Below are positions 1 to 64,000 of a stretch of 64,000 nucleotides of DNA, one piece after another. The stretch comes from Pythium myriotylum (lineage: Eukaryota; Oomycota; Peronosporomycetes; Pythiales; Pythiaceae): the NCBI GenBank assembly GCA_023091665.1, contig JALJCQ010000015.1, positions 2,294,001 through 2,358,000 of the forward strand, read 5' to 3'. The position numbers and the translations under genes are program-made. The notes under the pieces are model-generated. The model saw only the letters and a program-made list of their open reading frames with translations, did not search any database and was not told where the DNA came from. How positions within the stretch are numbered: the first letter of the stretch is position 1; every line of letters starts with the position of its first letter.

Positions 1-1641
1 TCGAACAAAAAACCCAAGCGGGGTTGTTTTGTGTGCCACCTCCAAGGCCACACTGCGCTGGAATGCTCGCAGCTTTCTCAAGAGGACAAAGCAAAGCGGC
101 AAGCGAATGTGGAAAAGTGGCGCGAGGAGAAGGCAGTGAGGGACGCCGAGAAAGCCAGAAAGGACAAAGAGAAAAGGTCTCTGAAGTCTACTCCTAACAA
201 AGTGACACTGACTCGGGACGAATTGGTCGCCCTGATCAGGGACGCAGCCGCGAAGTCTGCCGCAGAGGTTGCGCAGAAACTTCAGCGTGAAGGTCGCCGT
301 TATGGAAACGACGATCCGCGCCAGGCTCGCGGTCACTCACCACCGCGCGAACAGCGTGATTACGCGCGATCACGAGGCCGTAGTCGATCCCCAGAGCGTA
401 ATCGCGACAATCGGAGTCGTGAACGCGGGAGACGCTACGGATCTCCGAGAAGATCTCGATCTCCGGACAGGAGATCATCATTCTCACCGAAAGATGAGAG
501 AACTCAGCATGTGCTTTTTGCTCGAGCGCAAGAACAAGGACCAAGGCGAGGTGACGATTTGGGCGAACACCGATTGGGCGTTTCGCATCCGAGTCCCAAC
601 TTCAACACTCCTGATTTTGGTTGGAGAGGCCACGGCAATTGGCCAGTGCAACCTCGACCAACTGATATCTCGCGGGGACCTCAACAAGGGAAACCGGACG
701 ACCTCCGACGTTACGGACCCAGTGAGGCATACACCCCCAGAGATCAGGAACGTCAGGAACGTCATTACGAACAGCGGAATCATTGGGCTGATGGTCAATA
801 CTCCCACGCCCAGCAGAACAATCGGGGTTCCGCTGGTGGCGTATACGGTGGTGGATTCCATGAGCGCGATTGGCGCGAAGGAGACCAGAGAAGCCGTAGC
901 CAACAAGGAGAGCGGGGAGATCGCAGAGCCAGTGAGGCTCATCGCACAAGTCGTGCTCACGACCACGAGAGATACGATGCGAAGAAGCGACCGCCGCCTC
1001 AGTCGGCACAGAATGCGCCCACTACTAGGGGCGACTCCCGCCATTCTCAACAACCTAAATTGGTCTCGCAATCGGCGAACACCAAGAAGCAAAAGGTGGA
1101 TAAGGTTGAGCGCTTGAAGCAAGCGCATGTTGAGAACGAGCGGATCAAGAATTTCGGTGTGGAGATCCGCGGTCGAACCCCGACGGATGCTGAAATCAAG
1201 AAGCGTGGTCTCGTGCGCCTGGCCTTCACAGGCACCGACGAGATCTGGCGCCGCCCCCGCAAGAGCGCCTACTACCACTACGGCCACGGGATCTATATGC
1301 AAGGCGACTCACCACTGGATGGGTACAGTGATGAGTCTGATGGTGAGGAGCTGGGTCCGATGGGGACACCACTTACCTCTACGACTGCCATGGTGGATGA
1401 GTCGGTCGGGGCTCACAAAGGTGAACCCAAACCAGGACAATCGGTGTCCTCGGTTGCCGATATACCTACACCGACGGCCGAACCTACTAATGTGGACGTT
1501 TCGAAAATAACCACACCGACCGTTGATGGCCCGATCGTACCATCACAGAATTGTCAACAGGACATTTCGGTGGGAGAAGGCGCGGAAGAAGGGCAGATGA
1601 CGCCACCAATGGGAGGTGAGCTCTCTGCAGCGGAGAAGTAG
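1..1641 (+). CDS. gag: Copia gag, C-terminal part, with zinc knuckle and RS-rich domain
   Basis: The frame is open from base 1. It begins with a CX2CX4HX4C zinc knuckle (CFVCHLQGHTALEC, about bases 25-66), the nucleic-acid-binding motif of retrotransposon Gag. A lysine/glutamate-rich helix-like stretch follows. Next comes a long arginine/serine-rich region (about bases 290-490, with RSRSPER and SPRRSRSPDR repeats) resembling the RS domain of splicing factors. The C-terminus is acidic and proline/threonine-rich. The frame ends at TAG 1639-1641, and an ATG in the same frame follows at once at 1642. Gag packages element RNA into particles. An RS tail is unusual for Gag and may affect RNA binding or nuclear localisation (inference). 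Overlapping ORFs in this interval are shadows. Confidence 0.85.
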   Translation, partial: SNKKPKRGCFVCHLQGHTALECSQLSQEDKAKRQANVEKWREEKAVRDAEKARKDKEKRSLKSTPNKVTLTRDELVALIRDAAAKSAAEVAQKLQREGRRYGNDDPRQARGHSPPREQRDYARSRGRSRSPERNRDNRSRERGRRYGSPRRSRSPDRRSSFSPKDERTQHVLFARAQEQGPRRGDDLGEHRLGVSHPSPNFNTPDFGWRGHGNWPVQPRPTDISRGPQQGKPDDLRRYGPSEAYTPRDQERQERHYEQRNHWADGQYSHAQQNNRGSAGGVYGGGFHERDWREGDQRSRSQQGERGDRRASEAHRTSRAHDHERYDAKKRPPPQSAQNAPTTRGDSRHSQQPKLVSQSANTKKQKVDKVERLKQAHVENERIKNFGVEIRGRTPTDAEIKKRGLVRLAFTGTDEIWRRPRKSAYYHYGHGIYMQGDSPLDGYSDESDGEELGPMGTPLTSTTAMVDESVGAHKGEPKPGQSVSSVADIPTPTAEPTNVDVSKITTPTVDGPIVPSQNCQQDISVGEGAEEGQMTPPMGGELSAAEK

Positions 1642-3633
1642 ATGTTTGGGAAGGAGACAGCACTGATGGCCGTTGCATCTGCTTCCGTGGCGACCCTGTC
1701 CGCTGATACGGAGTGGATCGTCGACTCAGGCGCGTCCGCCCACATGACGAAGGACCGCACCATCTTCACCTCTTACACTCCAGTTATGGGCATCGTGGAG
1801 TGTGGTGCCACGACGCATCGGAGCGTCGGCAAGGGGACAGTGCGACTATCGATTGAGGACACTGAGGGGCGCCCGAAGACGCTCTACCTCGAGGACGTGA
1901 TATACGTTCCCGAATTTAAATTCAACCTACTGTCTCTGCGCAAGGCCGTACAGAAAGACGGCATGCGCATCGAATTCGACGATGACGAGTGTCTCATCAC
2001 TCACAAGGAACACGGATACTCGGCGCATGCGCCAGTATCGGACCAAATGGGTCTGTACGTGTTGCCTGCTGTGGGTAAGGAGAGGGCTTTGACGGCTACT
2101 CAATCGGGGAGTAGTGCTGACAAGTTGATGTTATGGCATAGGCGCCAAGGACATCCGGGACGAACTGCAATGAAGGAGCTCTACGAGATCTATTTGAAGG
2201 ACGAGAGGCCATTCTCGAAGTCCCTAATAGACTCGTTTGTATGCGAATCATGCACCTTTGCAAAACTGTCCCGCCTCTCCTACTCACGAAAGGCAGTGAG
2301 AAAGGCCAGATGGCCAGGGGAAGTTACACACAGTGATATCGGTGTCCTGCCTGTGTCAACTTTCAGTGGGTGTCGGTACTTCGTCATATTTGTTGACGAG
2401 TATACCCGATACGTGTTTGTCAAGTTCATGAAGAGCAAATCAGACATATACAATGCTTTCGAGGAGTATCGAAACGACACAAAACACAAGATCAATTGGA
2501 TCTATTACAACATACCGAATGCAGATGAGGAGATGGATCTCCTGCGATCCGACAATGCGAGAGAGTATGAAAAATTGGGGAGCATCATCAAAGCCAAGCA
2601 CGGGATTCCAGTGCGGTTTACACAAGTGTATACGCCGCAGGACAATGGCATCGCAGAGCGGCGTATGCGGATGATTATGGAGAAGGCGAGGGCTTTTCTC
2701 TATGACGGCCATCATCCGGTCGTCCTCATCGGGGAGGCGATCTACATGGCCGTCACACTCATCAACGTGACACCGACGGCAGTTCTCGATGGGGATTCAC
2801 CCCACGAACGGTGGTACAGAAACGTACCTGCTACCTCCCATTTCCGAGTCTTCGGTTGCACGGCGTATCGGCACGTCCCTAAGCAACACAGAAAGAAGAC
2901 GGATGGGAAGGCAATCAAGTGTATTTTCGTGGGTTACAACGCGGACAGAGGTGGCTACAAACTACTTCAACTCACCAATTTGGAGGTGATAAGGGCGAAA
3001 GACGTGGTGTTCATCGAGAACAAACCAGCGCGCTTCCCGCCCGAGATCCTGCGCAAGTACACCGGCGAGCAGACGCGCTGCGGGTGCAACCAGTGCGCAG
3101 TGGCTGAAGAGCGACCGGCTCTAAGCCAGTCCGACCTCGACACCATCAATAGGATGGAGTCGGGCGACGACGACGACGACGAGAGCCGAGTAGACGAACG
3201 TTCCGAGAAGGCGATATCGGGGTTGCCAGAGAACGTTCGCGGCAATGTCGGTGAACAGGTCCCGTCGCAGAGGCGAAGCGGGGACACGCCAATTGGAGGG
3301 AAGGCTCCCAGAGAAGAGTCTCAACGGGGAGACGAAGTCTCAAGGAGGCAAGTCCATCAATTGGATGGCATCGTCGAAGACCAGCAGGCAATGGCCGGGA
3401 GCCAAGGGGCTGCAGCCAAAGGGCGACTGGTCGACGAACTCGGTGCATGGGAAGTTGAGGGCGCCAAGAGGGCGGACGGCCGAATCAACCGCAGAGAGAC
3501 CTGCAATAGGGGCAGCATCTCAGAAGACGGCACGGCCCATCCTCAAAAAGAATCAGTACGATCCGCTAGAGGAACTTGCGCGAGTTCGGTTTGGAGGGAC
3601 GCCCTACCGAAAGCAAGTGCGTTTCGCTGGTGA
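1642..3633 (+). pseudogene. pol: Copia pol, first part: protease, GAG-pre-integrase, integrase
   Basis: This follows the gag stop directly in the same frame (TAG ATG). The protease active site is WIVDSGASAHMTKDR near residue 30. A GAG-pre-integrase segment (LMLWHRRQGHPGRTAM) and a CESCTFAK zinc motif follow. The integrase core has a catalytic Asp in HSDIG, a second in LRSDNAREY and a Glu in NGIAERRMR (DDE triad). FRVFGCTAYRHVPK is the usual copia post-integrase motif. After about base 3120 the protein becomes an acidic linker, and the frame ends at 3633 without RT. RT lies in another frame from 3245, so a frameshift falls within the 390-bp overlap. Expression after gag would need stop readthrough, re-initiation on the adjacent ATG, or an ancestral sense codon at 1639. 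Confidence 0.85.
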
Positions 3634-5902
3634 AGACCATGAGGAGCATGGTCATCCACCGTACAGAGGACCAGACATTGCTCTGAGCGCGAGGGCGCTG
3701 GTGGACCGAGAGCGAAGTACATTGGAGTACCTCGACTCTATCGAGCATATAATCAAGAAGGCAAGGGCGGGGATATTCTCAGTAACCAACCCTGGATTGA
3801 CCAGCACACATGAGGACAACCGATCGGCGGATAGCCATCAAGCGCCGGTAGTCATGCCGTCCACGGTCAATACAAGGCCGTGTCCTGATAGCGTACCGGC
3901 GATTTTGGCAACATCAGCCTTGATCGCACACTCAGAGGTCGCGGCTCCATGGGAAGGCGAACGGAACGATGAACTAAGAACATCCAAGAAACGGCGAAGA
4001 CAACAAAGATTGGCGAACAGGACATGGGAGTCCCAATTAAGCCTAGTCAATCGGACAGAAACCAAGCAGTCTTGTCAATCGGACACAGACTTAGCTCAAA
4101 TATTCGAACACCCACTTCGGCATGGTATCGATGCCAGTGCTGAAAACATCTCACCAGTGGATGAGAAGAACGATCCAGAGGGGGAGACGTTCATATATGC
4201 GATGCTAGCCATCAAATTCGTGGAAGAGCCACGGAGTTATCGCGAGGCGATGAACTCAGAGTACGCGCGTGAGTGGAATCGGGCCACTGACAGCGAATAC
4301 GAATCATTGATCGAGAACAAGACATGGAGACTCGTGCCACTGCCAATCGGGCGGAAAGCATTGAGAAACCGCTGGATCTTTGTGATCAAGAGGACAGCTG
4401 ATGGATCCACCGACAGATTCAAAGCACGATTAGTCATCAAAGGATTCCTACAGAGATATGGAATCGACTACAACGAGGTATTTTCTCCAGTTGTGCGCAT
4501 GGAAGTCTTACGACTTCTACTGGCCATCGCAGCCGCACTCGACTGGGAGATCGAGCAGATGGACGTGAAGACTGCGTTCCTCAATGGCTATCTAGACGAG
4601 GAGATATATATGCAGCAGCCAGAAGGCTACGTACGAAAAGGGCAAGAGCACTTGGTGTGCAAACTCGAGAAGAGTCTTTACGGACTCAAGCAGGCACCGC
4701 GTGTCTGGTATCACACATTTCAAGAGTTCATGATCGAATGCGGATTCAGACGATTGGTGAAAGACTATTGTGTCTTCATCAAGACTACACATGATGGGAC
4801 TTGTGTAGTCAGCGTCTATGTTGATGATCTCATGATCATGGGAAGTCCCCTGCGATTGGTGCAGGACTTCAAGGACTCACTCAAGAAACGGTTTCAAATG
4901 TCGGACATGGGACCGGTGAAGTACTTGCTGGGGTGGCACATCGAAAGAGACCGCAATCGGCGGAGTCTCTTTCTCCACCAAGAGCAGTACTGTACTAAGG
5001 TGTTACATCGATTCAACATGCAGGACAGTCGGCCAGTGGGATCGCCACAAGAGCCGGGGCAGCAGCTATCTGCAGCGCAGATGCCAACGACTAAGGAGGA
5101 GATGGACGAGATGAACAGCATCCCATATCGCGAAGCAGTGGGAAGCTTCATATACCTGATGATGGGAACAAGGCCAGATCTCGCTGGCCTCGTTCGTCAG
5201 GTTAGCAGGTACTTGAAAAGCCCAGGCATGACTCACTGGAGAGCTGTACAAAGAGGGCTGAAGTATCTAAACGGGACGCGCCAGCATGGGATTGTGCTGG
5301 GAAGGAACAACATCAACGAGCACAACATGGACGATATATTATCGGCTTACAGCGACGCAGACTATGGTAACTGTGCGGACACGAAACGATCGGTTTCAGG
5401 GTTCGTCACGTTCCTGTTCGGAACCTCCCCCATCTCATGGCGGAGCTCACTCCAGAAACTCGTGACGCTATCAACTACGGAGGCTGAGTACGTGGCGTTG
5501 TCGAGTACAGTTCAAGAAGTACTGTACCTGCGATCACTACTTGAAGAACTTGGCTTCAAACAAACGCATGGAACGGTGATATACGAGGACAATTAGTCAA
5601 CCATCAAAGTTGCGAGAAATCCTGAGCATCACGGACGATGCAAACACATCGACATCCGATTCTTCTTCGTTCAAGAACGAAACCAAGGAGGATATATTCA
5701 ATTGGAATATTGTCCTACCACTGAGATGGCAGCGGATGCGCTGACCAAGGCAATCGGCCCTCAGAAGTTTGTCAAGCTCTGCGACCTCTTGGGAATTACG
5801 TCTCGCGACGAGTGGATTGACACAGGAAGAAACAAGAAGACATCAAGGAAGGAACAATCGGTTACTTTATTGTGGAGTTTTGCCCTAGCTAACACTCTCT
5901 AA
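3245..5902 (+). pseudogene. pol: Copia pol, second part: reverse transcriptase and RNase H
   Basis: RT (RVT_2) spans about bases 4320-5060: NRWIFVIKRTADG, KARLVIKGFLQ, VKTAFLNGYLDEEIYM, SLYGLKQAPRVWY, and the catalytic box VSVYVDDLMIMG at about 4805. RNase H follows: AYSDADYGNCADTKRSVSG, then STTEAEYVALSS. The frame is stopped by TAG at 5594-5596, in a position where copia elements normally have glutamine (EDN-Q-STIK), so CAG to TAG is the likely lesion. Coding resumes in the same frame through STIKVARNPEHHGRCKHID and MAADALTKAIGP and ends at about 5902. The true upstream boundary is uncertain because the linker is shared with the integrase frame. Confidence 0.87.
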
Positions 5903-6184
5903 AATCTCGTCAATCGGACGGTGATTACGGAGTTGTGTCTGGCGGAGGTTCTCCACTAGTGAGGCACTTGTGAATGGAGTGAATCGCCACCCCAGACACA
6001 AGTATGGAGCACACCAAGCGGGTGTGCTCCCACGTCTCACGCCCGGTGGGTTTCCCCTGCCTTCGCAGGTTTACCACCGGTAGCACAGTCCGGTTCCTCC
6101 AAGAGAGGTTTTACGGTACTGAGGAACAGTTGGGGCTGTATCCTAAAAGACATATTAGTATTAGATAACCGTGGCTTCGGTCAC
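5903..6184 (+). repeat. Probable copia 3' untranslated region and 3' LTR, with hairpin
   Basis: There is no open coding frame after the RNase H end. A perfect hairpin lies at 6006-6030: 10-bp arms GGAGCACACC/GGTGTGCTCC with a 5-nt loop. Such hairpins are common near R-region polyadenylation sites. LTR limits are inferred only from position, because the partner LTR is outside the window. Confidence 0.5.
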
Positions 6185-7601
6185 TCAAATGTAAGACTCT
6201 GGTTTTCGCCCCCAAGGAAGGAAGGGAGAGAGAACTTGTCGGCCGCCAAAGAGCGGTTCCTCTGTGCATCCCAGGACCCAGTCAAGACTTGTGAGACTAG
6301 TGCTAATCACAAGTAACTCGAACGAGTCCAACCGAGGACTTCTCGTAGTGTTGAATGGACCGTTACGCGTGATTACAAGCTCATGTGGCCCAGCCGAAAA
6401 GCCGCCCGTAAGGTTTTGGTACGTGTAGAACGAGCGGTCCATTGCACCCTTGGACTTCCACGGAAGCGGCTCGCCATCGAGCGTGATGTTGATCGATGAG
6501 TCCTGGTCCGCGCCCGAGATCGTGAAGAGAGCCTGCCAGCGTGAATATTTCCCACTGGACGTGAACGGAATCTTGCACGGGCCATTCTTGAAGTCACGCT
6601 CTGTAATCTTTCCGTACGTCAACGTCGACGTTTCCTCGCGGATGTTGTTCGGGTTGGTGAGCCACTCCTTCCAACCAATGCTTGAGAGCGATGGCGCGTT
6701 GTTGGCGCCAGTGTACGATTGACCACCGTTGTATTCCTCACCCACGAGACCAAAGTTGTGGCCCATCTCGTGACGGAGCACCATCGTGCCGGACGTCGGG
6801 CTACGCGTCGAGATGATGTAATTTCCGCCAAGCCCTCCACAGAAGTCGTCGTTGCCGATCATTGACGGATAGTCACAAGCGTTTTTCCCAACGAGGCTGC
6901 AAACGCTTCGTGCCTCATCTCGCTTTGATGTGTACACTTCACGCAGCTCGGTGCCGTCACGGTAAAGCCCAAAGGCCGTGTCCTTCGGCACGCCATTGAT
7001 ACCGATTCCAGACTCATTCGAGGGAACGAACACAGCCCAGATGTTGAAAAGCGGGAGATACTGCATGAACGTCTCGCCACTGAACATCTCGTCCGTGAGA
7101 CGCTGGATATCGCTGAAGAACTTGTCTTCCTCCGAAGCCGTGTACCCATCGCCCATGAACACGACATCAACGCGGTTGCTGGGGTCACCAGAGTACACAA
7201 TCTTCTTGATCGTGTGAGACAGTCTGGAGCGACCGCTTTGCTGGTCCCGCTGTGACAAGACCTCCAGGGCAACGCTCGGCGACGGCAGCCGCGACCGACT
7301 CTTCACTGGCGCCGAAGAGCTCGATCCAGACCTGGTCAGTGGAATCCGCAGGCAGCGACTTGAGCTCCTCGAGGTTGATGCGGTTTTGGCGCACCGTGCG
7401 TTGCTCAATGATATCGGTCGGCTTCCTCACGAGGCGGTGGATCTGAGTCTCCGCGATGGGCTCGACGACCGTGCAGCGAGCGCCTGAACCAGCACGCTGA
7501 TCCAAGAGGACTTTGGTCGAGAAGGTCTTGGTGATCTCGTCAGCGGAGACGAGCGCCAGTAGTCCGCCGATGGCAAGGACGAGCGAAGATGGTGATAGCA
7601 T
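6185..7601 (-). pseudogene. Secreted M64-like zinc metalloprotease, copy 1, 3'-truncated and frameshifted
   Basis: ATG at 7601 starts a signal peptide (MLSPSSLVLAIGGLLALVSA) followed by DEITKTF. After about 115 residues the frame moves by one base (about 7205-7260) into the frame carrying VDVVFMGDGYTASEEDKF and the zinc site HEMGHNFGLVGEEYNGG. Those are features of the IgA-peptidase M64 family. The protein would act outside the cell on proteins; the substrate is unknown. Compared with copy 2, the C-terminus diverges after about base 6320 and ends in unrelated residues next to the copia 3' end, so about 130 C-terminal residues are lost. Bases 6471-8128 are identical to 10860-12517, while 6320-6470 are clearly diverged. 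The frameshift is shared with copy 2. Confidence 0.8.
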
Positions 7602-8128
7602 CGTGAGCGAGACGAGGACTTGGTCTCTGTGTCGCGGTTTCCAGAATGGGAGATGACAGCACGCCACTGAAGTGCATCCTGTCCGCTCCATCCTCCAGTG
7701 CGGGTTGTGACTGACCCTTGCCACCCGCCAGACGAGCGGCGCCTCCCTCCTCGAGTACGGGGTGGTGACTGACCTTGACACGGCGAATGATTAGACTGCT
7801 ACTGGGCGGGTGAATCAACCGAGTGGATCAGTTTCCGTCTTCATTGCTGATACTGTACATCGTCACGTCGCGATGGCACTCACAGGGTTATCAGCAACGA
7901 CCAACCACGGCAGTCCCATGGTGATTAGTCTCATGGTGAAAGTAATCCACAGATAATCTATGCAGGCCATGTTCACTAAGAGTGTCAAGCACGTCGAAGA
8001 CACGGCGAAAGGCGGAACTTCGGGATGCCGTTGATAATCACGTGATAGTCATACGATAGTCCGGCGCACATGTCGTGTCTTCTAACCCGTGGGTGGAACC
8101 CAGATTGCCCTCCACCCAACCATGTGTG
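6471..8128. repeat. Identical duplicated tract, left copy
   Basis: 1658 bp match 10860-12517 with a constant 4389-bp offset and no mismatch seen by eye. It covers the 5' two thirds of metalloprotease copy 1 and about 530 bp upstream. Both edges are sharp: 6470 C versus 10859 T, and 8129 T versus 12518 C, with clear divergence outside. This suggests recent gene conversion within an older tandem duplication. Confidence 0.9.
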
Positions 8129-8657
8129 TGGGATGAAGTTTCGCGCGTTTCCGCGATTGCCTTTCTCCTCATCTGGAATTTCTTTATCCTTTCGTGTCCC
8201 TCCTGTCACTGGTGCCATCCGATGATTTTCTGCGCCACGTGCGTGAGAAGCGACCACCCACCCGTTCCATATGCCCTGGGTTCCAACGATCGAAAGTGCA
8301 CCGCGTAGCCAACAAACTGTGTTTCCAACTATTCCGATACTTTCATGGCCCTCAGCGACATTCTTCCCCTGGTACGATCTCACGTCTGTTGCCCCCACCA
8401 CATCCATCAGAGTGCTTTCTTCTGTCCACAACCAAGTAGTTTGGGTATAGAGATCGCCTACCCTCATCGGATCCTGGCTCTGGAGAAAAATAAACCAACA
8501 CGGTAGGTATCGTACATTTACACACGACAGCTACGGAAGATACAATCGTACCTTCCGCATCGACCGACGCCTGTGACTGCCATCGACTCGCCATTGGCAT
8601 TACTCTGACTTATCACGTGAGGCATCACGCTACAACTCATGTGGATGATAGCATTCC
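7602..8657. other. 5' flank of metalloprotease copy 1, no gene seen
   Basis: Bases 7602-8128 belong to the identical duplicated tract and should contain the promoter of the minus-strand protease gene. The rest is diverged from the corresponding flank of copy 2. Short shared blocks (for example around 8575-8690 versus 13090-13240) show that the older duplication was larger. No convincing ORF was seen. Confidence 0.5.
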
Positions 8658-9730
8658 CTACGCCCATGGCCACCAGCCACTCATGTCTTTGGCGATACAA
8701 GCATGAGTTGCGGGAAAAAAATAGCGGGGGCTCACTTGCTGGTAGAGAATTAGATGGCATCCGTTCGTACAGCACCAGCTTCTGAGGCGTACTGGCTCTG
8801 GGAGCACGGCGAAGTGTCTGGGGCAAACTGGTAGGACCAATCCCGACCCTTCGATGCGCTTCGACGACGGTGGTAGCTCGATGATTTTGTTCAAGGGCGA
8901 TAATCCCGTGTTCACGACTTGGATTGGCACCAGATCATACAACCAGACACCACTCGCCACGAATTTAGCATGGAGAAACAAGACGCGCTCATCGAGTGGC
9001 ACTGTATCTCCCGGACCATCGTGGTCGATTTGATCATGGACGTCAACAACGCTATACGCTATGAACTGCAGCACCGAGAGTAGCATGGACCTGTTTCGAT
9101 CTGGTGCGTGGAAGAGATGCGCAGGAAGGCGAATCCTTGGTCGTTCGCTCCATTCAGCACCTTGACCATCCGCCAGTTTGTCGATCTCAGCACGTAGCCC
9201 GCAGAGCGTTTCTCTGGGCCGCTCGCACTCGACGATTCCGTTCGCCAAGATGGCCAGCTCCTCCAGTTCGTCGACCTCGCAGCTGGTCCCCGATCGCAAA
9301 CGGCCCCGTTTCCGGTAACGAAGGGCCAACCCACGGAGACGAGGCAGCAGGCCAGCGCCTCACGACTTGTTCTTGCCACGCGCAGCGGTCGCCTCGCGCC
9401 TCGCAGCTGCGGCCGTCGGCGTGTTGCTCGTGCACTCGAAACGCCATATCGCACAAGTGGACGCCGCACAGCCACTCGACACGCGGTGCGTCGCAGCTGC
9501 GACGGCAGTGGCTCGAGAATGACTCGACCTTTGCTCGAGAGCCTCCAGGCTGTCGTTGCAGGTCGCCACGGTGAGCTTGGTGGCCATGGCCCGTGCATGG
9601 GGCCGGCCGGTCGTGCACTCGGCCGCCTTCGTCTGGCAGTCGGAGGGGTTTTTTCCAGAGTAGACAGACAGGAACGAACGACGGCTACTTCATTGGGCAC
9701 GTGGTGTCGAACACAACAGATAAGAACCAA
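8658..9730 (-). pseudogene. Degraded ORF of unknown function
   Basis: A 223-residue minus-strand frame (8658-9329) has a helix-prone N-terminal part (EVDELEELAILANGI, LRAEIDKLADG), then DVHDQIDHDG and a long region without recognisable motif. Upstream, two other frames remain open to about 9730 (one with KLTVATCNDSLEALEQ), as if one coiled-coil-containing gene had suffered frameshifts. No family is recognised. It may be non-coding GC-rich sequence. Confidence 0.3.
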
Positions 9731-10195
9731 AGCAACTTCAATGTGCCATCCATCATGTCGTGATAGGTGCCACGAGCATCCATCGTTTGATGGACTGTCT
9801 GGAGCACTGGAGCATAAGCCACAGATCTGGCTTTGTTGTCTTGCTCGGCGTTCTGGTACCTTGGCCTTCGACGTGAAGTCCTGTTTGCACGATGCTGATG
9901 CTGATGATGCAATGAAGCGTATCGAGTTGAACTTTTGCGAATGCTACTAGCTACTAGCTCACGTGTGTGCACGATGATACACGTCAGTGAGACTGGCAGT
10001 ATGATGCGAGACAAGGCATATGGCAAATCGGATCGATAGACCTGTAAGCTTCTGCTTGGTGAAGTCGTTGGTATCGCAAGTGAAGGAGTGAAGATCTACA
10101 GGTTCTTGCACTGAATAGAGCATTTCAAGCGTACTTCTTAGCCAACGGAAAACTGCGGCAACGCGTAAGGCTATACCCAAAAGCAAGAACGGATC
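9731..10195. other. Intergenic, nothing recognised
   Basis: No convincing ORF, repeat or motif was seen between the degraded ORF and metalloprotease copy 2. Confidence 0.5.
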
Positions 10196-11990
10196 TTATA
10201 TGGTGAACGTTTTTGTGAACTCGAGAAGCCATGAATCAATGCGCACGGAGGGCGAAGAGAATTTAGCGCTCACGGCCCACGAGCCCAACGCACCGCCCGT
10301 AGCCTCGCTCAGGTTCGCGACAAACTGGTCACGGAACTGCATCTGCTCGACACCGTCCTTGAGCCACCTCACGGTATACTTCTCCTGAGCTGCGAGCTCT
10401 GGGAACTTGAGCTTGAACGGGTCCGAGTCGCTGCGTCGCTGCGCAATCGGGAGCGTTGTGACTGTCGCGACGTTTGTCGACGCATCAACAGTTACGTTTT
10501 CAATATGCCAAGCGCGGGAGAAGAACTTGATCCACAGATTCTCTTGGCACACCGGGCAGAACTTGGTCGATTCCATGTTGCGCATGAGGCAGCGATCGTT
10601 GGTGGGGCGATATGACTTCTCGTTCTTTGCGCTCCACGTTGGGTACGCCCCGACGTAGTCCGGGTTATCCAACACAAATGTGGATTCGTCGCCAAACTCA
10701 CTCAGCTCGAACGAGCAAAGCTGCTGAATGATCGTGTCGTTGAACGGACCACTGCCTGTGACCACGATCTCATGCGGACCAGCCGACAACCCATCCGTAA
10801 GGTTCCGATACGTGTAAAACGAGCGGTCCTTGATACCCTTCGATCTCCACGGAAGCGGTTCGCCATCGAGCGTGATGTTGATCGATGAGTCCTGGTCCGC
10901 GCCCGAGATCGTGAAGAGAGCCTGCCAGCGTGAATATTTCCCACTGGACGTGAACGGAATCTTGCACGGGCCATTCTTGAAGTCACGCTCTGTAATCTTT
11001 CCGTACGTCAACGTCGACGTTTCCTCGCGGATGTTGTTCGGGTTGGTGAGCCACTCCTTCCAACCAATGCTTGAGAGCGATGGCGCGTTGTTGGCGCCAG
11101 TGTACGATTGACCACCGTTGTATTCCTCACCCACGAGACCAAAGTTGTGGCCCATCTCGTGACGGAGCACCATCGTGCCGGACGTCGGGCTACGCGTCGA
11201 GATGATGTAATTTCCGCCAAGCCCTCCACAGAAGTCGTCGTTGCCGATCATTGACGGATAGTCACAAGCGTTTTTCCCAACGAGGCTGCAAACGCTTCGT
11301 GCCTCATCTCGCTTTGATGTGTACACTTCACGCAGCTCGGTGCCGTCACGGTAAAGCCCAAAGGCCGTGTCCTTCGGCACGCCATTGATACCGATTCCAG
11401 ACTCATTCGAGGGAACGAACACAGCCCAGATGTTGAAAAGCGGGAGATACTGCATGAACGTCTCGCCACTGAACATCTCGTCCGTGAGACGCTGGATATC
11501 GCTGAAGAACTTGTCTTCCTCCGAAGCCGTGTACCCATCGCCCATGAACACGACATCAACGCGGTTGCTGGGGTCACCAGAGTACACAATCTTCTTGATC
11601 GTGTGAGACAGTCTGGAGCGACCGCTTTGCTGGTCCCGCTGTGACAAGACCTCCAGGGCAACGCTCGGCGACGGCAGCCGCGACCGACTCTTCACTGGCG
11701 CCGAAGAGCTCGATCCAGACCTGGTCAGTGGAATCCGCAGGCAGCGACTTGAGCTCCTCGAGGTTGATGCGGTTTTGGCGCACCGTGCGTTGCTCAATGA
11801 TATCGGTCGGCTTCCTCACGAGGCGGTGGATCTGAGTCTCCGCGATGGGCTCGACGACCGTGCAGCGAGCGCCTGAACCAGCACGCTGATCCAAGAGGAC
11901 TTTGGTCGAGAAGGTCTTGGTGATCTCGTCAGCGGAGACGAGCGCCAGTAGTCCGCCGATGGCAAGGACGAGCGAAGATGGTGATAGCAT
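10196..11990 (-). pseudogene. Secreted M64-like zinc metalloprotease, copy 2, full length with a frameshift
   Basis: ATG at 11990 begins the same signal peptide as copy 1. The frame moves by one base at about 11595-11650, then runs uninterrupted for about 480 codons to TAA at 10196. The zinc motif HEMGHNFGLVGEEY lies at about base 11150. The C-terminal half, absent from copy 1, contains RCLMRNMESTKFCPVCQENL (paired cysteines), then FSRAWHIENVTVDAS and a beta-rich tail. Its N-terminal and upstream DNA is identical to copy 1, so the frameshift predates the duplication or conversion, is a shared assembly error, or hides a very short intron. Candidate GT-AG pairs there span only 7-16 nt, too short to be credible. 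Full length would be about 598 residues. Confidence 0.82.
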
Positions 11991-12517
11991 CGTGAGCGAG
12001 ACGAGGACTTGGTCTCTGTGTCGCGGTTTCCAGAATGGGAGATGACAGCACGCCACTGAAGTGCATCCTGTCCGCTCCATCCTCCAGTGCGGGTTGTGAC
12101 TGACCCTTGCCACCCGCCAGACGAGCGGCGCCTCCCTCCTCGAGTACGGGGTGGTGACTGACCTTGACACGGCGAATGATTAGACTGCTACTGGGCGGGT
12201 GAATCAACCGAGTGGATCAGTTTCCGTCTTCATTGCTGATACTGTACATCGTCACGTCGCGATGGCACTCACAGGGTTATCAGCAACGACCAACCACGGC
12301 AGTCCCATGGTGATTAGTCTCATGGTGAAAGTAATCCACAGATAATCTATGCAGGCCATGTTCACTAAGAGTGTCAAGCACGTCGAAGACACGGCGAAAG
12401 GCGGAACTTCGGGATGCCGTTGATAATCACGTGATAGTCATACGATAGTCCGGCGCACATGTCGTGTCTTCTAACCCGTGGGTGGAACCCAGATTGCCCT
12501 CCACCCAACCATGTGTG
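10860..12517. repeat. Identical duplicated tract, right copy
   Basis: Partner of 6471-8128. It includes the 5' part and upstream region of metalloprotease copy 2. Confidence 0.9.
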
Positions 12518-12680
12518 CGGGATGAAGTTTTGCGCGTTTGCGTGCCTTTCTCCTCATCTCCGACTCTTCTTCCTTTCTTTTTCCTCTCACCGCCATCAGA
12601 TGGGCGTTCATACCACCCGTGTGAGCTTCGACAAGTGTACTGTACCGTACTGAAGTGCAGCCGACAAACCGCGTCTCCAA

Positions 12681-12745
12681 CTGCTCCCACTCTTCCATAT
12701 TTTAATATGGAAGAGTGGGAGCAGAATGCTATTAAAATAGCATTC
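12681..12745. repeat. Two adjoining perfect hairpins
   Basis: 12681-12724: 21-bp arms with a 2-nt TT loop, beginning CTGCTCCCACTCTTCCA. 12724-12745: 10-bp arms GAATGCTATT/AATAGCATTC with an AA loop. The two share base 12724. The corresponding flank of metalloprotease copy 1 lacks them, so they arose after the duplication. Confidence 0.95.
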
Positions 12746-13172
12746 GGTGATCTATGTTTCCGAACGATTTCGCCTCTGGTGCCTCCACCACTTCCTATCC
12801 GTCCACATCGCACCAGTTCGCCTCGTGTAATGAGACCCCCGACTCCCACCCGTTTATCGAATGTGAAACCACACGCCAGCTATAACGTCGGGTTAAAGCG
12901 AGGATGCTGGGATCATGTCTTCGCATCTACCACTGTCATCGACTCGCCATTTTGTTGATAAGAGAAGTCTATTGAGTTCATGTCAAGTTGTGAATCCTAA
13001 AAGCTTTCCTGCTGCACTCTCGGTATACTAGTGCTCAACTGCAGCGCCAAGGAGGCTTAGCTACGGAGTGATGTCATTGTGTAGCAGAACCGTGATGTCA
13101 TCGACTCGCCATTGCCATCCTCAGACACGAGTATCACGCCACAGGTGGCGTGTGTGGACGGACACTATATCA

Positions 13173-13236
13173 TTTTCTACGCTCGCGGGCACCAGCCACT
13201 CTCGCTTTTCTACGCTCGCGGGCACCAGCCACTCAT
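13173..13236. repeat. Tandem repeat, 33-bp period, two copies
   Basis: A block starting TTTTCTACGCTCGCGGGCAC at 13173 repeats from 13206. Confidence 0.95.
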
Positions 13237-13345
13237 GTCTTCATCGATGTACATAGAGTGCGCCTTCCAGCGTCGTACATTCCTCAGGTTCTCCGACGAT
13301 GTCATCGTGCATCGTGGGAAGAGTTTCTTCACGTTGCCCACGTTA

Positions 13346-13720
13346 GGGCATCTCCACCGGTTGTGTCAAATTTTTGTGTCTTTACAGCTTTAGAACTGCG
13401 AAAAGGTTTGCGAGCCACATCGGTCCGACCAAATCTGGCTAAAAAGGTGTGGGATACGAGCATCCTCGTAGGACAAAACAGCTCTGCACCCAGGCTGCAA
13501 CACACCTCGTGGTGCGAAAGCTGCAGATTTGAGTATATATGCGCGAAAGGGCATGGGCGACCCGGCAAGTGAGACCTCGTCCACGACCCAAAATCCTCCC
13601 CGGGAAGTTTTGTTTTGTGAATTTCTTCCCTATTGTTCGGGTTTGGCACGACCGGTGGAGGCCGTTTTCTACCAAATCCAGTGCCAAATGTGCTTTTTGG
13701 CACACCGTTGGAGATGCTCT
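13346..13720. mobile_element. MITE of PIF/Harbinger (Tourist) type
   Basis: The left end reads GGGCATCTCCACCGGTTGTG, and the right end read inward on the minus strand is AGAGCATCTCCAACGGTGTG: imperfect terminal inverted repeats of about 18 bp. TTA lies directly outside both ends (13343-13345 and 13721-13723), the 3-bp duplication typical of PIF/Harbinger. The 375 bp have no transposase, so the element is non-autonomous. A TATATA stretch sits near the centre. The terminal motif GAGCATCTCCA is familiar from MITEs of this superfamily. ORFs across it are accidental. Confidence 0.72.
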
Positions 13721-14206
13721 TTAGATTCACCACCGTCGACCTCTTTCCTTCCTTCGAAAGCATCGGGTAGTTCACACGATAACTCTTTGTGACCACACAC
13801 GAGAACGCGTTCTCCTCTGCAGTGTGCAGACCAGAAGAGCCCCTGAAAAAAGTCTGTCGTGACTCCGGTCCGCCTCCGCTCCAAGAATCGATCGCGTTCG
13901 ATTATCGTACTTGAGCGAATTTTCTCCTGCTCGAGAGATGGATACCCCGCTTGGTTATATTTCCGCGACACACACTCTCGTCCGCCCACGCGAGTCCATG
14001 CCTACTCTCGTCCACTTACGCAAACCAAGTCATGCCTCCCGTCCACCTCACCGTCCACTCGCCGTCCGCTCTTCACCCACCGTAACTTACTAACCAACCA
14101 CCTTAAACTATCCTCCGGAGTGCGTCCCTTCACCTCGTCGCACATGGTCATCTCCCATCACGTCACATGCAGCTCCTGATGGCCATCGACAGCATTTTGG
14201 CCGCGC
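13721..14206. other. Intergenic, nothing recognised
   Basis: Pyrimidine-rich stretches around 13970-14080. No convincing coding frame or repeat. Confidence 0.45.
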
Positions 14207-15346
14207 CTTCCGAGCGTGGAGCGCGCGCAGCGGCTGATGGCCCAGGCGACGGCCCTGCGGCTCGAGCAGCGAGGGCTCGCGTGTCTGCGCGAGCCCTGGG
14301 GCAAGGCGACGACGGGGCAGCTGGGCAGCGACCAGTGAGAGCTCGCGGCGTGCCTAAAGACCATCGCAAGCGCGATGGACGAGTTCATGGAGAGAGAGGT
14401 GCGTTTGGTCCAGGCCAAGTCCAGGAAGCTCCAGCGCGTGATCGTCGAGCTCCATGACGAGAAGAGGAAGACGCGCGCCGTCGACGAGACGTTTGCGCGC
14501 ATGCGGTACGCGGTGGTTCGCGTTGGACTCGCGATCTAGAAAAAGAGGCAGAGAGTTGCATATTTTTGGGTGACCGGACAACGGTTGAACCGACGTTCTA
14601 CTGGCATGCACAAGGACCGCTTGTGTGCGCTCCACCGCCGCGCGCAACTGGAGGCGGCGTACGGCATCGTGAGAGATCTGGCGGAGACATTCCCATCGCT
14701 CCCGAGTGTGTTCGTGAAGATTCTTCGGTTCGCCGACGAGTTGCTCTACAACCTCCCTAGCGAATACTATTCGGCGGATCTTCGCAACGAGATCATCGAG
14801 GCGTTTCTCGATGCCGTCGACTTGGAGGACGTGAGCCAGTTCGACGCCGCGACGCGCTCGTTCGTGGAGCGGTTTGTCGTGATGGCCCAGGACTACCGCC
14901 AACTGCTCTTCACGACGGCGCTCATCACCGTGATGGAGGACTCGCGCTCATTCGCATATGAGAAAGCGCTGGTGCGTACGCGCCTGGTGCGCTAGGGGAA
15001 GGAGCAGTTCGTGCGTCTGTATGAGCCCTGTGTTCGCGCGGCGGTCGAGGCACTCCAGGTCACGGAAGCAGCGATCGCAAAGGCCGGCGGCTCTGCCTCA
15101 CCGGCTCTTGTGCCGCAGTGTGTCGTGACAAACGCGCGCGACGAGACGCAGCCCGCGGCGCTTGTCGTCCGCTCTGCATCGTACGTCACGAGCGCGTCGA
15201 GGATGAAGATGGTAGAGACCTTGTCGGATGCCAAGCGGGTCGTGAACACGATCATGCAGCGGCTCGTGCAGGTGGGTACGTGGAGACCGAAGTGCGTAGA
15301 CTCGACGGGCGAGCTGCTGGTAGCTGTCCCGAAGACGAACCACTAA
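14207..15346 (+). pseudogene. Unknown alpha-helical protein gene broken by three in-frame stops
   Basis: One frame (codons starting at positions congruent to 2 modulo 3) stays protein-like throughout and is cut only by TGA at 14336, TAG at 14537 and TAG at 14993. Segments include ALRLEQRGLACLREPWGKAT, MDEFMEREVRLVQAKSRKLQ, VRDLAETFPSLPSVFVKILR, FVERFVVMAQDYRQLLF and SYVTSASRMKMVETLSDAKR. The natural end is TAA at about 15346. A start is not clear: upstream coding character (MQLLMAIDSILAAP at 14167) is in another frame. The predicted protein, about 380 residues, is helical and charged, with no recognised domain. Three substitution stops in an otherwise open frame indicate decay rather than indel error. 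Confidence 0.55.
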
Positions 15347-15398
15347 AGACAAGGTCGTCTTGTCACGGTGGTGTTTCCCAGCAGCTTCTTGAAAAAAC

Positions 15399-15572
15399 AT
15401 GTTATTTTTGTGGATGTGGATGGTTTTGTGCGCGGAGCGAGACGCAGCGGCGGCTGTGCTGACTCAGTGCCGCTCGGTACTGGAGACGCAGAGCGAGGTC
15501 GACCAGAAGTACTTCTCAATTGAGATGCTGAGCATCTCGGTTGAGAGGATCACTGAGTGTACTGTAAGGTAG
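15399..15572 (+). other. Possible small ORF, perhaps a remnant of the preceding gene
   Basis: ATG at 15399 opens 57 codons ending TAG 15570-15572, with LTQCRSVLETQSEVDQKYF in the middle. It lies 52 bp after the previous pseudogene, in another frame. Weak evidence of coding. Confidence 0.25.
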
Positions 15573-16007
15573 TGCACTGTCACTTGCGGGCGTCAGCACG
15601 GAGCGTTGGGAATGAGTGTTGCCCCATAGACACGGCTGGTCGCAGCTCTTCGGTCGAGAACAAAAGGCGAGTCGGTGGCACACAGCAGCAACGTCGTGTG
15701 GCGTTCGTGGCGAAGTCGAGCCAAGTGGAGAGGTAACCGCGGTACTACCGTCGAAGCCTCGATCAAGTCGTCGTTGCAATTAAGCGCGGCAGCTTCGGCT
15801 AGCACGTGTCCTACGAGGTCTGACCGTCGTTGCGATGTGCGCGTCGTGTGCGTGTGTAGGTAGCGATTGATTGCATGTGTGTATGAGAGAGTACCACTAG
15901 TATTCTCTTCGTGAATTTCGAGTCGCTGGTGGTATTTGTATTTTAGGATACGCAAACGCAACCTGACATGGCACAACCAAGCTTTTCTGTTCGAAGTCGC
16001 CGATAGA

Positions 16008-18361
16008 TCATTCCCATCGAGAGAACCTTGGAACATAGCCTCGCGGTTCGATCGTTGCATGAACTCTACGCCACGTAGCTGCTCCGAAGCTGAAAATGTG
16101 GTTGACCAGTTCTGGCGTGAGCTCGCAGGCATCTTTGTTCGTCGTTGACCGATGGCGCAGTACGCTAAGCAGACCGAGCCGCGTCGGTGCGGGAAGTGAA
16201 ATATCGGGAACCATCTCTCCACCGAAGTTGTAGTCATCGATGTCCCATCCAATGTTGATATGCTGAGGTCGAGCGTAGAGGTGGAAGTGGGTAAGGTGCC
16301 TATTGGAGCACAAGAAAGGCTCGATGAGGTCATCGGTCGAGTGGCGGAAGGTACTGCTCCAGCCACGACCAACTCGAAGACGGCGCAGCGTGCGAACCAA
16401 TCGGTCCTCGCCGTCGCTTGAGAGACGAACCAAGAATTTCTCAAACGACGAAATCGGCACCTTGAGGTCGCGAAGGTCCAACGAGCCAATACGGCACTGA
16501 GGATTCTCGTCCCAGAATTGCGTGACCGGTTCCATCGATGGCAACGTAGCCCCACGCAGCCGAAAATCGATTAGCCGCGGACACAAAAGATCCACTTCAC
16601 CAAGGCAGAACTTGTCGAGATCATCGGCTTCCAACGCGAGTCCAGTCAGATTTGGCCCAGCAAGCTCAAGGAGGCTGGCGACGAATGCCTTGGTCGGTAT
16701 TGCCGCTGCTTCAACGCCAACAAACGACGGCTGCTTGTTTCCGACCACCAGGTTCTCCAATGCGCGAGGAGGAAGAGCGCGAGCCACCGCGCCGGGGTGA
16801 GAAGTAATGAAGGATCGATCGATACGACAGAAACCGAAACCAGGAATCAAGACATCCACCGAAGAACTGCACGGCTCGTCACGGACCACCACGGCTTGAT
16901 ACGAGAACGCAGAATGCACATCAGGGACCGCAGCGAGAAATCCAAGCGCAATTATTCGAGCCTCCTTCTCGACAGTCACCAGCTGTTGAAGCTCAGAAAC
17001 CAGGAAAGGGTCCTCGGCCAACTTAGAAGTCGAAACCCAAAGTCTGCCTAGCGGGTCTTCGCTATTCGCAATGAGATTTCCAGCACCGAGGCTCGAAGTA
17101 TCGAGCTTGAATGCATCTAGCCAGAGTGTCTTGACAGAATTTGTCGATGCGGCACTGAAGAACGAGTAGCCGATCCATTCCCAAATGCGAACTTGAGCGG
17201 CCTGATCGCTGCGGGTCGCCTCGTTCATCTCCATGCGCACTTCTGTCAGTGACTTCGTGGTTGCAACAGCTGATAAGAACGGCAACATCGTACTCTCGAA
17301 CGCGTAAACGCTCGGCACAACAAGCTTGTCGATGTGCGCATGAGCGCCGTTCGGTAGAGGGCGGTGGCCAAGCGCAGTGGACAAGAAGAGACCCCATCCA
17401 AGTCGAAGCTTGGCTTCGTCAACCGACTGGACAGCTCCTTCAGGAAGCGTGAGATGGTGAATGCGCACACCAGTCTCAATCAGCTTCCGAATGGTTCGAA
17501 GCACGTTCGGGTGCAGAGAAAACTCCCTCAGGTTCAGATCCACGCACTCAATGTGGAAGACTGGGCGCGAACGAATGTCACTGTCTGCTGGAGCTGCTCG
17601 CCACTCCGCCTCAATCTCCTGCAGCTTGACTATCGTCTGCGTGATCCCCGTCAAGATCTTGATCTGGTTGGGTAGTGAGGTCTCGTCCGGGGCAATCTTG
17701 AGCTTCATGGGAACAGGATCCATCACTTTCTCCTTCCAGTTCACGGGCGCCTCCTTCTTCTTCTTGAAGGTCTTGACCACTTCCAAGATCTGCGCCATGT
17801 GAGTCTTGTACACCTCGGTGCGGTAGTCGACGCCGAACGCTGTCTGCAGCAGTTGCCATTGGTAGCATGCCGGGTCCAGATCGAACGCGAAGAAGAACGA
17901 AAACTGTCGCGGGAGCTCCTCGACACCTGCAGCTTCATGAACGTCGGCACCTCGTAGTTGATCGCGCGGATGAACTCGCCGAGCCACGACTTGTACTCCA
18001 CGCGCGCCATCGCCGCCATGATGCGCACAGCCTCACCGATCGAGCGATATCGCGCGGCGCGTTGGGTTAGAGGCGCGCTCCGCTTGTCAAGGTCCCCGCT
18101 CTCGAGATACACATCCGTCCACCAGTCGTGGACCTCGCGGCCAACGCGCACAGGGTGGGTGTTGTCGCGGTCCGGGTCGCTGAAGTGGCAGCGGTCGCGT
18201 GTGCGTTGGAACCAGTCGCGCAGGAACTGCCATTTGGCGCGGAACCGCGGCGCCCAGAGCGGACGCTCGTGCGGGCCGTGGACAGTCTTGTACCAGTTGG
18301 CCTCGTCCCACTCGTGGTCGACGTCGCTGTCGTCGTGCACGTCGCCGCCGCAGTCGCTCAT
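16008..18361 (-). pseudogene. LRR-like oomycete family protein, copy A, one frameshift
   Basis: ATG at 18361 starts an acidic N-terminus, followed by WQFLRDWFQRTRDRC, HDWWTDVYLESGD and VEYKSWLGEFIRAINYEV. Near 17905-17930 the frame changes and the protein continues with LPRQFSFFFAFDLDPACYQW to TGA at 16008. Later landmarks are VDLNLREFSLHPNVLRTIRK, VLIPGFGFCRIDRSF, LRRLRVGRGWSSTF and a C-terminal VNHIFSFGAATWRRV. The leucine spacing (LDLRDLKV, LEADDLDKF) suggests irregular leucine-rich repeats. The same landmarks in the same order occur in copies B (18592-20990) and C (42327-44960). The function is unknown. The reconstructed length of about 780 residues matches copy C. Confidence 0.7.
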
Positions 18362-18591
18362 GGAGATGGATGATGGACAGGATCTCTAGTAGCTCCTCAC
18401 TACCGCACTTGAGTGACCGGTTCAAAAATGGATGGCTCGGTCCACCTTCGCTGTGAGGAATCGAAGCTGCGACCAAGAGCCCATGCGCACGCAGTAGCAC
18501 GTTTTCCACTCATCGATTGTTATTCTAAACCTCGGCAGCTCAATGGGAGTTCGATTCGTCGCTCTTCGTATCGTAGTAGTGGTGAAGGTCG

Positions 18592-20990
18592 TTAGTTCCA
18601 ACGCTGCACGTCTGGCTCCCAAACCGCGCAACGCCAGGTCGTATCAGCTGCGAAGTTGAATATGAGCGAGAGCACGTCCGTAGCAAGTTGGCTCTTTGGT
18701 GCTTTGCTTTGTCCCTTCTGATCCAACACGCTGAGGAAAGCGAATCGGCACTCGAGCGGTACCGGGTCGCCGGGCACAATCATCTCAGTGCCAGAATATT
18801 CGTCAACGCACACATAACTGCCCCCACCATCCTCGTCAACACGATCCTCGCCATCGTTGGCAACGTTGTCGCCGGTGTCGTTTACACCAAGAATCTCACC
18901 ACCCTCACTTTCGCTATCTTCTTCGTCAATGAAGATTCCATCGTCATCACTATCATCTTCGATATCTTGATCACGAAATGGTTCAAACACATGAATGTGC
19001 GAAAGATACTCGTTCGAATAGTACATTTGGCGCATGTGCTTCCCTGTCGCGGCCGTAAAGTGGCGACTCCATCCACCGCCCACGCGAAGACGCTGCAGCT
19101 TACGCTGCATTTCATGGTCACCTGAACGTGGAGTCAGCTTCTCGATAAACACGTGGAATGCTGCGATTGAAGTCACGCAATTCGAGCGAGGAGAGTCGAA
19201 AATTGGGACGTCGCTCATACTCGCTGACTATTGGTTCAAGTGATTGTAGCCTGGCTCCACGAATGCGCAGACTCTGGAGGCGTGGGAAGATCCGTAGCGC
19301 GTCTCGAATGCTCTCGTCGTTCAGTTCGCGAGATTCCAAAGCCAAAGACGTTAATGAAGTTCCGATAAGCTGAAGCAGCTGTGCGAGAAACTTGCGAGTG
19401 GGGACGGGACGCATAGACGAGTTCTTCAATACGAATGTCCCGAGGGGTTTCTTGATGGAATTCGTTGCACATGGATCAGCTGCCGGGGTCACAAACTCTT
19501 GCTCAACGCGACAAAATCCGAGACCAGGGATGTAGACATAACACGACAAGCTTTCAGGCTCCAATCGCAAGACATGGCCAGAGACTACTTCTCTGAGGCT
19601 GATGCTCGAGACAATTTCTCGAACTCCAATTTGGGTGACGCTGGCACCTTTTGCCACCAAAACTAACTGCCGCTGATGCTGAGGCAATGGCGTTGATGTT
19701 GTTGTCTGTTCAAAGAGAGCCCCGATGGCGTCGCTCTCCCGAGTAACCCGCTCCAGAGCTTCAAAAGACGCGCGAGTAAGTTTCATGCAGCCTACTTGGA
19801 CGGTGTCGACTGAGTTGCAGGGGTCTTTCCGGAATAAAGCATACCCAAGCCACGTCAATGCAATGCGGCAGCTTTCTTCAGGCTCTTCATCAAGTGAATA
19901 CAGTTCAATGTGAACTCTTTCCACTGTTTGTGTTGCACTCAATGCTGAACAAAACGAAACAAAGAATGGTGCAGAGGTATACACGCTCGGGAGTTGTATC
20001 GAATCGACTCGGACAAGAGAGCCGTTTGGGAGTGGACGATACCCACAAATTGTTGTGCACAACTCGGACCATGTTAGACGCAACGCACTGGGATCAGAAA
20101 TTTCGTGATCCTCTTTTTGCGGCAGCGCAAGTGACCTGACACGCACGCCAGTCTCGACTAACTCTCGAATGGCATCAAGGATGACTGGGTGGAGTGAAAG
20201 CGATCGTAGATTCAGCTCGATCGACTCAACGTGGAAGTGCAATCGATCACCTGAAACGTCTCCCCCCGAAAATTCTTGCTCCGTGGACAACAGCTCCTTC
20301 ACCGTCTGAATGATGCCGCGGAGTTTGTTCAATTCTCCATCGAGCTTTCCTGAGCCACACGGTTCGATAACGATCCTCATGGGGATTGGCGCAAACAAGT
20401 CCGCTGGCAAGCGTTTCCCGTCAACTTCAGCGAGCTCACAGATTTTTGTGAGGTTAGCTTTGTACTCGTCCGTGAACTCATTCGGTGCGAGTAAGTTCTC
20501 AAGAAGGTCCCACTGGTAGTAGAGTGTCTTGAGAGAGTTGTTGAAGAAAAAGCAGAAGTTGCGCTGGAGCTTAGGTAGTGTCATCATCTCGATGAACTTG
20601 GGCGCCTTGAACTCCGTCTTGCGGATGAATTTGCCGATCCACGACTTGTAGTCGACGCGCGAGAGCACTGTCATGAGTCGCACGGCTTCGCCAACAGACC
20701 GGAGCTTGGTCGCTCGCTCCTCGTGGGTCACCGTACGATATCGCCGAGCGCCCAGATATCCCGAGGTCGATCCGTTCTCGACGAGCACGTCGATCCACCA
20801 GTCGTGCATCGCTCGGCCGATGCGCACGGCGTGCGTGTCCAAGGCGAGCCTCGTCGCTGAAACTACAGCGGCCACGCAGACGCTTGAAGGTCTCATCTAG
20901 GAACTTCCATTTCGGGTCCGTTCTCGGCGCGTAGACGATACGCCCGTCGCTGTGGGCTGTCCACGATGTGTCCGAGCCGCAGCCGTCCAT
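18592..20990 (-). pseudogene. LRR-like oomycete family protein, copy B, two frameshifts
   Basis: ATG at 20990 starts MDGCGSDTSW and KWKFLDETFKRLRGRCSF. At about 20838-20850 the frame changes into the long ORF with HDWWIDVLVENGS, VDYKSWIGKFIRKTEFKAPK, IELNLRSLSLHPVILDAIRE and YIPGLGFCRVEQEFV. At about 19150-19200 it changes again to the frame with LQRLRVGGGWSRHF. This copy has a C-terminal acidic insertion (IEDDSDDDGIFIDEEDSESE) absent from A and C, and ends LSLIFNFAADTTWRCAV. It is tandem with copy A, in the same orientation, 230 bp away. Function unknown. Confidence 0.7.
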
Positions 20991-21099
20991 GGCTCTTCGC
21001 GACAACTTGCATTCGGGCACAATGTACTGCTCCCTCGTAATAGTAGCATGTCACACCAACGCGGGAAGGCCTCGGAACTCGAAGTTCAGGTTTACAGTA

Positions 21100-21260
21100 A
21101 ATGAGACCTCAAAAATCGAAATCGGACTTAGGGTGGTTCCTAACCGGAAAAGTGCCTTACCATGGCACTTTCACCATCAGCTGATTGGTCAGAAGTTGTG
21201 TGGTTAGGGTTTCCGTGGTAGCGTGGTGAAAGCTCCTTGCCATGACAGTTCCGGTTTCCA
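21100..21260. repeat. Dispersed repeat, empty-site copy of the repeat at 37150-37771
   Basis: The segment holds AAAATCGAAATCGGACTTA joined directly to GGGTGGTTCCTAACC and then GTGCCTTACCATGG. At 37150-37726 the same two blocks occur on the opposite strand but are separated by 494 bp flanked by TTAA. The locus also has a partial inverted repeat (GGCACTTTCACCAT against GTGGTGAAAG). Its outer limits are not defined. Confidence 0.6.
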
Positions 21261-21363
21261 GGGTGCCAGAACGTAAATTACGGCTTTTGGATGTAAAATA
21301 CGAGCTGGTCACAATGAAGAAGTCACTCGGGCGCGACAGCAGCTCGGTTCCAACCCATTTCCA

Positions 21364-21485
21364 ACTGTGGCGCCTCGCGTTGCTCGGCACGGGATCTCTC
21401 AGCGACTGCACGCTGCTGCAATCCAAGTGTTACACTGTGAGCATGGTTAGTCAAGCACTTCCTCGCGTTAACCGAACATTCTTAT
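21364..21485 (+). repeat. Dispersed direct repeat, left copy (partner 22226-22352)
   Basis: The two copies start CTGTGGCGCCTCGCGTTGCT and run through CACGCTGCTGCAA and GGTTAGTCAAGCACTT to CCGAACATTCTT, with about 10 differences and a short insertion in the right copy. They lie 862 bp apart in direct orientation. Family not recognised. Confidence 0.85.
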
Positions 21486-21499
21486 ACGTCTGCTCCATA

Positions 21500-21833
21500 G
21501 ACCAAGAGCGAAATCCATTGGCAATAAACGAGGGAGGTATCGTTACCAGTGCAATCAGTCGTCTTGTCTCTAGAATTGTTGGTTGTCTTGGTGTGAACTT
21601 CTTGAAGTATTCTTTCGTGATCGGCTCAGTCAGAAGTACCTGGTGGCTCGAGACAGTGCGACATACAGAGTTTGATGCGGCGATGCATGTTGGAGCTCCA
21701 GTTTTGTGACTATAATCCCATCATAGCAGGTTTGACCTTGTAACTTCTCTGTCGTACAAAGTGGACTGTCATTGTTCAGATGTGTGTGTGGTGCGACGAA
21801 CTGTGTGCCCACGGTAGCGAGCTGACACATCAC
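21500..21833 (-). pseudogene. Remnant of a PIF1-like helicase (C-terminal motifs)
   Basis: The minus strand encodes LQGQTCYDGIIV, close to the helicase motif K-x-QGQT, and 30 residues later YVALSRA, the helicase motif VI region of PIF1/Helitron-type helicases. A one-base shift then gives LTEPITKEYFKKFTP, which also fits the family C-terminus. Only these last motifs are present; the Walker regions are absent. Helitron transposons carry such helicases, so this may be Helitron debris, but no Helitron end was identified. Confidence 0.55.
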
Positions 21834-22141
21834 AATTATTCCTTAATCCATCAGTAACTATTTGTGTTTGTTCCTGTCAATTGCTCGCTTCATTACTTAC
21901 TCTTCCTACCACTCGAGTGTCTTCACATCTGCTTTGACCAATCGCTCTTGCCTTCTCTGACTTACTCTGTTGATCGCTCTGGCCGTGCGTCTCCTTCTTC
22001 TCTCCTTCTTTTCACTCTTGCTCTCTTGTTCGCATGCACTTCATATCTCCGTGTTGACCCGACTTCTATGTCACAAAATCGACCCAATCGTTTGATATTG
22101 AAACGTCTGACGTTAATGGAGTAAAAGTGTCGTCATCAGTC

Positions 22142-22228
22142 ACTATTAGACTGCGTTAAAATATGGTCACTATGACGAGGTCCGTCTTTTGGTTTTCCCC
22201 TGGCTCTCATCTCCGCTGAGAGAACTGT
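22142..22228 (+). repeat. Dispersed direct repeat, left copy (partner 22737-22819)
   Basis: Both copies begin CTATTAGACTGCGTTAAA, continue GGTCACTAT and GGTCCGTCTTT, and end CATCTCCGCTGAGAGAA. They flank the DUF2306-like fragment. The ends look like those of a DNA transposon, but no inverted partner was found. Confidence 0.8.
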
Positions 22229-22352
22229 GGCGCCTCGCGTTGCTCGGCACGGGATCTCTAAGCGATTGCACGCTGCTGCAACTCAAGTGATACACTGTGA
22301 GCTTGGTTAGTCAAGCACTTGCTCGCGTATATTTGTGTTTACCGAACATTCT
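22226..22352 (+). repeat. Dispersed direct repeat, right copy (partner 21364-21485)
   Basis: See the partner. This copy directly follows the repeat at 22142-22228. Confidence 0.85.
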
Positions 22353-22434
22353 TTGCAACCCATGCTGGTGCCACCCGGATGCATGCCCACCAAGGCCGAC
22401 GAGTAGATCCGTAATCCTCATAACCCAACTTGCC

Positions 22435-22752
22435 ATGCCTTCGCAACAGCCAGCCACCGACAAGGCCACCATCAAGCCCGCTCCAAACGGGCGCCGACTG
22501 CTCCCGTGGGACTCGCTCACAGTCGCCCACACGGCTGCAGCCTCCGGTGCTCTCGTACTCGGCGTCGCGATTCTCCTCTCGCGCAAAGACACTCCGTCTC
22601 ACAAACTTATGGGTGGTCTCTGGGCAAGTTCCATGCTCACGGCATGCATCACATCGTTCAAAATACGTGACCTGACACTTGGAACCATGCTATATCGGCA
22701 GCCACGACTTCATCCATTGCTGCTGGTGTGTACCACTATTAGACTGCGTTAA
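22435..22752 (+). pseudogene. Fragment of a DUF2306-like membrane protein gene
   Basis: ATG at 22435 opens a protein with a basic N-terminus (KATIKPAPNGRRLLPW). A membrane segment follows (LTVAHTAAASGALVLGVAIL), then HKLMGGLWASSMLTACITSF and KIRDL, resembling the H-R/K-x-x-G-W-x-W ... SFxIR pattern of the DUF2306 membrane family. Only the first two membrane segments exist. The reading frame then runs into the dispersed repeat at 22737 and stops. It is likely a captured or truncated gene piece between two direct repeats. Confidence 0.5.
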
Positions 22753-22819
22753 AGTATGGTCACTATGGAGAGGTCCGTCTTTGGGTTTTCCCGTGGCTCT
22801 CATCTCCGCTGAGAGAACA
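22737..22819 (+). repeat. Dispersed direct repeat, right copy (partner 22142-22228)
   Basis: See the partner. It lies 10 bp before the ORF at 22830 that G1 interrupts. Confidence 0.8.
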
Positions 22820-22829
22820 CACCAGCACC

Positions 22830-22910
22830 ATGGACGCGGACGTTCGACGCCGACGTCTCCTCTTGCTTGTCGAGTTACACTCTATCACTCTAGCCGCTTT
22901 GGATGGCGGA
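22830..22910 (+). pseudogene. 5' piece of an ORF interrupted by G1
   Basis: ATG at 22830 starts MDADVRRRRLLLLVELHSIT and continues LAALDGG to the G1 insertion point. Removing G1 and one copy of the CGGA duplication joins it in frame to QRERSRQLVCRNH at 36758. The family is unrecognised. The arginine/leucine-rich start is reminiscent of PIF/Harbinger transposases, but this is a guess. Confidence 0.4.
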
Positions 22911-24096
22911 TTTGATGTAGCGGGACCGGTTCCCCGCGGACTTTCCCGGAATTCCCCATCTCTGTGGGACCGGGAACTGTCAAGAACCACTGTGGTTCTT
23001 TAGGATAGGTCTAAAATTGTGTACTACACACTAGCTGGGTATTTATACCCAGTTTCCGGTTGTGCCACACTAATAGTACCGGAAAACACGGTACCTGACT
23101 CTACTGGCGAATATTACCAGCCAGTTAGAGATTTCAGGGAAGTGTCTGGTATATTACCGGTTCTAGCGGAAAATTACCGTTAGTTTCGTGTGTGCCATTA
23201 GCCGTCCGTACTGGTCCGCGAACCCATTGGAATCTGATTCGCACCCGCCGGTACCTCCTCGATTCTGGTTTAGTAAACAGTTTCTCCCGGTTATAAGAGG
23301 GACGGGACAACCGGCCCACCCTCCGTAATAGACTTCCCCTTTTGCCTTGTCAGCTCCAAGTCTTCGGGCCTACAACAGCAGTTGTATCGGCGGCCACCTC
23401 GACATCCCGGTTCTCTAAGGTACTGGCTGTGTGTTGGAGTGCTCTGGCGGTGTGTACTGCGTGTGTGTGCGTTGCCTTGTGAGTCGTGGAGCCGGTCAAG
23501 TGACTGGGTGAAGCGGTTTCCTGGTTCGATAACCTAAGGGAAGTGGCTCAGGCCACGGACTGAGGGTTTTTATAGTGTGGTGGCGAGCTGTATTAACTGG
23601 GAAACCCGGTAATACATTCTATTGTATTTGTCTTTCTTGCGTTTGCTCCGGTCTGGGACCGGTTGCTTGGACTGGTTGATCGCTCCGTGCCGTCACAGTC
23701 CCCCCTTTTCCCTTGCATTTCCGTAGTATCTGAAGGTTCTGGCAACCGGTCTGCCTACCAAATCAGACAGCATCGGGTAGCGGGTCATTTCCTCTATTAC
23801 CCAGCTTCTGAAGAACCGTCAAAGGGTACACAACGTGAGGTGCAAGCCGGGTGAGCATTCTATCTCGCTTGCGCTAGTCATCTTTGGATATCTGCGTGGA
23901 GAAAGCTTTGCCCACCTTCTGCGATCGCTTTTTGCCTGCTATTGCAACCGGGTTAGTCTGTCGTGACTGAACCGGAATCGCAGCAGCAGCAGAGCGGGAG
24001 CAGCTAAGTTTGGCAAGTGTTTCCCGGCTCCTAGCGCTACCCCTTCGCTAGTTGGAGCCGGGTGGATTGTCAAAAACGTACGACCGCTACATCACA
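22911..24096 (+). repeat. G1 5' LTR
   Basis: Identical by eye to 35572-36757 (offset 12661). Near the ends are the inverted repeats TGATGTAGCG and CGCTACATCA. The TTT before the first and the CA after the second are taken as part of the LTR because this gives a matching CGGA duplication. A TATA-like TTATAAGAGG at 23291 is a promoter candidate. Confidence 0.95.
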
Positions 24097-24121
24097 ACTG
24101 GTGCGTATGCCAGGAGCTGGT
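24097..24121 (+). other. G1 putative primer-binding site overlapping the gag start
   Basis: Starting next to the LTR, ACTGGTGCGTATGCCAGGAG is identical to the same position in G2 (49178), although flanking gag sequences differ. TGG two bases in matches the usual complement of a tRNA CCA end. The primer tRNA was not identified. The gag ATG (24107) lies inside the block. Confidence 0.5.
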
Positions 24122-26677
24122 AAAGGTCACGTGAGTGCATCCGCCATGAGTACGTCTGATCCTAAGCCGGTGTCTGAAGCTGAAGATCTACGGAGCAAGG
24201 CAGGCGCCGAGGGTGCCGAACGCCGGCGTGAAGCCGGCAACCGAGGTCGGTCCGCAACCGACCTCTTGAGTCGCTTGACCATGTTCAGCGACGACGAGGA
24301 AAAAGAAGAAGAAGAGAAGAAACCGGCACGCGATGATGAAGAGAGCTTCCATTCGGTTAGCGACGGCGAGCGTGTCAAGTCGAGCCAACGAGCCGGGAAG
24401 GGCGCGAGTGCTCGGTCTGAGAAGGCTGGCGACAGACCTCCCTTGAGGAAGTCGTCATCAAAGCCGGAGGCCGGTGGTGCTCGAGGTCGAGAACTGGGGC
24501 GAGACCGTGCAGGGACGCCAGACACGGCGAGCGAGTCCGGCGTGAAGTCCAAGGGGCGCAGCGCTAAGCGCGCGCCGAAGTCGCAATCCGGCACCAAGTC
24601 GTCTTCCAGAGCCGGTCGGAAGGACCCAGTGACTCCATCCAACGCACCCGCTGCGGCGTTAACCAACGCTGAGCGCTTCGAAGTGCGCAGTCTCGTTGAC
24701 CACTGGGTCCAAGCCGGCCGTGGGCGCCAGTCTCCTAACCCGGTCGGCCGAGCTGTGAGCACGCCGCCGGAGCTGGTCCCGCTCGCTCAAGATGTGATGG
24801 AGAAGTGTCATGAACCGGTGTCATGGTTGACTGAATTCGGCGTGGCTCACGAAGGAACCCCCGCTGGTGTCCGTATGGACTTGTTCAAGTTGGTCGACCG
24901 ACCTCTCGACATGGTTGAGAGGATTGCGGTGTTTCAGTCGGCTCTCTGGCAGACTGGCTATTCATTCATGAACCTTGTGCCATCCGCTCAAGCCGGCTCA
25001 TCACTTCGTCTAGTCGGCCTGCTCGACGTTGAAGTTGAATCAGAAATCAGCTTCGCCATGGTACTTCTACACGTCGAGACGGAAGCGTGGATCGAACACC
25101 GGTCGCGCAACGCGTCCCGCCAAGTTGCCCGATCTCAAGCAGAACCCGCTCTACGCGCGGTGCGTATCACCGCAGAGCCGGGATCTCCGTCAACGCTACT
25201 GGTAACCCGCTCCGAAGATGCCTCTGATGCATCCGGCCACTCGCCAAGCATGCAGTCGACGCGACTGAGTTCGCCCGACCATCGCCGCGACTGGGCACGC
25301 CGTGCACAACCAGTCGAACAGGGGTGTCAGGTGGTCCCACCGTCGATCCCGGTCTCGCAGGTGGTGCATCAGCATCAACCGCCTTCGTGCTACGAGGATT
25401 CGATGTTGTCGGCAAGTGCAGCCGGGGTTCGTGGACAGGTTCAAGCCGGCAGAGTTCTGCCAGCAACGCCTCCAGTCGGGTTTGCTCAGGCTCCGCAACC
25501 GGGCACGACGCGTCTGGAACAGCCGGGCAATCTCCATTACGCTGCTGGAAGTCAGTTGCATGCTCCGCTTGTGGTTCAGAGCCGGCCATTCATCTCGCCT
25601 GACGCTGTCGAACCGTTCGACGGATCCGGCTCACCCAGTGAGCGTCGCAAGTGGTTGGAGCGCTTGGTCTACGTGTTCAGCTACTACTCTGACGAAGAGA
25701 AGTGCAAGTACTTCCGGATGTTCGTGAAGGGAGCCGGCGAACACTGGTTCGACCAGCTCGAACGACCAGTGCGTTACAACTGGGTCGAGTTGCTCGACGC
25801 GTTCCGAGCCGAGTTCTGCGAGTCGCGTGACTCACCGGCCGAGCGTTACTACAACGCTAAGCAGAAGCGTCATGAGTCGCCGCGCGATTATCTGTGGCGC
25901 TACAACGCTCTGGCCAAGAAGGCACGCGTCCGACTTGTGAGCCCAGACGACCTGCGACCACATGTGAACCGGTTCATCCGTACGCTCTCCGACCCCGATA
26001 CTCGGCATGCGCTAGCCGGCAGGTCATTCAGTACGCTGAAGAAGCTCGACCAGACGTTGCTGGACCTCGAGGACCAGTCGGCTCAGCCGGCATATCCGGC
26101 ATCTCGTCCGCGAGCCAGGTCCGAGGAGCGTAACCAAGTGTCGAACCGGCAGCCTGCTCGTGTGTACTACACGTACGACGACGATGAATACCGCGAGTTG
26201 GCTTCACGAGCCAGGCAGCGCCCGATGGTTCGCTTCGAAGATCCACCGGATGACGAGTGCAGCGAGGAGTGGCATGACCGAGCTGAACCGGTCTTCCAAG
26301 TCGTTGTCGACCGGTCTCGCGACCGTGGTCGACCTTCTCAGTCTTCTTCCGACTGGCGTTCTAGCCGGTCATCCTCACCCAGGCCAGGTCCCCGTGACCC
26401 AAGTCCAGGCCGTGACGACTCCAAGTGCTACGAGTGCGGTGGTACCGGTCATTGGGCCCGCGATTGCCCAAACCGTACCCCGTGCACGCTCTGCAAGCAA
26501 CTGGGCCATTCGGCAGACAACTGCTGGAAGCAGTGCCCCGCTTGCCAGAAGGTGCATGCTCAAGGCCAGTGTGAAGTCACACGAGCTCTGGAAGGCCTCA
26601 AGTCCTGGTCGAAATCTGCTGAGAACCAGTCCGCAGTTGGCACCATGCCGGCGGCGGTTCTGCAGTATTTAAACTAG
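24107..26677 (+). CDS. gag: G1 Gag polyprotein
   Basis: ATG at 24107 (MPGAGKGHVSASAMSTSD) is chosen because it is the first ATG after the LTR and matches the G2 start; the open frame upstream runs into the LTR. The N-terminal 200 residues are charged and disordered (DDEEKEEEEKKPARDDEE). The retrotransposon-gag domain covers about bases 25600-26080: FDGSGSPSERRKWLERLVYV, GAGEHWFDQLERP, FRAEFCESRDSPAERYYNAK. A CX2CX4HX4C knuckle (CYECGGTGHWARDC) follows, then a second cysteine cluster (CTLCKQLGHSADNC, CPACQKVHAQGQC). The frame is intact and ends at TAG 26675, directly behind the slippery heptamer. Gag forms the particle and binds RNA. Confidence 0.92.
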   Translation: MPGAGKGHVSASAMSTSDPKPVSEAEDLRSKAGAEGAERRREAGNRGRSATDLLSRLTMFSDDEEKEEEEKKPARDDEESFHSVSDGERVKSSQRAGKGASARSEKAGDRPPLRKSSSKPEAGGARGRELGRDRAGTPDTASESGVKSKGRSAKRAPKSQSGTKSSSRAGRKDPVTPSNAPAAALTNAERFEVRSLVDHWVQAGRGRQSPNPVGRAVSTPPELVPLAQDVMEKCHEPVSWLTEFGVAHEGTPAGVRMDLFKLVDRPLDMVERIAVFQSALWQTGYSFMNLVPSAQAGSSLRLVGLLDVEVESEISFAMVLLHVETEAWIEHRSRNASRQVARSQAEPALRAVRITAEPGSPSTLLVTRSEDASDASGHSPSMQSTRLSSPDHRRDWARRAQPVEQGCQVVPPSIPVSQVVHQHQPPSCYEDSMLSASAAGVRGQVQAGRVLPATPPVGFAQAPQPGTTRLEQPGNLHYAAGSQLHAPLVVQSRPFISPDAVEPFDGSGSPSERRKWLERLVYVFSYYSDEEKCKYFRMFVKGAGEHWFDQLERPVRYNWVELLDAFRAEFCESRDSPAERYYNAKQKRHESPRDYLWRYNALAKKARVRLVSPDDLRPHVNRFIRTLSDPDTRHALAGRSFSTLKKLDQTLLDLEDQSAQPAYPASRPRARSEERNQVSNRQPARVYYTYDDDEYRELASRARQRPMVRFEDPPDDECSEEWHDRAEPVFQVVVDRSRDRGRPSQSSSDWRSSRSSSPRPGPRDPSPGRDDSKCYECGGTGHWARDCPNRTPCTLCKQLGHSADNCWKQCPACQKVHAQGQCEVTRALEGLKSWSKSAENQSAVGTMPAAVLQYLN

Positions 26678-26719
26678 GCAGCTCGCTGGAGGTTCAAGCG
26701 CCTCCAGTACGCGCCGAGC
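26668..26719 (+). promoter_or_regulatory. G1 programmed -1 ribosomal frameshift signal
   Basis: The heptamer T TTA AAC (26668-26674) immediately precedes the gag TAG. Six bases later comes a two-part hairpin, 26681-26719: outer stem GCTCG/CGAGC and inner stem CTGGAGG-side 7 bp with CCTCCAG, loop of 8, and an asymmetric bulge on the 3' side. Slipping back one base gives TTT AAA CTA GGC, which is exactly the pol frame, open from there. The same site exists in G2 at 52067-52118. Confidence 0.85.
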
Positions 26720-29700
26720 TTAAAGCTCAAGAAAAACCCGGTCAAGTGTTGCAAGTTTGTGCATTCGTTGGAGTAGCCGATAACTCCGATAATACATTTC
26801 CAAGTTTGCATGAAGACAGTGATGCGCGTTCACTGCTTGCAGAACAAGATTTGAACCGGGAAGGCACCGAAGGACGTCCATCATTCCAGTTGAAGCCAGG
26901 AGAATGTCGTGGCTGGTGGTCAAACCAGCTCGAGCCGCCTCGAGGAACCGGAATCGCGATGGTTCACGGTGCTATCTGTGATCACCGGGTGAAGATACTG
27001 CTTGACTCCGGAGCGTCTACCAGCATGATCAGTCTCGACTTAGCCCGTCGACTTGGCCTCAAGCTCAACTTCACGAGCCGGCTAAAGGTCCAAGGAATCG
27101 GTGGCATCACTACCTACGTCACCGCCCGGACGACTGTCAAGATCACGCTTGGCGCCAGTGTCGTGTACTACATGGACATGTGGTGCGCCAACATCGGCGC
27201 CGACTTGGATGTCCTGCTCGGAATGGACTTCATGGTCCCGGCTGGAGTCCGACTTCTGACGGGTGAAGGTACCGTGCGTCTTCCCGACGAAGAGTGTGTA
27301 CCCCTTGTCTCAGCCGGATGTCGACCGCGGCGACCGACGAAGATACCCGTCCACTCGGCTGACGACCTCTATGTCGCCCCGGGTATGTCCGCTGTGGTCT
27401 CCATCCACTATGGTCGACACCTTGCCGCGTCGCTAGATGCCCGGCTGTGTCGTGGACCCGGTTGGGTGACCAGTCTGTTGTCTACTGATGGTGTCCCAAC
27501 CGGGGTTCGACTGGTGAATATCACCCAGGGACCGATCACCGTGTTGGCTCGCACCCCAGTGGCCCATCTGGTCGAGCGAGGACATTTACCTGACGGTGAG
27601 CGCGGTGTCAGAGCCGGCTCCGTGAAGTACCAGGAGTGGCAGCTTCTCATCTATGAGAATGCGCACTCTAGGGAGTTCACCCGGCGTCGCCAGTATGAAG
27701 ACATCCAGTTCAACGCATCGTTGCCTCCGGCTGTCGAGCGCCGTGAGTGCAAGACCCCGGTGAAGATCCTTGCCCGACCTAGGGGCGATGATTCGGCACC
27801 CGGTTTGCCTCCGCAAGCCCAAGTCATGACGGTGATCCAAGAAGTCCGAGCTCAAGTTGCTCAAGTCCAAGGTGTTCAAGGTCCGAGTGAACCGGTCAAG
27901 GTCGTCGGAGCCAAAGGCGACCCGAGCAAGGCCGGGAAGACTGTACTCCCGGTCCCCAAGACCCAGCCCACTCCGCTGACTATGGTGGTCAAGATTGGCG
28001 AATCGGTCGAGCCAGCGCCCCCGACGTCTGCCGTCGACCAACTGAGCCGGGTGTTCATGGCGATCGCGGTCTCTGAGCTGGTCGACGAGGAAGAAGCGCA
28101 AGTGTTCTTGCACGAAGGGTCTGACCAGATCGTGCTGGACGAACTCCGCGACCAGCTCGCGATGCTGCCCGAGCTCGACGTGAACCCGTCCGAACCGGAC
28201 ATGAAGACAGCCGACGTCGGGGTACCGGACGACGAGCCAGAATCGGAACGCTCCCGACTGGTCGACATGCTCTCGGCTGTGCTGGCGCGTCACTCAACAG
28301 GTTTCCTCGCGTCAAGCAACGCGGTGCCCTCTCCGGCTCGCGGTGTCGTGTGCGACATCGAGGTCGAGCCGGGTACGGTGCCGATAGCCGAGAAGCCGAG
28401 GCGCATCAAGGCCGAGTACCTGACCCAGGTGTACGAGCTGCTCAAGGTACTCCTGGAAGCCAAGGTCATCGAGTATTCGGACTCGCAGTGGGCCAGTCCC
28501 ATTGTGATCGTCTTGAAGAAAGATGGGAAGACGATCCGGCTCTGCATCGACTACCGGCGAGTCAACCAGCTGATCAAGCTGATGCGGTACCCGCTGCCGC
28601 TGATCGACGAGCTGCTCGACAACTTCGACGCAGTGCGTTGGTTTTGCAGCCTTGACATGGCAAGCGGGTTCTGGGCCATCCTGCTGTCCCAACGGGCCAA
28701 GCACATCAGTGCGTTCGTGTGCCCACTCGGTCATTTCCAGTGAGTACGGATGCCCTTCGGCCTGAAGAATGCTCCCCTCATCTATCAACGAGTGATAGAC
28801 AACTGTCTATGGGGGTTCGTGCGTCTGCCACCAAGTGTTGAAGCCGAGATCGAGCCGGAAGTGATGGACGCACTGGGCCTCGAGCCAGTCTCACCAGACC
28901 AGGGGGCAGCCGACGACCGGTCTCAAACGGTCTTCGAGCTGGGTATTCCGTCTCCCAAGTGCATGGGACCCGTCCTCGGCCGGTCATCGTACATTGACGA
29001 CATCGGTTTCGGCTCCAGCACTTGGCAAGAGATGTGCGACTTGCTGGACAAGCTGTTGTACTGGCTTCGGTACTGGGGTATATCCGTCAGCTTACCAAAG
29101 AGCTCGTTCGGTAAGGCCTCTATCGACTACTTGTCCCACCAGGTGAACCGGGAAGGACTGACCGCGAAGCCAAAGATCGCGAAGGAGCTGGATTCGTTGC
29201 GGTTTCCTACCAGTCTACGGGGCGTGCAGTCCTTCCTCGGCAGCTTGAACTACTACGGGAAGTTCATCGAGGACTTTTCGGTCGTTGCTACCAGTCTATA
29301 CGAGCTATCGGACCAGCAAGTGCGTGAAGGTCGTGATTTGGACCGGGCGAAGCTGGCTTTCGAGGTGCTCAAGCAGAAGATCGCATCACCACCGGTTCTG
29401 CGCCATCCAGATCGGTCCAAGCCGTTCGTGGTAATTGTTCATGCTGTCCCCTGGGCGGTGAGTGCGGTGCTTGCACAGGAACACGATGGCCTGCTTCATC
29501 CGGTCCGGTTCACCGGCCGAACGCTACAAGATGCCGAGCTGCGCTACCACCCGGCTGAGAAGGAAGTTCTTGCTCTACTCCGAGTCCTAACCACGTTCTA
29601 CACACTGGTCGCAGGGCAGAGGATCGTCGTCTACACCCGGTCATCGACCTTGAACTGGCTGCTAACCAGCCGGTCTCTCGGTGGTCGGTGTTTGCAGTGG

Positions 29701-32645
29701 GCGACGTTCCTCTCTCCATGGACGCTAGAGGTTCACCGGATTCAGAAGGATGAGGATGGACTCGCACAGTTGTTGTCTACCGGTATCACCCCACGAGAGA
29801 GACTTGACGAGCTGGCCGACCAACTGGTCCCGTACAAGGCGAGCCGAGCTGAAAGGCCTGCATCGCTGGGAATCGAGGCGGTGAATGACGGTTTTACCGG
29901 TTTCGTGCTCACGTTTGACGGTTCCGCCAAGTTGAAGACCCGGGCTGCGAGTGCCAGCTTCATAGTCTGGCGTATGCCTGGCTGGGAGCCGGTATATGCT
30001 CGAGGACTGGCGCTGAGCGGAATATCCGTCAACGAGGCCGAGTACACCGGGATGCTAACCGGGCTCGAGCATCTGAGCACGATGGGAGCCAAGGAAGTGG
30101 TAGTTGTGGGCGACTCACGACTCGCGATCCAGCAGTGCGAGGGTACCATGAAGTGTCACGAGCCACGGCTCCAGCTACTTCTGGCCAGATACCAGTCTCT
30201 CGAACCAGCGTTTGAAAGGATTTGGCTCGTGCACGTGCTACGTGATGGAAATGCACCGGCTGACTACCTGGCCTCGAAGGCGTTGCGGTTGGGCGAGTCG
30301 TTCGAACTCACCAGGTTCGAGGAACTGGTCGAGTTGAAGACTCTCAACAAGGTCCTACCAGGCGCCGACCGAGCGCCAACGTCTGTCCCTGTCTTAGAGC
30401 CAGTGCTCGTCTCGGGCTCCGACGAGGCCGTGGTGTCGAGCGGCCCGACCGTCGAGCCGGTGCCATCATCAGTCGCGACCTCTCTCACCGAAGAGCCAGC
30501 CGACGACGCGACTGCCCCGGCGTTCGTCGTTATGCGGAGCCAGCAGCGTCAACAGTCAGTCGGCATGGCGGAGGAGGGGGCGCGACTGACGGAGAGGCAG
30601 CTGCGCGCGCTGCGGCGTGCCCAGAGGATCGCCGACCAAGTCTCTCCCGCAGCTGACGTGCCTGCAGGACGTGTCGGTCAAGGACGTCCCACTCCCGTGA
30701 CAGGTCCTGTCACCAACGGAGATATATCTCAGTTGCCACGTCTCAGCACGTCTGTCTCAGGTGGTACTGTTCCACGCCGTGAGACGGGCACCCTGACAGA
30801 TTCTGAACAGTCAGTCACCCCGTGTCAGCGCGGGAGGGAACAGCGAAGAAGGCGCGACCGCACGAAGGCAGTGATGAAGCTGGTCCGGCTCGACAACGCG
30901 CGGGCGACCCTGCTCGCGCCGGCGCAGTGGCTGTTGAAGCCGTTGAGGAGCCGGTTGAAGCCGTTCAGGATCCCGTCGCCGAACGCTGGCGATGGATCAG
31001 GGCGCACCAGGAGGACGACGAAGAGCTCGCCAGCATCAAGTGGTTCCTGCTCGGTGAACTGGGGCGCCTCAGTGAGCGAGAGGCGCGTGACGTGGCGAAG
31101 GTCGCCGACCAGTTCTGCGTCGACTCGTTTGAGGTCCTTCGGTACGTAGGCCGACCGAACCACTCAGAAAGGCGTGATAGGGACCAGGCGCGACTGGTCG
31201 TGCCTCGCGACATGCGCAGAGATGTGCTCCACCTGTGCCACGACGACTTCCAAGCCAGTCACCAGGGTATCGTGCGAACGTTCGAGAGGGTTCGGTCAGA
31301 GTATTACTGGCGTGGGATGTACCGGGATGTGGAACGGTACATCCAGGAGTGCACTGATTGCGTCACTGCGAAAGGTCTACCACGTAATCCCGGTCCGAGT
31401 CCTGGTAACATCATGCCAGAACGTCCATTCCAAGTACTCTCGATGGATTTTGTCATGCCTCTGCCCCCGTCGAACCGGGGAAATACTGCGCTCCTACTCT
31501 TTCAAGACATGTTCACCGGTTACGTCATGAGTGAGGCGATGAGTGACACCTCGGCTCCTGCGGTGGCTGAAGTCTACGAGCGAGTGGTATTTCAGCGGTA
31601 TGGAGCCAGTGCTGTAATTCGTCACGACCAGGATCCTCGTTTCATGAGCGACGTGTTTAACCAGTTCCGGAGGATGATCCAGAGCCGGCAACGAGCCACC
31701 TTGGCGTGTTGGCCACAGGCAAACGGGCAGCAAGAACGCTCGGTTCAGACGGTGGTGCGAAGTGTGCGCGCGTATGTCGAGCAGCCAGACCAGGGTGACT
31801 GGGAAGATGTCGTGAGCCGGCTCATGCTGGCCATCAACACCTCGTACGACACAGTCCGGAAGGACACCCCGTTTTTCCTGCTCCACGGATGGGATGCTCG
31901 GACGACAGTATCGGCTATGCTCGAAAGACCGCCGAGGGGACGAGACCAGTTGAGCGCGTATCTGTGGCGCCTCCGGGTTCGCCGGACACACGAGTATGCA
32001 AAAGCATGGGCGCATGATCTCCAACAACAGGCTAATGAGAACCGAGCCGAAGCAGCGACAGACGCCTGGAACCAGTTACCTGACAAGTTCAAAGCCGGTT
32101 TCGAGGTCGGCCAGCAGGTCTGGTTGTACATGGCTCGTGTTCGAGCAGGTCTGAGTCGAAAGCTAGCTCATGCTTGGCACGGACCGTTCCGGATCACCGA
32201 GAAGGACGAAGCATACCGAGTCCGACTGGATGTTGACAGCACGCCGTACCGGATCGCCCCATGGGTTCATGTCAGCAGGTTGAAGCCGAGGATCGTGTTC
32301 GAAGAGCGCCCCGGTTGGTCAGAACAGGTGAACGTGTCAGATGACGATGATCTGGACGCTGCTATACTCCCGGAAGACAGTTGGGAGCCGGATGAAGCTG
32401 CGGGTCAGTATCGGATCGAAGAGATCATCGACGTTCGCTGGACTGGTCCGAGGACAAGGAACGGCCGCCGAGCGAAAGAGTACCTGGTCCGCTGGACCGG
32501 TTACGACGAGCCAGAGTGGGTGCCTGTCGAGCGTATGGATTCCGGCCGGCTACTGTACGAGTTTGAAGCCAGCCAACGAGCCCGGATGCGTTTCGCTGCT
32601 ATGCAGACTGGTGACGACAGCGACGCCATGGCCGAGCCGGCCTAG
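26674..32645 (+). pseudogene. pol: G1 Pol: protease, RT, two RNase H domains, integrase, chromodomain; broken
   Basis: The frame opens at the frameshift site. Protease: VKILLDSGASTSMISLDLAR (about 26990). RT: VIEYSDSQWASPIVIV, DYRRVNQLI, LDMASGFWAI, then TGA at 28741 where G2 has Trp, then MPFGLKNAPLIYQ and YIDDIGFG (about 28992). The first RNase H keeps its shape (AEKEVLALLRVL), but the usual catalytic Asp is His (FVVIVHAVPW). The second, archaeal-like RNase H has all four acidic positions: TFDGSAK, NEAEYTGM, GDSRLAIQQ, NAPADYLA. A linker contains a frameshift (30822-30970). Integrase: HQGIVRTFERVRSEYYW, CTDC, MDFVMPLP, HDQDPRF, NGQQERSV. Chromodomain: EEIIDVRWTG, EYLVRWTGYDEPEWVP. Stop at 32643. 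Confidence 0.92.
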
Positions 32646-32966
32646 GGGCGTCAACTCGGTGCCACGCAAGAATGGCTGGCCCTGCGATTAGCCAGCCAAC
32701 TGGGCTCTTCGCCGATCAAGAGCCCCCTTGCATTGCATGGACGCGCACCGATCGGTCTGGGTGCGCGCACAGTCCGAGCTCTAGGACTGTGCAACTGTCA
32801 GCGAGCTGACTAGTTGTCAAAAGAGAGCCAGATTCATGTCAACAAAAAGAAGTCAAGGTGAACGTGTATTAACGAGGAGTGAACAAGCCAGTGGAATGAA
32901 CAAGCCAGTTAACCTGATATGCAGAGCTACGAAGTGTGCTACGCGAAGACCATGGGAGCCCGGTGA
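32646..32966. other. G1 spacer between pol and the antisense gene
   Basis: No ORF. It lies between the convergent ends of pol (plus) and the antisense gene (minus), so it should hold the 3' end of the antisense transcript. Confidence 0.4.
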
Positions 32967-35537
32967 TCAAATGTGAGACGCACGGTTCCGCGACGGTCGG
33001 AAAATGAAGTCGGGTCCAGGAGTGCCGGGTGTCGCTTGGTCCAACGGGAACGGGACGTAGCTTGGATCGTTCCACGGCGCCGGCAGCTCCCAGCACCGAC
33101 CGCCGAGCCGGTCTATGATCTCGAGCTGACCTGGAAGGAGAGCTTCCACGAAGCGACCGGGCTGGCTCGCCCAGTAGCACCGGATCGGTTCTTCCTCGTC
33201 CAACCTGCGGAGTTGGTCAATCGCGGAGTTCCCCGGTCCGAACGGCTCCAGTGCCCACACGCAAGGCTTGGCGGGCTCGGTCCACAAGGCGGGCTCGCTC
33301 TGAAGGTATGCAGTGACGGTGTCGGCAGGAGCTTGCTGGCTGAGGGCTTGGGACTCGCGCCGGAGGACCCGCTTGAGCTCTTCCCGGTTCGCGTACAAGT
33401 CGACCCACGCCGGGTCGATGCGAGCAGACGGCTTCTTCGCTAGAAAGAGCCAGTGAGTCAAAAACCAGAGCGCCTGCCGGTTCTCGTACTGGAACTTCAA
33501 CCGAGCGTCGAGATAGTTGGCTTGTTCTTCGGAGTCTCGGTCGGGTTGTGCAGGAAGTAGAACAAGACTCGCCGGAAGTACATGTCATCCCACGGGCGGG
33601 TAGCAAGAAGAGCGCGAACCTCCCGAAGACCCTCAGCGGTGCAATATTGATCGAGTATCTGACTGCCCTTCAACTTGACCGGTTCGTAGTTCGGGAAGTA
33701 CGGCGTCTGCCCGGGTATCCCCTGCGTGGGCTGCCCGGCGAACGTGATCCTGTGTCTCTCAACGGGCTGATCATAGTGGAGAACCGAGCTAGTCGACCGG
33801 GTGGCACTCAGCGGGAACGGAGACGCTGCGAGCTCGCGGAAAGAGCGCGAGGTCGCCTGATCCGGTGGGAACCGGATCGGTTCCTTGAACCACGAAGCCA
33901 ACACCTTGTTCGGGAGACCTGGTACGCGTCGACAGCGTCAGAAGCCGGCGTTGATCTGGTGCTGCTGCTCGCTGGCGCCGGTCTGCTGCTTGGAGTGCTC
34001 GCCCTCCCGGTAGTCGAGCCGGTTTGAGGGACCACAGCTGCACCGCTTGGATCACCTTCGTCTTCGTCAGAGATCGCTTGAGCCAGGAACTGAGTCAACT
34101 GCGCGTCGTACTTCGCGCTCAAGGCCATCTGCGCCGTCGCATCTTGTGACGCCTTCCGAGCCTTTCTGGAGCCGGTACCCGCGAGCGACGCCTCCAGCAA
34201 CGCGTCCTCCAGCGCCTCGTCCACCGACCGAGTTGATCGCGCGCGAGCAGCCGGAAAACCATCGAAAGCGTCTGGTATCTGGTTCAATGCGAGCACTGGC
34301 GTGGACGGAGCCGAAGATGAAGCAGCGGCGACCATGAACTGGGTCGGCTGGAGCGACCTCTGGTCGTTCAGTGCACATGCCCTGACCAGTTCCCACCAGC
34401 GTCGGGGATCGCCAAGGGCCGCCGAGTTCGTCCAACAAAACTCGTAGACGTGCTCGGCCTGGGCCCGCGGAAGTCGGTTGTCCGGTATTTGAACTTGCTC
34501 GAGGGCGTCGACGCGCCTCTTCAACTCGGCTGTACGGCGCTCCAACTCTCTGTTTCGATCCTCGAGCTCTGCAACCCGGCTCCGTGCCTCCTTCAGCTCT
34601 TGTTCCTGGTTTGTGAATCGAGTTTGGGCATGCTGAAGCTCACTGTGGAGCTCGCCCACGCGCACCGCCAAGCCCGTCTTGGTAGTCTCAAGGTTGATAG
34701 CGAAGCCCCTCAAGTCCTCGACCCGGTTCAGCAGCCGCTGACAATCACGGCACCCGGACGACGGCCGGTTCTCGAGATGCCTCGCGCGTGCCTCCTGCGC
34801 TCGGAGCCTACCTTCGAGCATCATGATTGTGGTCGACCGGGGGTCGTCCTTCGTCAGCGAGCTGGTCTCGCGCACGTGCGATGTCGGCCAGCGTCGAAGC
34901 CACGTGCGACAGCCACGCGTTCGACCGCGCCGTGCACACCACGCGCTCGAAGAGGCGCTCCTCACCGTACATCCCAGCGAGGTTCGCGTATAGCGCCGTC
35001 GCCTTCGTCACCACGTTCGCGATCCGCTCGGCGCTTGGGTGCTCAGGTGGCGGGCTCCGATCGTCGTGGCGAGAGAGTACGACGCTGTCGACGTCCTCCC
35101 CCTCTCGAAATAGTGAGCGCAGCACGTGGCCAACCGGAACCTCCCAGTTGTCACGATCGTCAAACGGGTGCGCCGAAGCCGGTAGCTGGATTGTCAGCAA
35201 GGCCTCGAGCCGGTCGAAGGACCCGGTCAAGTCGACGTCGACTTGATCCGGTCGCCGCAACCTCTCAGCAACCTGCCGCAAGAGGATACGGGCTGAACGA
35301 ACGGACGCCCTCAACCTCAGGAAACGGATGCGCCTGCCCCGACTCGTCGACTCGCAGCCGGCTCGCCGGCGACGTCCATGGCACGATCTCAGAGCCTGCG
35401 GAACCGGGATCAACACCTCCACGTCGGCCAAGTGTTCAGACGCAATACGTACCAGTCGTGTCCGCCATCTCCGCCGCCTGCGCTGTACTCATGCCCGTTG
35501 CAGCAAGCGCGCTGTTGTGTGCTGCCCCCTCCGACAT
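32967..35537 (-). pseudogene. G1 antisense gene (unknown coiled-coil protein), several frameshifts
   Basis: ATG at 35537 (MSEGAAHNSALAATGMSTAQ) lies 35 bp inside the 3' LTR and points away from it. Coding continues through at least four frames: 35431-34808 (VGHVLRSLFREGEDVDSVVL), 34830-33910 (coiled coil with RVAELEDRNRELERRTAELK, then EHVYEFCWTNSAALGDPRRW), 33904-33500 (YFPNYEPVKLKGSQILD, RPWDDMYFRRVLFYFLHNPT) and 33520-32967 (FQYENRQALWFLTHWLFLAK ... GPDFIFRPSRNRASHI). Order and motifs match the intact antisense ORF of G2. No known family is recognised. The antisense location between pol and the 3' LTR parallels extra ORFs of plant Tat/Grande elements. Confidence 0.72.
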
Positions 35538-35571
35538 CAAGAATGGCGTCGGGGAACAACACAGGGGCGGT
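35538..35571 (+). other. G1 polypurine-tract region
   Basis: ACAGGGGCGG directly before the 3' LTR is a short purine-rich stretch in the place of the plus-strand primer. Confidence 0.4.
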
Positions 35572-36757
35572 TTTGATGTAGCGGGACCGGTTCCCCGCGG
35601 ACTTTCCCGGAATTCCCCATCTCTGTGGGACCGGGAACTGTCAAGAACCACTGTGGTTCTTTAGGATAGGTCTAAAATTGTGTACTACACACTAGCTGGG
35701 TATTTATACCCAGTTTCCGGTTGTGCCACACTAATAGTACCGGAAAACACGGTACCTGACTCTACTGGCGAATATTACCAGCCAGTTAGAGATTTCAGGG
35801 AAGTGTCTGGTATATTACCGGTTCTAGCGGAAAATTACCGTTAGTTTCGTGTGTGCCATTAGCCGTCCGTACTGGTCCGCGAACCCATTGGAATCTGATT
35901 CGCACCCGCCGGTACCTCCTCGATTCTGGTTTAGTAAACAGTTTCTCCCGGTTATAAGAGGGACGGGACAACCGGCCCACCCTCCGTAATAGACTTCCCC
36001 TTTTGCCTTGTCAGCTCCAAGTCTTCGGGCCTACAACAGCAGTTGTATCGGCGGCCACCTCGACATCCCGGTTCTCTAAGGTACTGGCTGTGTGTTGGAG
36101 TGCTCTGGCGGTGTGTACTGCGTGTGTGTGCGTTGCCTTGTGAGTCGTGGAGCCGGTCAAGTGACTGGGTGAAGCGGTTTCCTGGTTCGATAACCTAAGG
36201 GAAGTGGCTCAGGCCACGGACTGAGGGTTTTTATAGTGTGGTGGCGAGCTGTATTAACTGGGAAACCCGGTAATACATTCTATTGTATTTGTCTTTCTTG
36301 CGTTTGCTCCGGTCTGGGACCGGTTGCTTGGACTGGTTGATCGCTCCGTGCCGTCACAGTCCCCCCTTTTCCCTTGCATTTCCGTAGTATCTGAAGGTTC
36401 TGGCAACCGGTCTGCCTACCAAATCAGACAGCATCGGGTAGCGGGTCATTTCCTCTATTACCCAGCTTCTGAAGAACCGTCAAAGGGTACACAACGTGAG
36501 GTGCAAGCCGGGTGAGCATTCTATCTCGCTTGCGCTAGTCATCTTTGGATATCTGCGTGGAGAAAGCTTTGCCCACCTTCTGCGATCGCTTTTTGCCTGC
36601 TATTGCAACCGGGTTAGTCTGTCGTGACTGAACCGGAATCGCAGCAGCAGCAGAGCGGGAGCAGCTAAGTTTGGCAAGTGTTTCCCGGCTCCTAGCGCTA
36701 CCCCTTCGCTAGTTGGAGCCGGGTGGATTGTCAAAAACGTACGACCGCTACATCACA
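35572..36757 (+). repeat. G1 3' LTR
   Basis: Partner of 22911-24096, same length and no difference seen. It would also have to drive or permit the divergent antisense gene starting at 35537. Confidence 0.95.
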
Positions 36758-37045
36758 CGGACAACGTGAGCGATCACGTCAGCTCGTTTGCCGTAATCAC
36801 TGACGATTCTTCATGATGGCGAGACGAGAACTGCTCCAGATTGCCTCTTTGTCGATCCAATAGAACGGCGTGTGCTACGAGTTTGCACTGTGATTCTTGA
36901 AGACCGAAAACCAGCCTTTGTATGAGGAGCTGTACGTGCAGGCATTGCGTCTGCGTCCGTCAGCGCGTCGTTGCTTCGTTCCTTTGTGATGTCGCCTCTC
37001 GTTTCCTTTGCGGATCGCGTGGCAAGAAGTGCAACTTCAAGAAAC
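36758..37045 (+). pseudogene. 3' piece of the ORF interrupted by G1, heavily decayed
   Basis: The frame joined to 22830-22910 continues with QRERSRQLVCRNH, MARRELLQIASLSIQ, NGVCYEFAL, PLYEELYVQALRLRPSARRC and LSFPLRIAWQEVQLQETG, interrupted by five or so stop codons (TGA and TAG) but with no frame change. Family unrecognised. The pattern suggests an old gene or transposase remnant that was already dead when G1 inserted. Confidence 0.4.
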
Positions 37046-37204
37046 CGGTATGTACCGGTAGCGAGCTAAATTTTTTAATTTAAAAAATGCCATGGCAGTT
37101 TCGTGTTTAGCCCACAGGTGCCACCAACTGCCTCGAGTGCCACAACAACGCGACGATCTGTGGTACCATGGCAAGGCACTTGCTGGGTTAGGAACCACTC
37201 TTAA

Positions 37205-37698
37205 CGCCACCAAGTTGATTTTGAGAAAAACGCGTTTGAAGTTTTATCTTCGATAAAGTACGAAACGACTCGAGACGAGAAAACTAACCATTCAACTCTG
37301 TAGTATAAAACAAATAAAAACACATAAAAAACATGTCAGATACCGGTTTTTATTGCTCACCAACCTACTCTATGTTGTTTACCTTGTTTTTTATTTGTTG
37401 TTTAAAACTAGTAAAAAGCAAGTTCGCGTTTTTTATGGACACGTTGAACTTCAGTTTCACAATGAAGGAGTTGGAATTTGAAGAAAAGAAGGCCAGATTC
37501 GGAATCTTTGGGTGATTTTTTACACAATGGGGGTCCTAACTCAAAACTCAAAAATCAAAAAAAATTTGGACACGTCTCAGTCAGCTCAAAATTTTTGTGG
37601 GACAAACTTGGAATTTCGACAATCCGAGACTACCATTCGACAGAGGAGATCAAGAGCTATCCGATGGTGTGCTCAAATCCAAATTTCTCGTTTTGACG
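37205..37698. mobile_element. TTAA-flanked AT-rich insertion, piggyBac-type MITE candidate
   Basis: 494 bp bounded by TTAA at 37201-37204 and 37699-37702, inserted into a repeat whose uninterrupted copy lies at 21100-21170. Exact TTAA duplication is the hallmark of piggyBac-type transposition. The termini (CGCCACCA and, inverted, CGTCAAAA) share only a weak inverted repeat. It is markedly more AT-rich than its surroundings and encodes nothing recognisable, so any movement would depend on a transposase elsewhere. Confidence 0.65.
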
Positions 37699-37726
37699 TT
37701 AAGTCCGATTTCGATTTTTTAGGTCT

Positions 37727-37771
37727 CGTGAGGATACAGTGCCACATTTAATGTGGCACTGTATCCTCACG
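37727..37771. repeat. Perfect 45-bp palindrome
   Basis: 22-bp arms with a single T between them, starting CGTGAGGATACAGTGCCACA. Confidence 0.97.
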
Positions 37772-38161
37772 TCCTCCATGGAATTACCATGCGGTCGCTC
37801 AACCGTACGACGGGCCAGTTGTGGGCAGCAAGCAAAGGAGCACGATTGGTTTGGGGAGTCCAGAGCCAGTGTCAGTGTGCACTCATCCAAGTGACTTGCT
37901 CTCAAAAATTCACCTCGACTCGGAGAAGATGCGGCTTCGGCGGCTTGTTTTAGATAGAATTTAATTAACGATATGGCCGACTCGACTCTTCCCCGGCGAT
38001 TCACGGAGTGCCATTTCGTCCACTGTTCCAAGAGGCGCGACATGCCCACCCTTGTACTAATCATTCTTCCACCATTGATGGTGTCACAATTTCTGACGTC
38101 CGTGTTGCTCGAGTCAACGGCAATGCTGCTCTTAGCGACTACGGCACCAACGTGAACGACG

Positions 38162-38814
38162 ATGATTCCTAGCGAGACGAGGAAGTGCTCCACGATAAGA
38201 TCTCTTTTTAGGAGGAGGAATCGTTTGAGAAGGAGCATGACGAGTGAGAGCGCCACCTTCGGGTACAGGGATCACGCCAATATCAAGGATGAAGTTCCGC
38301 TCAACCGAACTTCGATCAACTCAAGCGTATCAGTGAGTCGCGACTCAATAAAAACGAAAGGTGTACCCAGGAGACACCCGCTAGCACCGTTTGTACAGTC
38401 CCTTCACGCTAGCTCAGTGCCCGACATGGAAGAAGACTCAGGCTTCCATCGCCGAGCGAGCGATTCTTTGGCCAAGATAGTCGCAAATTGTCTCGGCAGA
38501 TTTATTCACTACAGCGCATCTGCGATCATGTTGACGCGTAAGCGTTGTTGACTATGCTGCCGTTGGAGAGCTAGCGCACACGGAAAGATTTCGGAGATAG
38601 CAAATCCATCAAACAGTCCATCTGAAGACTCGAAACTTCTGAAGGAAATGCAAAGGATTTCTTCGAACTCCCAGTCTGAGTTTCCTACGCTGGGAACACT
38701 TAACAATGATTACCCCTCTGAGAACGATTACGATTTTCTTGGTAGAACTCAACAGATTCGACTTGTGTCGCCATCACTATCATCCAGTCCCTCTGAGCTG
38801 TGAGAAACGCTGCA
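38162..38814 (+). pseudogene. Unknown serine-rich protein gene with one in-frame TGA
   Basis: ATG at 38162 opens an arginine-rich start (RSLFRRRNRLRRSMTSES) and continues through RRHPLAPFVQSLHASSVPDM, stopping at TGA 38549-38551. The same frame then goes on for 87 codons with serine/asparagine-rich, clearly protein-like sequence (IANPSNSPSEDSKLLKEMQR, EFPTLGTLNNDYPSENDYDF) and ends VSPSLSSSPSEL at TGA 38812. The total is about 217 codons. No domain is recognised. Upstream DNA (37974 onward) has further open stretches in other frames, so the 5' end is uncertain. Confidence 0.45.
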
Positions 38815-40113
38815 AGACGCTAGCTGTTGGATGCACAAGGACTCCCAATAATGAATCGATCGGATGGCCATTCTTAACCGCCTGGGCCCACCACACACGA
38901 CTTGAATCCAGTTTGTGGGTGCGGGAGTCCCCACAGACTTGCGTGTAAGGTTACTGTTTTTCCAATCCAGCTGCAAGTCGTTCACGACCACAAAATTCTC
39001 AGACTTGTAACCGACTCGATCCTTCAAGCGAAGTGCGTGGGCAAACCCACGAATCAGCTGATAAAACTATCTTTTATGCTGTGCATATCAAGATCCGAGT
39101 CAGCCGTTTAACGGAAGTGAAACTTGCTGGCTTGCTCGAGTACTCTCCTGCCTCCATGAACTAAATCCGAAGGAGTCTAGTCTGACAAAAGCATTCGCCT
39201 TTCAATTGTTCGGCTGATGTTCCACCCTTGTACGCACTTTGCTGGGTGTTCGCTCTTGCGCTTGCACGGTGAGTGAGTTTCTTCGGCGCCACACTTCAAG
39301 AAGCACTATTAATTGATATGGATACGTTCCAAGAAGTCAAAGATTTGTTGATCTCATTATGACTTTCGAAAATCCGGATACACTGGCGTTTCTGACCTGG
39401 AGAGAGTTTCGAAAGATTTTGTAGAATCCAAAAGTGAAGGGTTCCACAAACTGTGAACGCCTCCTCTGGTCGAAAATCACCATCACAATTAACGCAGAGA
39501 GTGCACCTACGGTGCATAGATGGGCCACGTATAGTGATGCGTGTTACTGTATGTCGGTCGATTTTCATTTCGAAAATCAGTTGCTGGTCGGAGGGTTCCT
39601 GACGCAAGAGTGCAGAACATGAGCGAAAGAAACAGAGCCATCGGATCAAGACGTAATCTCCAGTTCAACTGTAAACTGTCTAACGCTCGATAGAGAAGAA
39701 ACGTTTGGATACCTGCCGCGGCTGTTCATGTCGGTCGACGGCGCCGTCTCGGCTGGATAACGGTGGTACGCCTAGGTGTCCCTGTCACATGGCGTACTGT
39801 AAATGCCACTATTGGTTGGTCCGACTAACAGTGGCGTCGCCACGTCAGACAAGTCAGGTGTGGCGTGCCTCGCACGTCAGTACTACAGTACAAGATCTTT
39901 TTGGAAGTTTTGATGGATGCCCCGTGGTCTCTATGTTGAAACGTGTTCAGGTTTTCGTGTTGCCCGCGACGTTCCGACTCGCATTCCCCAAAACTCTCTC
40001 CTGGGAGTAGATCTGACTGCTTTCGCGTCCACGGTGCGATCTCGATATCACTTGTGGTGCCGAGTCGACAGAATTTCTAACAGTCGTGGTGTCTTGCTAC
40101 AGACATTGACAGG
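38815..40113. other. Intergenic region upstream of the START-FYVE gene
   Basis: No convincing gene. A GCATTCCCCAAAAC element at about 39982 resembles the oomycete Inr-plus-FPR core promoter (consensus near TCATTYYNCAWTTT) and would place transcription start about 130 bp before the ATG at 40114. Treat this as a weak match. Confidence 0.4.
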
Positions 40114-41622
40114 ATGAAGCGCACGCAGTTCCCGCTACCAGATGGTACATTTCGGTCTCCACGGCTTCGCTCTGTAGAGATCAAGGGCTACGAGTCGCAG
40201 ATCCAGTCTATCATCTCGACATCACTTGAGGAGTACGAGCGAGTCAGTTTATACGGACTCGGAGCATATGGCTCTCGGTGGGATGTCGTCAAGGCTTCTG
40301 AGGATCACATGGCCATTCACAAACGAGAGAGCGGAGCCTCAATGCGCAGTCAATACCGCCTCGTGGCAAAGGTTAGCGCCGACTACCACGACATCATGGG
40401 CTTCATGTACTCAGAGACGTCAAAGGAATTCTACGAGTGGATGAGGTTTGTGAACCACCGTACCGTCGACGCCCATGTCCTCCAAACAATCGAGACCTCA
40501 ACAAGTGACAAGAAGCACCACTACTACGGCGTCAAGTGGGCCATGTTCCAGTCGTCTTTGCTAGGCGGGAAAGTTGACCAGTGCTTCCTTGAGTACATGA
40601 CCTATCAGAAGGATCTCCGCGGTCGAGACATCGGTGTGCGCGTCGTGCTCCCAATCCACCTGTCCGAAGTGGATTACACGCTCGATAACACCAAGGTTCG
40701 GCGATTGGAGTCGCAAATCGTTCAGATCTTCCGACCATCGAAGGAAATGACTCAGATGTTCATGATGGTAGACATCGAGTCTCCAACATCTGTCCCGGGC
40801 CATTACATCAAGTCGCTGATGAAAATGGGAAGGAAGCTGCCTGGTTGCATCGAATCGAGACGGATGCGTCGACGTGGGCTCATGGCGGAGAAACACTGGG
40901 TACCCAATCACTCGAGGAGAAGTTGCACGGTTTGCGCTCGCGCCTTTGGCCCAGCGCGCGGCCGACATCACTGTCGCATGTGTGGAGAGGTTGTTTGTCG
41001 AAAGTGTGTGCTGAAGAGAGACGGAGCTCTACGTGGAAGAGGCAAAACGTTCAAGATTACCAAGACCAAGGTCTGCATGGTATGCGTCAGCAAACTCCGC
41101 AGTTCCATCCACTCGCGGGGTTCCTTGTCCAAGGTGAAATCCGGCAAAGAAGTGGCAACGATTTCCGGAATTTCACTGCTCACTGTGACCGAGTCAGAAG
41201 ACTGCTTTGCTAGCTTTCCGTGGATGACAAGCACGTCTGACTCGTGGGCTTCGTTCCGCTCGAAACCAGATTGCTCGAAGTATACCACCGAGCAGAGCTA
41301 TCACTCCAACATGAGCAGCTTCCACGATCAGGAGCTCGAAGATGCTGTCTTCGGATCACCCGAATTTCCAGTCCTTGACCCAGATGAGGAGATCATCGCT
41401 GCAGAGGTGTCGCTCGACATAACCAGAGCTACACCACCGACCAAGCGCGACTCGTTAGTGCGGACCCAGTGGCTGAGCTCTTCAGGAGCTTTCGATGAGC
41501 TAGCGCAAGAAGAACTCTGGTCGTCCCAGGTGCGATCGTGGCGATCGATTAACCAGCGGCTCGCTGAGCAGAGAGACTTGATCCAGCAGATCTTTCAGGC
41601 GAGCCAGGGAAGCCAGTCATGA
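40114..41622 (+). CDS. START-like and FYVE zinc-finger protein
   Basis: ATG at 40114, TGA at 41620, 502 residues, intact and intronless. Residues about 20-250 form a START-like lipid-binding module of the type common in oomycete FYVE proteins (YGLGAYGSRWDVVKASEDHM, DVRVVLP-like segment, VRRLESQIVQIF). The FYVE finger covers about residues 268-330: HWVPNHSRRSC, then the phosphatidylinositol-3-phosphate signature GRHHCRMCGEVVCRKC, then KVCMVCVSKL; eight zinc-ligand cysteines/histidines can be counted. The WxxD motif of canonical FYVE domains is WVPN here. The C-terminal third is serine-rich and acidic. Expected role: recruitment to endosomal membranes, possibly lipid binding or transfer. This is the clearest intact host gene in the window. 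Confidence 0.9.
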   Translation: MKRTQFPLPDGTFRSPRLRSVEIKGYESQIQSIISTSLEEYERVSLYGLGAYGSRWDVVKASEDHMAIHKRESGASMRSQYRLVAKVSADYHDIMGFMYSETSKEFYEWMRFVNHRTVDAHVLQTIETSTSDKKHHYYGVKWAMFQSSLLGGKVDQCFLEYMTYQKDLRGRDIGVRVVLPIHLSEVDYTLDNTKVRRLESQIVQIFRPSKEMTQMFMMVDIESPTSVPGHYIKSLMKMGRKLPGCIESRRMRRRGLMAEKHWVPNHSRRSCTVCARAFGPARGRHHCRMCGEVVCRKCVLKRDGALRGRGKTFKITKTKVCMVCVSKLRSSIHSRGSLSKVKSGKEVATISGISLLTVTESEDCFASFPWMTSTSDSWASFRSKPDCSKYTTEQSYHSNMSSFHDQELEDAVFGSPEFPVLDPDEEIIAAEVSLDITRATPPTKRDSLVRTQWLSSSGAFDELAQEELWSSQVRSWRSINQRLAEQRDLIQQIFQASQGSQS

Positions 41623-42326
41623 CGCACTACCAAATATGAAAAATGCACCCATGTTGAATATTGAAAATGGTTTCCATTCGCTAAGAACCTCTGGACAGAT
41701 AGATGTCACAGTCTGAACGAGGCATTCGACAGGTCTCTGCTGTTCCAGGCGTGTATCTGTGCTCTTCGCGCAGCACCTTGCATTTTTCGGTAGATTTGCC
41801 GCAAACTGACTAACTGAAGAAGTCTAGATGCACTTTGATATGGTGCCAGCAAGCGAGTTCACTGAATCATAGTGTTCTCTTCTCTCCACCGATTGAGCCG
41901 ACGATACGGCAAATCCATGAACGCGCGTGTGATATTTCCATTTGATACTTCAAAGTCTAGTGCATAAAGCAGGCAGATCTCATCAGTCCTCTTTCGCGGA
42001 ACGGATAGTGAAAGAACATCGAGAGTCGACTTTCCCCTGCCGACATCACGGGATCACTCGCATTCTCCACCAAGAAACCATGCTCGGATTGCAACAACAG
42101 ACGCAACAGATCGCGATTCCAGGTTCGTAGATTCTAGAATCCCCATTCCATCTGTTCCACCTTGTCACCTCCATCTGCCGTATTTTATGAAAGTATCCAA
42201 ATGTACCACCCTGCTTCGGCAAATCTCTCAAGATTCTGGCGGGAAACCCCCAATAATACCCCGGAGGCACTATTCACGTGGTGCCCATCCTTTCATGTTG
42301 CACTTGCCGAAGCTTCGAGGTGCAAC
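41623..42326. other. Intergenic, no gene seen
   Basis: Short ORFs only. An 8-bp inverted repeat (TGTTGCAC at 42296, GTGCAACA at 42320-42327) forms a hairpin ending on the first base of the next start codon. Confidence 0.5.
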
Positions 42327-44960
42327 ATGGACGCCCCGCCCCCCATCTCCAGCGACCTGGACGACGATCCGTGGGCCAGCGAGGACGACACGAGCGACGA
42401 CTAAAACAGCGAGTACTCGTCCTCGGCCTACGACTCGGACGAGATCACCGCCAAGCAGCAGCGCCGCAAGCAGAACCGCCGCGCCAGCGCCGCGTACCTG
42501 CTGCGCGCCGTGGAGGCGCCGCCGACGTCGGGCGGCAAATGCTACACGCTCGGCTGGGTGGACGACAAGCAGCTGCGCGAGGAGATCCGCAGGCGCATGC
42601 CCGAGCAGTGGCTCTTCATGACCGACTACTTCTACGCGCTCGAGCGCCGGCTGGAACTCGAGGACGCGACGCGCGTCGACAGCCACGGCGTGCGCATTGG
42701 CCGCGACGGAGAAGACGACTGGTGGATCAAAGTGCACATCACGTCGAGCAAGCCCGGGAGCGACGAGGACTGGGACGACATGCTCTTCGACTCGCGCTCG
42801 ATGAAGAAGTGGGACTTTCTCGCCATGAAGCAAGAGCGACGGTACCGAATGATCCGCGAGTCGATGATTCTACAGAGTATGATGGCCGAGATCGACTACA
42901 ATGCGTGGCTCCATTGTTTGCTACACGTGAGCGGATTTAAGCCGCCGAATTTCATGCACCTCAACCCAGAGCGCCAGGGTTCGGAGAAGACGAAGCTGCC
43001 TCGACGATTCTCGATCTCGTTTGCACCAACGAGCGAGCTACGTTTCTACGAATGGACTCCGTTCATGAAAGATATTTGCAATCCGAAAAAGTGGACGAAC
43101 GGTTTCACCTCAACTTACTGCAAGGTTTATAGGCTCATGACCTCCAAAGGCTTCGACATGAGCAAAATGAAGCCGATTCCAGTCAAACTACGCTTCGCCC
43201 CCCAACACTGCGGATACCTTCGCCAACTAAATATTCTGAAGATCTGGACGCACCTCGTCGCCAAGATCAAGAAGGTGGAAGAGCGGTGGAGAAAGCGACC
43301 ACACTGGCGCGATTGTCCGAAACTGTACGCACCGCCAATCATATACCTCGAATCCATTGATTTGGACCTTCGCGAGTTCACAATCTACCCTTCGGTTCTG
43401 AATGCCGTGGAAAAGTTCATTGCTACGGCGGGTGTACGGATCGAACTCCTCACGCTTTCTGGGCGTGTATTCGACGGATTCTACGAAGAAGGACAGCTCC
43501 GATCGGCTTGGGCGTCACTCCTTTGTACTGCACTCGGTATTCAAGACTATAAGCAAGGTTCACGCGCAAGAACTAGCACTCTTCCAGGAATCGATCGACT
43601 TGTGATTCCATCGTTCTTTATGTACGGGCTATACAATGTTCCGTTTTTCATGGCTGCTCGAGACGCGCGTGGGGTGAAGTCCGTTCGGGTTGAGATGGAT
43701 AGTTTGCTGGAGCCGTGGCGCCGGTATTTTGACAAGACAATGGCCTGCATGATTGGATACGCATTCTTTGACCAGAGCTCGAAGTCTTCCGTGCTCAGCC
43801 TCGATATTGACGGAGCTGTTTTCACTGAGAGAGGCGTAAACGCGATGCGAACAGTGTTGGCCGACGGCTCACTGCAGAGGCTGTACTTCCAGCTAACTGG
43901 ATTGCGCACGACCCAAAGTGGTTCAGAAGGTCAAACCATCACCGTGAAGCAAGGCACATCAGTTACGCCGTGTTGGAAAGTGGCGGCAACCAAAGTACCT
44001 GCTCCGTGGACTGCCAAGGTTGTTCGAGATGATCCAGCTGAGGATAAAATTAGCGCTTACTTGCCTGGTTTCGGGTTGTGCGACATTCAGAGGTCAGATC
44101 TTCCAAGCAAGAAGCGGCGCAAGGTAAAAGGGTCCACCGACCAACCGTGCATCGCTGCATGTACCTCTGCAGCCGCATCTATTCCTATCCGCAGTCTATC
44201 CATGCGACTTCTTTCTGACAATGACGACGTCGACGACGCCAATGACTGGGCACTTCACCCGACCATTCTTACCCATCGTTTGAGTTTGATTTTTGGTGAC
44301 ACGCTCGAAGAGCTCAAGATCATCTCTGACGAAACCTCCGATGAAACGGTCCACAATATCTTCTCCAACTTCAAGAATCTTCGCAGTCTGAGCTTGATCG
44401 AGGCCTCGGCCAGCCTTCAAAATGTTGTGGAAAGTTTCCATCGCGGAACTAAAGTCTCTTCGCTTGATTTAAACGAATGCATCATTGACGATGACGAGGT
44501 GGCGCCGTTCTTCCAGGCAATCGCAACAGAACCAGCCATCCGGCAAACACTCCGTCGACTTCGAATTGGTAGGTTCTCGGACCCCACTCTCTTTACCCAA
44601 TCTACGGTGAGCGCACTTGTTGGCGTTCTCAACGCAAACAAGTCACTCACACACCTGCATATACTCGTTCCTGAGGTATCCAGCATGTGGGATGCCGTGA
44701 ACGCGTATCAAGGTGAAGTTCTTCCAAACGGCCCGTTACAACTTCGTCACCGATTAGCGTTTGCAAGTGTTGTCCATCACACGATCCATTCGCAGGTCAG
44801 GCTGAATTCATCGCTTGGAGCTTTGGATCAGTTCTCGATGCGCCGCATTTTCGAATTTGCTGCCCCAACTATCAAGAGAACAGTGATCATTGAGGCACCG
44901 CCACCACCTCCCCCACCGCAAGACGAAGTATATCGATGCAACTACGAGTTTGACGACTAG
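42327..44960 (+). pseudogene. LRR-like oomycete family protein, copy C, one in-frame TAA near the start
   Basis: ATG at 42327 begins MDAPPPISSDLDDDPWASED, stops at TAA 42402, and continues in the same frame (NSEYSSSAYDSDEITAKQQR) without another stop to TAG at 44958. An internal ATG at 42597 could still give about 787 residues, so the product may survive. Landmarks shared with copies A and B: DWWIKVHITSSK, IDYNAWLHCLLHVSGFKPPN, IDLDLREFTIYPSVLNAVEK, YLPGFGLCDIQRSDL, LRRLRIGRFSDPTLF and MRRIFEFAAPTIKRTVI. Leucine-rich repeats are recognisable near residues 640-720 (LEELKIIS, LRSLSLIEAS, SLDLNECIIDDDEV). It ends in a proline run (PPPPPPPQ). Poly-T follows at 44962. Function unknown. Confidence 0.72.
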
Positions 44961-45210
44961 TTTTTTTTTTACATTTTTTTGGCGTTTCTCTTAGCGTTTC
45001 GGTTCATCGTGCTAGCACGCACCACACAATCTGGCCACCAATCTACCCCACTTTTGAGTTTTTACTAGCTCGATATCCTCATCAACACCCCAGGCAGCGT
45101 GTAGCTGCCACACACAAAGACCTCTAAGCACGAGTGTCACTTTTTCGAAAGATCCTGATGGATTGTCGTGTCAACTACATTTTCCTGCTATACGCGCTAG
45201 ATATGGGCTC
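44961..45210. other. Intergenic, convergent 3' ends
   Basis: Starts with a T10 run and a second T7 run, just after the copy C stop, then AT-moderate sequence up to the lipocalin stop. Confidence 0.45.
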
Positions 45211-45873
45211 CTACGCCGTGTAAGCGTCGTACGTGCATCCTTCCTGAGGGATGGTGAGAAGCGTGGAGACATCATAGCCCTTGGCAGCAGCGACGGCCGT
45301 GATCTTGTCCGCCACAACCTGCGGGACGACTGGCAGGCGGCTCAGGAGCCAGAAACCCTTGGCGTTGGTTGGACCAGTGCCAGGCAAGCAGGCGCCATTG
45401 CTCGGTGCACCCGGCGCGCCACCACTGACGATGGCCCACTCGTAGTCATCGCAATCGAACTCGGTCTCGCCGGTGAAGAGCGCAGCGTAGGTGCCGGCCT
45501 CAATGACCCAGTACGAGCCGTTGCGTGGTCCCGTCACGGCTTGCGACGGCTTCGACAAGTCCGGGATCGAGCCAGACAGAAGTGCTGTCGAGCGGTTACC
45601 CGTGACGCCGCCGATACTTCCGCCGTTGTAGAACTGAAGCGAGACACTGGTATCGGTCCATGTGGGCGTGATCTTACCCGAGATGCAGTAGCGGTTGTTG
45701 GCCGGCTGGAAGACGACTGGGACCTGCTTTAGCGTGAACCACGTGCCCTGGAAGTACGTGTGAGGGTTCAGGTTGGGCTTGGAGGTGAAACCCGTCGGCG
45801 GACACGTCTGAGCCGACGACGAGGAGATAGCGAGAAGGCCGAGCGCGGAGACAACCGAGAGGAGGAACTTCAT
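45211..45873 (-). CDS. Secreted lipocalin-like protein
   Basis: ATG at 45873 is preferred over the longer frame because it starts a clean signal peptide (MKFLLSVVSALGLLAISSSS, cleavage near SAQ). 220 residues, intact. Lipocalin landmarks appear in order: the G-x-W block (TYFQGTWFTLKQVP, residues about 45-58), the second block (CDDYEWAIVSG, about 150) and the third (FWLLSRLPVVP, about 185). Six or more cysteines, including CPP near the mature N-terminus and a C-terminal EGC, suggest disulphides in an extracellular protein. Lipocalins bind small hydrophobic ligands; the ligand here is unknown. The gene is convergent with the LRR-like copy C. Confidence 0.75.
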   Translation of the reverse strand: MKFLLSVVSALGLLAISSSSAQTCPPTGFTSKPNLNPHTYFQGTWFTLKQVPVVFQPANNRYCISGKITPTWTDTSVSLQFYNGGSIGGVTGNRSTALLSGSIPDLSKPSQAVTGPRNGSYWVIEAGTYAALFTGETEFDCDDYEWAIVSGGAPGAPSNGACLPGTGPTNAKGFWLLSRLPVVPQVVADKITAVAAAKGYDVSTLLTIPQEGCTYDAYTA

Positions 45874-46544
45874 GGCGAGACTGGTGAGACCACGGACGGA
45901 GAAGATCGAGACGTGACTGTTTCGCTCCTGGGAACAAGTTGATGGGTGTTGGGACACGTCAGTGTCGACGGACGACTGCCATTCTCAGATGCGGCTATGT
46001 CCTCCCGCTTGTGAGCAGTGATTTGCCACGAGTCCTGCTGCAAGGGACACTCGCCAACCAGAAGAGACCGTGGTGGCTGCCGATTCGTCTGGTTCAAGGG
46101 CGGACCAACTCACTCGGAGGGACGAGATCCCAAAAGTAGGTCCTCTGTTTTCAACACATACGATGATTTCAATGTGGTGATCATACCTTCTTTTGAAAGC
46201 TTGCCTGTGTGGGTTGTCCACACACCGCCAGTGCAGAGCATCAGCAACATTTTTGCTGAGCATGATACCAGCGTAATCAGCGCGTTTGTTTCGGACATTG
46301 CGCGTATAATTCTGCGTAATACGCGATGCGTTTCTCTCCAGTGGGAGGCGCAATGGGAGCGGCAATGCGACGGCAATGACCATTTACAGCTTGCCAATGA
46401 TCGATGCAAGTGACCGTCGCTGTGAGTAATATACGTTGCTCCGGTCAATGATTGCTTCAATGAACAGTCCCTCGTGCACTTCAGAGCGAAGAGTAGACAG
46501 CTGATCCATTCATACGTGAGTGGGGGAGATCTTGCTCATGAGTC
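45874..46544. other. Intergenic, nothing recognised
   Basis: Upstream of the lipocalin gene and left of G3. No LTR of G3 was recognised here. Confidence 0.4.
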
Positions 46545-48189
46545 ATGAGCTGTTGGTCTCGAGCAGCCAACACGACACTCCCGCCAAAGCCTCCTTATGT
46601 ACCTATATTATCTTTAGCAGGCTTTGGATTCGTCGATTATGGCCAATCCAACACCTCCATTCTGATTGGCGCATTTGAGAAGCTCCCAATAGAGAAAGAG
46701 GATCCCCAACGCCACGACGTGAAGAAGAGCGAGCCAACGATGCCTGATCGCTTGTCAACGACCACGTACCTGATGTCGGTCAGTTGGTTAGGGACCGACT
46801 GAAGATAGACCTCCGCGAGGTCGACATCGAGGCCAGAGTACTGAAGTATTACCTGGACTTTGACAAGATAGTCCAGGACCATGGTCTCACCGCGATTATC
46901 GGTTCCGCCTCAGTGACGGATGAGGACGGGTGCCAGCGGATGAAGACTCGCTGCAGGTTGCTTATCGAGAACTTGCAGCCAGAAGTGCTCCGACTGGACG
47001 TCGAGCGCCTTGTATCGCTCACTCACCGCCATGCTAAGGCGGACGACATTGCGTTGTACGAGCTGGTGGTGGAGCGAGGGCGCCATCAGCAACACTTTCA
47101 CTTCATGACCAACGAGGTCAAGCGTGATACAGCCGGCGCGAAGAGGCCTCGCGGAGCAAATGAGAAGGCGGGCAAAGCCAAGGGTGGCGATAGGCCACCT
47201 TCCGCGCATGCGTTGGGCGCTGCAGCCCCTGTGGCCAAGAAGGACCCGCCGAGGGATTGCTGCCTTCACTGCGGCGGCTCTCATTGGTTGAGTGCCTGTC
47301 CGACCGCGTCACCGGAGCAAACGGAGGAAGTTCGACGCCGATGGAAGAGCAAAAAGGATGCCAAGCCCGAGAAGGTTAAGATGATGCGTGCTGACGGCGG
47401 CACTGCTGGCATACGCATGGCCGTGATCAATGAGGTGCTCGAGGTGCCTCTCTGTGTTGATACGGGAGCTGACTGTAATGTTGTGTCGAGTGAAGTCGTG
47501 AGTGAGCTTGCTGAGCTAGACTCGGCGGTGGAGCGCATTCTCCTCGAACCACCAGTGGTTGTCAGACTGGCCGGCGGTAAGAGGACGGAGTGCAGTGAGT
47601 CGGTTACTGTGGATGTACGCATCACCACAGCAGCAGGTCCACTTCACCTTGCCAACGCCCGCTGCCTCATGCTCGACAACCACGATGACGAGCTTCTGTT
47701 GGGTCGTGAGACACCCCGCGAAATTGGGATCGATGTGGATAACATGATCGACCAGCTCGCTGGGCCCGACCGGGTGGCTGTGGCGGATCAGGATGACCTA
47801 GATGATGACTACGTCGTGGTGACCACAAGATCTGCAACCGACATCGATGAGCTACTAGATCACATGCTGAAGGACGTAGAAGAGAAAGGTTTTGATCCGT
47901 CCCACATGCCAGCGCTTAGGTCGCTTGTCGAAGAGTTCCGCGACGTGTGGCGTACTCAGCTGGGTGGAGATGCGCCTGCAGACGTTGAGCCCTTGCGTGT
48001 TCAGAAGCGTGAGGGTGTGGAGTCCTATCGCTCGGGTACGAGGAAGTACCCCGAGGTCCAGCGAGATTTTCTGCGAAGATATGTCCGCGAACTTGAGACG
48101 AATGGCCTGGTCTATAGGAACAACGCCAGCGGATGGGTGTGTGCGGTACACCCGGTGAAGAAGCAGGACAGCGACGACTACCGCATCAC
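46545..48189 (+). mobile_element. Ty3/gypsy element G3, left part, split by G2
   Basis: Gag, protease and the first part of RT of a gypsy element different from G1 and G2. It is interrupted at 48189 and resumes at 62844. The 5' end is unclear and no LTR was found. Confidence 0.85.
46748..48189 (+). pseudogene. G3 gag-protease-RT, 5' part
   Basis: The frame is open from 46748 after a TGA. An upstream segment (46545-46747, EKEDPQRHDVKKSEP) is in another frame, so the gag N-terminus is damaged or missing. A CX2CX3HX4C knuckle (CLHCGGSHWLSAC) lies at about 47262. The aspartic protease site is VPLCVDTGADCNVVSSEVVS (about 47440), followed by LLLGRETPREIGIDVD. RT begins with RRYVRELETNGLVYRNNASG, then AVHPVKKQDSDDYRIT, where G2 interrupts it. 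The other half restarts with ITVDYRPVN at 62844. Confidence 0.83.
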
Positions 48190-49177
48190 TGTGAAGAAGT
48201 GCCCAGTGCTCACGAGGTCACCTCCCATCCGGCCGTTGAAGACCAGCCCCCTAGGGGGACCCGGCCCACGGGCTGGACCTGGCCGGGACTGATAGGAGTA
48301 GATCCAGCCGTTTGAGTATAATCGGTGGTTGAGGAGGTGGCAGTAGCCACGGCACAGTGTGCCACCCACCTGGTACTGGGTACCATACCCAGCACCGACC
48401 TCGACAACGGCTATCCAGCGCCAGATTCCCAAAAGTAGGTAGTTCTCAGGTCTAGTCACAAAAGTAGGTGTGATCGTTGAGAGCCAGCTTCGCTGGCTCT
48501 CCAAGGGGCTGGCCCCCTTCTAAGAGACTTCGCTTTTCACCGTCAACCCCCCAAGTCGTCGACTCGAGCTCCAGGAAGGACGCGTGGCAACGACACCAGG
48601 TAAGCCTGCGCTAGCGTCAGTGTGCCCCAGTCGATATTGCACGTGAGTCTGGCTGGTTGGCTGGTGGACTCTTGCGGTGTGCGTGTGGAGAGGGGAGTCG
48701 AACCCTTATCAAAGCCCCTGCTAAGGATTCTGGGTCCCCCAGAGTCCAAGGCATTTCATATCCTGCGCCAGTCACCTGGCGCATTTCATATTGGTGTGTA
48801 GTTTATAAAGAGTGTTGCTTGGGATCGAGCGAGTCTCCGTCCCAGGTCAGAGAGCTAGCGGATCGAAGGGAACTTCCGTCCTAGCCCTCGCCTGTATTGT
48901 TGTATTATCTGTATATCGATTTGGTCTGGTCAAGCGGCAGCCCCGCCAGAGTTCGTGTGGGAGGCGCCTCGTGGACGTATTTCCCCTTTACTTAAGCTCA
49001 AAAGGACCACCCCGAAGGAGAGGGACACACAACGTGAGGTACGAAGCCAGAGCTGCGATTATCACAACGGATCGCAGCTCGCTCGGCCTGTGTATATCTG
49101 TTTTTGCACATATATATTTGGCTGGGTCTATACCCCTTTTCTCCATAACTGGCGAAAAGGCATCGCACACCATCACA
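48190..49177 (+). repeat. G2 5' LTR
   Basis: Matches 61856-62843 with offset 13666. Differences seen: 48501 C versus 62167 T and 49170 C versus 62836 T. It contains a perfect hairpin at 48479-48501 (10-bp arms GAGAGCCAGC, loop TTC), followed by a G/C-rich hairpin (48503-48519), and a TATA-like TTTATAAAG at 48802 as promoter candidate. Confidence 0.95.
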
Positions 49178-49202
49178 ACTGGTGCGTATGCCAGGAGCTG
49201 GT
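49178..49202 (+). other. G2 putative primer-binding site overlapping the gag start
   Basis: Same block as in G1 at 24097. The gag ATG is at 49188, again 10 nt after the LTR. Confidence 0.5.
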
Positions 49203-52076
49203 ATTGGTCGCGCGAGTATGTCCACGTCTGGCGCCGCTGACACTAACCAGGCCGAGAAGGTCAAGCCGTTCTCGCTCCTGTCAGATGAAGGCCAGTCGAC
49301 CAGCGTCGGAGAAGTGTCTCAGTATCCGGAAGCCGCCGACCAGCCTACGACCCGCCCTAGCGTTCGAGGAGCTAGCCGGCGCCAGCAAGTCGCCGGAAAA
49401 ATGGGACATACATCCACTGTTCCCCGTCGTACGCTCATGCTGGACGATGATGAGGAGAAAGATCCTTCCGACCCGTCAACCGCGCGGCGGACCAGCCCGC
49501 GAAAAGGAAGTACCGAGTATGGTTCTCCCCGAGCTAGCATCAGCAGTCTCGACCTGGGAGGCACGACCTCGAGGAGCCGGAAAACCAAGCCCGGCCTCCA
49601 GGAGCAAGACGAAGCGCCCACGAGCCGGTCGAAAGCTAAGAAGAACTCTGGAGGACAAGCACGAGGCCGCGGAAGCAAGGCCGCAGCTGGGAAGTCATCG
49701 AGCACCAGCTCGACTGAAGAAGGAGCCAAGTCGCGAGCAAGAGCGGGGACGACGGCCCCAGACACCGGTGGCCGGGCCTTACCCTCCCCCGACGACGAGC
49801 TAAAAGAAACTTCAGCCGTCAGGAGCGGTCGATCCAAGATCCACGACTCTTTCGTGATTCAAGAGTGCGTCGACATCTGGACTCACGCACCGGAAGATCG
49901 CATCTTACCCCGAGAGGCTGGGTCCCCCAACCTCGGGCCTAGGCAAGTCATCGAGCGAAGTTCTGACGTCCTGGACAAGTTCCACGAGCCTGGTTCCTGG
50001 CTAAAGTTGTTCGACCTCATCAGCACGACGAACCCGTTGTCGCCACAGATGGTGCTGTATGTCATCGCCCTGGAGGACATGTCCGGTATCGAGATGCTAT
50101 CGCTGCTCCAGTCAGCCCTGTTCGAAGCTGGTTACTCGTTTATGAATCTAGTCCCTGCTGCACTGCGCCAAGCCCCCGAGCTGGCCAGATTGGATCTTCT
50201 TGAAGTCATGAGCAAGGTCCGGTCGGCACGGTATCTGATATCCATGGAAGTAAGAGAGTGGATCAGGTTCCGAAGCATCCGGCCGGAACAACGCTCACCG
50301 ACAGTCTCGTCTAGGTCTCCAGTTGATGTGTACGCCATGCGTAAGCCCGAGTCCATACTGAGCTCGAGTGACGGTATCCCAGGCCAACAGTCAAGCCTCA
50401 GAACTAGTCAGTTCTCGTTCTTGGCGCCGCAGGCGCGTTCGCGCGCAACGACGGAACTAGGCCAACACCCGTCAGACCCGTCTATGAGTCAGAGCCTCGC
50501 GTTTGGCACAGCTCGTCCCGAAGCTCAGCCGCAACGGCTCGTTGATCCGACTCATTACCGTTTCCAGCAACCTTCGGTCGTGCCAGCGGTTTCAGCCCCG
50601 CTCGCTTTTAGGGCACATAGACAACAGCCCGTGCAGGTGCAGCCGGTACCGGCTTTCATGGACTAGTCGCATCAGGCTCCCGGCGTCTCTTTTCAGGTCA
50701 ACCCCGCCCCGGCTTTTCATGCCGACGCTTCTGTTTACCTAGGATCTGGAGCTGGCGATCGTGCCGGGGAGCTCGCCTCGGGTAGGCCGACACCACGTCG
50801 AGCGGATACCCAGGCAGCATCCGCGCCGATTTCAGTCCCGTCCTCGGCTCATGCGGAGGTGTGGTCAGCCGGACGTCGTGCGAACGACGCAGGTGGGCGT
50901 GGTGCGGTCCATGCGACATCTGAACGTAGCGCCATCGAGCGAGGATCCGCCCCAGCAAGCGTTGTTGCGCCACCCAGTCAGCCGAGCCAGTCGGTGCCCC
51001 GGCCTTTCGTTCCCAACCGCTATCTGGATAAGTTCACCGGCTTGGAGTCACTGGCCGACCGCAAGCTCTGGTACAAGGAGTATGTCTATTTGGTAGAGAG
51101 CGGCTACTGGACTGACGCTGAGAGGTGTCGGAACATCGAGCTATACCTTCGCGGCCCAGCCGAGGCCTGGCTCCAGCAGCTAGGCGCTGCCCGCCGAGTT
51201 TGGACTTCGTTGAGTGCAGCATTCCAGAATGAGTTCTGTGTCTCCCGAGGATCTCCGTTCGAGAAATACTTTGGGCTGACCCAGCGAAAGGACGAGACCC
51301 CGCTCCAGCATTTATGGCGACTAAATGCGGCAGCCGTCAAGGCCCGTATCCCTCTGGCGAGCTCAATCGATCTCAAGAACCACCTGGATCGTTTTATCAA
51401 GAGCCTGTCGAGCGAGAGCGCCAGGAACGCGTTCAGAGGACGCTCGTACGACTCCTTGGCCCAGATCGAAGATGCAGCGAGGGATCTAGACCGCGATGTG
51501 GACCGAGACGATTATCGTCGATCTAGCCGGTACCAGGATCGTGACCGTGAGCGTGAACGCTCGATCGCAAGATCCGCCTCCGTCTATTACGCCTACGAAG
51601 GTGATGACAACGACGAGGATGCGGACTGGGGGCTGGCGGACGACCGCCGCGTCCGTTTTGACGGCGACGAACCTGGCGACTGCCACACGGAGTCTGTCTA
51701 CCAAGCGTCTGGACGGGTCCAGAGCCAACAACAGGGGCGGTGGAGGCCTGGGAGTCAAAGCCCGGGTCGCCACGCGGGTGCCCCTGGCTCAAACGGTCGC
51801 CCTCGATCCGGTCTAAGTGTTCAGAGTCCTCGTGGGCCGAATTGCTTCAATTGCGATGAGCCTGGTCATTGGGCAAATGATTGTCCGCAGAAAGGTTTCT
51901 GCTCCCTGTGCGAAGCTCCAGGTCACCGCTCTGAGTCATGTCCGAAAAGGTGCTCGTTCTGCGACGAAGTCCACGCGCCAGGCGAGTGTGAACTCAAGAA
52001 GGCTCTCAAGTCTTTGCTTAGGAGCGAAACGACGACAAATGCCGCTTCAGCAGGCCAAGTCCAGCCTTTAAACTAG
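49188..52076 (+). pseudogene. gag: G2 Gag polyprotein with one in-frame TAG
   Basis: ATG at 49188 (MPGAGIGRASMSTSG). The frame is open to 52076 except for TAG at 50664 (FMD-stop-SHQAPGV). N-terminal disordered, lysine/serine-rich part; a helical region at about 49840-50280 matches G1 (LFEAGYSFMNLVPAALRQAP). Gag domain about 51010-51480: FTGLESLADRKLWYKEYVYL, RGPAEAWLQQLG, FQNEFCVSRGSPFEKYF. Zinc knuckle CFNCDEPGHWANDC and a second cysteine cluster (CSLCEAPGHRSESC, CSFCDEVHAPGEC). It ends at TAG 52074, directly behind the slippery heptamer, as in G1. Total 962 codons. Confidence 0.9.
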
Positions 52077-52118
52077 GCAGCTCGCCGGGGGTCCGAGGGA
52101 ATCCGGTACGCGTCGAGC
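52067..52118 (+). promoter_or_regulatory. G2 programmed -1 ribosomal frameshift signal
   Basis: T TTA AAC (52067-52073) abuts the gag TAG; six bases later comes a 39-nt structure (52080-52118) that aligns without gaps to G1. The outer stem GCTCG/CGAGC is retained. In the inner stem a T-A pair of G1 is C-G here and an A-T pair is G-T; two further inner pairs are lost. Pol lies in the -1 frame. Confidence 0.85.
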
Positions 52119-55100
52119 TTCAAGTCCCTCCCGCGACACAAGAAGCCCAAGTCATGCATGTGTTTGCGTACGTTGGTAGTGAGGATGCTAATGCCTACAA
52201 CAAGTTGCCAGCCTGTCAAGGTCAAAACGAAGCGCGTTCGTTCCTTGTCTCCGCTGGTGACCCCGCTCCTGATCTGGAGAGAAGCTTTCAGCTCCAGCCT
52301 GGTGAGCGTCGTGGATGGTGGTCTATGCACCCTGAGCCAGTGGGCCAGGCTGGAATCGCCATCGTAAATGGTGCCGTGTGCGACCGTAGGGTCCGCATCT
52401 TACTGGATTCCGGTTCATCTACTAGCATGGTCAGCCTCGACTTAGCTAGGAAGCTGGGACTTCAGCTCAAGTTTGGCGACCGACTCAAAGTCAACGGCAT
52501 TGGCGGCGTCGTGACTTAGGCCACAGCCAGAACCAGAGTTAAAGTGACGCTCGGCATGAGCGTCGCCTATTTTTTGGATCTCTGGGCTGGGAACATTGGC
52601 GAAGGAATCGATCGCCTCCTGGGCCTCGATTTCATGGTTCGAGCAGGGGTCCGCCTCTGTGCTTACGAAGGTTCAGTCCGACTGCCGGACGAAGAGTGTA
52701 TCCCGCCGGCGCAACTGGTCAATGGCCGAAGTTACCAGAGCGAGCGTCAGTCAACACCCGGGAAGACATTTACCTGCCACCAGGTCGCAGTGCGCTGGTA
52801 CCAGCTCGTCCCCATGACAGGAAACTCCAGGTCTGGGCATGCCGCCACGATAATTGGTTGACAACCGTTGTCACTGGATCTGGTGGGCAGTTACAGGCCG
52901 TCCGAGTGACGAATGTGTCATCCCAGCCGATCATGAACCCAGCGTCATCATTCCAGTTGAAGCTCGGCAGTTGAAGCTCGGCTGTAGAAGATTCTCCGTG
53001 GAAGATTCGACATGTGGAAGATTCTCCGTCTGGTTCTGGTTTGAATCCGGAAGGTCACCTGCCGTTGGGTCAGCGATGCGCCAGGCTCAACTCGACAAGG
53101 TATCTCGAGTGGCAGGTGCTGGTCTATGAAGGCTCTCACTCTAGCCGATATATTCGGGCTCAAGACGAATCCATCGACGCCTACAACGCCAGCCTTCCAC
53201 CCGCTGTGGTCAAACCAACCTACGACGCACCAACAAAGATCCTGTCAAGGGGCGAGGTAGAGTTGGTGCCAGGCTCATGTGGTGGTGCGTCGGATATTAA
53301 CGCGCCACCCACAACGTCGGCTGCACTAGTTGCGCCACCCTCGATGTCGACTTTCGAAGTCGCATCACCGCCACCGCAGAGTGTCTTCGTACCTAAATTG
53401 GAGGCTCCAGTTTCTCCTACTGCTTCGGCAAAGCCGTCATTGCCGGCCGAGCTTACCGCTAAGGCGGGATCAGCAGGGGAAGGAGTCGCCATGCTAGCTC
53501 TGGAAGCGCCAGAAGTGGGCGACCCCAACTTGCCACAAGATCGACTAACGGCAGCTGCGCCAGTGACGCCAGCGAACGCCGTGTCATCTCAAGTGGCAAG
53601 CCCAGTGTCACCAAAAGACCCAAGTGACACTGGTCGAAAACTTAAAATGGGCATGAAGCTGGTCCAAGGGCGTGAAACCCGGACCGATAAGCCAACCGAG
53701 CACTTGGCACGCACGTTCAAGCTGCTCGTGACCCAGGAACTCGACTCTGAGGCTGAGGCAACGACGTTCTACCAAGAAGGGATCGACTCCGTCATGCTCG
53801 ACAAGCTTCGGGACCAGTTGGCAGTACTGCCGGATCACATCGAAGTCGACCCTCTTGTAGACATAGCGACGGCTGACGTCGGCGAGCCAGGCTCAACTAC
53901 CCAGGAAGAAGACGACGCGATCCGCCGGTGTATCGAAAAACATCGCTCAGCCTTTCTCGGCTCGGGGAACGCGCTGCCCCCTCCGGCTAGGGGCGTCGCC
54001 TGCGACATCGAAGTCGAACCAGGAACCAGGCCAGTTGCCGAGAAACCCAGGCGAATTAAGTCACACCTGCTTCCCCAAGTCTATGAGCTTCTCAAGAAAC
54101 TCCTCGATGCCGGAATCATCGAGTACTCCGACTCGGAGTGGGCTAGCCCAATCGTCATCGTCATGAAGAAGAATGGCGTCGACATTAGACTCTGCATTGA
54201 CTACCGGCGTGTGAACCAGCTCATTCAGCTGATGAATTACCCGCTGCCGCTCATCGATGACCTCCTCGACAATTTTGAGAAGGCCATGTGGTTCCTGAGT
54301 TTAGACATGGCCAGCGGTTTCTGGGCCGTGCTTATGACCCAGCGGGCCAAGCACATCAGCGCTTTCGTATGTCCACTCGGCCACTTCCAGTGGATTCGGA
54401 TGCCTTTTGGCCTGAAAAACGCTCCGTTGATCTACCAGAAAGTCATTGACAACGCCCTCTGGGGATACGTTCGTCTTCCCCCGCACCTCGAAGCAGAAGT
54501 CGAATCAGAAGTCATACGCGCGCTCGGCCTAGAGCCAGTCAACGAAGTCCAAGCAGCGAAGTCAGCCGCCGAGAATGCCGGGAAGACGGTGTTCGATTTG
54601 AATATTGCCGCCCCAGAGTGTCTCGGCCCGGTGCTAGGACGAAGTTCGTATATCGATGACATTGCCTACGGTGCTCCGACGCTAGGCGAGCTGCTCCAGG
54701 TCTTGGACCAGCTCCTGTATCGGCTGCGATACTGGCAAATATCTGTCAGTCTGCCCAAGAGTTCATTCGGCAAGCATTCGATACAGTACCTCTCTCACGA
54801 AGTCAACCAGGCTGGCATCGTCGCCGCGCCAAAGATCGCGAAAGGATTACTTGATCTACCGTTCCCGACCAGCCTCAAGGCGGTGCAATCGTTCTTGGGG
54901 AGCTTGAACTATTACAACCAGTTCATTGAAGACTACGCAGTGATCGCCAGCGTCTTATACGAGCTGTCCGACGAACGGATCCGCCTGAACGATTCGCTAG
55001 ACCCGGCTCGCCGCGCGTTCGAACTGCTGAAGTCGAAACTCCTGAACGCGCCGCTGCTCAAGCATCCAGATCGCACGAAACCTTTTGTGATTATTCCCCA

Positions 55101-58100
55101 TGCCAATGAGTGGGCAATCGGCGCGGTGCTCGGCCAAGAGCATGACGGCATCATCGCTCCAGTTCGTTTCACTGGACGCACCCTGCATGACGCTGAGTTG
55201 AACTATCACCTGGCAGAAAAAGAAATTCTAGCCCTGCTCAGAGTTCTCAACGTGTATTACACATTAGTTGCTGGCCAAGAGTTGATCGTCTACACGCGTT
55301 ATTCGACTCTCAAGTGGATACTCACGTCAAAATCGGTCCAAGGACGGACACTCCAGTGGGCAGCGCTACTCTCTCCGTGGACGATGGACGTGCGGCGCGT
55401 CGATCGGGACCAGGATGGTCTGGCAGCAATTGTGGCAGCCAGTATCACACCTCGAGAAGTGCTCGACCAGGTCGCAGCCGAACTAGTGCCGTCAAAGGCC
55501 ATGCGCGTGAAGCCAGCTTTGGTAAGCATGGAGATGTTGGATGCCGAATATGAAGGTCTGGTTTTGAGTTTCGACGGTGCCGCCAAGCGCAAGTCGAATG
55601 CAGGAAGTGCGAGTTTTGTGATCTGGAGGTTGCCGGGCTGGCAGCCACTGTTCGCGAAGTCCATTTACCTGGCTGGCGTCGACGTCACTGTCAACGTGGC
55701 CGAGTACACAGGCTTGTTGCAGGGACTCGAGTTCCTGAGGTCGGGGAAATTAGGTGATCCAGTCAAACGTATCGTGGTAGTCGGCGACTCGCGGATCGCA
55801 GTCCAGCAGTGCCAAGGCGTGATCGGCTGCAATCAACCGCACTTGACCCTGCTGCTCGCCCGTTTTCATGAACTTCGAACACAATTCGAATCAGTGGAAC
55901 TCATTCACGTGGTACGTGAGTACAACGGCGCAGCAGACTACCTGGCTGGCCTGACACTACGTTCGGAAGAGACCCGCGTGGTCACTGATGAGGATACGTT
56001 TAACCAGCTCCGTCAGTTCAGCAGGCTGCCCGAACGACTCATGCGCGGCCGCTGTACTGAAGGTGTCGAAGGTCGCGGTGAGACGGCTCAAGGTCGCGGT
56101 GAGACGGCTCAAGAACAAGACGGCACAACTAGGGAACGCGGTGGAGCGACGGCGACTACGAGCGGCACATCCTCAGACCTCCCGGCGTCCGGAAGCGCGA
56201 CAGTTCTACTCGCAGAAACACGCTCGCAACGACGACGCAATGGCTCGAACGCCACTGTGGAAGTGAGGGTGTTGCCTGCAACGCGTCGAAGCCAGCGCCT
56301 CGCTGCGCAAGCCCGAGCGCCCGATGGCCCCGCGTCGCAGCGGAACCCAAGTGACTACGCCGCTGTCGGTCTGCGAGAAAGGGGGAGTGAGCACCTTCTA
56401 GCCCCTTCCTTTCCCGAGGCGCCGAGTCCGCGAAGCTCGACGAACAATGACACCGCTGCAAAGACAGTCCACAGGGCTATCGACGTCGAAGAAGGGCCTG
56501 GCTATGTACCTCCGCCGAGCCAGCAAAGCATGCATGAAGACCGCGAGGAGCCTCGAGACACGACGTTGACGAGCGTCGCTAGAGCCCCGCCACAATCCGA
56601 GGACGATTCCCCGTCCATCCTTAGAGCTGCAGGAAAGCGGAGCTCGCCTGAACAACCGATCGTGCCTGAGAGCTCGGCTCCGCGTCAGGCCCTGGCGCAT
56701 GAGGGCGTTCCCGCATCACCATCGGCATGGCCAGCAGCCCGACCGCCCGACTTCGAAGGGCCCCTCCCGCCGACGTCATCCGCGCTCCTCGACGGGGCCC
56801 CAAGTCGACCGACCAACCTCCCAAGTTCAAGTTCAAGTCCGGGCGCCGTGTCGCGAAGCTACGAAGATTCGATGCCGAGCCAGAGCGCCATACCCGCGAA
56901 TCCCGCTGGCAGTCGCCAGGACCCAGAGTATCACCGACCGTCCAACCGCGAAGGTGTGATATCCCCCGGCGTGAGCCCAACCCCGAAGCCGGCCACAGCA
57001 CGACCGACCGCCTCCGCCTTTCCAACCTCTGGGCGACAGGCGCCGAGCCTCGTTGCCACATTACCTTCCCCCTTGGAAAGCGATGGTGCGAATCAGAGGA
57101 AAGCTGATAACCGCCCGCTCTCTGCACAAGGATCCGGTGGGCGCAACGTTTCTGTTCAAGGTTCCCGCGACATGAGAACACATTCACCCATTGTCAGTGG
57201 AACGCGCTCAATTCCGTCAGCGAGCGACCGGGCAGCATTAGCCTCGTCGCTGATCAACCAGCGGCGAAGTCAACAAGACGGTGTTGCCGTGGCGCGCGTC
57301 ATCGAAGACCGCGCGCCAACTCGCCCGCCCATCCCGTTGCCGTCAGTAGATGCTGAAGCCCCGCTCGGCTCTCGCAACGCAGGACGCGCCCGCTCTCGGC
57401 TACCCGCCACCGGTTCCAATGACTGCAGCGCCTCAGAACAGGCGCCTCCAACCGCACCCGTTGGCAGCCAGCGCGACGCGCCAAGCCTAAGGGCGCACGA
57501 GCCCGTCGGCCAGACGAGCGCCGCCGTCACAATCAATCCTGTACCCGGCGAAGGATCTCAAGATGCGTTTGAAGGTGCTAACGTGGCGAGGCTTGAGCGC
57601 GTCCGCGCACATCAAGATGCAGATCCGCCCACACGGAAGCTGAGAGCTTTCCTCGCCGGCGACACGCGTGCACTCTCCCGCGATGAAGTTGCCCAGGCGG
57701 CGAAAGTTGCTGACCAGTTTGTTCTGGACGAGCACGGAGTGCTACGATATGTTAGCCTCCGTCCCGGTGCTCGTGAGAAGCCAGCTCGACTCGTGGTCCC
57801 AACCACGCTGCGGAAAGACGTGTTGCATCACTGCCACGTCGAATTTCAAGGTGGCCATCAGGGGATCACGCGTACCTACGAAAGAGTCCGGTCTGAGTAT
57901 TATTGGACCGGGATATACCAGGACGTCGTCCGTTTTTGCTCGAGCTGTGTGGATTGCAGCACCGGAAAAGGTCTCCCAGCGAATCCCGGCCCGTCTCCCG
58001 GCAACATCCAGCCGGAGTATCCGTTTCACGTCGTCTCTATGGATTTTGTACTCCCATTGCCGCCGTCTGAACAAGGGGGCACGGCGTTGCTACTCTTCCA

Positions 58101-59238
58101 GTGCATGTTCACTGGCTTCGTGATGTGTAAAGCGATGTCGGACACCAGCGCGCCAGCCGTCGCCAGGGCGTACGATGAGGTAGTCTTCCAGGGATTCGGC
58201 GCCAGTTCTGTTATTAGACACGACCAAGACCCGGTCTTCATGAGTGAAGTGTTCGCCCAATTCCGGTCCATGCTGGGGAGCCAGCAGCGCGCCACGTTGG
58301 CCTACCGGCCTCAAGCCAACGGCCAACAGGAACGCTCAGTCCAGACTGTGGCGCGCAGCATCAAGTCCTACGTCATGCGACCAGGTCAAGACGACTGGGA
58401 GGACGTGGTATATCGATTAATGTTTGCGATTAACACGTCAGTGGACGCGACACGCAGAGACACGCCATTCTTCCTCGCCCACGGTTGGGACGCCAAGTCG
58501 ACAGTCGCCGCGATGATTGCGCAAGCTCCGCGGAAGCGCACAGCCGACCGAATGCGTGCCTACGTCTGGCGGATCAAGATTCAGCGGGAATATCAGTACG
58601 CGCTAGCCTGGGCACGTGATCTCCAAGCGAAGGCAAAGCGCGGCCGAGCCGAGCGTCAAACAGCTGAGTGGGAGTAGCTCCCAGATAGCGTAAAGACCGG
58701 TTTCGAAGTAGGCGACGCCGTCTGGTTGTATCTCGCTCGTGTCAAGCCAGGACTGGCGAAGAAACTTGCGCATCATTGGCATGGCCCTTTCCGGATCGTA
58801 GAGAAGGCGAATGACCACCGTGTACGGCTCAAGACCGAAGGAACGATGTATAAGGTCAACCCGTGGGTTCATATCAGCCGCCTGAAGCCTCGTCTGTTCT
58901 TCGAAGACAGACCAAAGGGCGACTTGGAGCCAGTACCAGAGGACCTAGATTGGGACGCTGCCCTTCTGCCTGAGGATAGTTGGGCCCCCGACGAAGAGGC
59001 GGGTGAGAATGAAATGGAGAAGATACTCGACGTCCGGTGGAACTCGCAGCGCACCAGGTCCGGGAACAAGAAGACGCGCGATTATCTCGTGAAATTTGTC
59101 GGTTACGATGAACCTGAATGGATACCAGTCGCCAAAATCAAGGCCGGCCGCCTGCTGTATGAGTTCGACAACAGTAGACACGCGGAGACCAGGTTTGCAG
59201 CCATGCAATCTGGTGACGGGGAGGCGCTGCGCGACTAG
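52073..59238 (+). pseudogene. pol: G2 Pol: protease, RT, two RNase H domains, integrase, chromodomain; broken
   Basis: Protease: VRILLDSGSSTSMVSLDLAR, then TAG at 52517, a frameshift at about 52700-52735 and TGA at 52972. From 52975 to TAG 58675 the frame is open (1900 codons). RT: IIEYSDSEWASPIVIV, LDMASGFWAV, WIRMPFGLKNAPLIYQ, YIDDIAYG. First RNase H: FVIIPHANEW (catalytic Asp absent), AEKEILALLRVL. Second RNase H: SFDGAAK, NVAEYTGL, GDSRIAVQQ, NGAADYLA. A proline/serine-rich linker of about 530 residues follows. Integrase: HQGITRTYERVRSEYYW, CVDC, MDFVLPLP, HDQDPVF, NGQQERSV. After TAG 58675 (G1 has Gln) the frame continues to the chromodomain EKILDVRWNS, DYLVKFVGYDEPEWIP and TAG 59236. 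Confidence 0.92.
56071..56112 (+). repeat. Tandem repeat, 21-bp period, in the G2 linker
   Basis: GGTCGCGGTGAGACGGCTCA twice, encoding two GRGETAQ units. Confidence 0.95.
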
Positions 59239-59308
59239 CAGCGCCGAGCGGAGATGCTAGCCTCCGCTGCCAAGTGCTAGCGATTACGGGGTGCGAGTCC
59301 CATGTTGC

Positions 59309-59871
59309 CCAGGCTCTTGGCCAGGTCCGCGGTCGCAGCTCCACGGTGCTTTATCGGTCGATGACTGAACGCCAGCGTAAGAAGGTCTATGGCATTGCCA
59401 CACAGAAGATGCTGGAAGCCACGTCGTTCTACCCCAACTATACACCGGCCAAGTCTGAGATGCCGACTCTGCGCGACCGTTTGCTCAAGATCACCGTTGA
59501 GGAGTACCAGGCTATTCGCGAGAAGAAGCCTTGGAACAAGATGTTCGCGAATCGAGTGAAAGCTTTCTTCCTGTCGACACCCGGCGAATGGTCTGAAGAT
59601 CAAGCTCAGGAAGAAAGCTTTCACTCGATTCGCGAACATCTTGTTCCAAGGCTTCTTCTCGCGAATAGCCTGGTACTCCTCAACGGTGATCTTGAGCAAA
59701 CGGTCGCGCAGAGTCGGCATCTCAGACTTGGCCGGTGTATAGTTGGGGTAGAACGACGTGGCTTCCAGCATCTTCTGTGTGGCAATGCCATAGACCTTCT
59801 TACGCTGGCGTTCAGTCATCGACCGATAAAGCACCGTGGAGCTGCGACCGCGGACCTGGCCAAGAGCCTGG
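59309..59871. repeat. Large inverted repeat, 265-bp arms
   Basis: Left arm 59309-59573 and right arm 59607-59871 are reverse complements with no difference seen; the spacer is 33 bp. The arms encode part of the C-terminal domain of the antisense protein (STVLYRSMTERQRKKVYGIA to NRVKAFFLS), the right arm on the minus strand in the gene and the left arm on the plus strand. RNA from either strand would form a 265-bp hairpin. A fold-back assembly error is possible. Confidence 0.93.
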
Positions 59872-61802
59872 AAGATGATCTTGATGAACGAGCGTCGAGT
59901 CTGGCGAGCGGACGAAGGGCGTCGAATCGGTTTGATACAGTCAGCATACAGCTTCACCGGTAGGTCGACAGCGACCACCCACGCATCGTCCTCTTTGCTT
60001 GCTGGAGGCGCCTCCTCCGCGCCGCTGTCCTCAGTCTCGTCGAGCTCGACCGGCCGACTCGCGCTACCTTGGGAAGGACGTGCCTTGCCACCTCGTTCCG
60101 GCGTCCCCGTCGAGGCGTCGCGAGAAGCGTTAGGATAATCTTCGCTCCCTTCTGAGCTGGAAGTCTCTTCGCCCTGGCACTGTTGCGCCAACACCAAGTC
60201 GTTGACCAAGCTCTTCGACCTACGGCTAAGCGTCGAGGGCGAGGGTTGGGCCGACGTCGTCTGGCCTTTCGACTCCCGGTCACTGTCATCGTCGCTGGAA
60301 GCGGGAAGAGTCCGCTTGACGGGCCGCTTGCTGGCAGACCGGTGCTGAGACTTGGCCTCCGCGTCCAAACCTGCCATCGCCGAAACATCTGCGGAGAAGA
60401 GAGGGCGATAAGAAGCCAACGTCGACATCGCCGGCGGCGGAGGTCCAGGTGGCGTATCCAGGCCACTAGCCGTGCACATGAGAGCCATGCCCTTGGGTAC
60501 ATCGGCTGGCGAGCCCGTGACCGCAGCGCGAAGGAATGAATACCACTGGTCAGCTCGTCCCGCCGCACGTCCGTGAACCCAAGTGAATCGGAACAAGTCC
60601 TCCAAGGCGCTGTCGGTCCAGTGAGGGGCCGACACCTGCGCATTCTCCAGCTCCTCTACCTTGCGATGGAGACGCCGAATTCGGTCTTGAGTTCGGTGGA
60701 GATCGGCCCGGAGCTGGTCGCGCTCACTTTCGAGTTCACCCACGCTAGCCCGGAGGCGGTCAACTTCAGTGTCCAGCGTCGTCGCCAGAGTGGCAGCAGC
60801 CTGTTTCTCCTCCCGGGCTCGGAGGAGTTCGGCAGTCGTGCGGTTCACCAAGGCTTGCTCTTCCACTAGCTTATCCTTCGTGCTGAAGAAAAGCTCCTCG
60901 AGTTTCTCGGCGTGGTCAGTGGCGAGTTGGACGTGAGCAAGACATAGCAGGCTGAATTGGTTGTGCTCCGCCAACGACGTGGTTCTCGTACTCCGAAGCA
61001 CGCCCATAGTCATCAGCGCAGGGAGGAGGTTGAGAAGCCGGCGATTAACTTGAAGCGTGTATAGGAGACGCCGAACGAAACCATCAAGGCCGAAGAGTTC
61101 GTCAATGCGGCGGCCGACCAGCTGCGCGCGAAGTAATTTGTCACCGGGATCGCCTAGCTGACGCAGCTGCGAGTCAAGTTCACTGAGTGCGCGCCCGAGT
61201 GGAGATGGTCCATCGCCGTGAGGCTCACGCAAGAGCACCTGATCGAGATCACTAGGCCCGACGGCGTCCGCCAGGTCCACATCGGGGCAGACGCATGCTC
61301 GAAGAAAGGCCGCGGCGTCTCCAACTAGCGGCTGGTCCCAACTCCAGCCGCGCATCAAGACTATGAGGCGAGAACGGAGATCCCGCAGACTTCGCCCCCA
61401 GGCTATGGCGCCCGCAATCGACTTCTCGCCTGGATGCTCCCCAGTCCCCCCGGCGCTGGCATCTTCGGAGTCCTCGTCGCATCGAGGCATCAGTGCTGTC
61501 GTGTGTTTCACCACCTCCTGGAGCTTGGCCGTCAGGTCCGCCAAGAATCGAGCGAGGTCGTCAGGATGCGCGCGGTTAGGATCTGGCCGGAGCTCTCCAA
61601 TCGTCAGCTCGCCGATCTGTTCGTCGTCGTCGGCAGCAGCAGAGTCAGTCTTAGCGTCCGAGTTCGAGCAGAGAGGTGGCCGTTCAACCTTCGACGTGCT
61701 CCCCGCCACCCCGGGCACTGGCTGCGGACCAGAAGGCCCAGCCGGAGGAACGGAACCCGCGCCCTCGTTCGCGACTATGCCACTGCTTGCCGGAGCACTC
61801 AT
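59607..61802 (-). CDS. G2 antisense gene: unknown coiled-coil protein
   Basis: ATG at 61802 (MSAPASSGIVANEGAGSVPP) lies 54 bp inside the 3' LTR. The frame is intact for about 730 codons to the inverted repeat and reads on through it to 59277 (841 codons). Order: disordered N-terminus; helical domain (about residues 90-290: AAAFLRACVCPDVDLADAV, VLLREPHGDGPSPLGRALSE, LRAQLVGRRIDELFGLDGF); coiled coil (about 300-385: ASVGELESERDQLRADLHRT); a W-rich motif (EDLFRFTWVHGRAAGRADQW); acidic serine-rich linker; C-terminal domain (FYPNYTPAKSEMPTLRDRLL, KPWNKMFANRVKAFFLS). Homologous in order and motifs to the broken G1 gene. No family is recognised. It could be a structural or regulatory protein of the element (inference). 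Residues beyond the right arm are probably not native. Confidence 0.75.
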
Positions 61803-61855
61803 CTCTCGCTCGTCTTCGCTGCGCGACCGCGATCTCGAAATGAGGGAAGGGCGGA

Positions 61856-62843
61856 TGTGAAGAAGTGCCCAGTGCTCACGAGGTCACCTCCCATCCGGCC
61901 GTTGAAGACCAGCCCCCTAGGGGGACCCGGCCCACGGGCTGGACCTGGCCGGGACTGATAGGAGTAGATCCAGCCGTTTGAGTATAATCGGTGGTTGAGG
62001 AGGTGGCAGTAGCCACGGCACAGTGTGCCACCCACCTGGTACTGGGTACCATACCCAGCACCGACCTCGACAACGGCTATCCAGCGCCAGATTCCCAAAA
62101 GTAGGTAGTTCTCAGGTCTAGTCACAAAAGTAGGTGTGATCGTTGAGAGCCAGCTTCGCTGGCTCTCTAAGGGGCTGGCCCCCTTCTAAGAGACTTCGCT
62201 TTTCACCGTCAACCCCCCAAGTCGTCGACTCGAGCTCCAGGAAGGACGCGTGGCAACGACACCAGGTAAGCCTGCGCTAGCGTCAGTGTGCCCCAGTCGA
62301 TATTGCACGTGAGTCTGGCTGGTTGGCTGGTGGACTCTTGCGGTGTGCGTGTGGAGAGGGGAGTCGAACCCTTATCAAAGCCCCTGCTAAGGATTCTGGG
62401 TCCCCCAGAGTCCAAGGCATTTCATATCCTGCGCCAGTCACCTGGCGCATTTCATATTGGTGTGTAGTTTATAAAGAGTGTTGCTTGGGATCGAGCGAGT
62501 CTCCGTCCCAGGTCAGAGAGCTAGCGGATCGAAGGGAACTTCCGTCCTAGCCCTCGCCTGTATTGTTGTATTATCTGTATATCGATTTGGTCTGGTCAAG
62601 CGGCAGCCCCGCCAGAGTTCGTGTGGGAGGCGCCTCGTGGACGTATTTCCCCTTTACTTAAGCTCAAAAGGACCACCCCGAAGGAGAGGGACACACAACG
62701 TGAGGTACGAAGCCAGAGCTGCGATTATCACAACGGATCGCAGCTCGCTCGGCCTGTGTATATCTGTTTTTGCACATATATATTTGGCTGGGTCTATACC
62801 CCTTTTCTCCATAACTGGCGAAAAGGCATCGCACATCATCACA
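61856..62843 (+). repeat. G2 3' LTR
   Basis: Partner of 48190-49177. Followed by TCAC and the continuation of the G3 RT codons. Confidence 0.95.
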
Positions 62844-64000
62844 TCACCGTGGACTATCGACCTGTTAACCAGTGCACTGTGCCACTTGCTGGGTCGACCC
62901 CGAACCTGCGCGCCGTGACCCAGTCTGTGCGTGGCGCGTATGGCTTCGGCCAGTTTGATTTCTTTAAGGGGTTTTGGCAACTACTCCTCGCCGTCGAGTG
63001 TCAAGAGTTGTTTAGCTTTGTGACTGAGGACGGGGTGTTCACACCGACCCGAGTCCCCCAGGGTGCAGCCGACTCCGCACTCCACTTCCAGCTGCACGTG
63101 GTATTCCGCGAGCAACTCTATGACTCTGTAGTCGTGTGGATAGACGATGTGCTGCTCTTTGCATCGAGCCCCGCCGACTTTGTTGAGCGCCTACGGGGTT
63201 TCTTTCAGATCCTGCGCCAGTGAAATCTGAAGTTGAACGCTACCAAGTGCAAGCTGTTTGCTTCCCAGGTAATCTGGTGTGGGAAGCTGGTGGACGGCGA
63301 AGGGGTTCTGCATGACCCGGCCCGGTTGGAGGCACTGCGCAAGATGCCGCTCCCACCGACCGCGGCCGCGCTCCAGACCTTCCTCTGCGCAGTGAACTGG
63401 CTGCGCGAGTCTATCGTGGACTACGCTCGAGTGGTAGGGCCGCTGCAGGCCAAGCTCCAAACTGTCATGAAGACTCGAGGACGCAAGGAGAAGCAGCTAA
63501 CGGGGGTGGATCTGCCATGGAGCGAGGATGGCGAGGTAGCTTTCAAGGTGGTGATCAATTTGCTCACAGCGACTACAAAGACCTATTTTGCCAACCCCGC
63601 TACGGATGTCTGTTTGTTCACGGATGGCTCGAACAATGGGTGGGCCGTAGTACTGACTCAGGTAATGGACTGGGTCCCTGCGAGGCCAGTCGTGGATCAG
63701 CAGCATGAGCTCCTAGCGTGTCTGTCAGGGCTGTTCAGGGGAGTAGAGCTTAATTGGTCCGTGATAGAGAAAGAGGCGTACCCAGTGGTACGGGCGTGTG
63801 CGGATCTAAGCTACTTGCTGGAACGTGAGAAGCGGTTTCGCATTTACTGTGATCATGCGAACCTGGTTGAGATCTTCCCTCCGCACAAGGTCATTAAGGC
63901 TCATGTGCAAGGAAAGCTACAGCGGTGGGCTTTGAAGACTGTCGGTGCCCGCTACACTATTAAACACATCAATGGCGAAGACAACGTGTGGGCCGACATG
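62844..64000 (+). pseudogene. G3 RT and RNase H, continuing beyond the right edge
   Basis: Resumes at ITVDYRPVNQCTVPLAGS. RT motifs: FGQFDFFKGFWQLLLAV, VFTPTRVPQGAADS and the catalytic VVWIDDVLLFAS (about 63135). TGA at 63221 (ILRQ-stop-NLKLNATKC) is probably a lost Trp codon; the frame then stays open. RT thumb and connection: KMPLPPTAAALQTFLCAVNW. RNase H: DVCLFTDGSNNGWAVVL, VIEKEAYPVVRACADL, then ALKTVGARYTIKHINGEDNV at the edge. In contrast to G1 and G2, the catalytic Asp (TDGS) of this RNase H is present. Confidence 0.87.

Follow-up and report, generated by a model that had tools for sequence, protein, structure and literature searches.

The window analysed here is a 64,000-nt stretch of the Pythium myriotylum genome that contains the gypsy-type LTR retrotransposons G1 and G2. 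G2 is bounded by LTRs of 99.8% identity, and TCAC abuts both of its outer ends in the sequence read around the element, which is likely a target-site duplication. Pfam scans of its pol product identified the native RNase H as RT_RNaseH (residues 576-677) and a second RNase H as RVT_3 (residues 743-868), and the integrase core scored below its own Pfam cut-off. On the minus strand between pol and the 3' LTR runs an ATG-initiated open reading frame (ORF) of 841 codons (61802-59277), only part of which represents the gene described below. The features of G2 are as follows.

48190-49177, plus strand: 5' LTR, 988 bp, TG...CA ends
49188-52519, plus strand: gag-like ORFs with zinc knuckles and aspartic protease (ORF list, Pfam)
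53344-58677, plus strand: pol, with reverse transcriptase, two RNase H domains, H2C2 and integrase core (Pfam)
58846-59238, plus strand: chromodomain-like ORF 3' of the integrase, a weak match (E 0.071)
59277-59606, minus strand: chimeric tail of the antisense ORF (spacer and inverted copy), outside the ancestral gene
59309-59573, no strand: left arm of a 265-nt perfect inverted repeat, the inverted duplicate of gene sequence
59361-59963, plus strand: mirror ORF of 200 aa, the same peptide on both strands; not a gene
59607-59871, no strand: right arm of the inverted repeat, at the original position
59607-61802, minus strand: antisense gene, codons 1-732, collinear with the sister copy L009
61838-61855, plus strand: purine-rich stretch between the antisense start codon and the 3' LTR, read by eye; likely the polypurine tract
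61856-62843, plus strand: 3' LTR, the putative site of an antisense promoter

The longest open frame in region 59240-61855 spans 858 codons; in 500 dinucleotide shuffles of the same region, the longest frame on either strand averaged 199 codons and never exceeded 454. The antisense gene of G2 is 98-99% identical to its sister copies, and G2 is collinear with L009, a sister copy, from the LTR down to 59607. Beyond that point G2 lacks 982 bp found in L009 (L009:4597-5578) and has a 299-bp inverted stretch instead, with the two arms of the inverted repeat 33 nt apart. The ORF beyond codon 732 is not part of the gene because what it reads there is gene sequence duplicated in inverse orientation; the plus-strand mirror ORF repeats the antisense peptide owing to the same duplication. 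The original prediction of an intact minus-strand ORF of more than 700 codons thus stands as to the frame itself, with codons 1-732 as the gene, but not as to its being intact. The gene layout comprises an N-terminal helical region, further helices, an F/W motif, a low-complexity linker and the start of the C-terminal domain; as a result of the 982-bp loss and the inverted stretch, just this start remains, so that the C-terminal domain of the predicted order is incomplete in G2. The sister copy L009 (942 codons) and a copy of another subfamily, B (978 codons), carry the gene without the duplication.

The inverted duplication and the 982-bp loss (59309-59871) lie within an element whose LTRs are nearly identical, and the rearrangement resembles the product of a fold-back template switch in reverse transcription. 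Elsewhere in the window, a 1.83-kb direct repeat (6343-8174 and 10732-12559, 98.1% identity) probably represents LTRs or copies of another element, and near-perfect short palindromes occur at 37727-37771 (45 bp) and 12681-12724 (44 bp). G1 and G2 share a 47-bp stretch (24090-24136 and 49171-49217, 91% identity) that spans the LTR end and the start of the internal region, possibly the primer-binding region; no further LTR similarity was reported.

Distribution and homology among pol subfamilies

We searched the genome (58.7 Mb, 55 contigs) with the window protein and the antisense proteins of other subfamilies, counting one row per place. Integrase matches, 134 rows out of 522 candidates, were merged to 125 places; since only 134 of the candidates were scored, all place counts are lower bounds. 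A place was counted as positive if an antisense-gene match lay on the opposite strand, downstream and within 4 kb of the integrase. Among the matches listed, antisense matches accompanied 18 of 24 places with integrase identity of at least 80%, 18/20 at 60-79% and 6/10 at 50-59% (four by short matches), and none was detected at 40-49% (0/57) or below 40% (0/14). Same-strand matches numbered three, all from neighbouring elements, and at four of the 42 positive places the match covers just 40-51 residues. Absence from other family members, named in the original prediction as evidence against a gene, therefore describes part of the family: among the matches listed, 42 of 54 places with at least 50% integrase identity carry the gene, and matches are missing from the other 12 and from all 71 of the 71 more distant places. 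Truncation or excessive divergence may explain the places that lack a match. As more distant pol relatives show no matches, the gene does not belong to such elements in general. Six pol subfamilies, A (including G2), B, C (including G1), D, E and F, have the gene, or else a long antisense ORF in the corresponding position; in subfamily F, matches spanned the whole query at two places and 40-51 residues at four (E 7e-8 to 2e-4). Chromo exceeded its Pfam cut-off in one copy each of subfamilies D, E and G.

A different arrangement was observed in the group of L036 (G000:C22:688700-692400; ~48% integrase identity), where the 3.7-kb stretch contained no antisense ORF of 150 codons. A sense ORF (L036:3-1025, minus) lies ~2.5-3.5 kb after the integrase, with open frames of up to 1586 codons in the group and 29 genome matches; Myb/SANT-like repeats were recognized by eye, and Pfam gave no match. 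At 16 of the 125 integrase places among the matches listed, an ORF of this type follows on the same strand, no more than 4.5 kb downstream. Elements of this group recur at ~21.4-kb spacing in both orientations (G000:C22:647733-803842), like a local array.

We built homology profiles from the C-terminal parts of the antisense proteins. The ABC profile detected D at 4.4e-34, E at 3.9e-6 and F at 0.0059; the ABCD profile detected E at 5.6e-5 and F at 0.0083, and the ABCDE profile F at 2.4e-4. Shuffled D, E and F proteins, 600 in all, reached best values of 0.042 (ABC), 0.29 (ABCD) and 1.4 (ABCDE). By sequence comparison, homology is clear for subfamilies A-D and likely, if marginal, for F. The antisense proteins have the landmarks PW, HW, EP..W, C.W and EP.R in common, and in the C-terminal domain the other subfamilies are 14-47% identical to the B copy. 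Where the pol C-terminal region is 57-60% identical, the antisense proteins are just ~20-30% identical. Distances among the six subfamilies for the antisense protein and for the integrase C-terminal/chromodomain region were correlated (r = 0.80; 4/720 permutations as high). Beyond same-subfamily copies, only the A+B pairing is clearly common to the antisense and pol trees, and subfamily E is placed differently, without support.

Selection on the antisense frame

Purifying selection maintains the antisense reading frame. Of 93 within-subfamily pairs, 82 were usable (at least 150 codons in common), and all 59 pairs with dS of at least 0.08 had dN/dS of 0.12-0.36 (median 0.24), far from the ratio near 1 that the original prediction had given as a route to refutation. 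Closer pairs (dS below 0.08; 23 of the usable ones) varied widely, from 0.15 to 3.0 and including one dS of zero, as expected of young copies. Between subfamilies dS was saturated, with ratios of 0.25-0.74 and one infinite dS. For comparison, pol had dN/dS of 0.10-0.61 (26 pairs), and the constraint on the antisense gene in subfamily B was about equal to that on pol.

The pattern is specific to one frame. In the nine pairs tested, the third codon position of the antisense frame had more changes than either other position, and the remaining five frames contained stops in both sequences. One sense-strand frame also had a low dN/dS (0.15-0.38), because its wobble positions coincide with those of the antisense frame, but each sequence has 6-25 stops in that frame, so a sense gene does not account for the pattern; another proposed refutation, that the frame is the complement of a sense-strand feature, fails on the same count. 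The census, the frame-specific constraint and the profile homology lend good support to a real gene retained across elements whose pol genes have diverged, and the antisense gene of this gypsy family is very likely real.

LTR proximity and an intron-like stretch in subfamily C

The antisense start codons lie close to the 3' LTR. The distance from LTR edge to ATG is 53 nt in subfamily A (L009, edge 2347, ATG 2401; likewise G2, start codon at 61802), 28 nt in subfamily C (L026 and G1) and about 9 nt in subfamily B (LTR matches end at L015:1974-1977, ATG at 1985). Proximity had been predicted at 35-55 bp for the two window elements; G2 falls within that range and G1 just below it. With start codons ~9-53 nt from the LTR, the antisense mRNA most likely starts inside the LTR. 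Initiator- and TATA-like motifs were sought in the LTRs on the antisense-gene strand, using common consensus sequences and no shuffle control. None was found in the subfamily A LTR and one in that of subfamily B, and the subfamily C LTR has TATAAA 143 nt and CAATTTT 115 nt inside. We regard the promoter-like motifs of B and C as a lead. An LTR stretch of subfamily B (L015:1300-1976) occurs at no fewer than 40 genome places (40 of 221 candidates scored), and solo LTRs of this subfamily probably abound; should the LTR contain an antisense promoter, such copies could set off transcription of adjacent DNA.

The G1 copy represents subfamily C, with the following features.

22905-24096, plus strand: 5' LTR of G1, 1192 bp
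32970-35537, minus strand: frameshifted antisense gene of G1, in several frames
35396-35452, minus strand: 57-nt intron-like stretch, GTACGTAT...TTCCGCAG, counted from the start codon at 35537
35566-36757, plus strand: 3' LTR of G1 (LTR pair comparison)

The frameshifted homologue predicted at 32967-35537 was recovered at 32970-35537 in multiple frames, with pieces matching P0004 at 32970-33551, 33524-33922, 33916-34881 and 34862-34972. Its intron-like stretch contains an in-frame TGA. All nine subfamily C copies, which are related, share this GT-AG stretch of 57 nt in antisense orientation, in three distinct versions only. It falls within codon 29 and its length is divisible by three; an in-frame TGA lies inside it in seven of the nine copies, the other two having no stop. 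The 140 codons that follow are open in 5/6 copies measured, and four copies inspected have no in-frame ATG there. The putative exon 1 (28 codons) shows little constraint, and the N-terminal comparison of C with A scored 45, below the shuffle maximum of 54. Splice donors of the form GTRNGT are usual in oomycetes. Spliced antisense mRNA is the simplest reading that this stretch suggests; we roughly estimate that a fitting donor/acceptor pair would arise by chance about 1 time in 10, and therefore count it as supporting evidence only. Taken together with the start codons, an antisense mRNA from the 3' LTR, spliced in subfamily C, is plausible. Being in antisense orientation, the stretch would be retained in the sense genomic RNA and so survive retrotransposition.

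Protein features, known systems and possible roles

The complete antisense protein has 942-978 residues (subfamilies A and B). Low-confidence models predict coiled-coil-like long helices at codons ~278-387 and an all-helical C-terminal domain (pLDDT 37.5 for the whole sister protein, 52.2 for the domain); a conserved F/W motif lies at codons ~406-426. Foldseek with both models returned no match at E 0.001 or better, including capsid and envelope folds; given the weakness of the models, we give this result no weight as evidence. The original prediction recognized no family, and our searches agree: antisense proteins had no Pfam match above cut-off (among them TRP28, PF04195, and bZIP) and no relative in the PDB. 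Against a set of 5.8 billion proteins, neither the complete sister protein (7994 candidates, words from the first 500 residues) nor the C-terminal region of the B copy (2588 candidates) gave anything at E 0.001, in a word-based search with poor sensitivity for distant relatives at this divergence. A control search with pol gave 1475 relatives, with many Phytophthora proteins among the 120 listed, so that oomycete proteins are present in the database. A viral-contig scan found nothing. No membrane segment was detected in six proteins (highest 19-residue Kyte-Doolittle mean 1.40). Four-residue basic patterns resembling nuclear signals occur in 4/6 proteins and in 30-57% of shuffles; as these motifs are no commoner than in shuffles, we discarded them as evidence.

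Retand, Grande and RIRE2 are members of the plant Tat elements. They carry antisense ORFs of stated unknown function (aORF-3R) between pol and the 3' LTR, a position at which such ORFs are described in plant gypsy elements and the fungal element Boty (PMC7264820, PMC11963269). The Retand ORF nearly always has a TRP28 domain (PMC11963269), Grande gene23 is reported as nuclear with its own promoter (PMC7264820, PMC11963269), and Tat elements have an additional RNase H (PMC10508981). The G2-type elements are likewise gypsy elements with an antisense ORF at this position, kept under constraint in most copies (at least 42 of the 54 listed places; dN/dS). They differ from the plant elements in their chromodomain-bearing pol with oomycete relatives, in a start codon directly at the LTR and in the intron-like stretch of one subfamily. 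The antisense gene thus looks like a plant-type feature with an apparently different protein. Their pol resembles that of Chronos and Archon, with two RNase H domains and a chromodomain after the integrase; both features are reported in the paper on the oomycete Chronos elements (Ustyantsev et al. 2017, PMC5348765). G2 pol has a second RNase H beside the native one, putatively of the archaeal type that marks Chronos, the chromodomain is found in the D, E and G copies (E 0.071 in the window), and Phytophthora proteins make up most of the named pol relatives in the 120 listed. The Chronos scheme in that paper comprises gag, pol and chromodomain, and the word "antisense" is absent from its main text. 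In full-text searches of open-access papers, we found no report of an antisense gene of this kind in oomycetes.

Retroviruses offer a second comparison. HTLV-1 HBZ and its relatives are antisense genes (PMC3185765, PMC10186651), and, as here, HBZ is an antisense protein gene adjoining the 3' LTR with a zipper-like helix (a predicted coiled-coil-type helix in our case); in contrast to HBZ, promoter use and splicing are deduced from sequence here, and no sequence relation was seen. Envelope-like ORFs (PMC7264820) also lie between pol and the 3' LTR, whereas the antisense ORF is on the opposite strand and has no hydrophobic segment.

We give about an even chance to the following reading: an accessory antisense protein gene of a Chronos-like clade of Ty3/gypsy elements (dual RNase H, chromodomain), which runs antisense to pol in the space before the 3' LTR and whose product would be a self-associating regulator, most likely nuclear. 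An antisense promoter within the 3' LTR would transcribe the integrated copy; in subfamily C the mRNA would be spliced, and the antisense-strand intron would pass untouched through the sense genomic RNA and persist through retrotransposition. The protein, with its coiled-coil-like helices, would self-associate and regulate the element, most likely in the nucleus by analogy with retroviral and plant antisense proteins; such a role is our best guess. An accessory protein with a structural or replicative function, such as a particle component, a chaperone or a pre-integration-complex factor, is the less likely alternative to a nuclear regulator, though one to be taken seriously. Long coiled-coil-type helices and an all-helical C-terminal domain, albeit in low-confidence models, would suit it, as would the lack of convincing nuclear signals in the six proteins and a constraint in subfamily B about as strong as that of pol; a transcription unit separate from the gag-pol RNA would, however, ill suit a particle component, which is required in a fixed ratio, and no capsid or envelope fold matched, though the model is too weak to decide.

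Other explanations fare much worse. A recently captured host gene fragment, carried as a passenger in one element lineage, would be consistent with the failure to find relatives that could trace an origin, but six pol subfamilies carry the gene and its divergence follows pol, the antisense matches away from an integrase number four at three places, all partial, and no host copy was seen among the genome matches; we consider it improbable. Marginally less probable still is that the antisense RNA alone acts, as a silencing trigger or a brake on the sense RNA, with the ORF incidental. This has been raised as possible for plant elements (PMC7264820), and gypsy elements of Phytophthora infestans have small RNAs of both strands (PMC3522703), but amino-acid-level constraint specific to one frame and a protein conserved across subfamilies of such low identity in the C-terminal domain argue against it. 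An artefact, whether a frame open by chance or one mirroring some conserved feature of the sense strand, has almost negligible probability: part of the window ORF does stem from the inverted duplication and one sense frame has a low dN/dS, but that frame is broken by its stops in every sequence, duplication-free sister copies reach 942 and 978 codons, and the open frame of G2 is far longer than in dinucleotide shuffles.

Beyond the accessory antisense protein gene itself, we tentatively propose, at somewhat less than an even chance, that oomycete and plant dual-RNase-H elements independently gained both a second RNase H and an LTR-fired antisense gene, the oomycete version being a new family and spliced. 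Element descriptions restricted to sense ORFs miss a gene of up to ~980 codons, and with its nearly identical LTR pairs and several subfamilies this genome suits tests of antisense transcription, splicing and localisation. Plants, a fungus and some retroviruses have already yielded antisense genes in LTR elements; a separate origin in another lineage, if true, would suggest that an antisense protein solves a general problem of dual-RNase-H elements.
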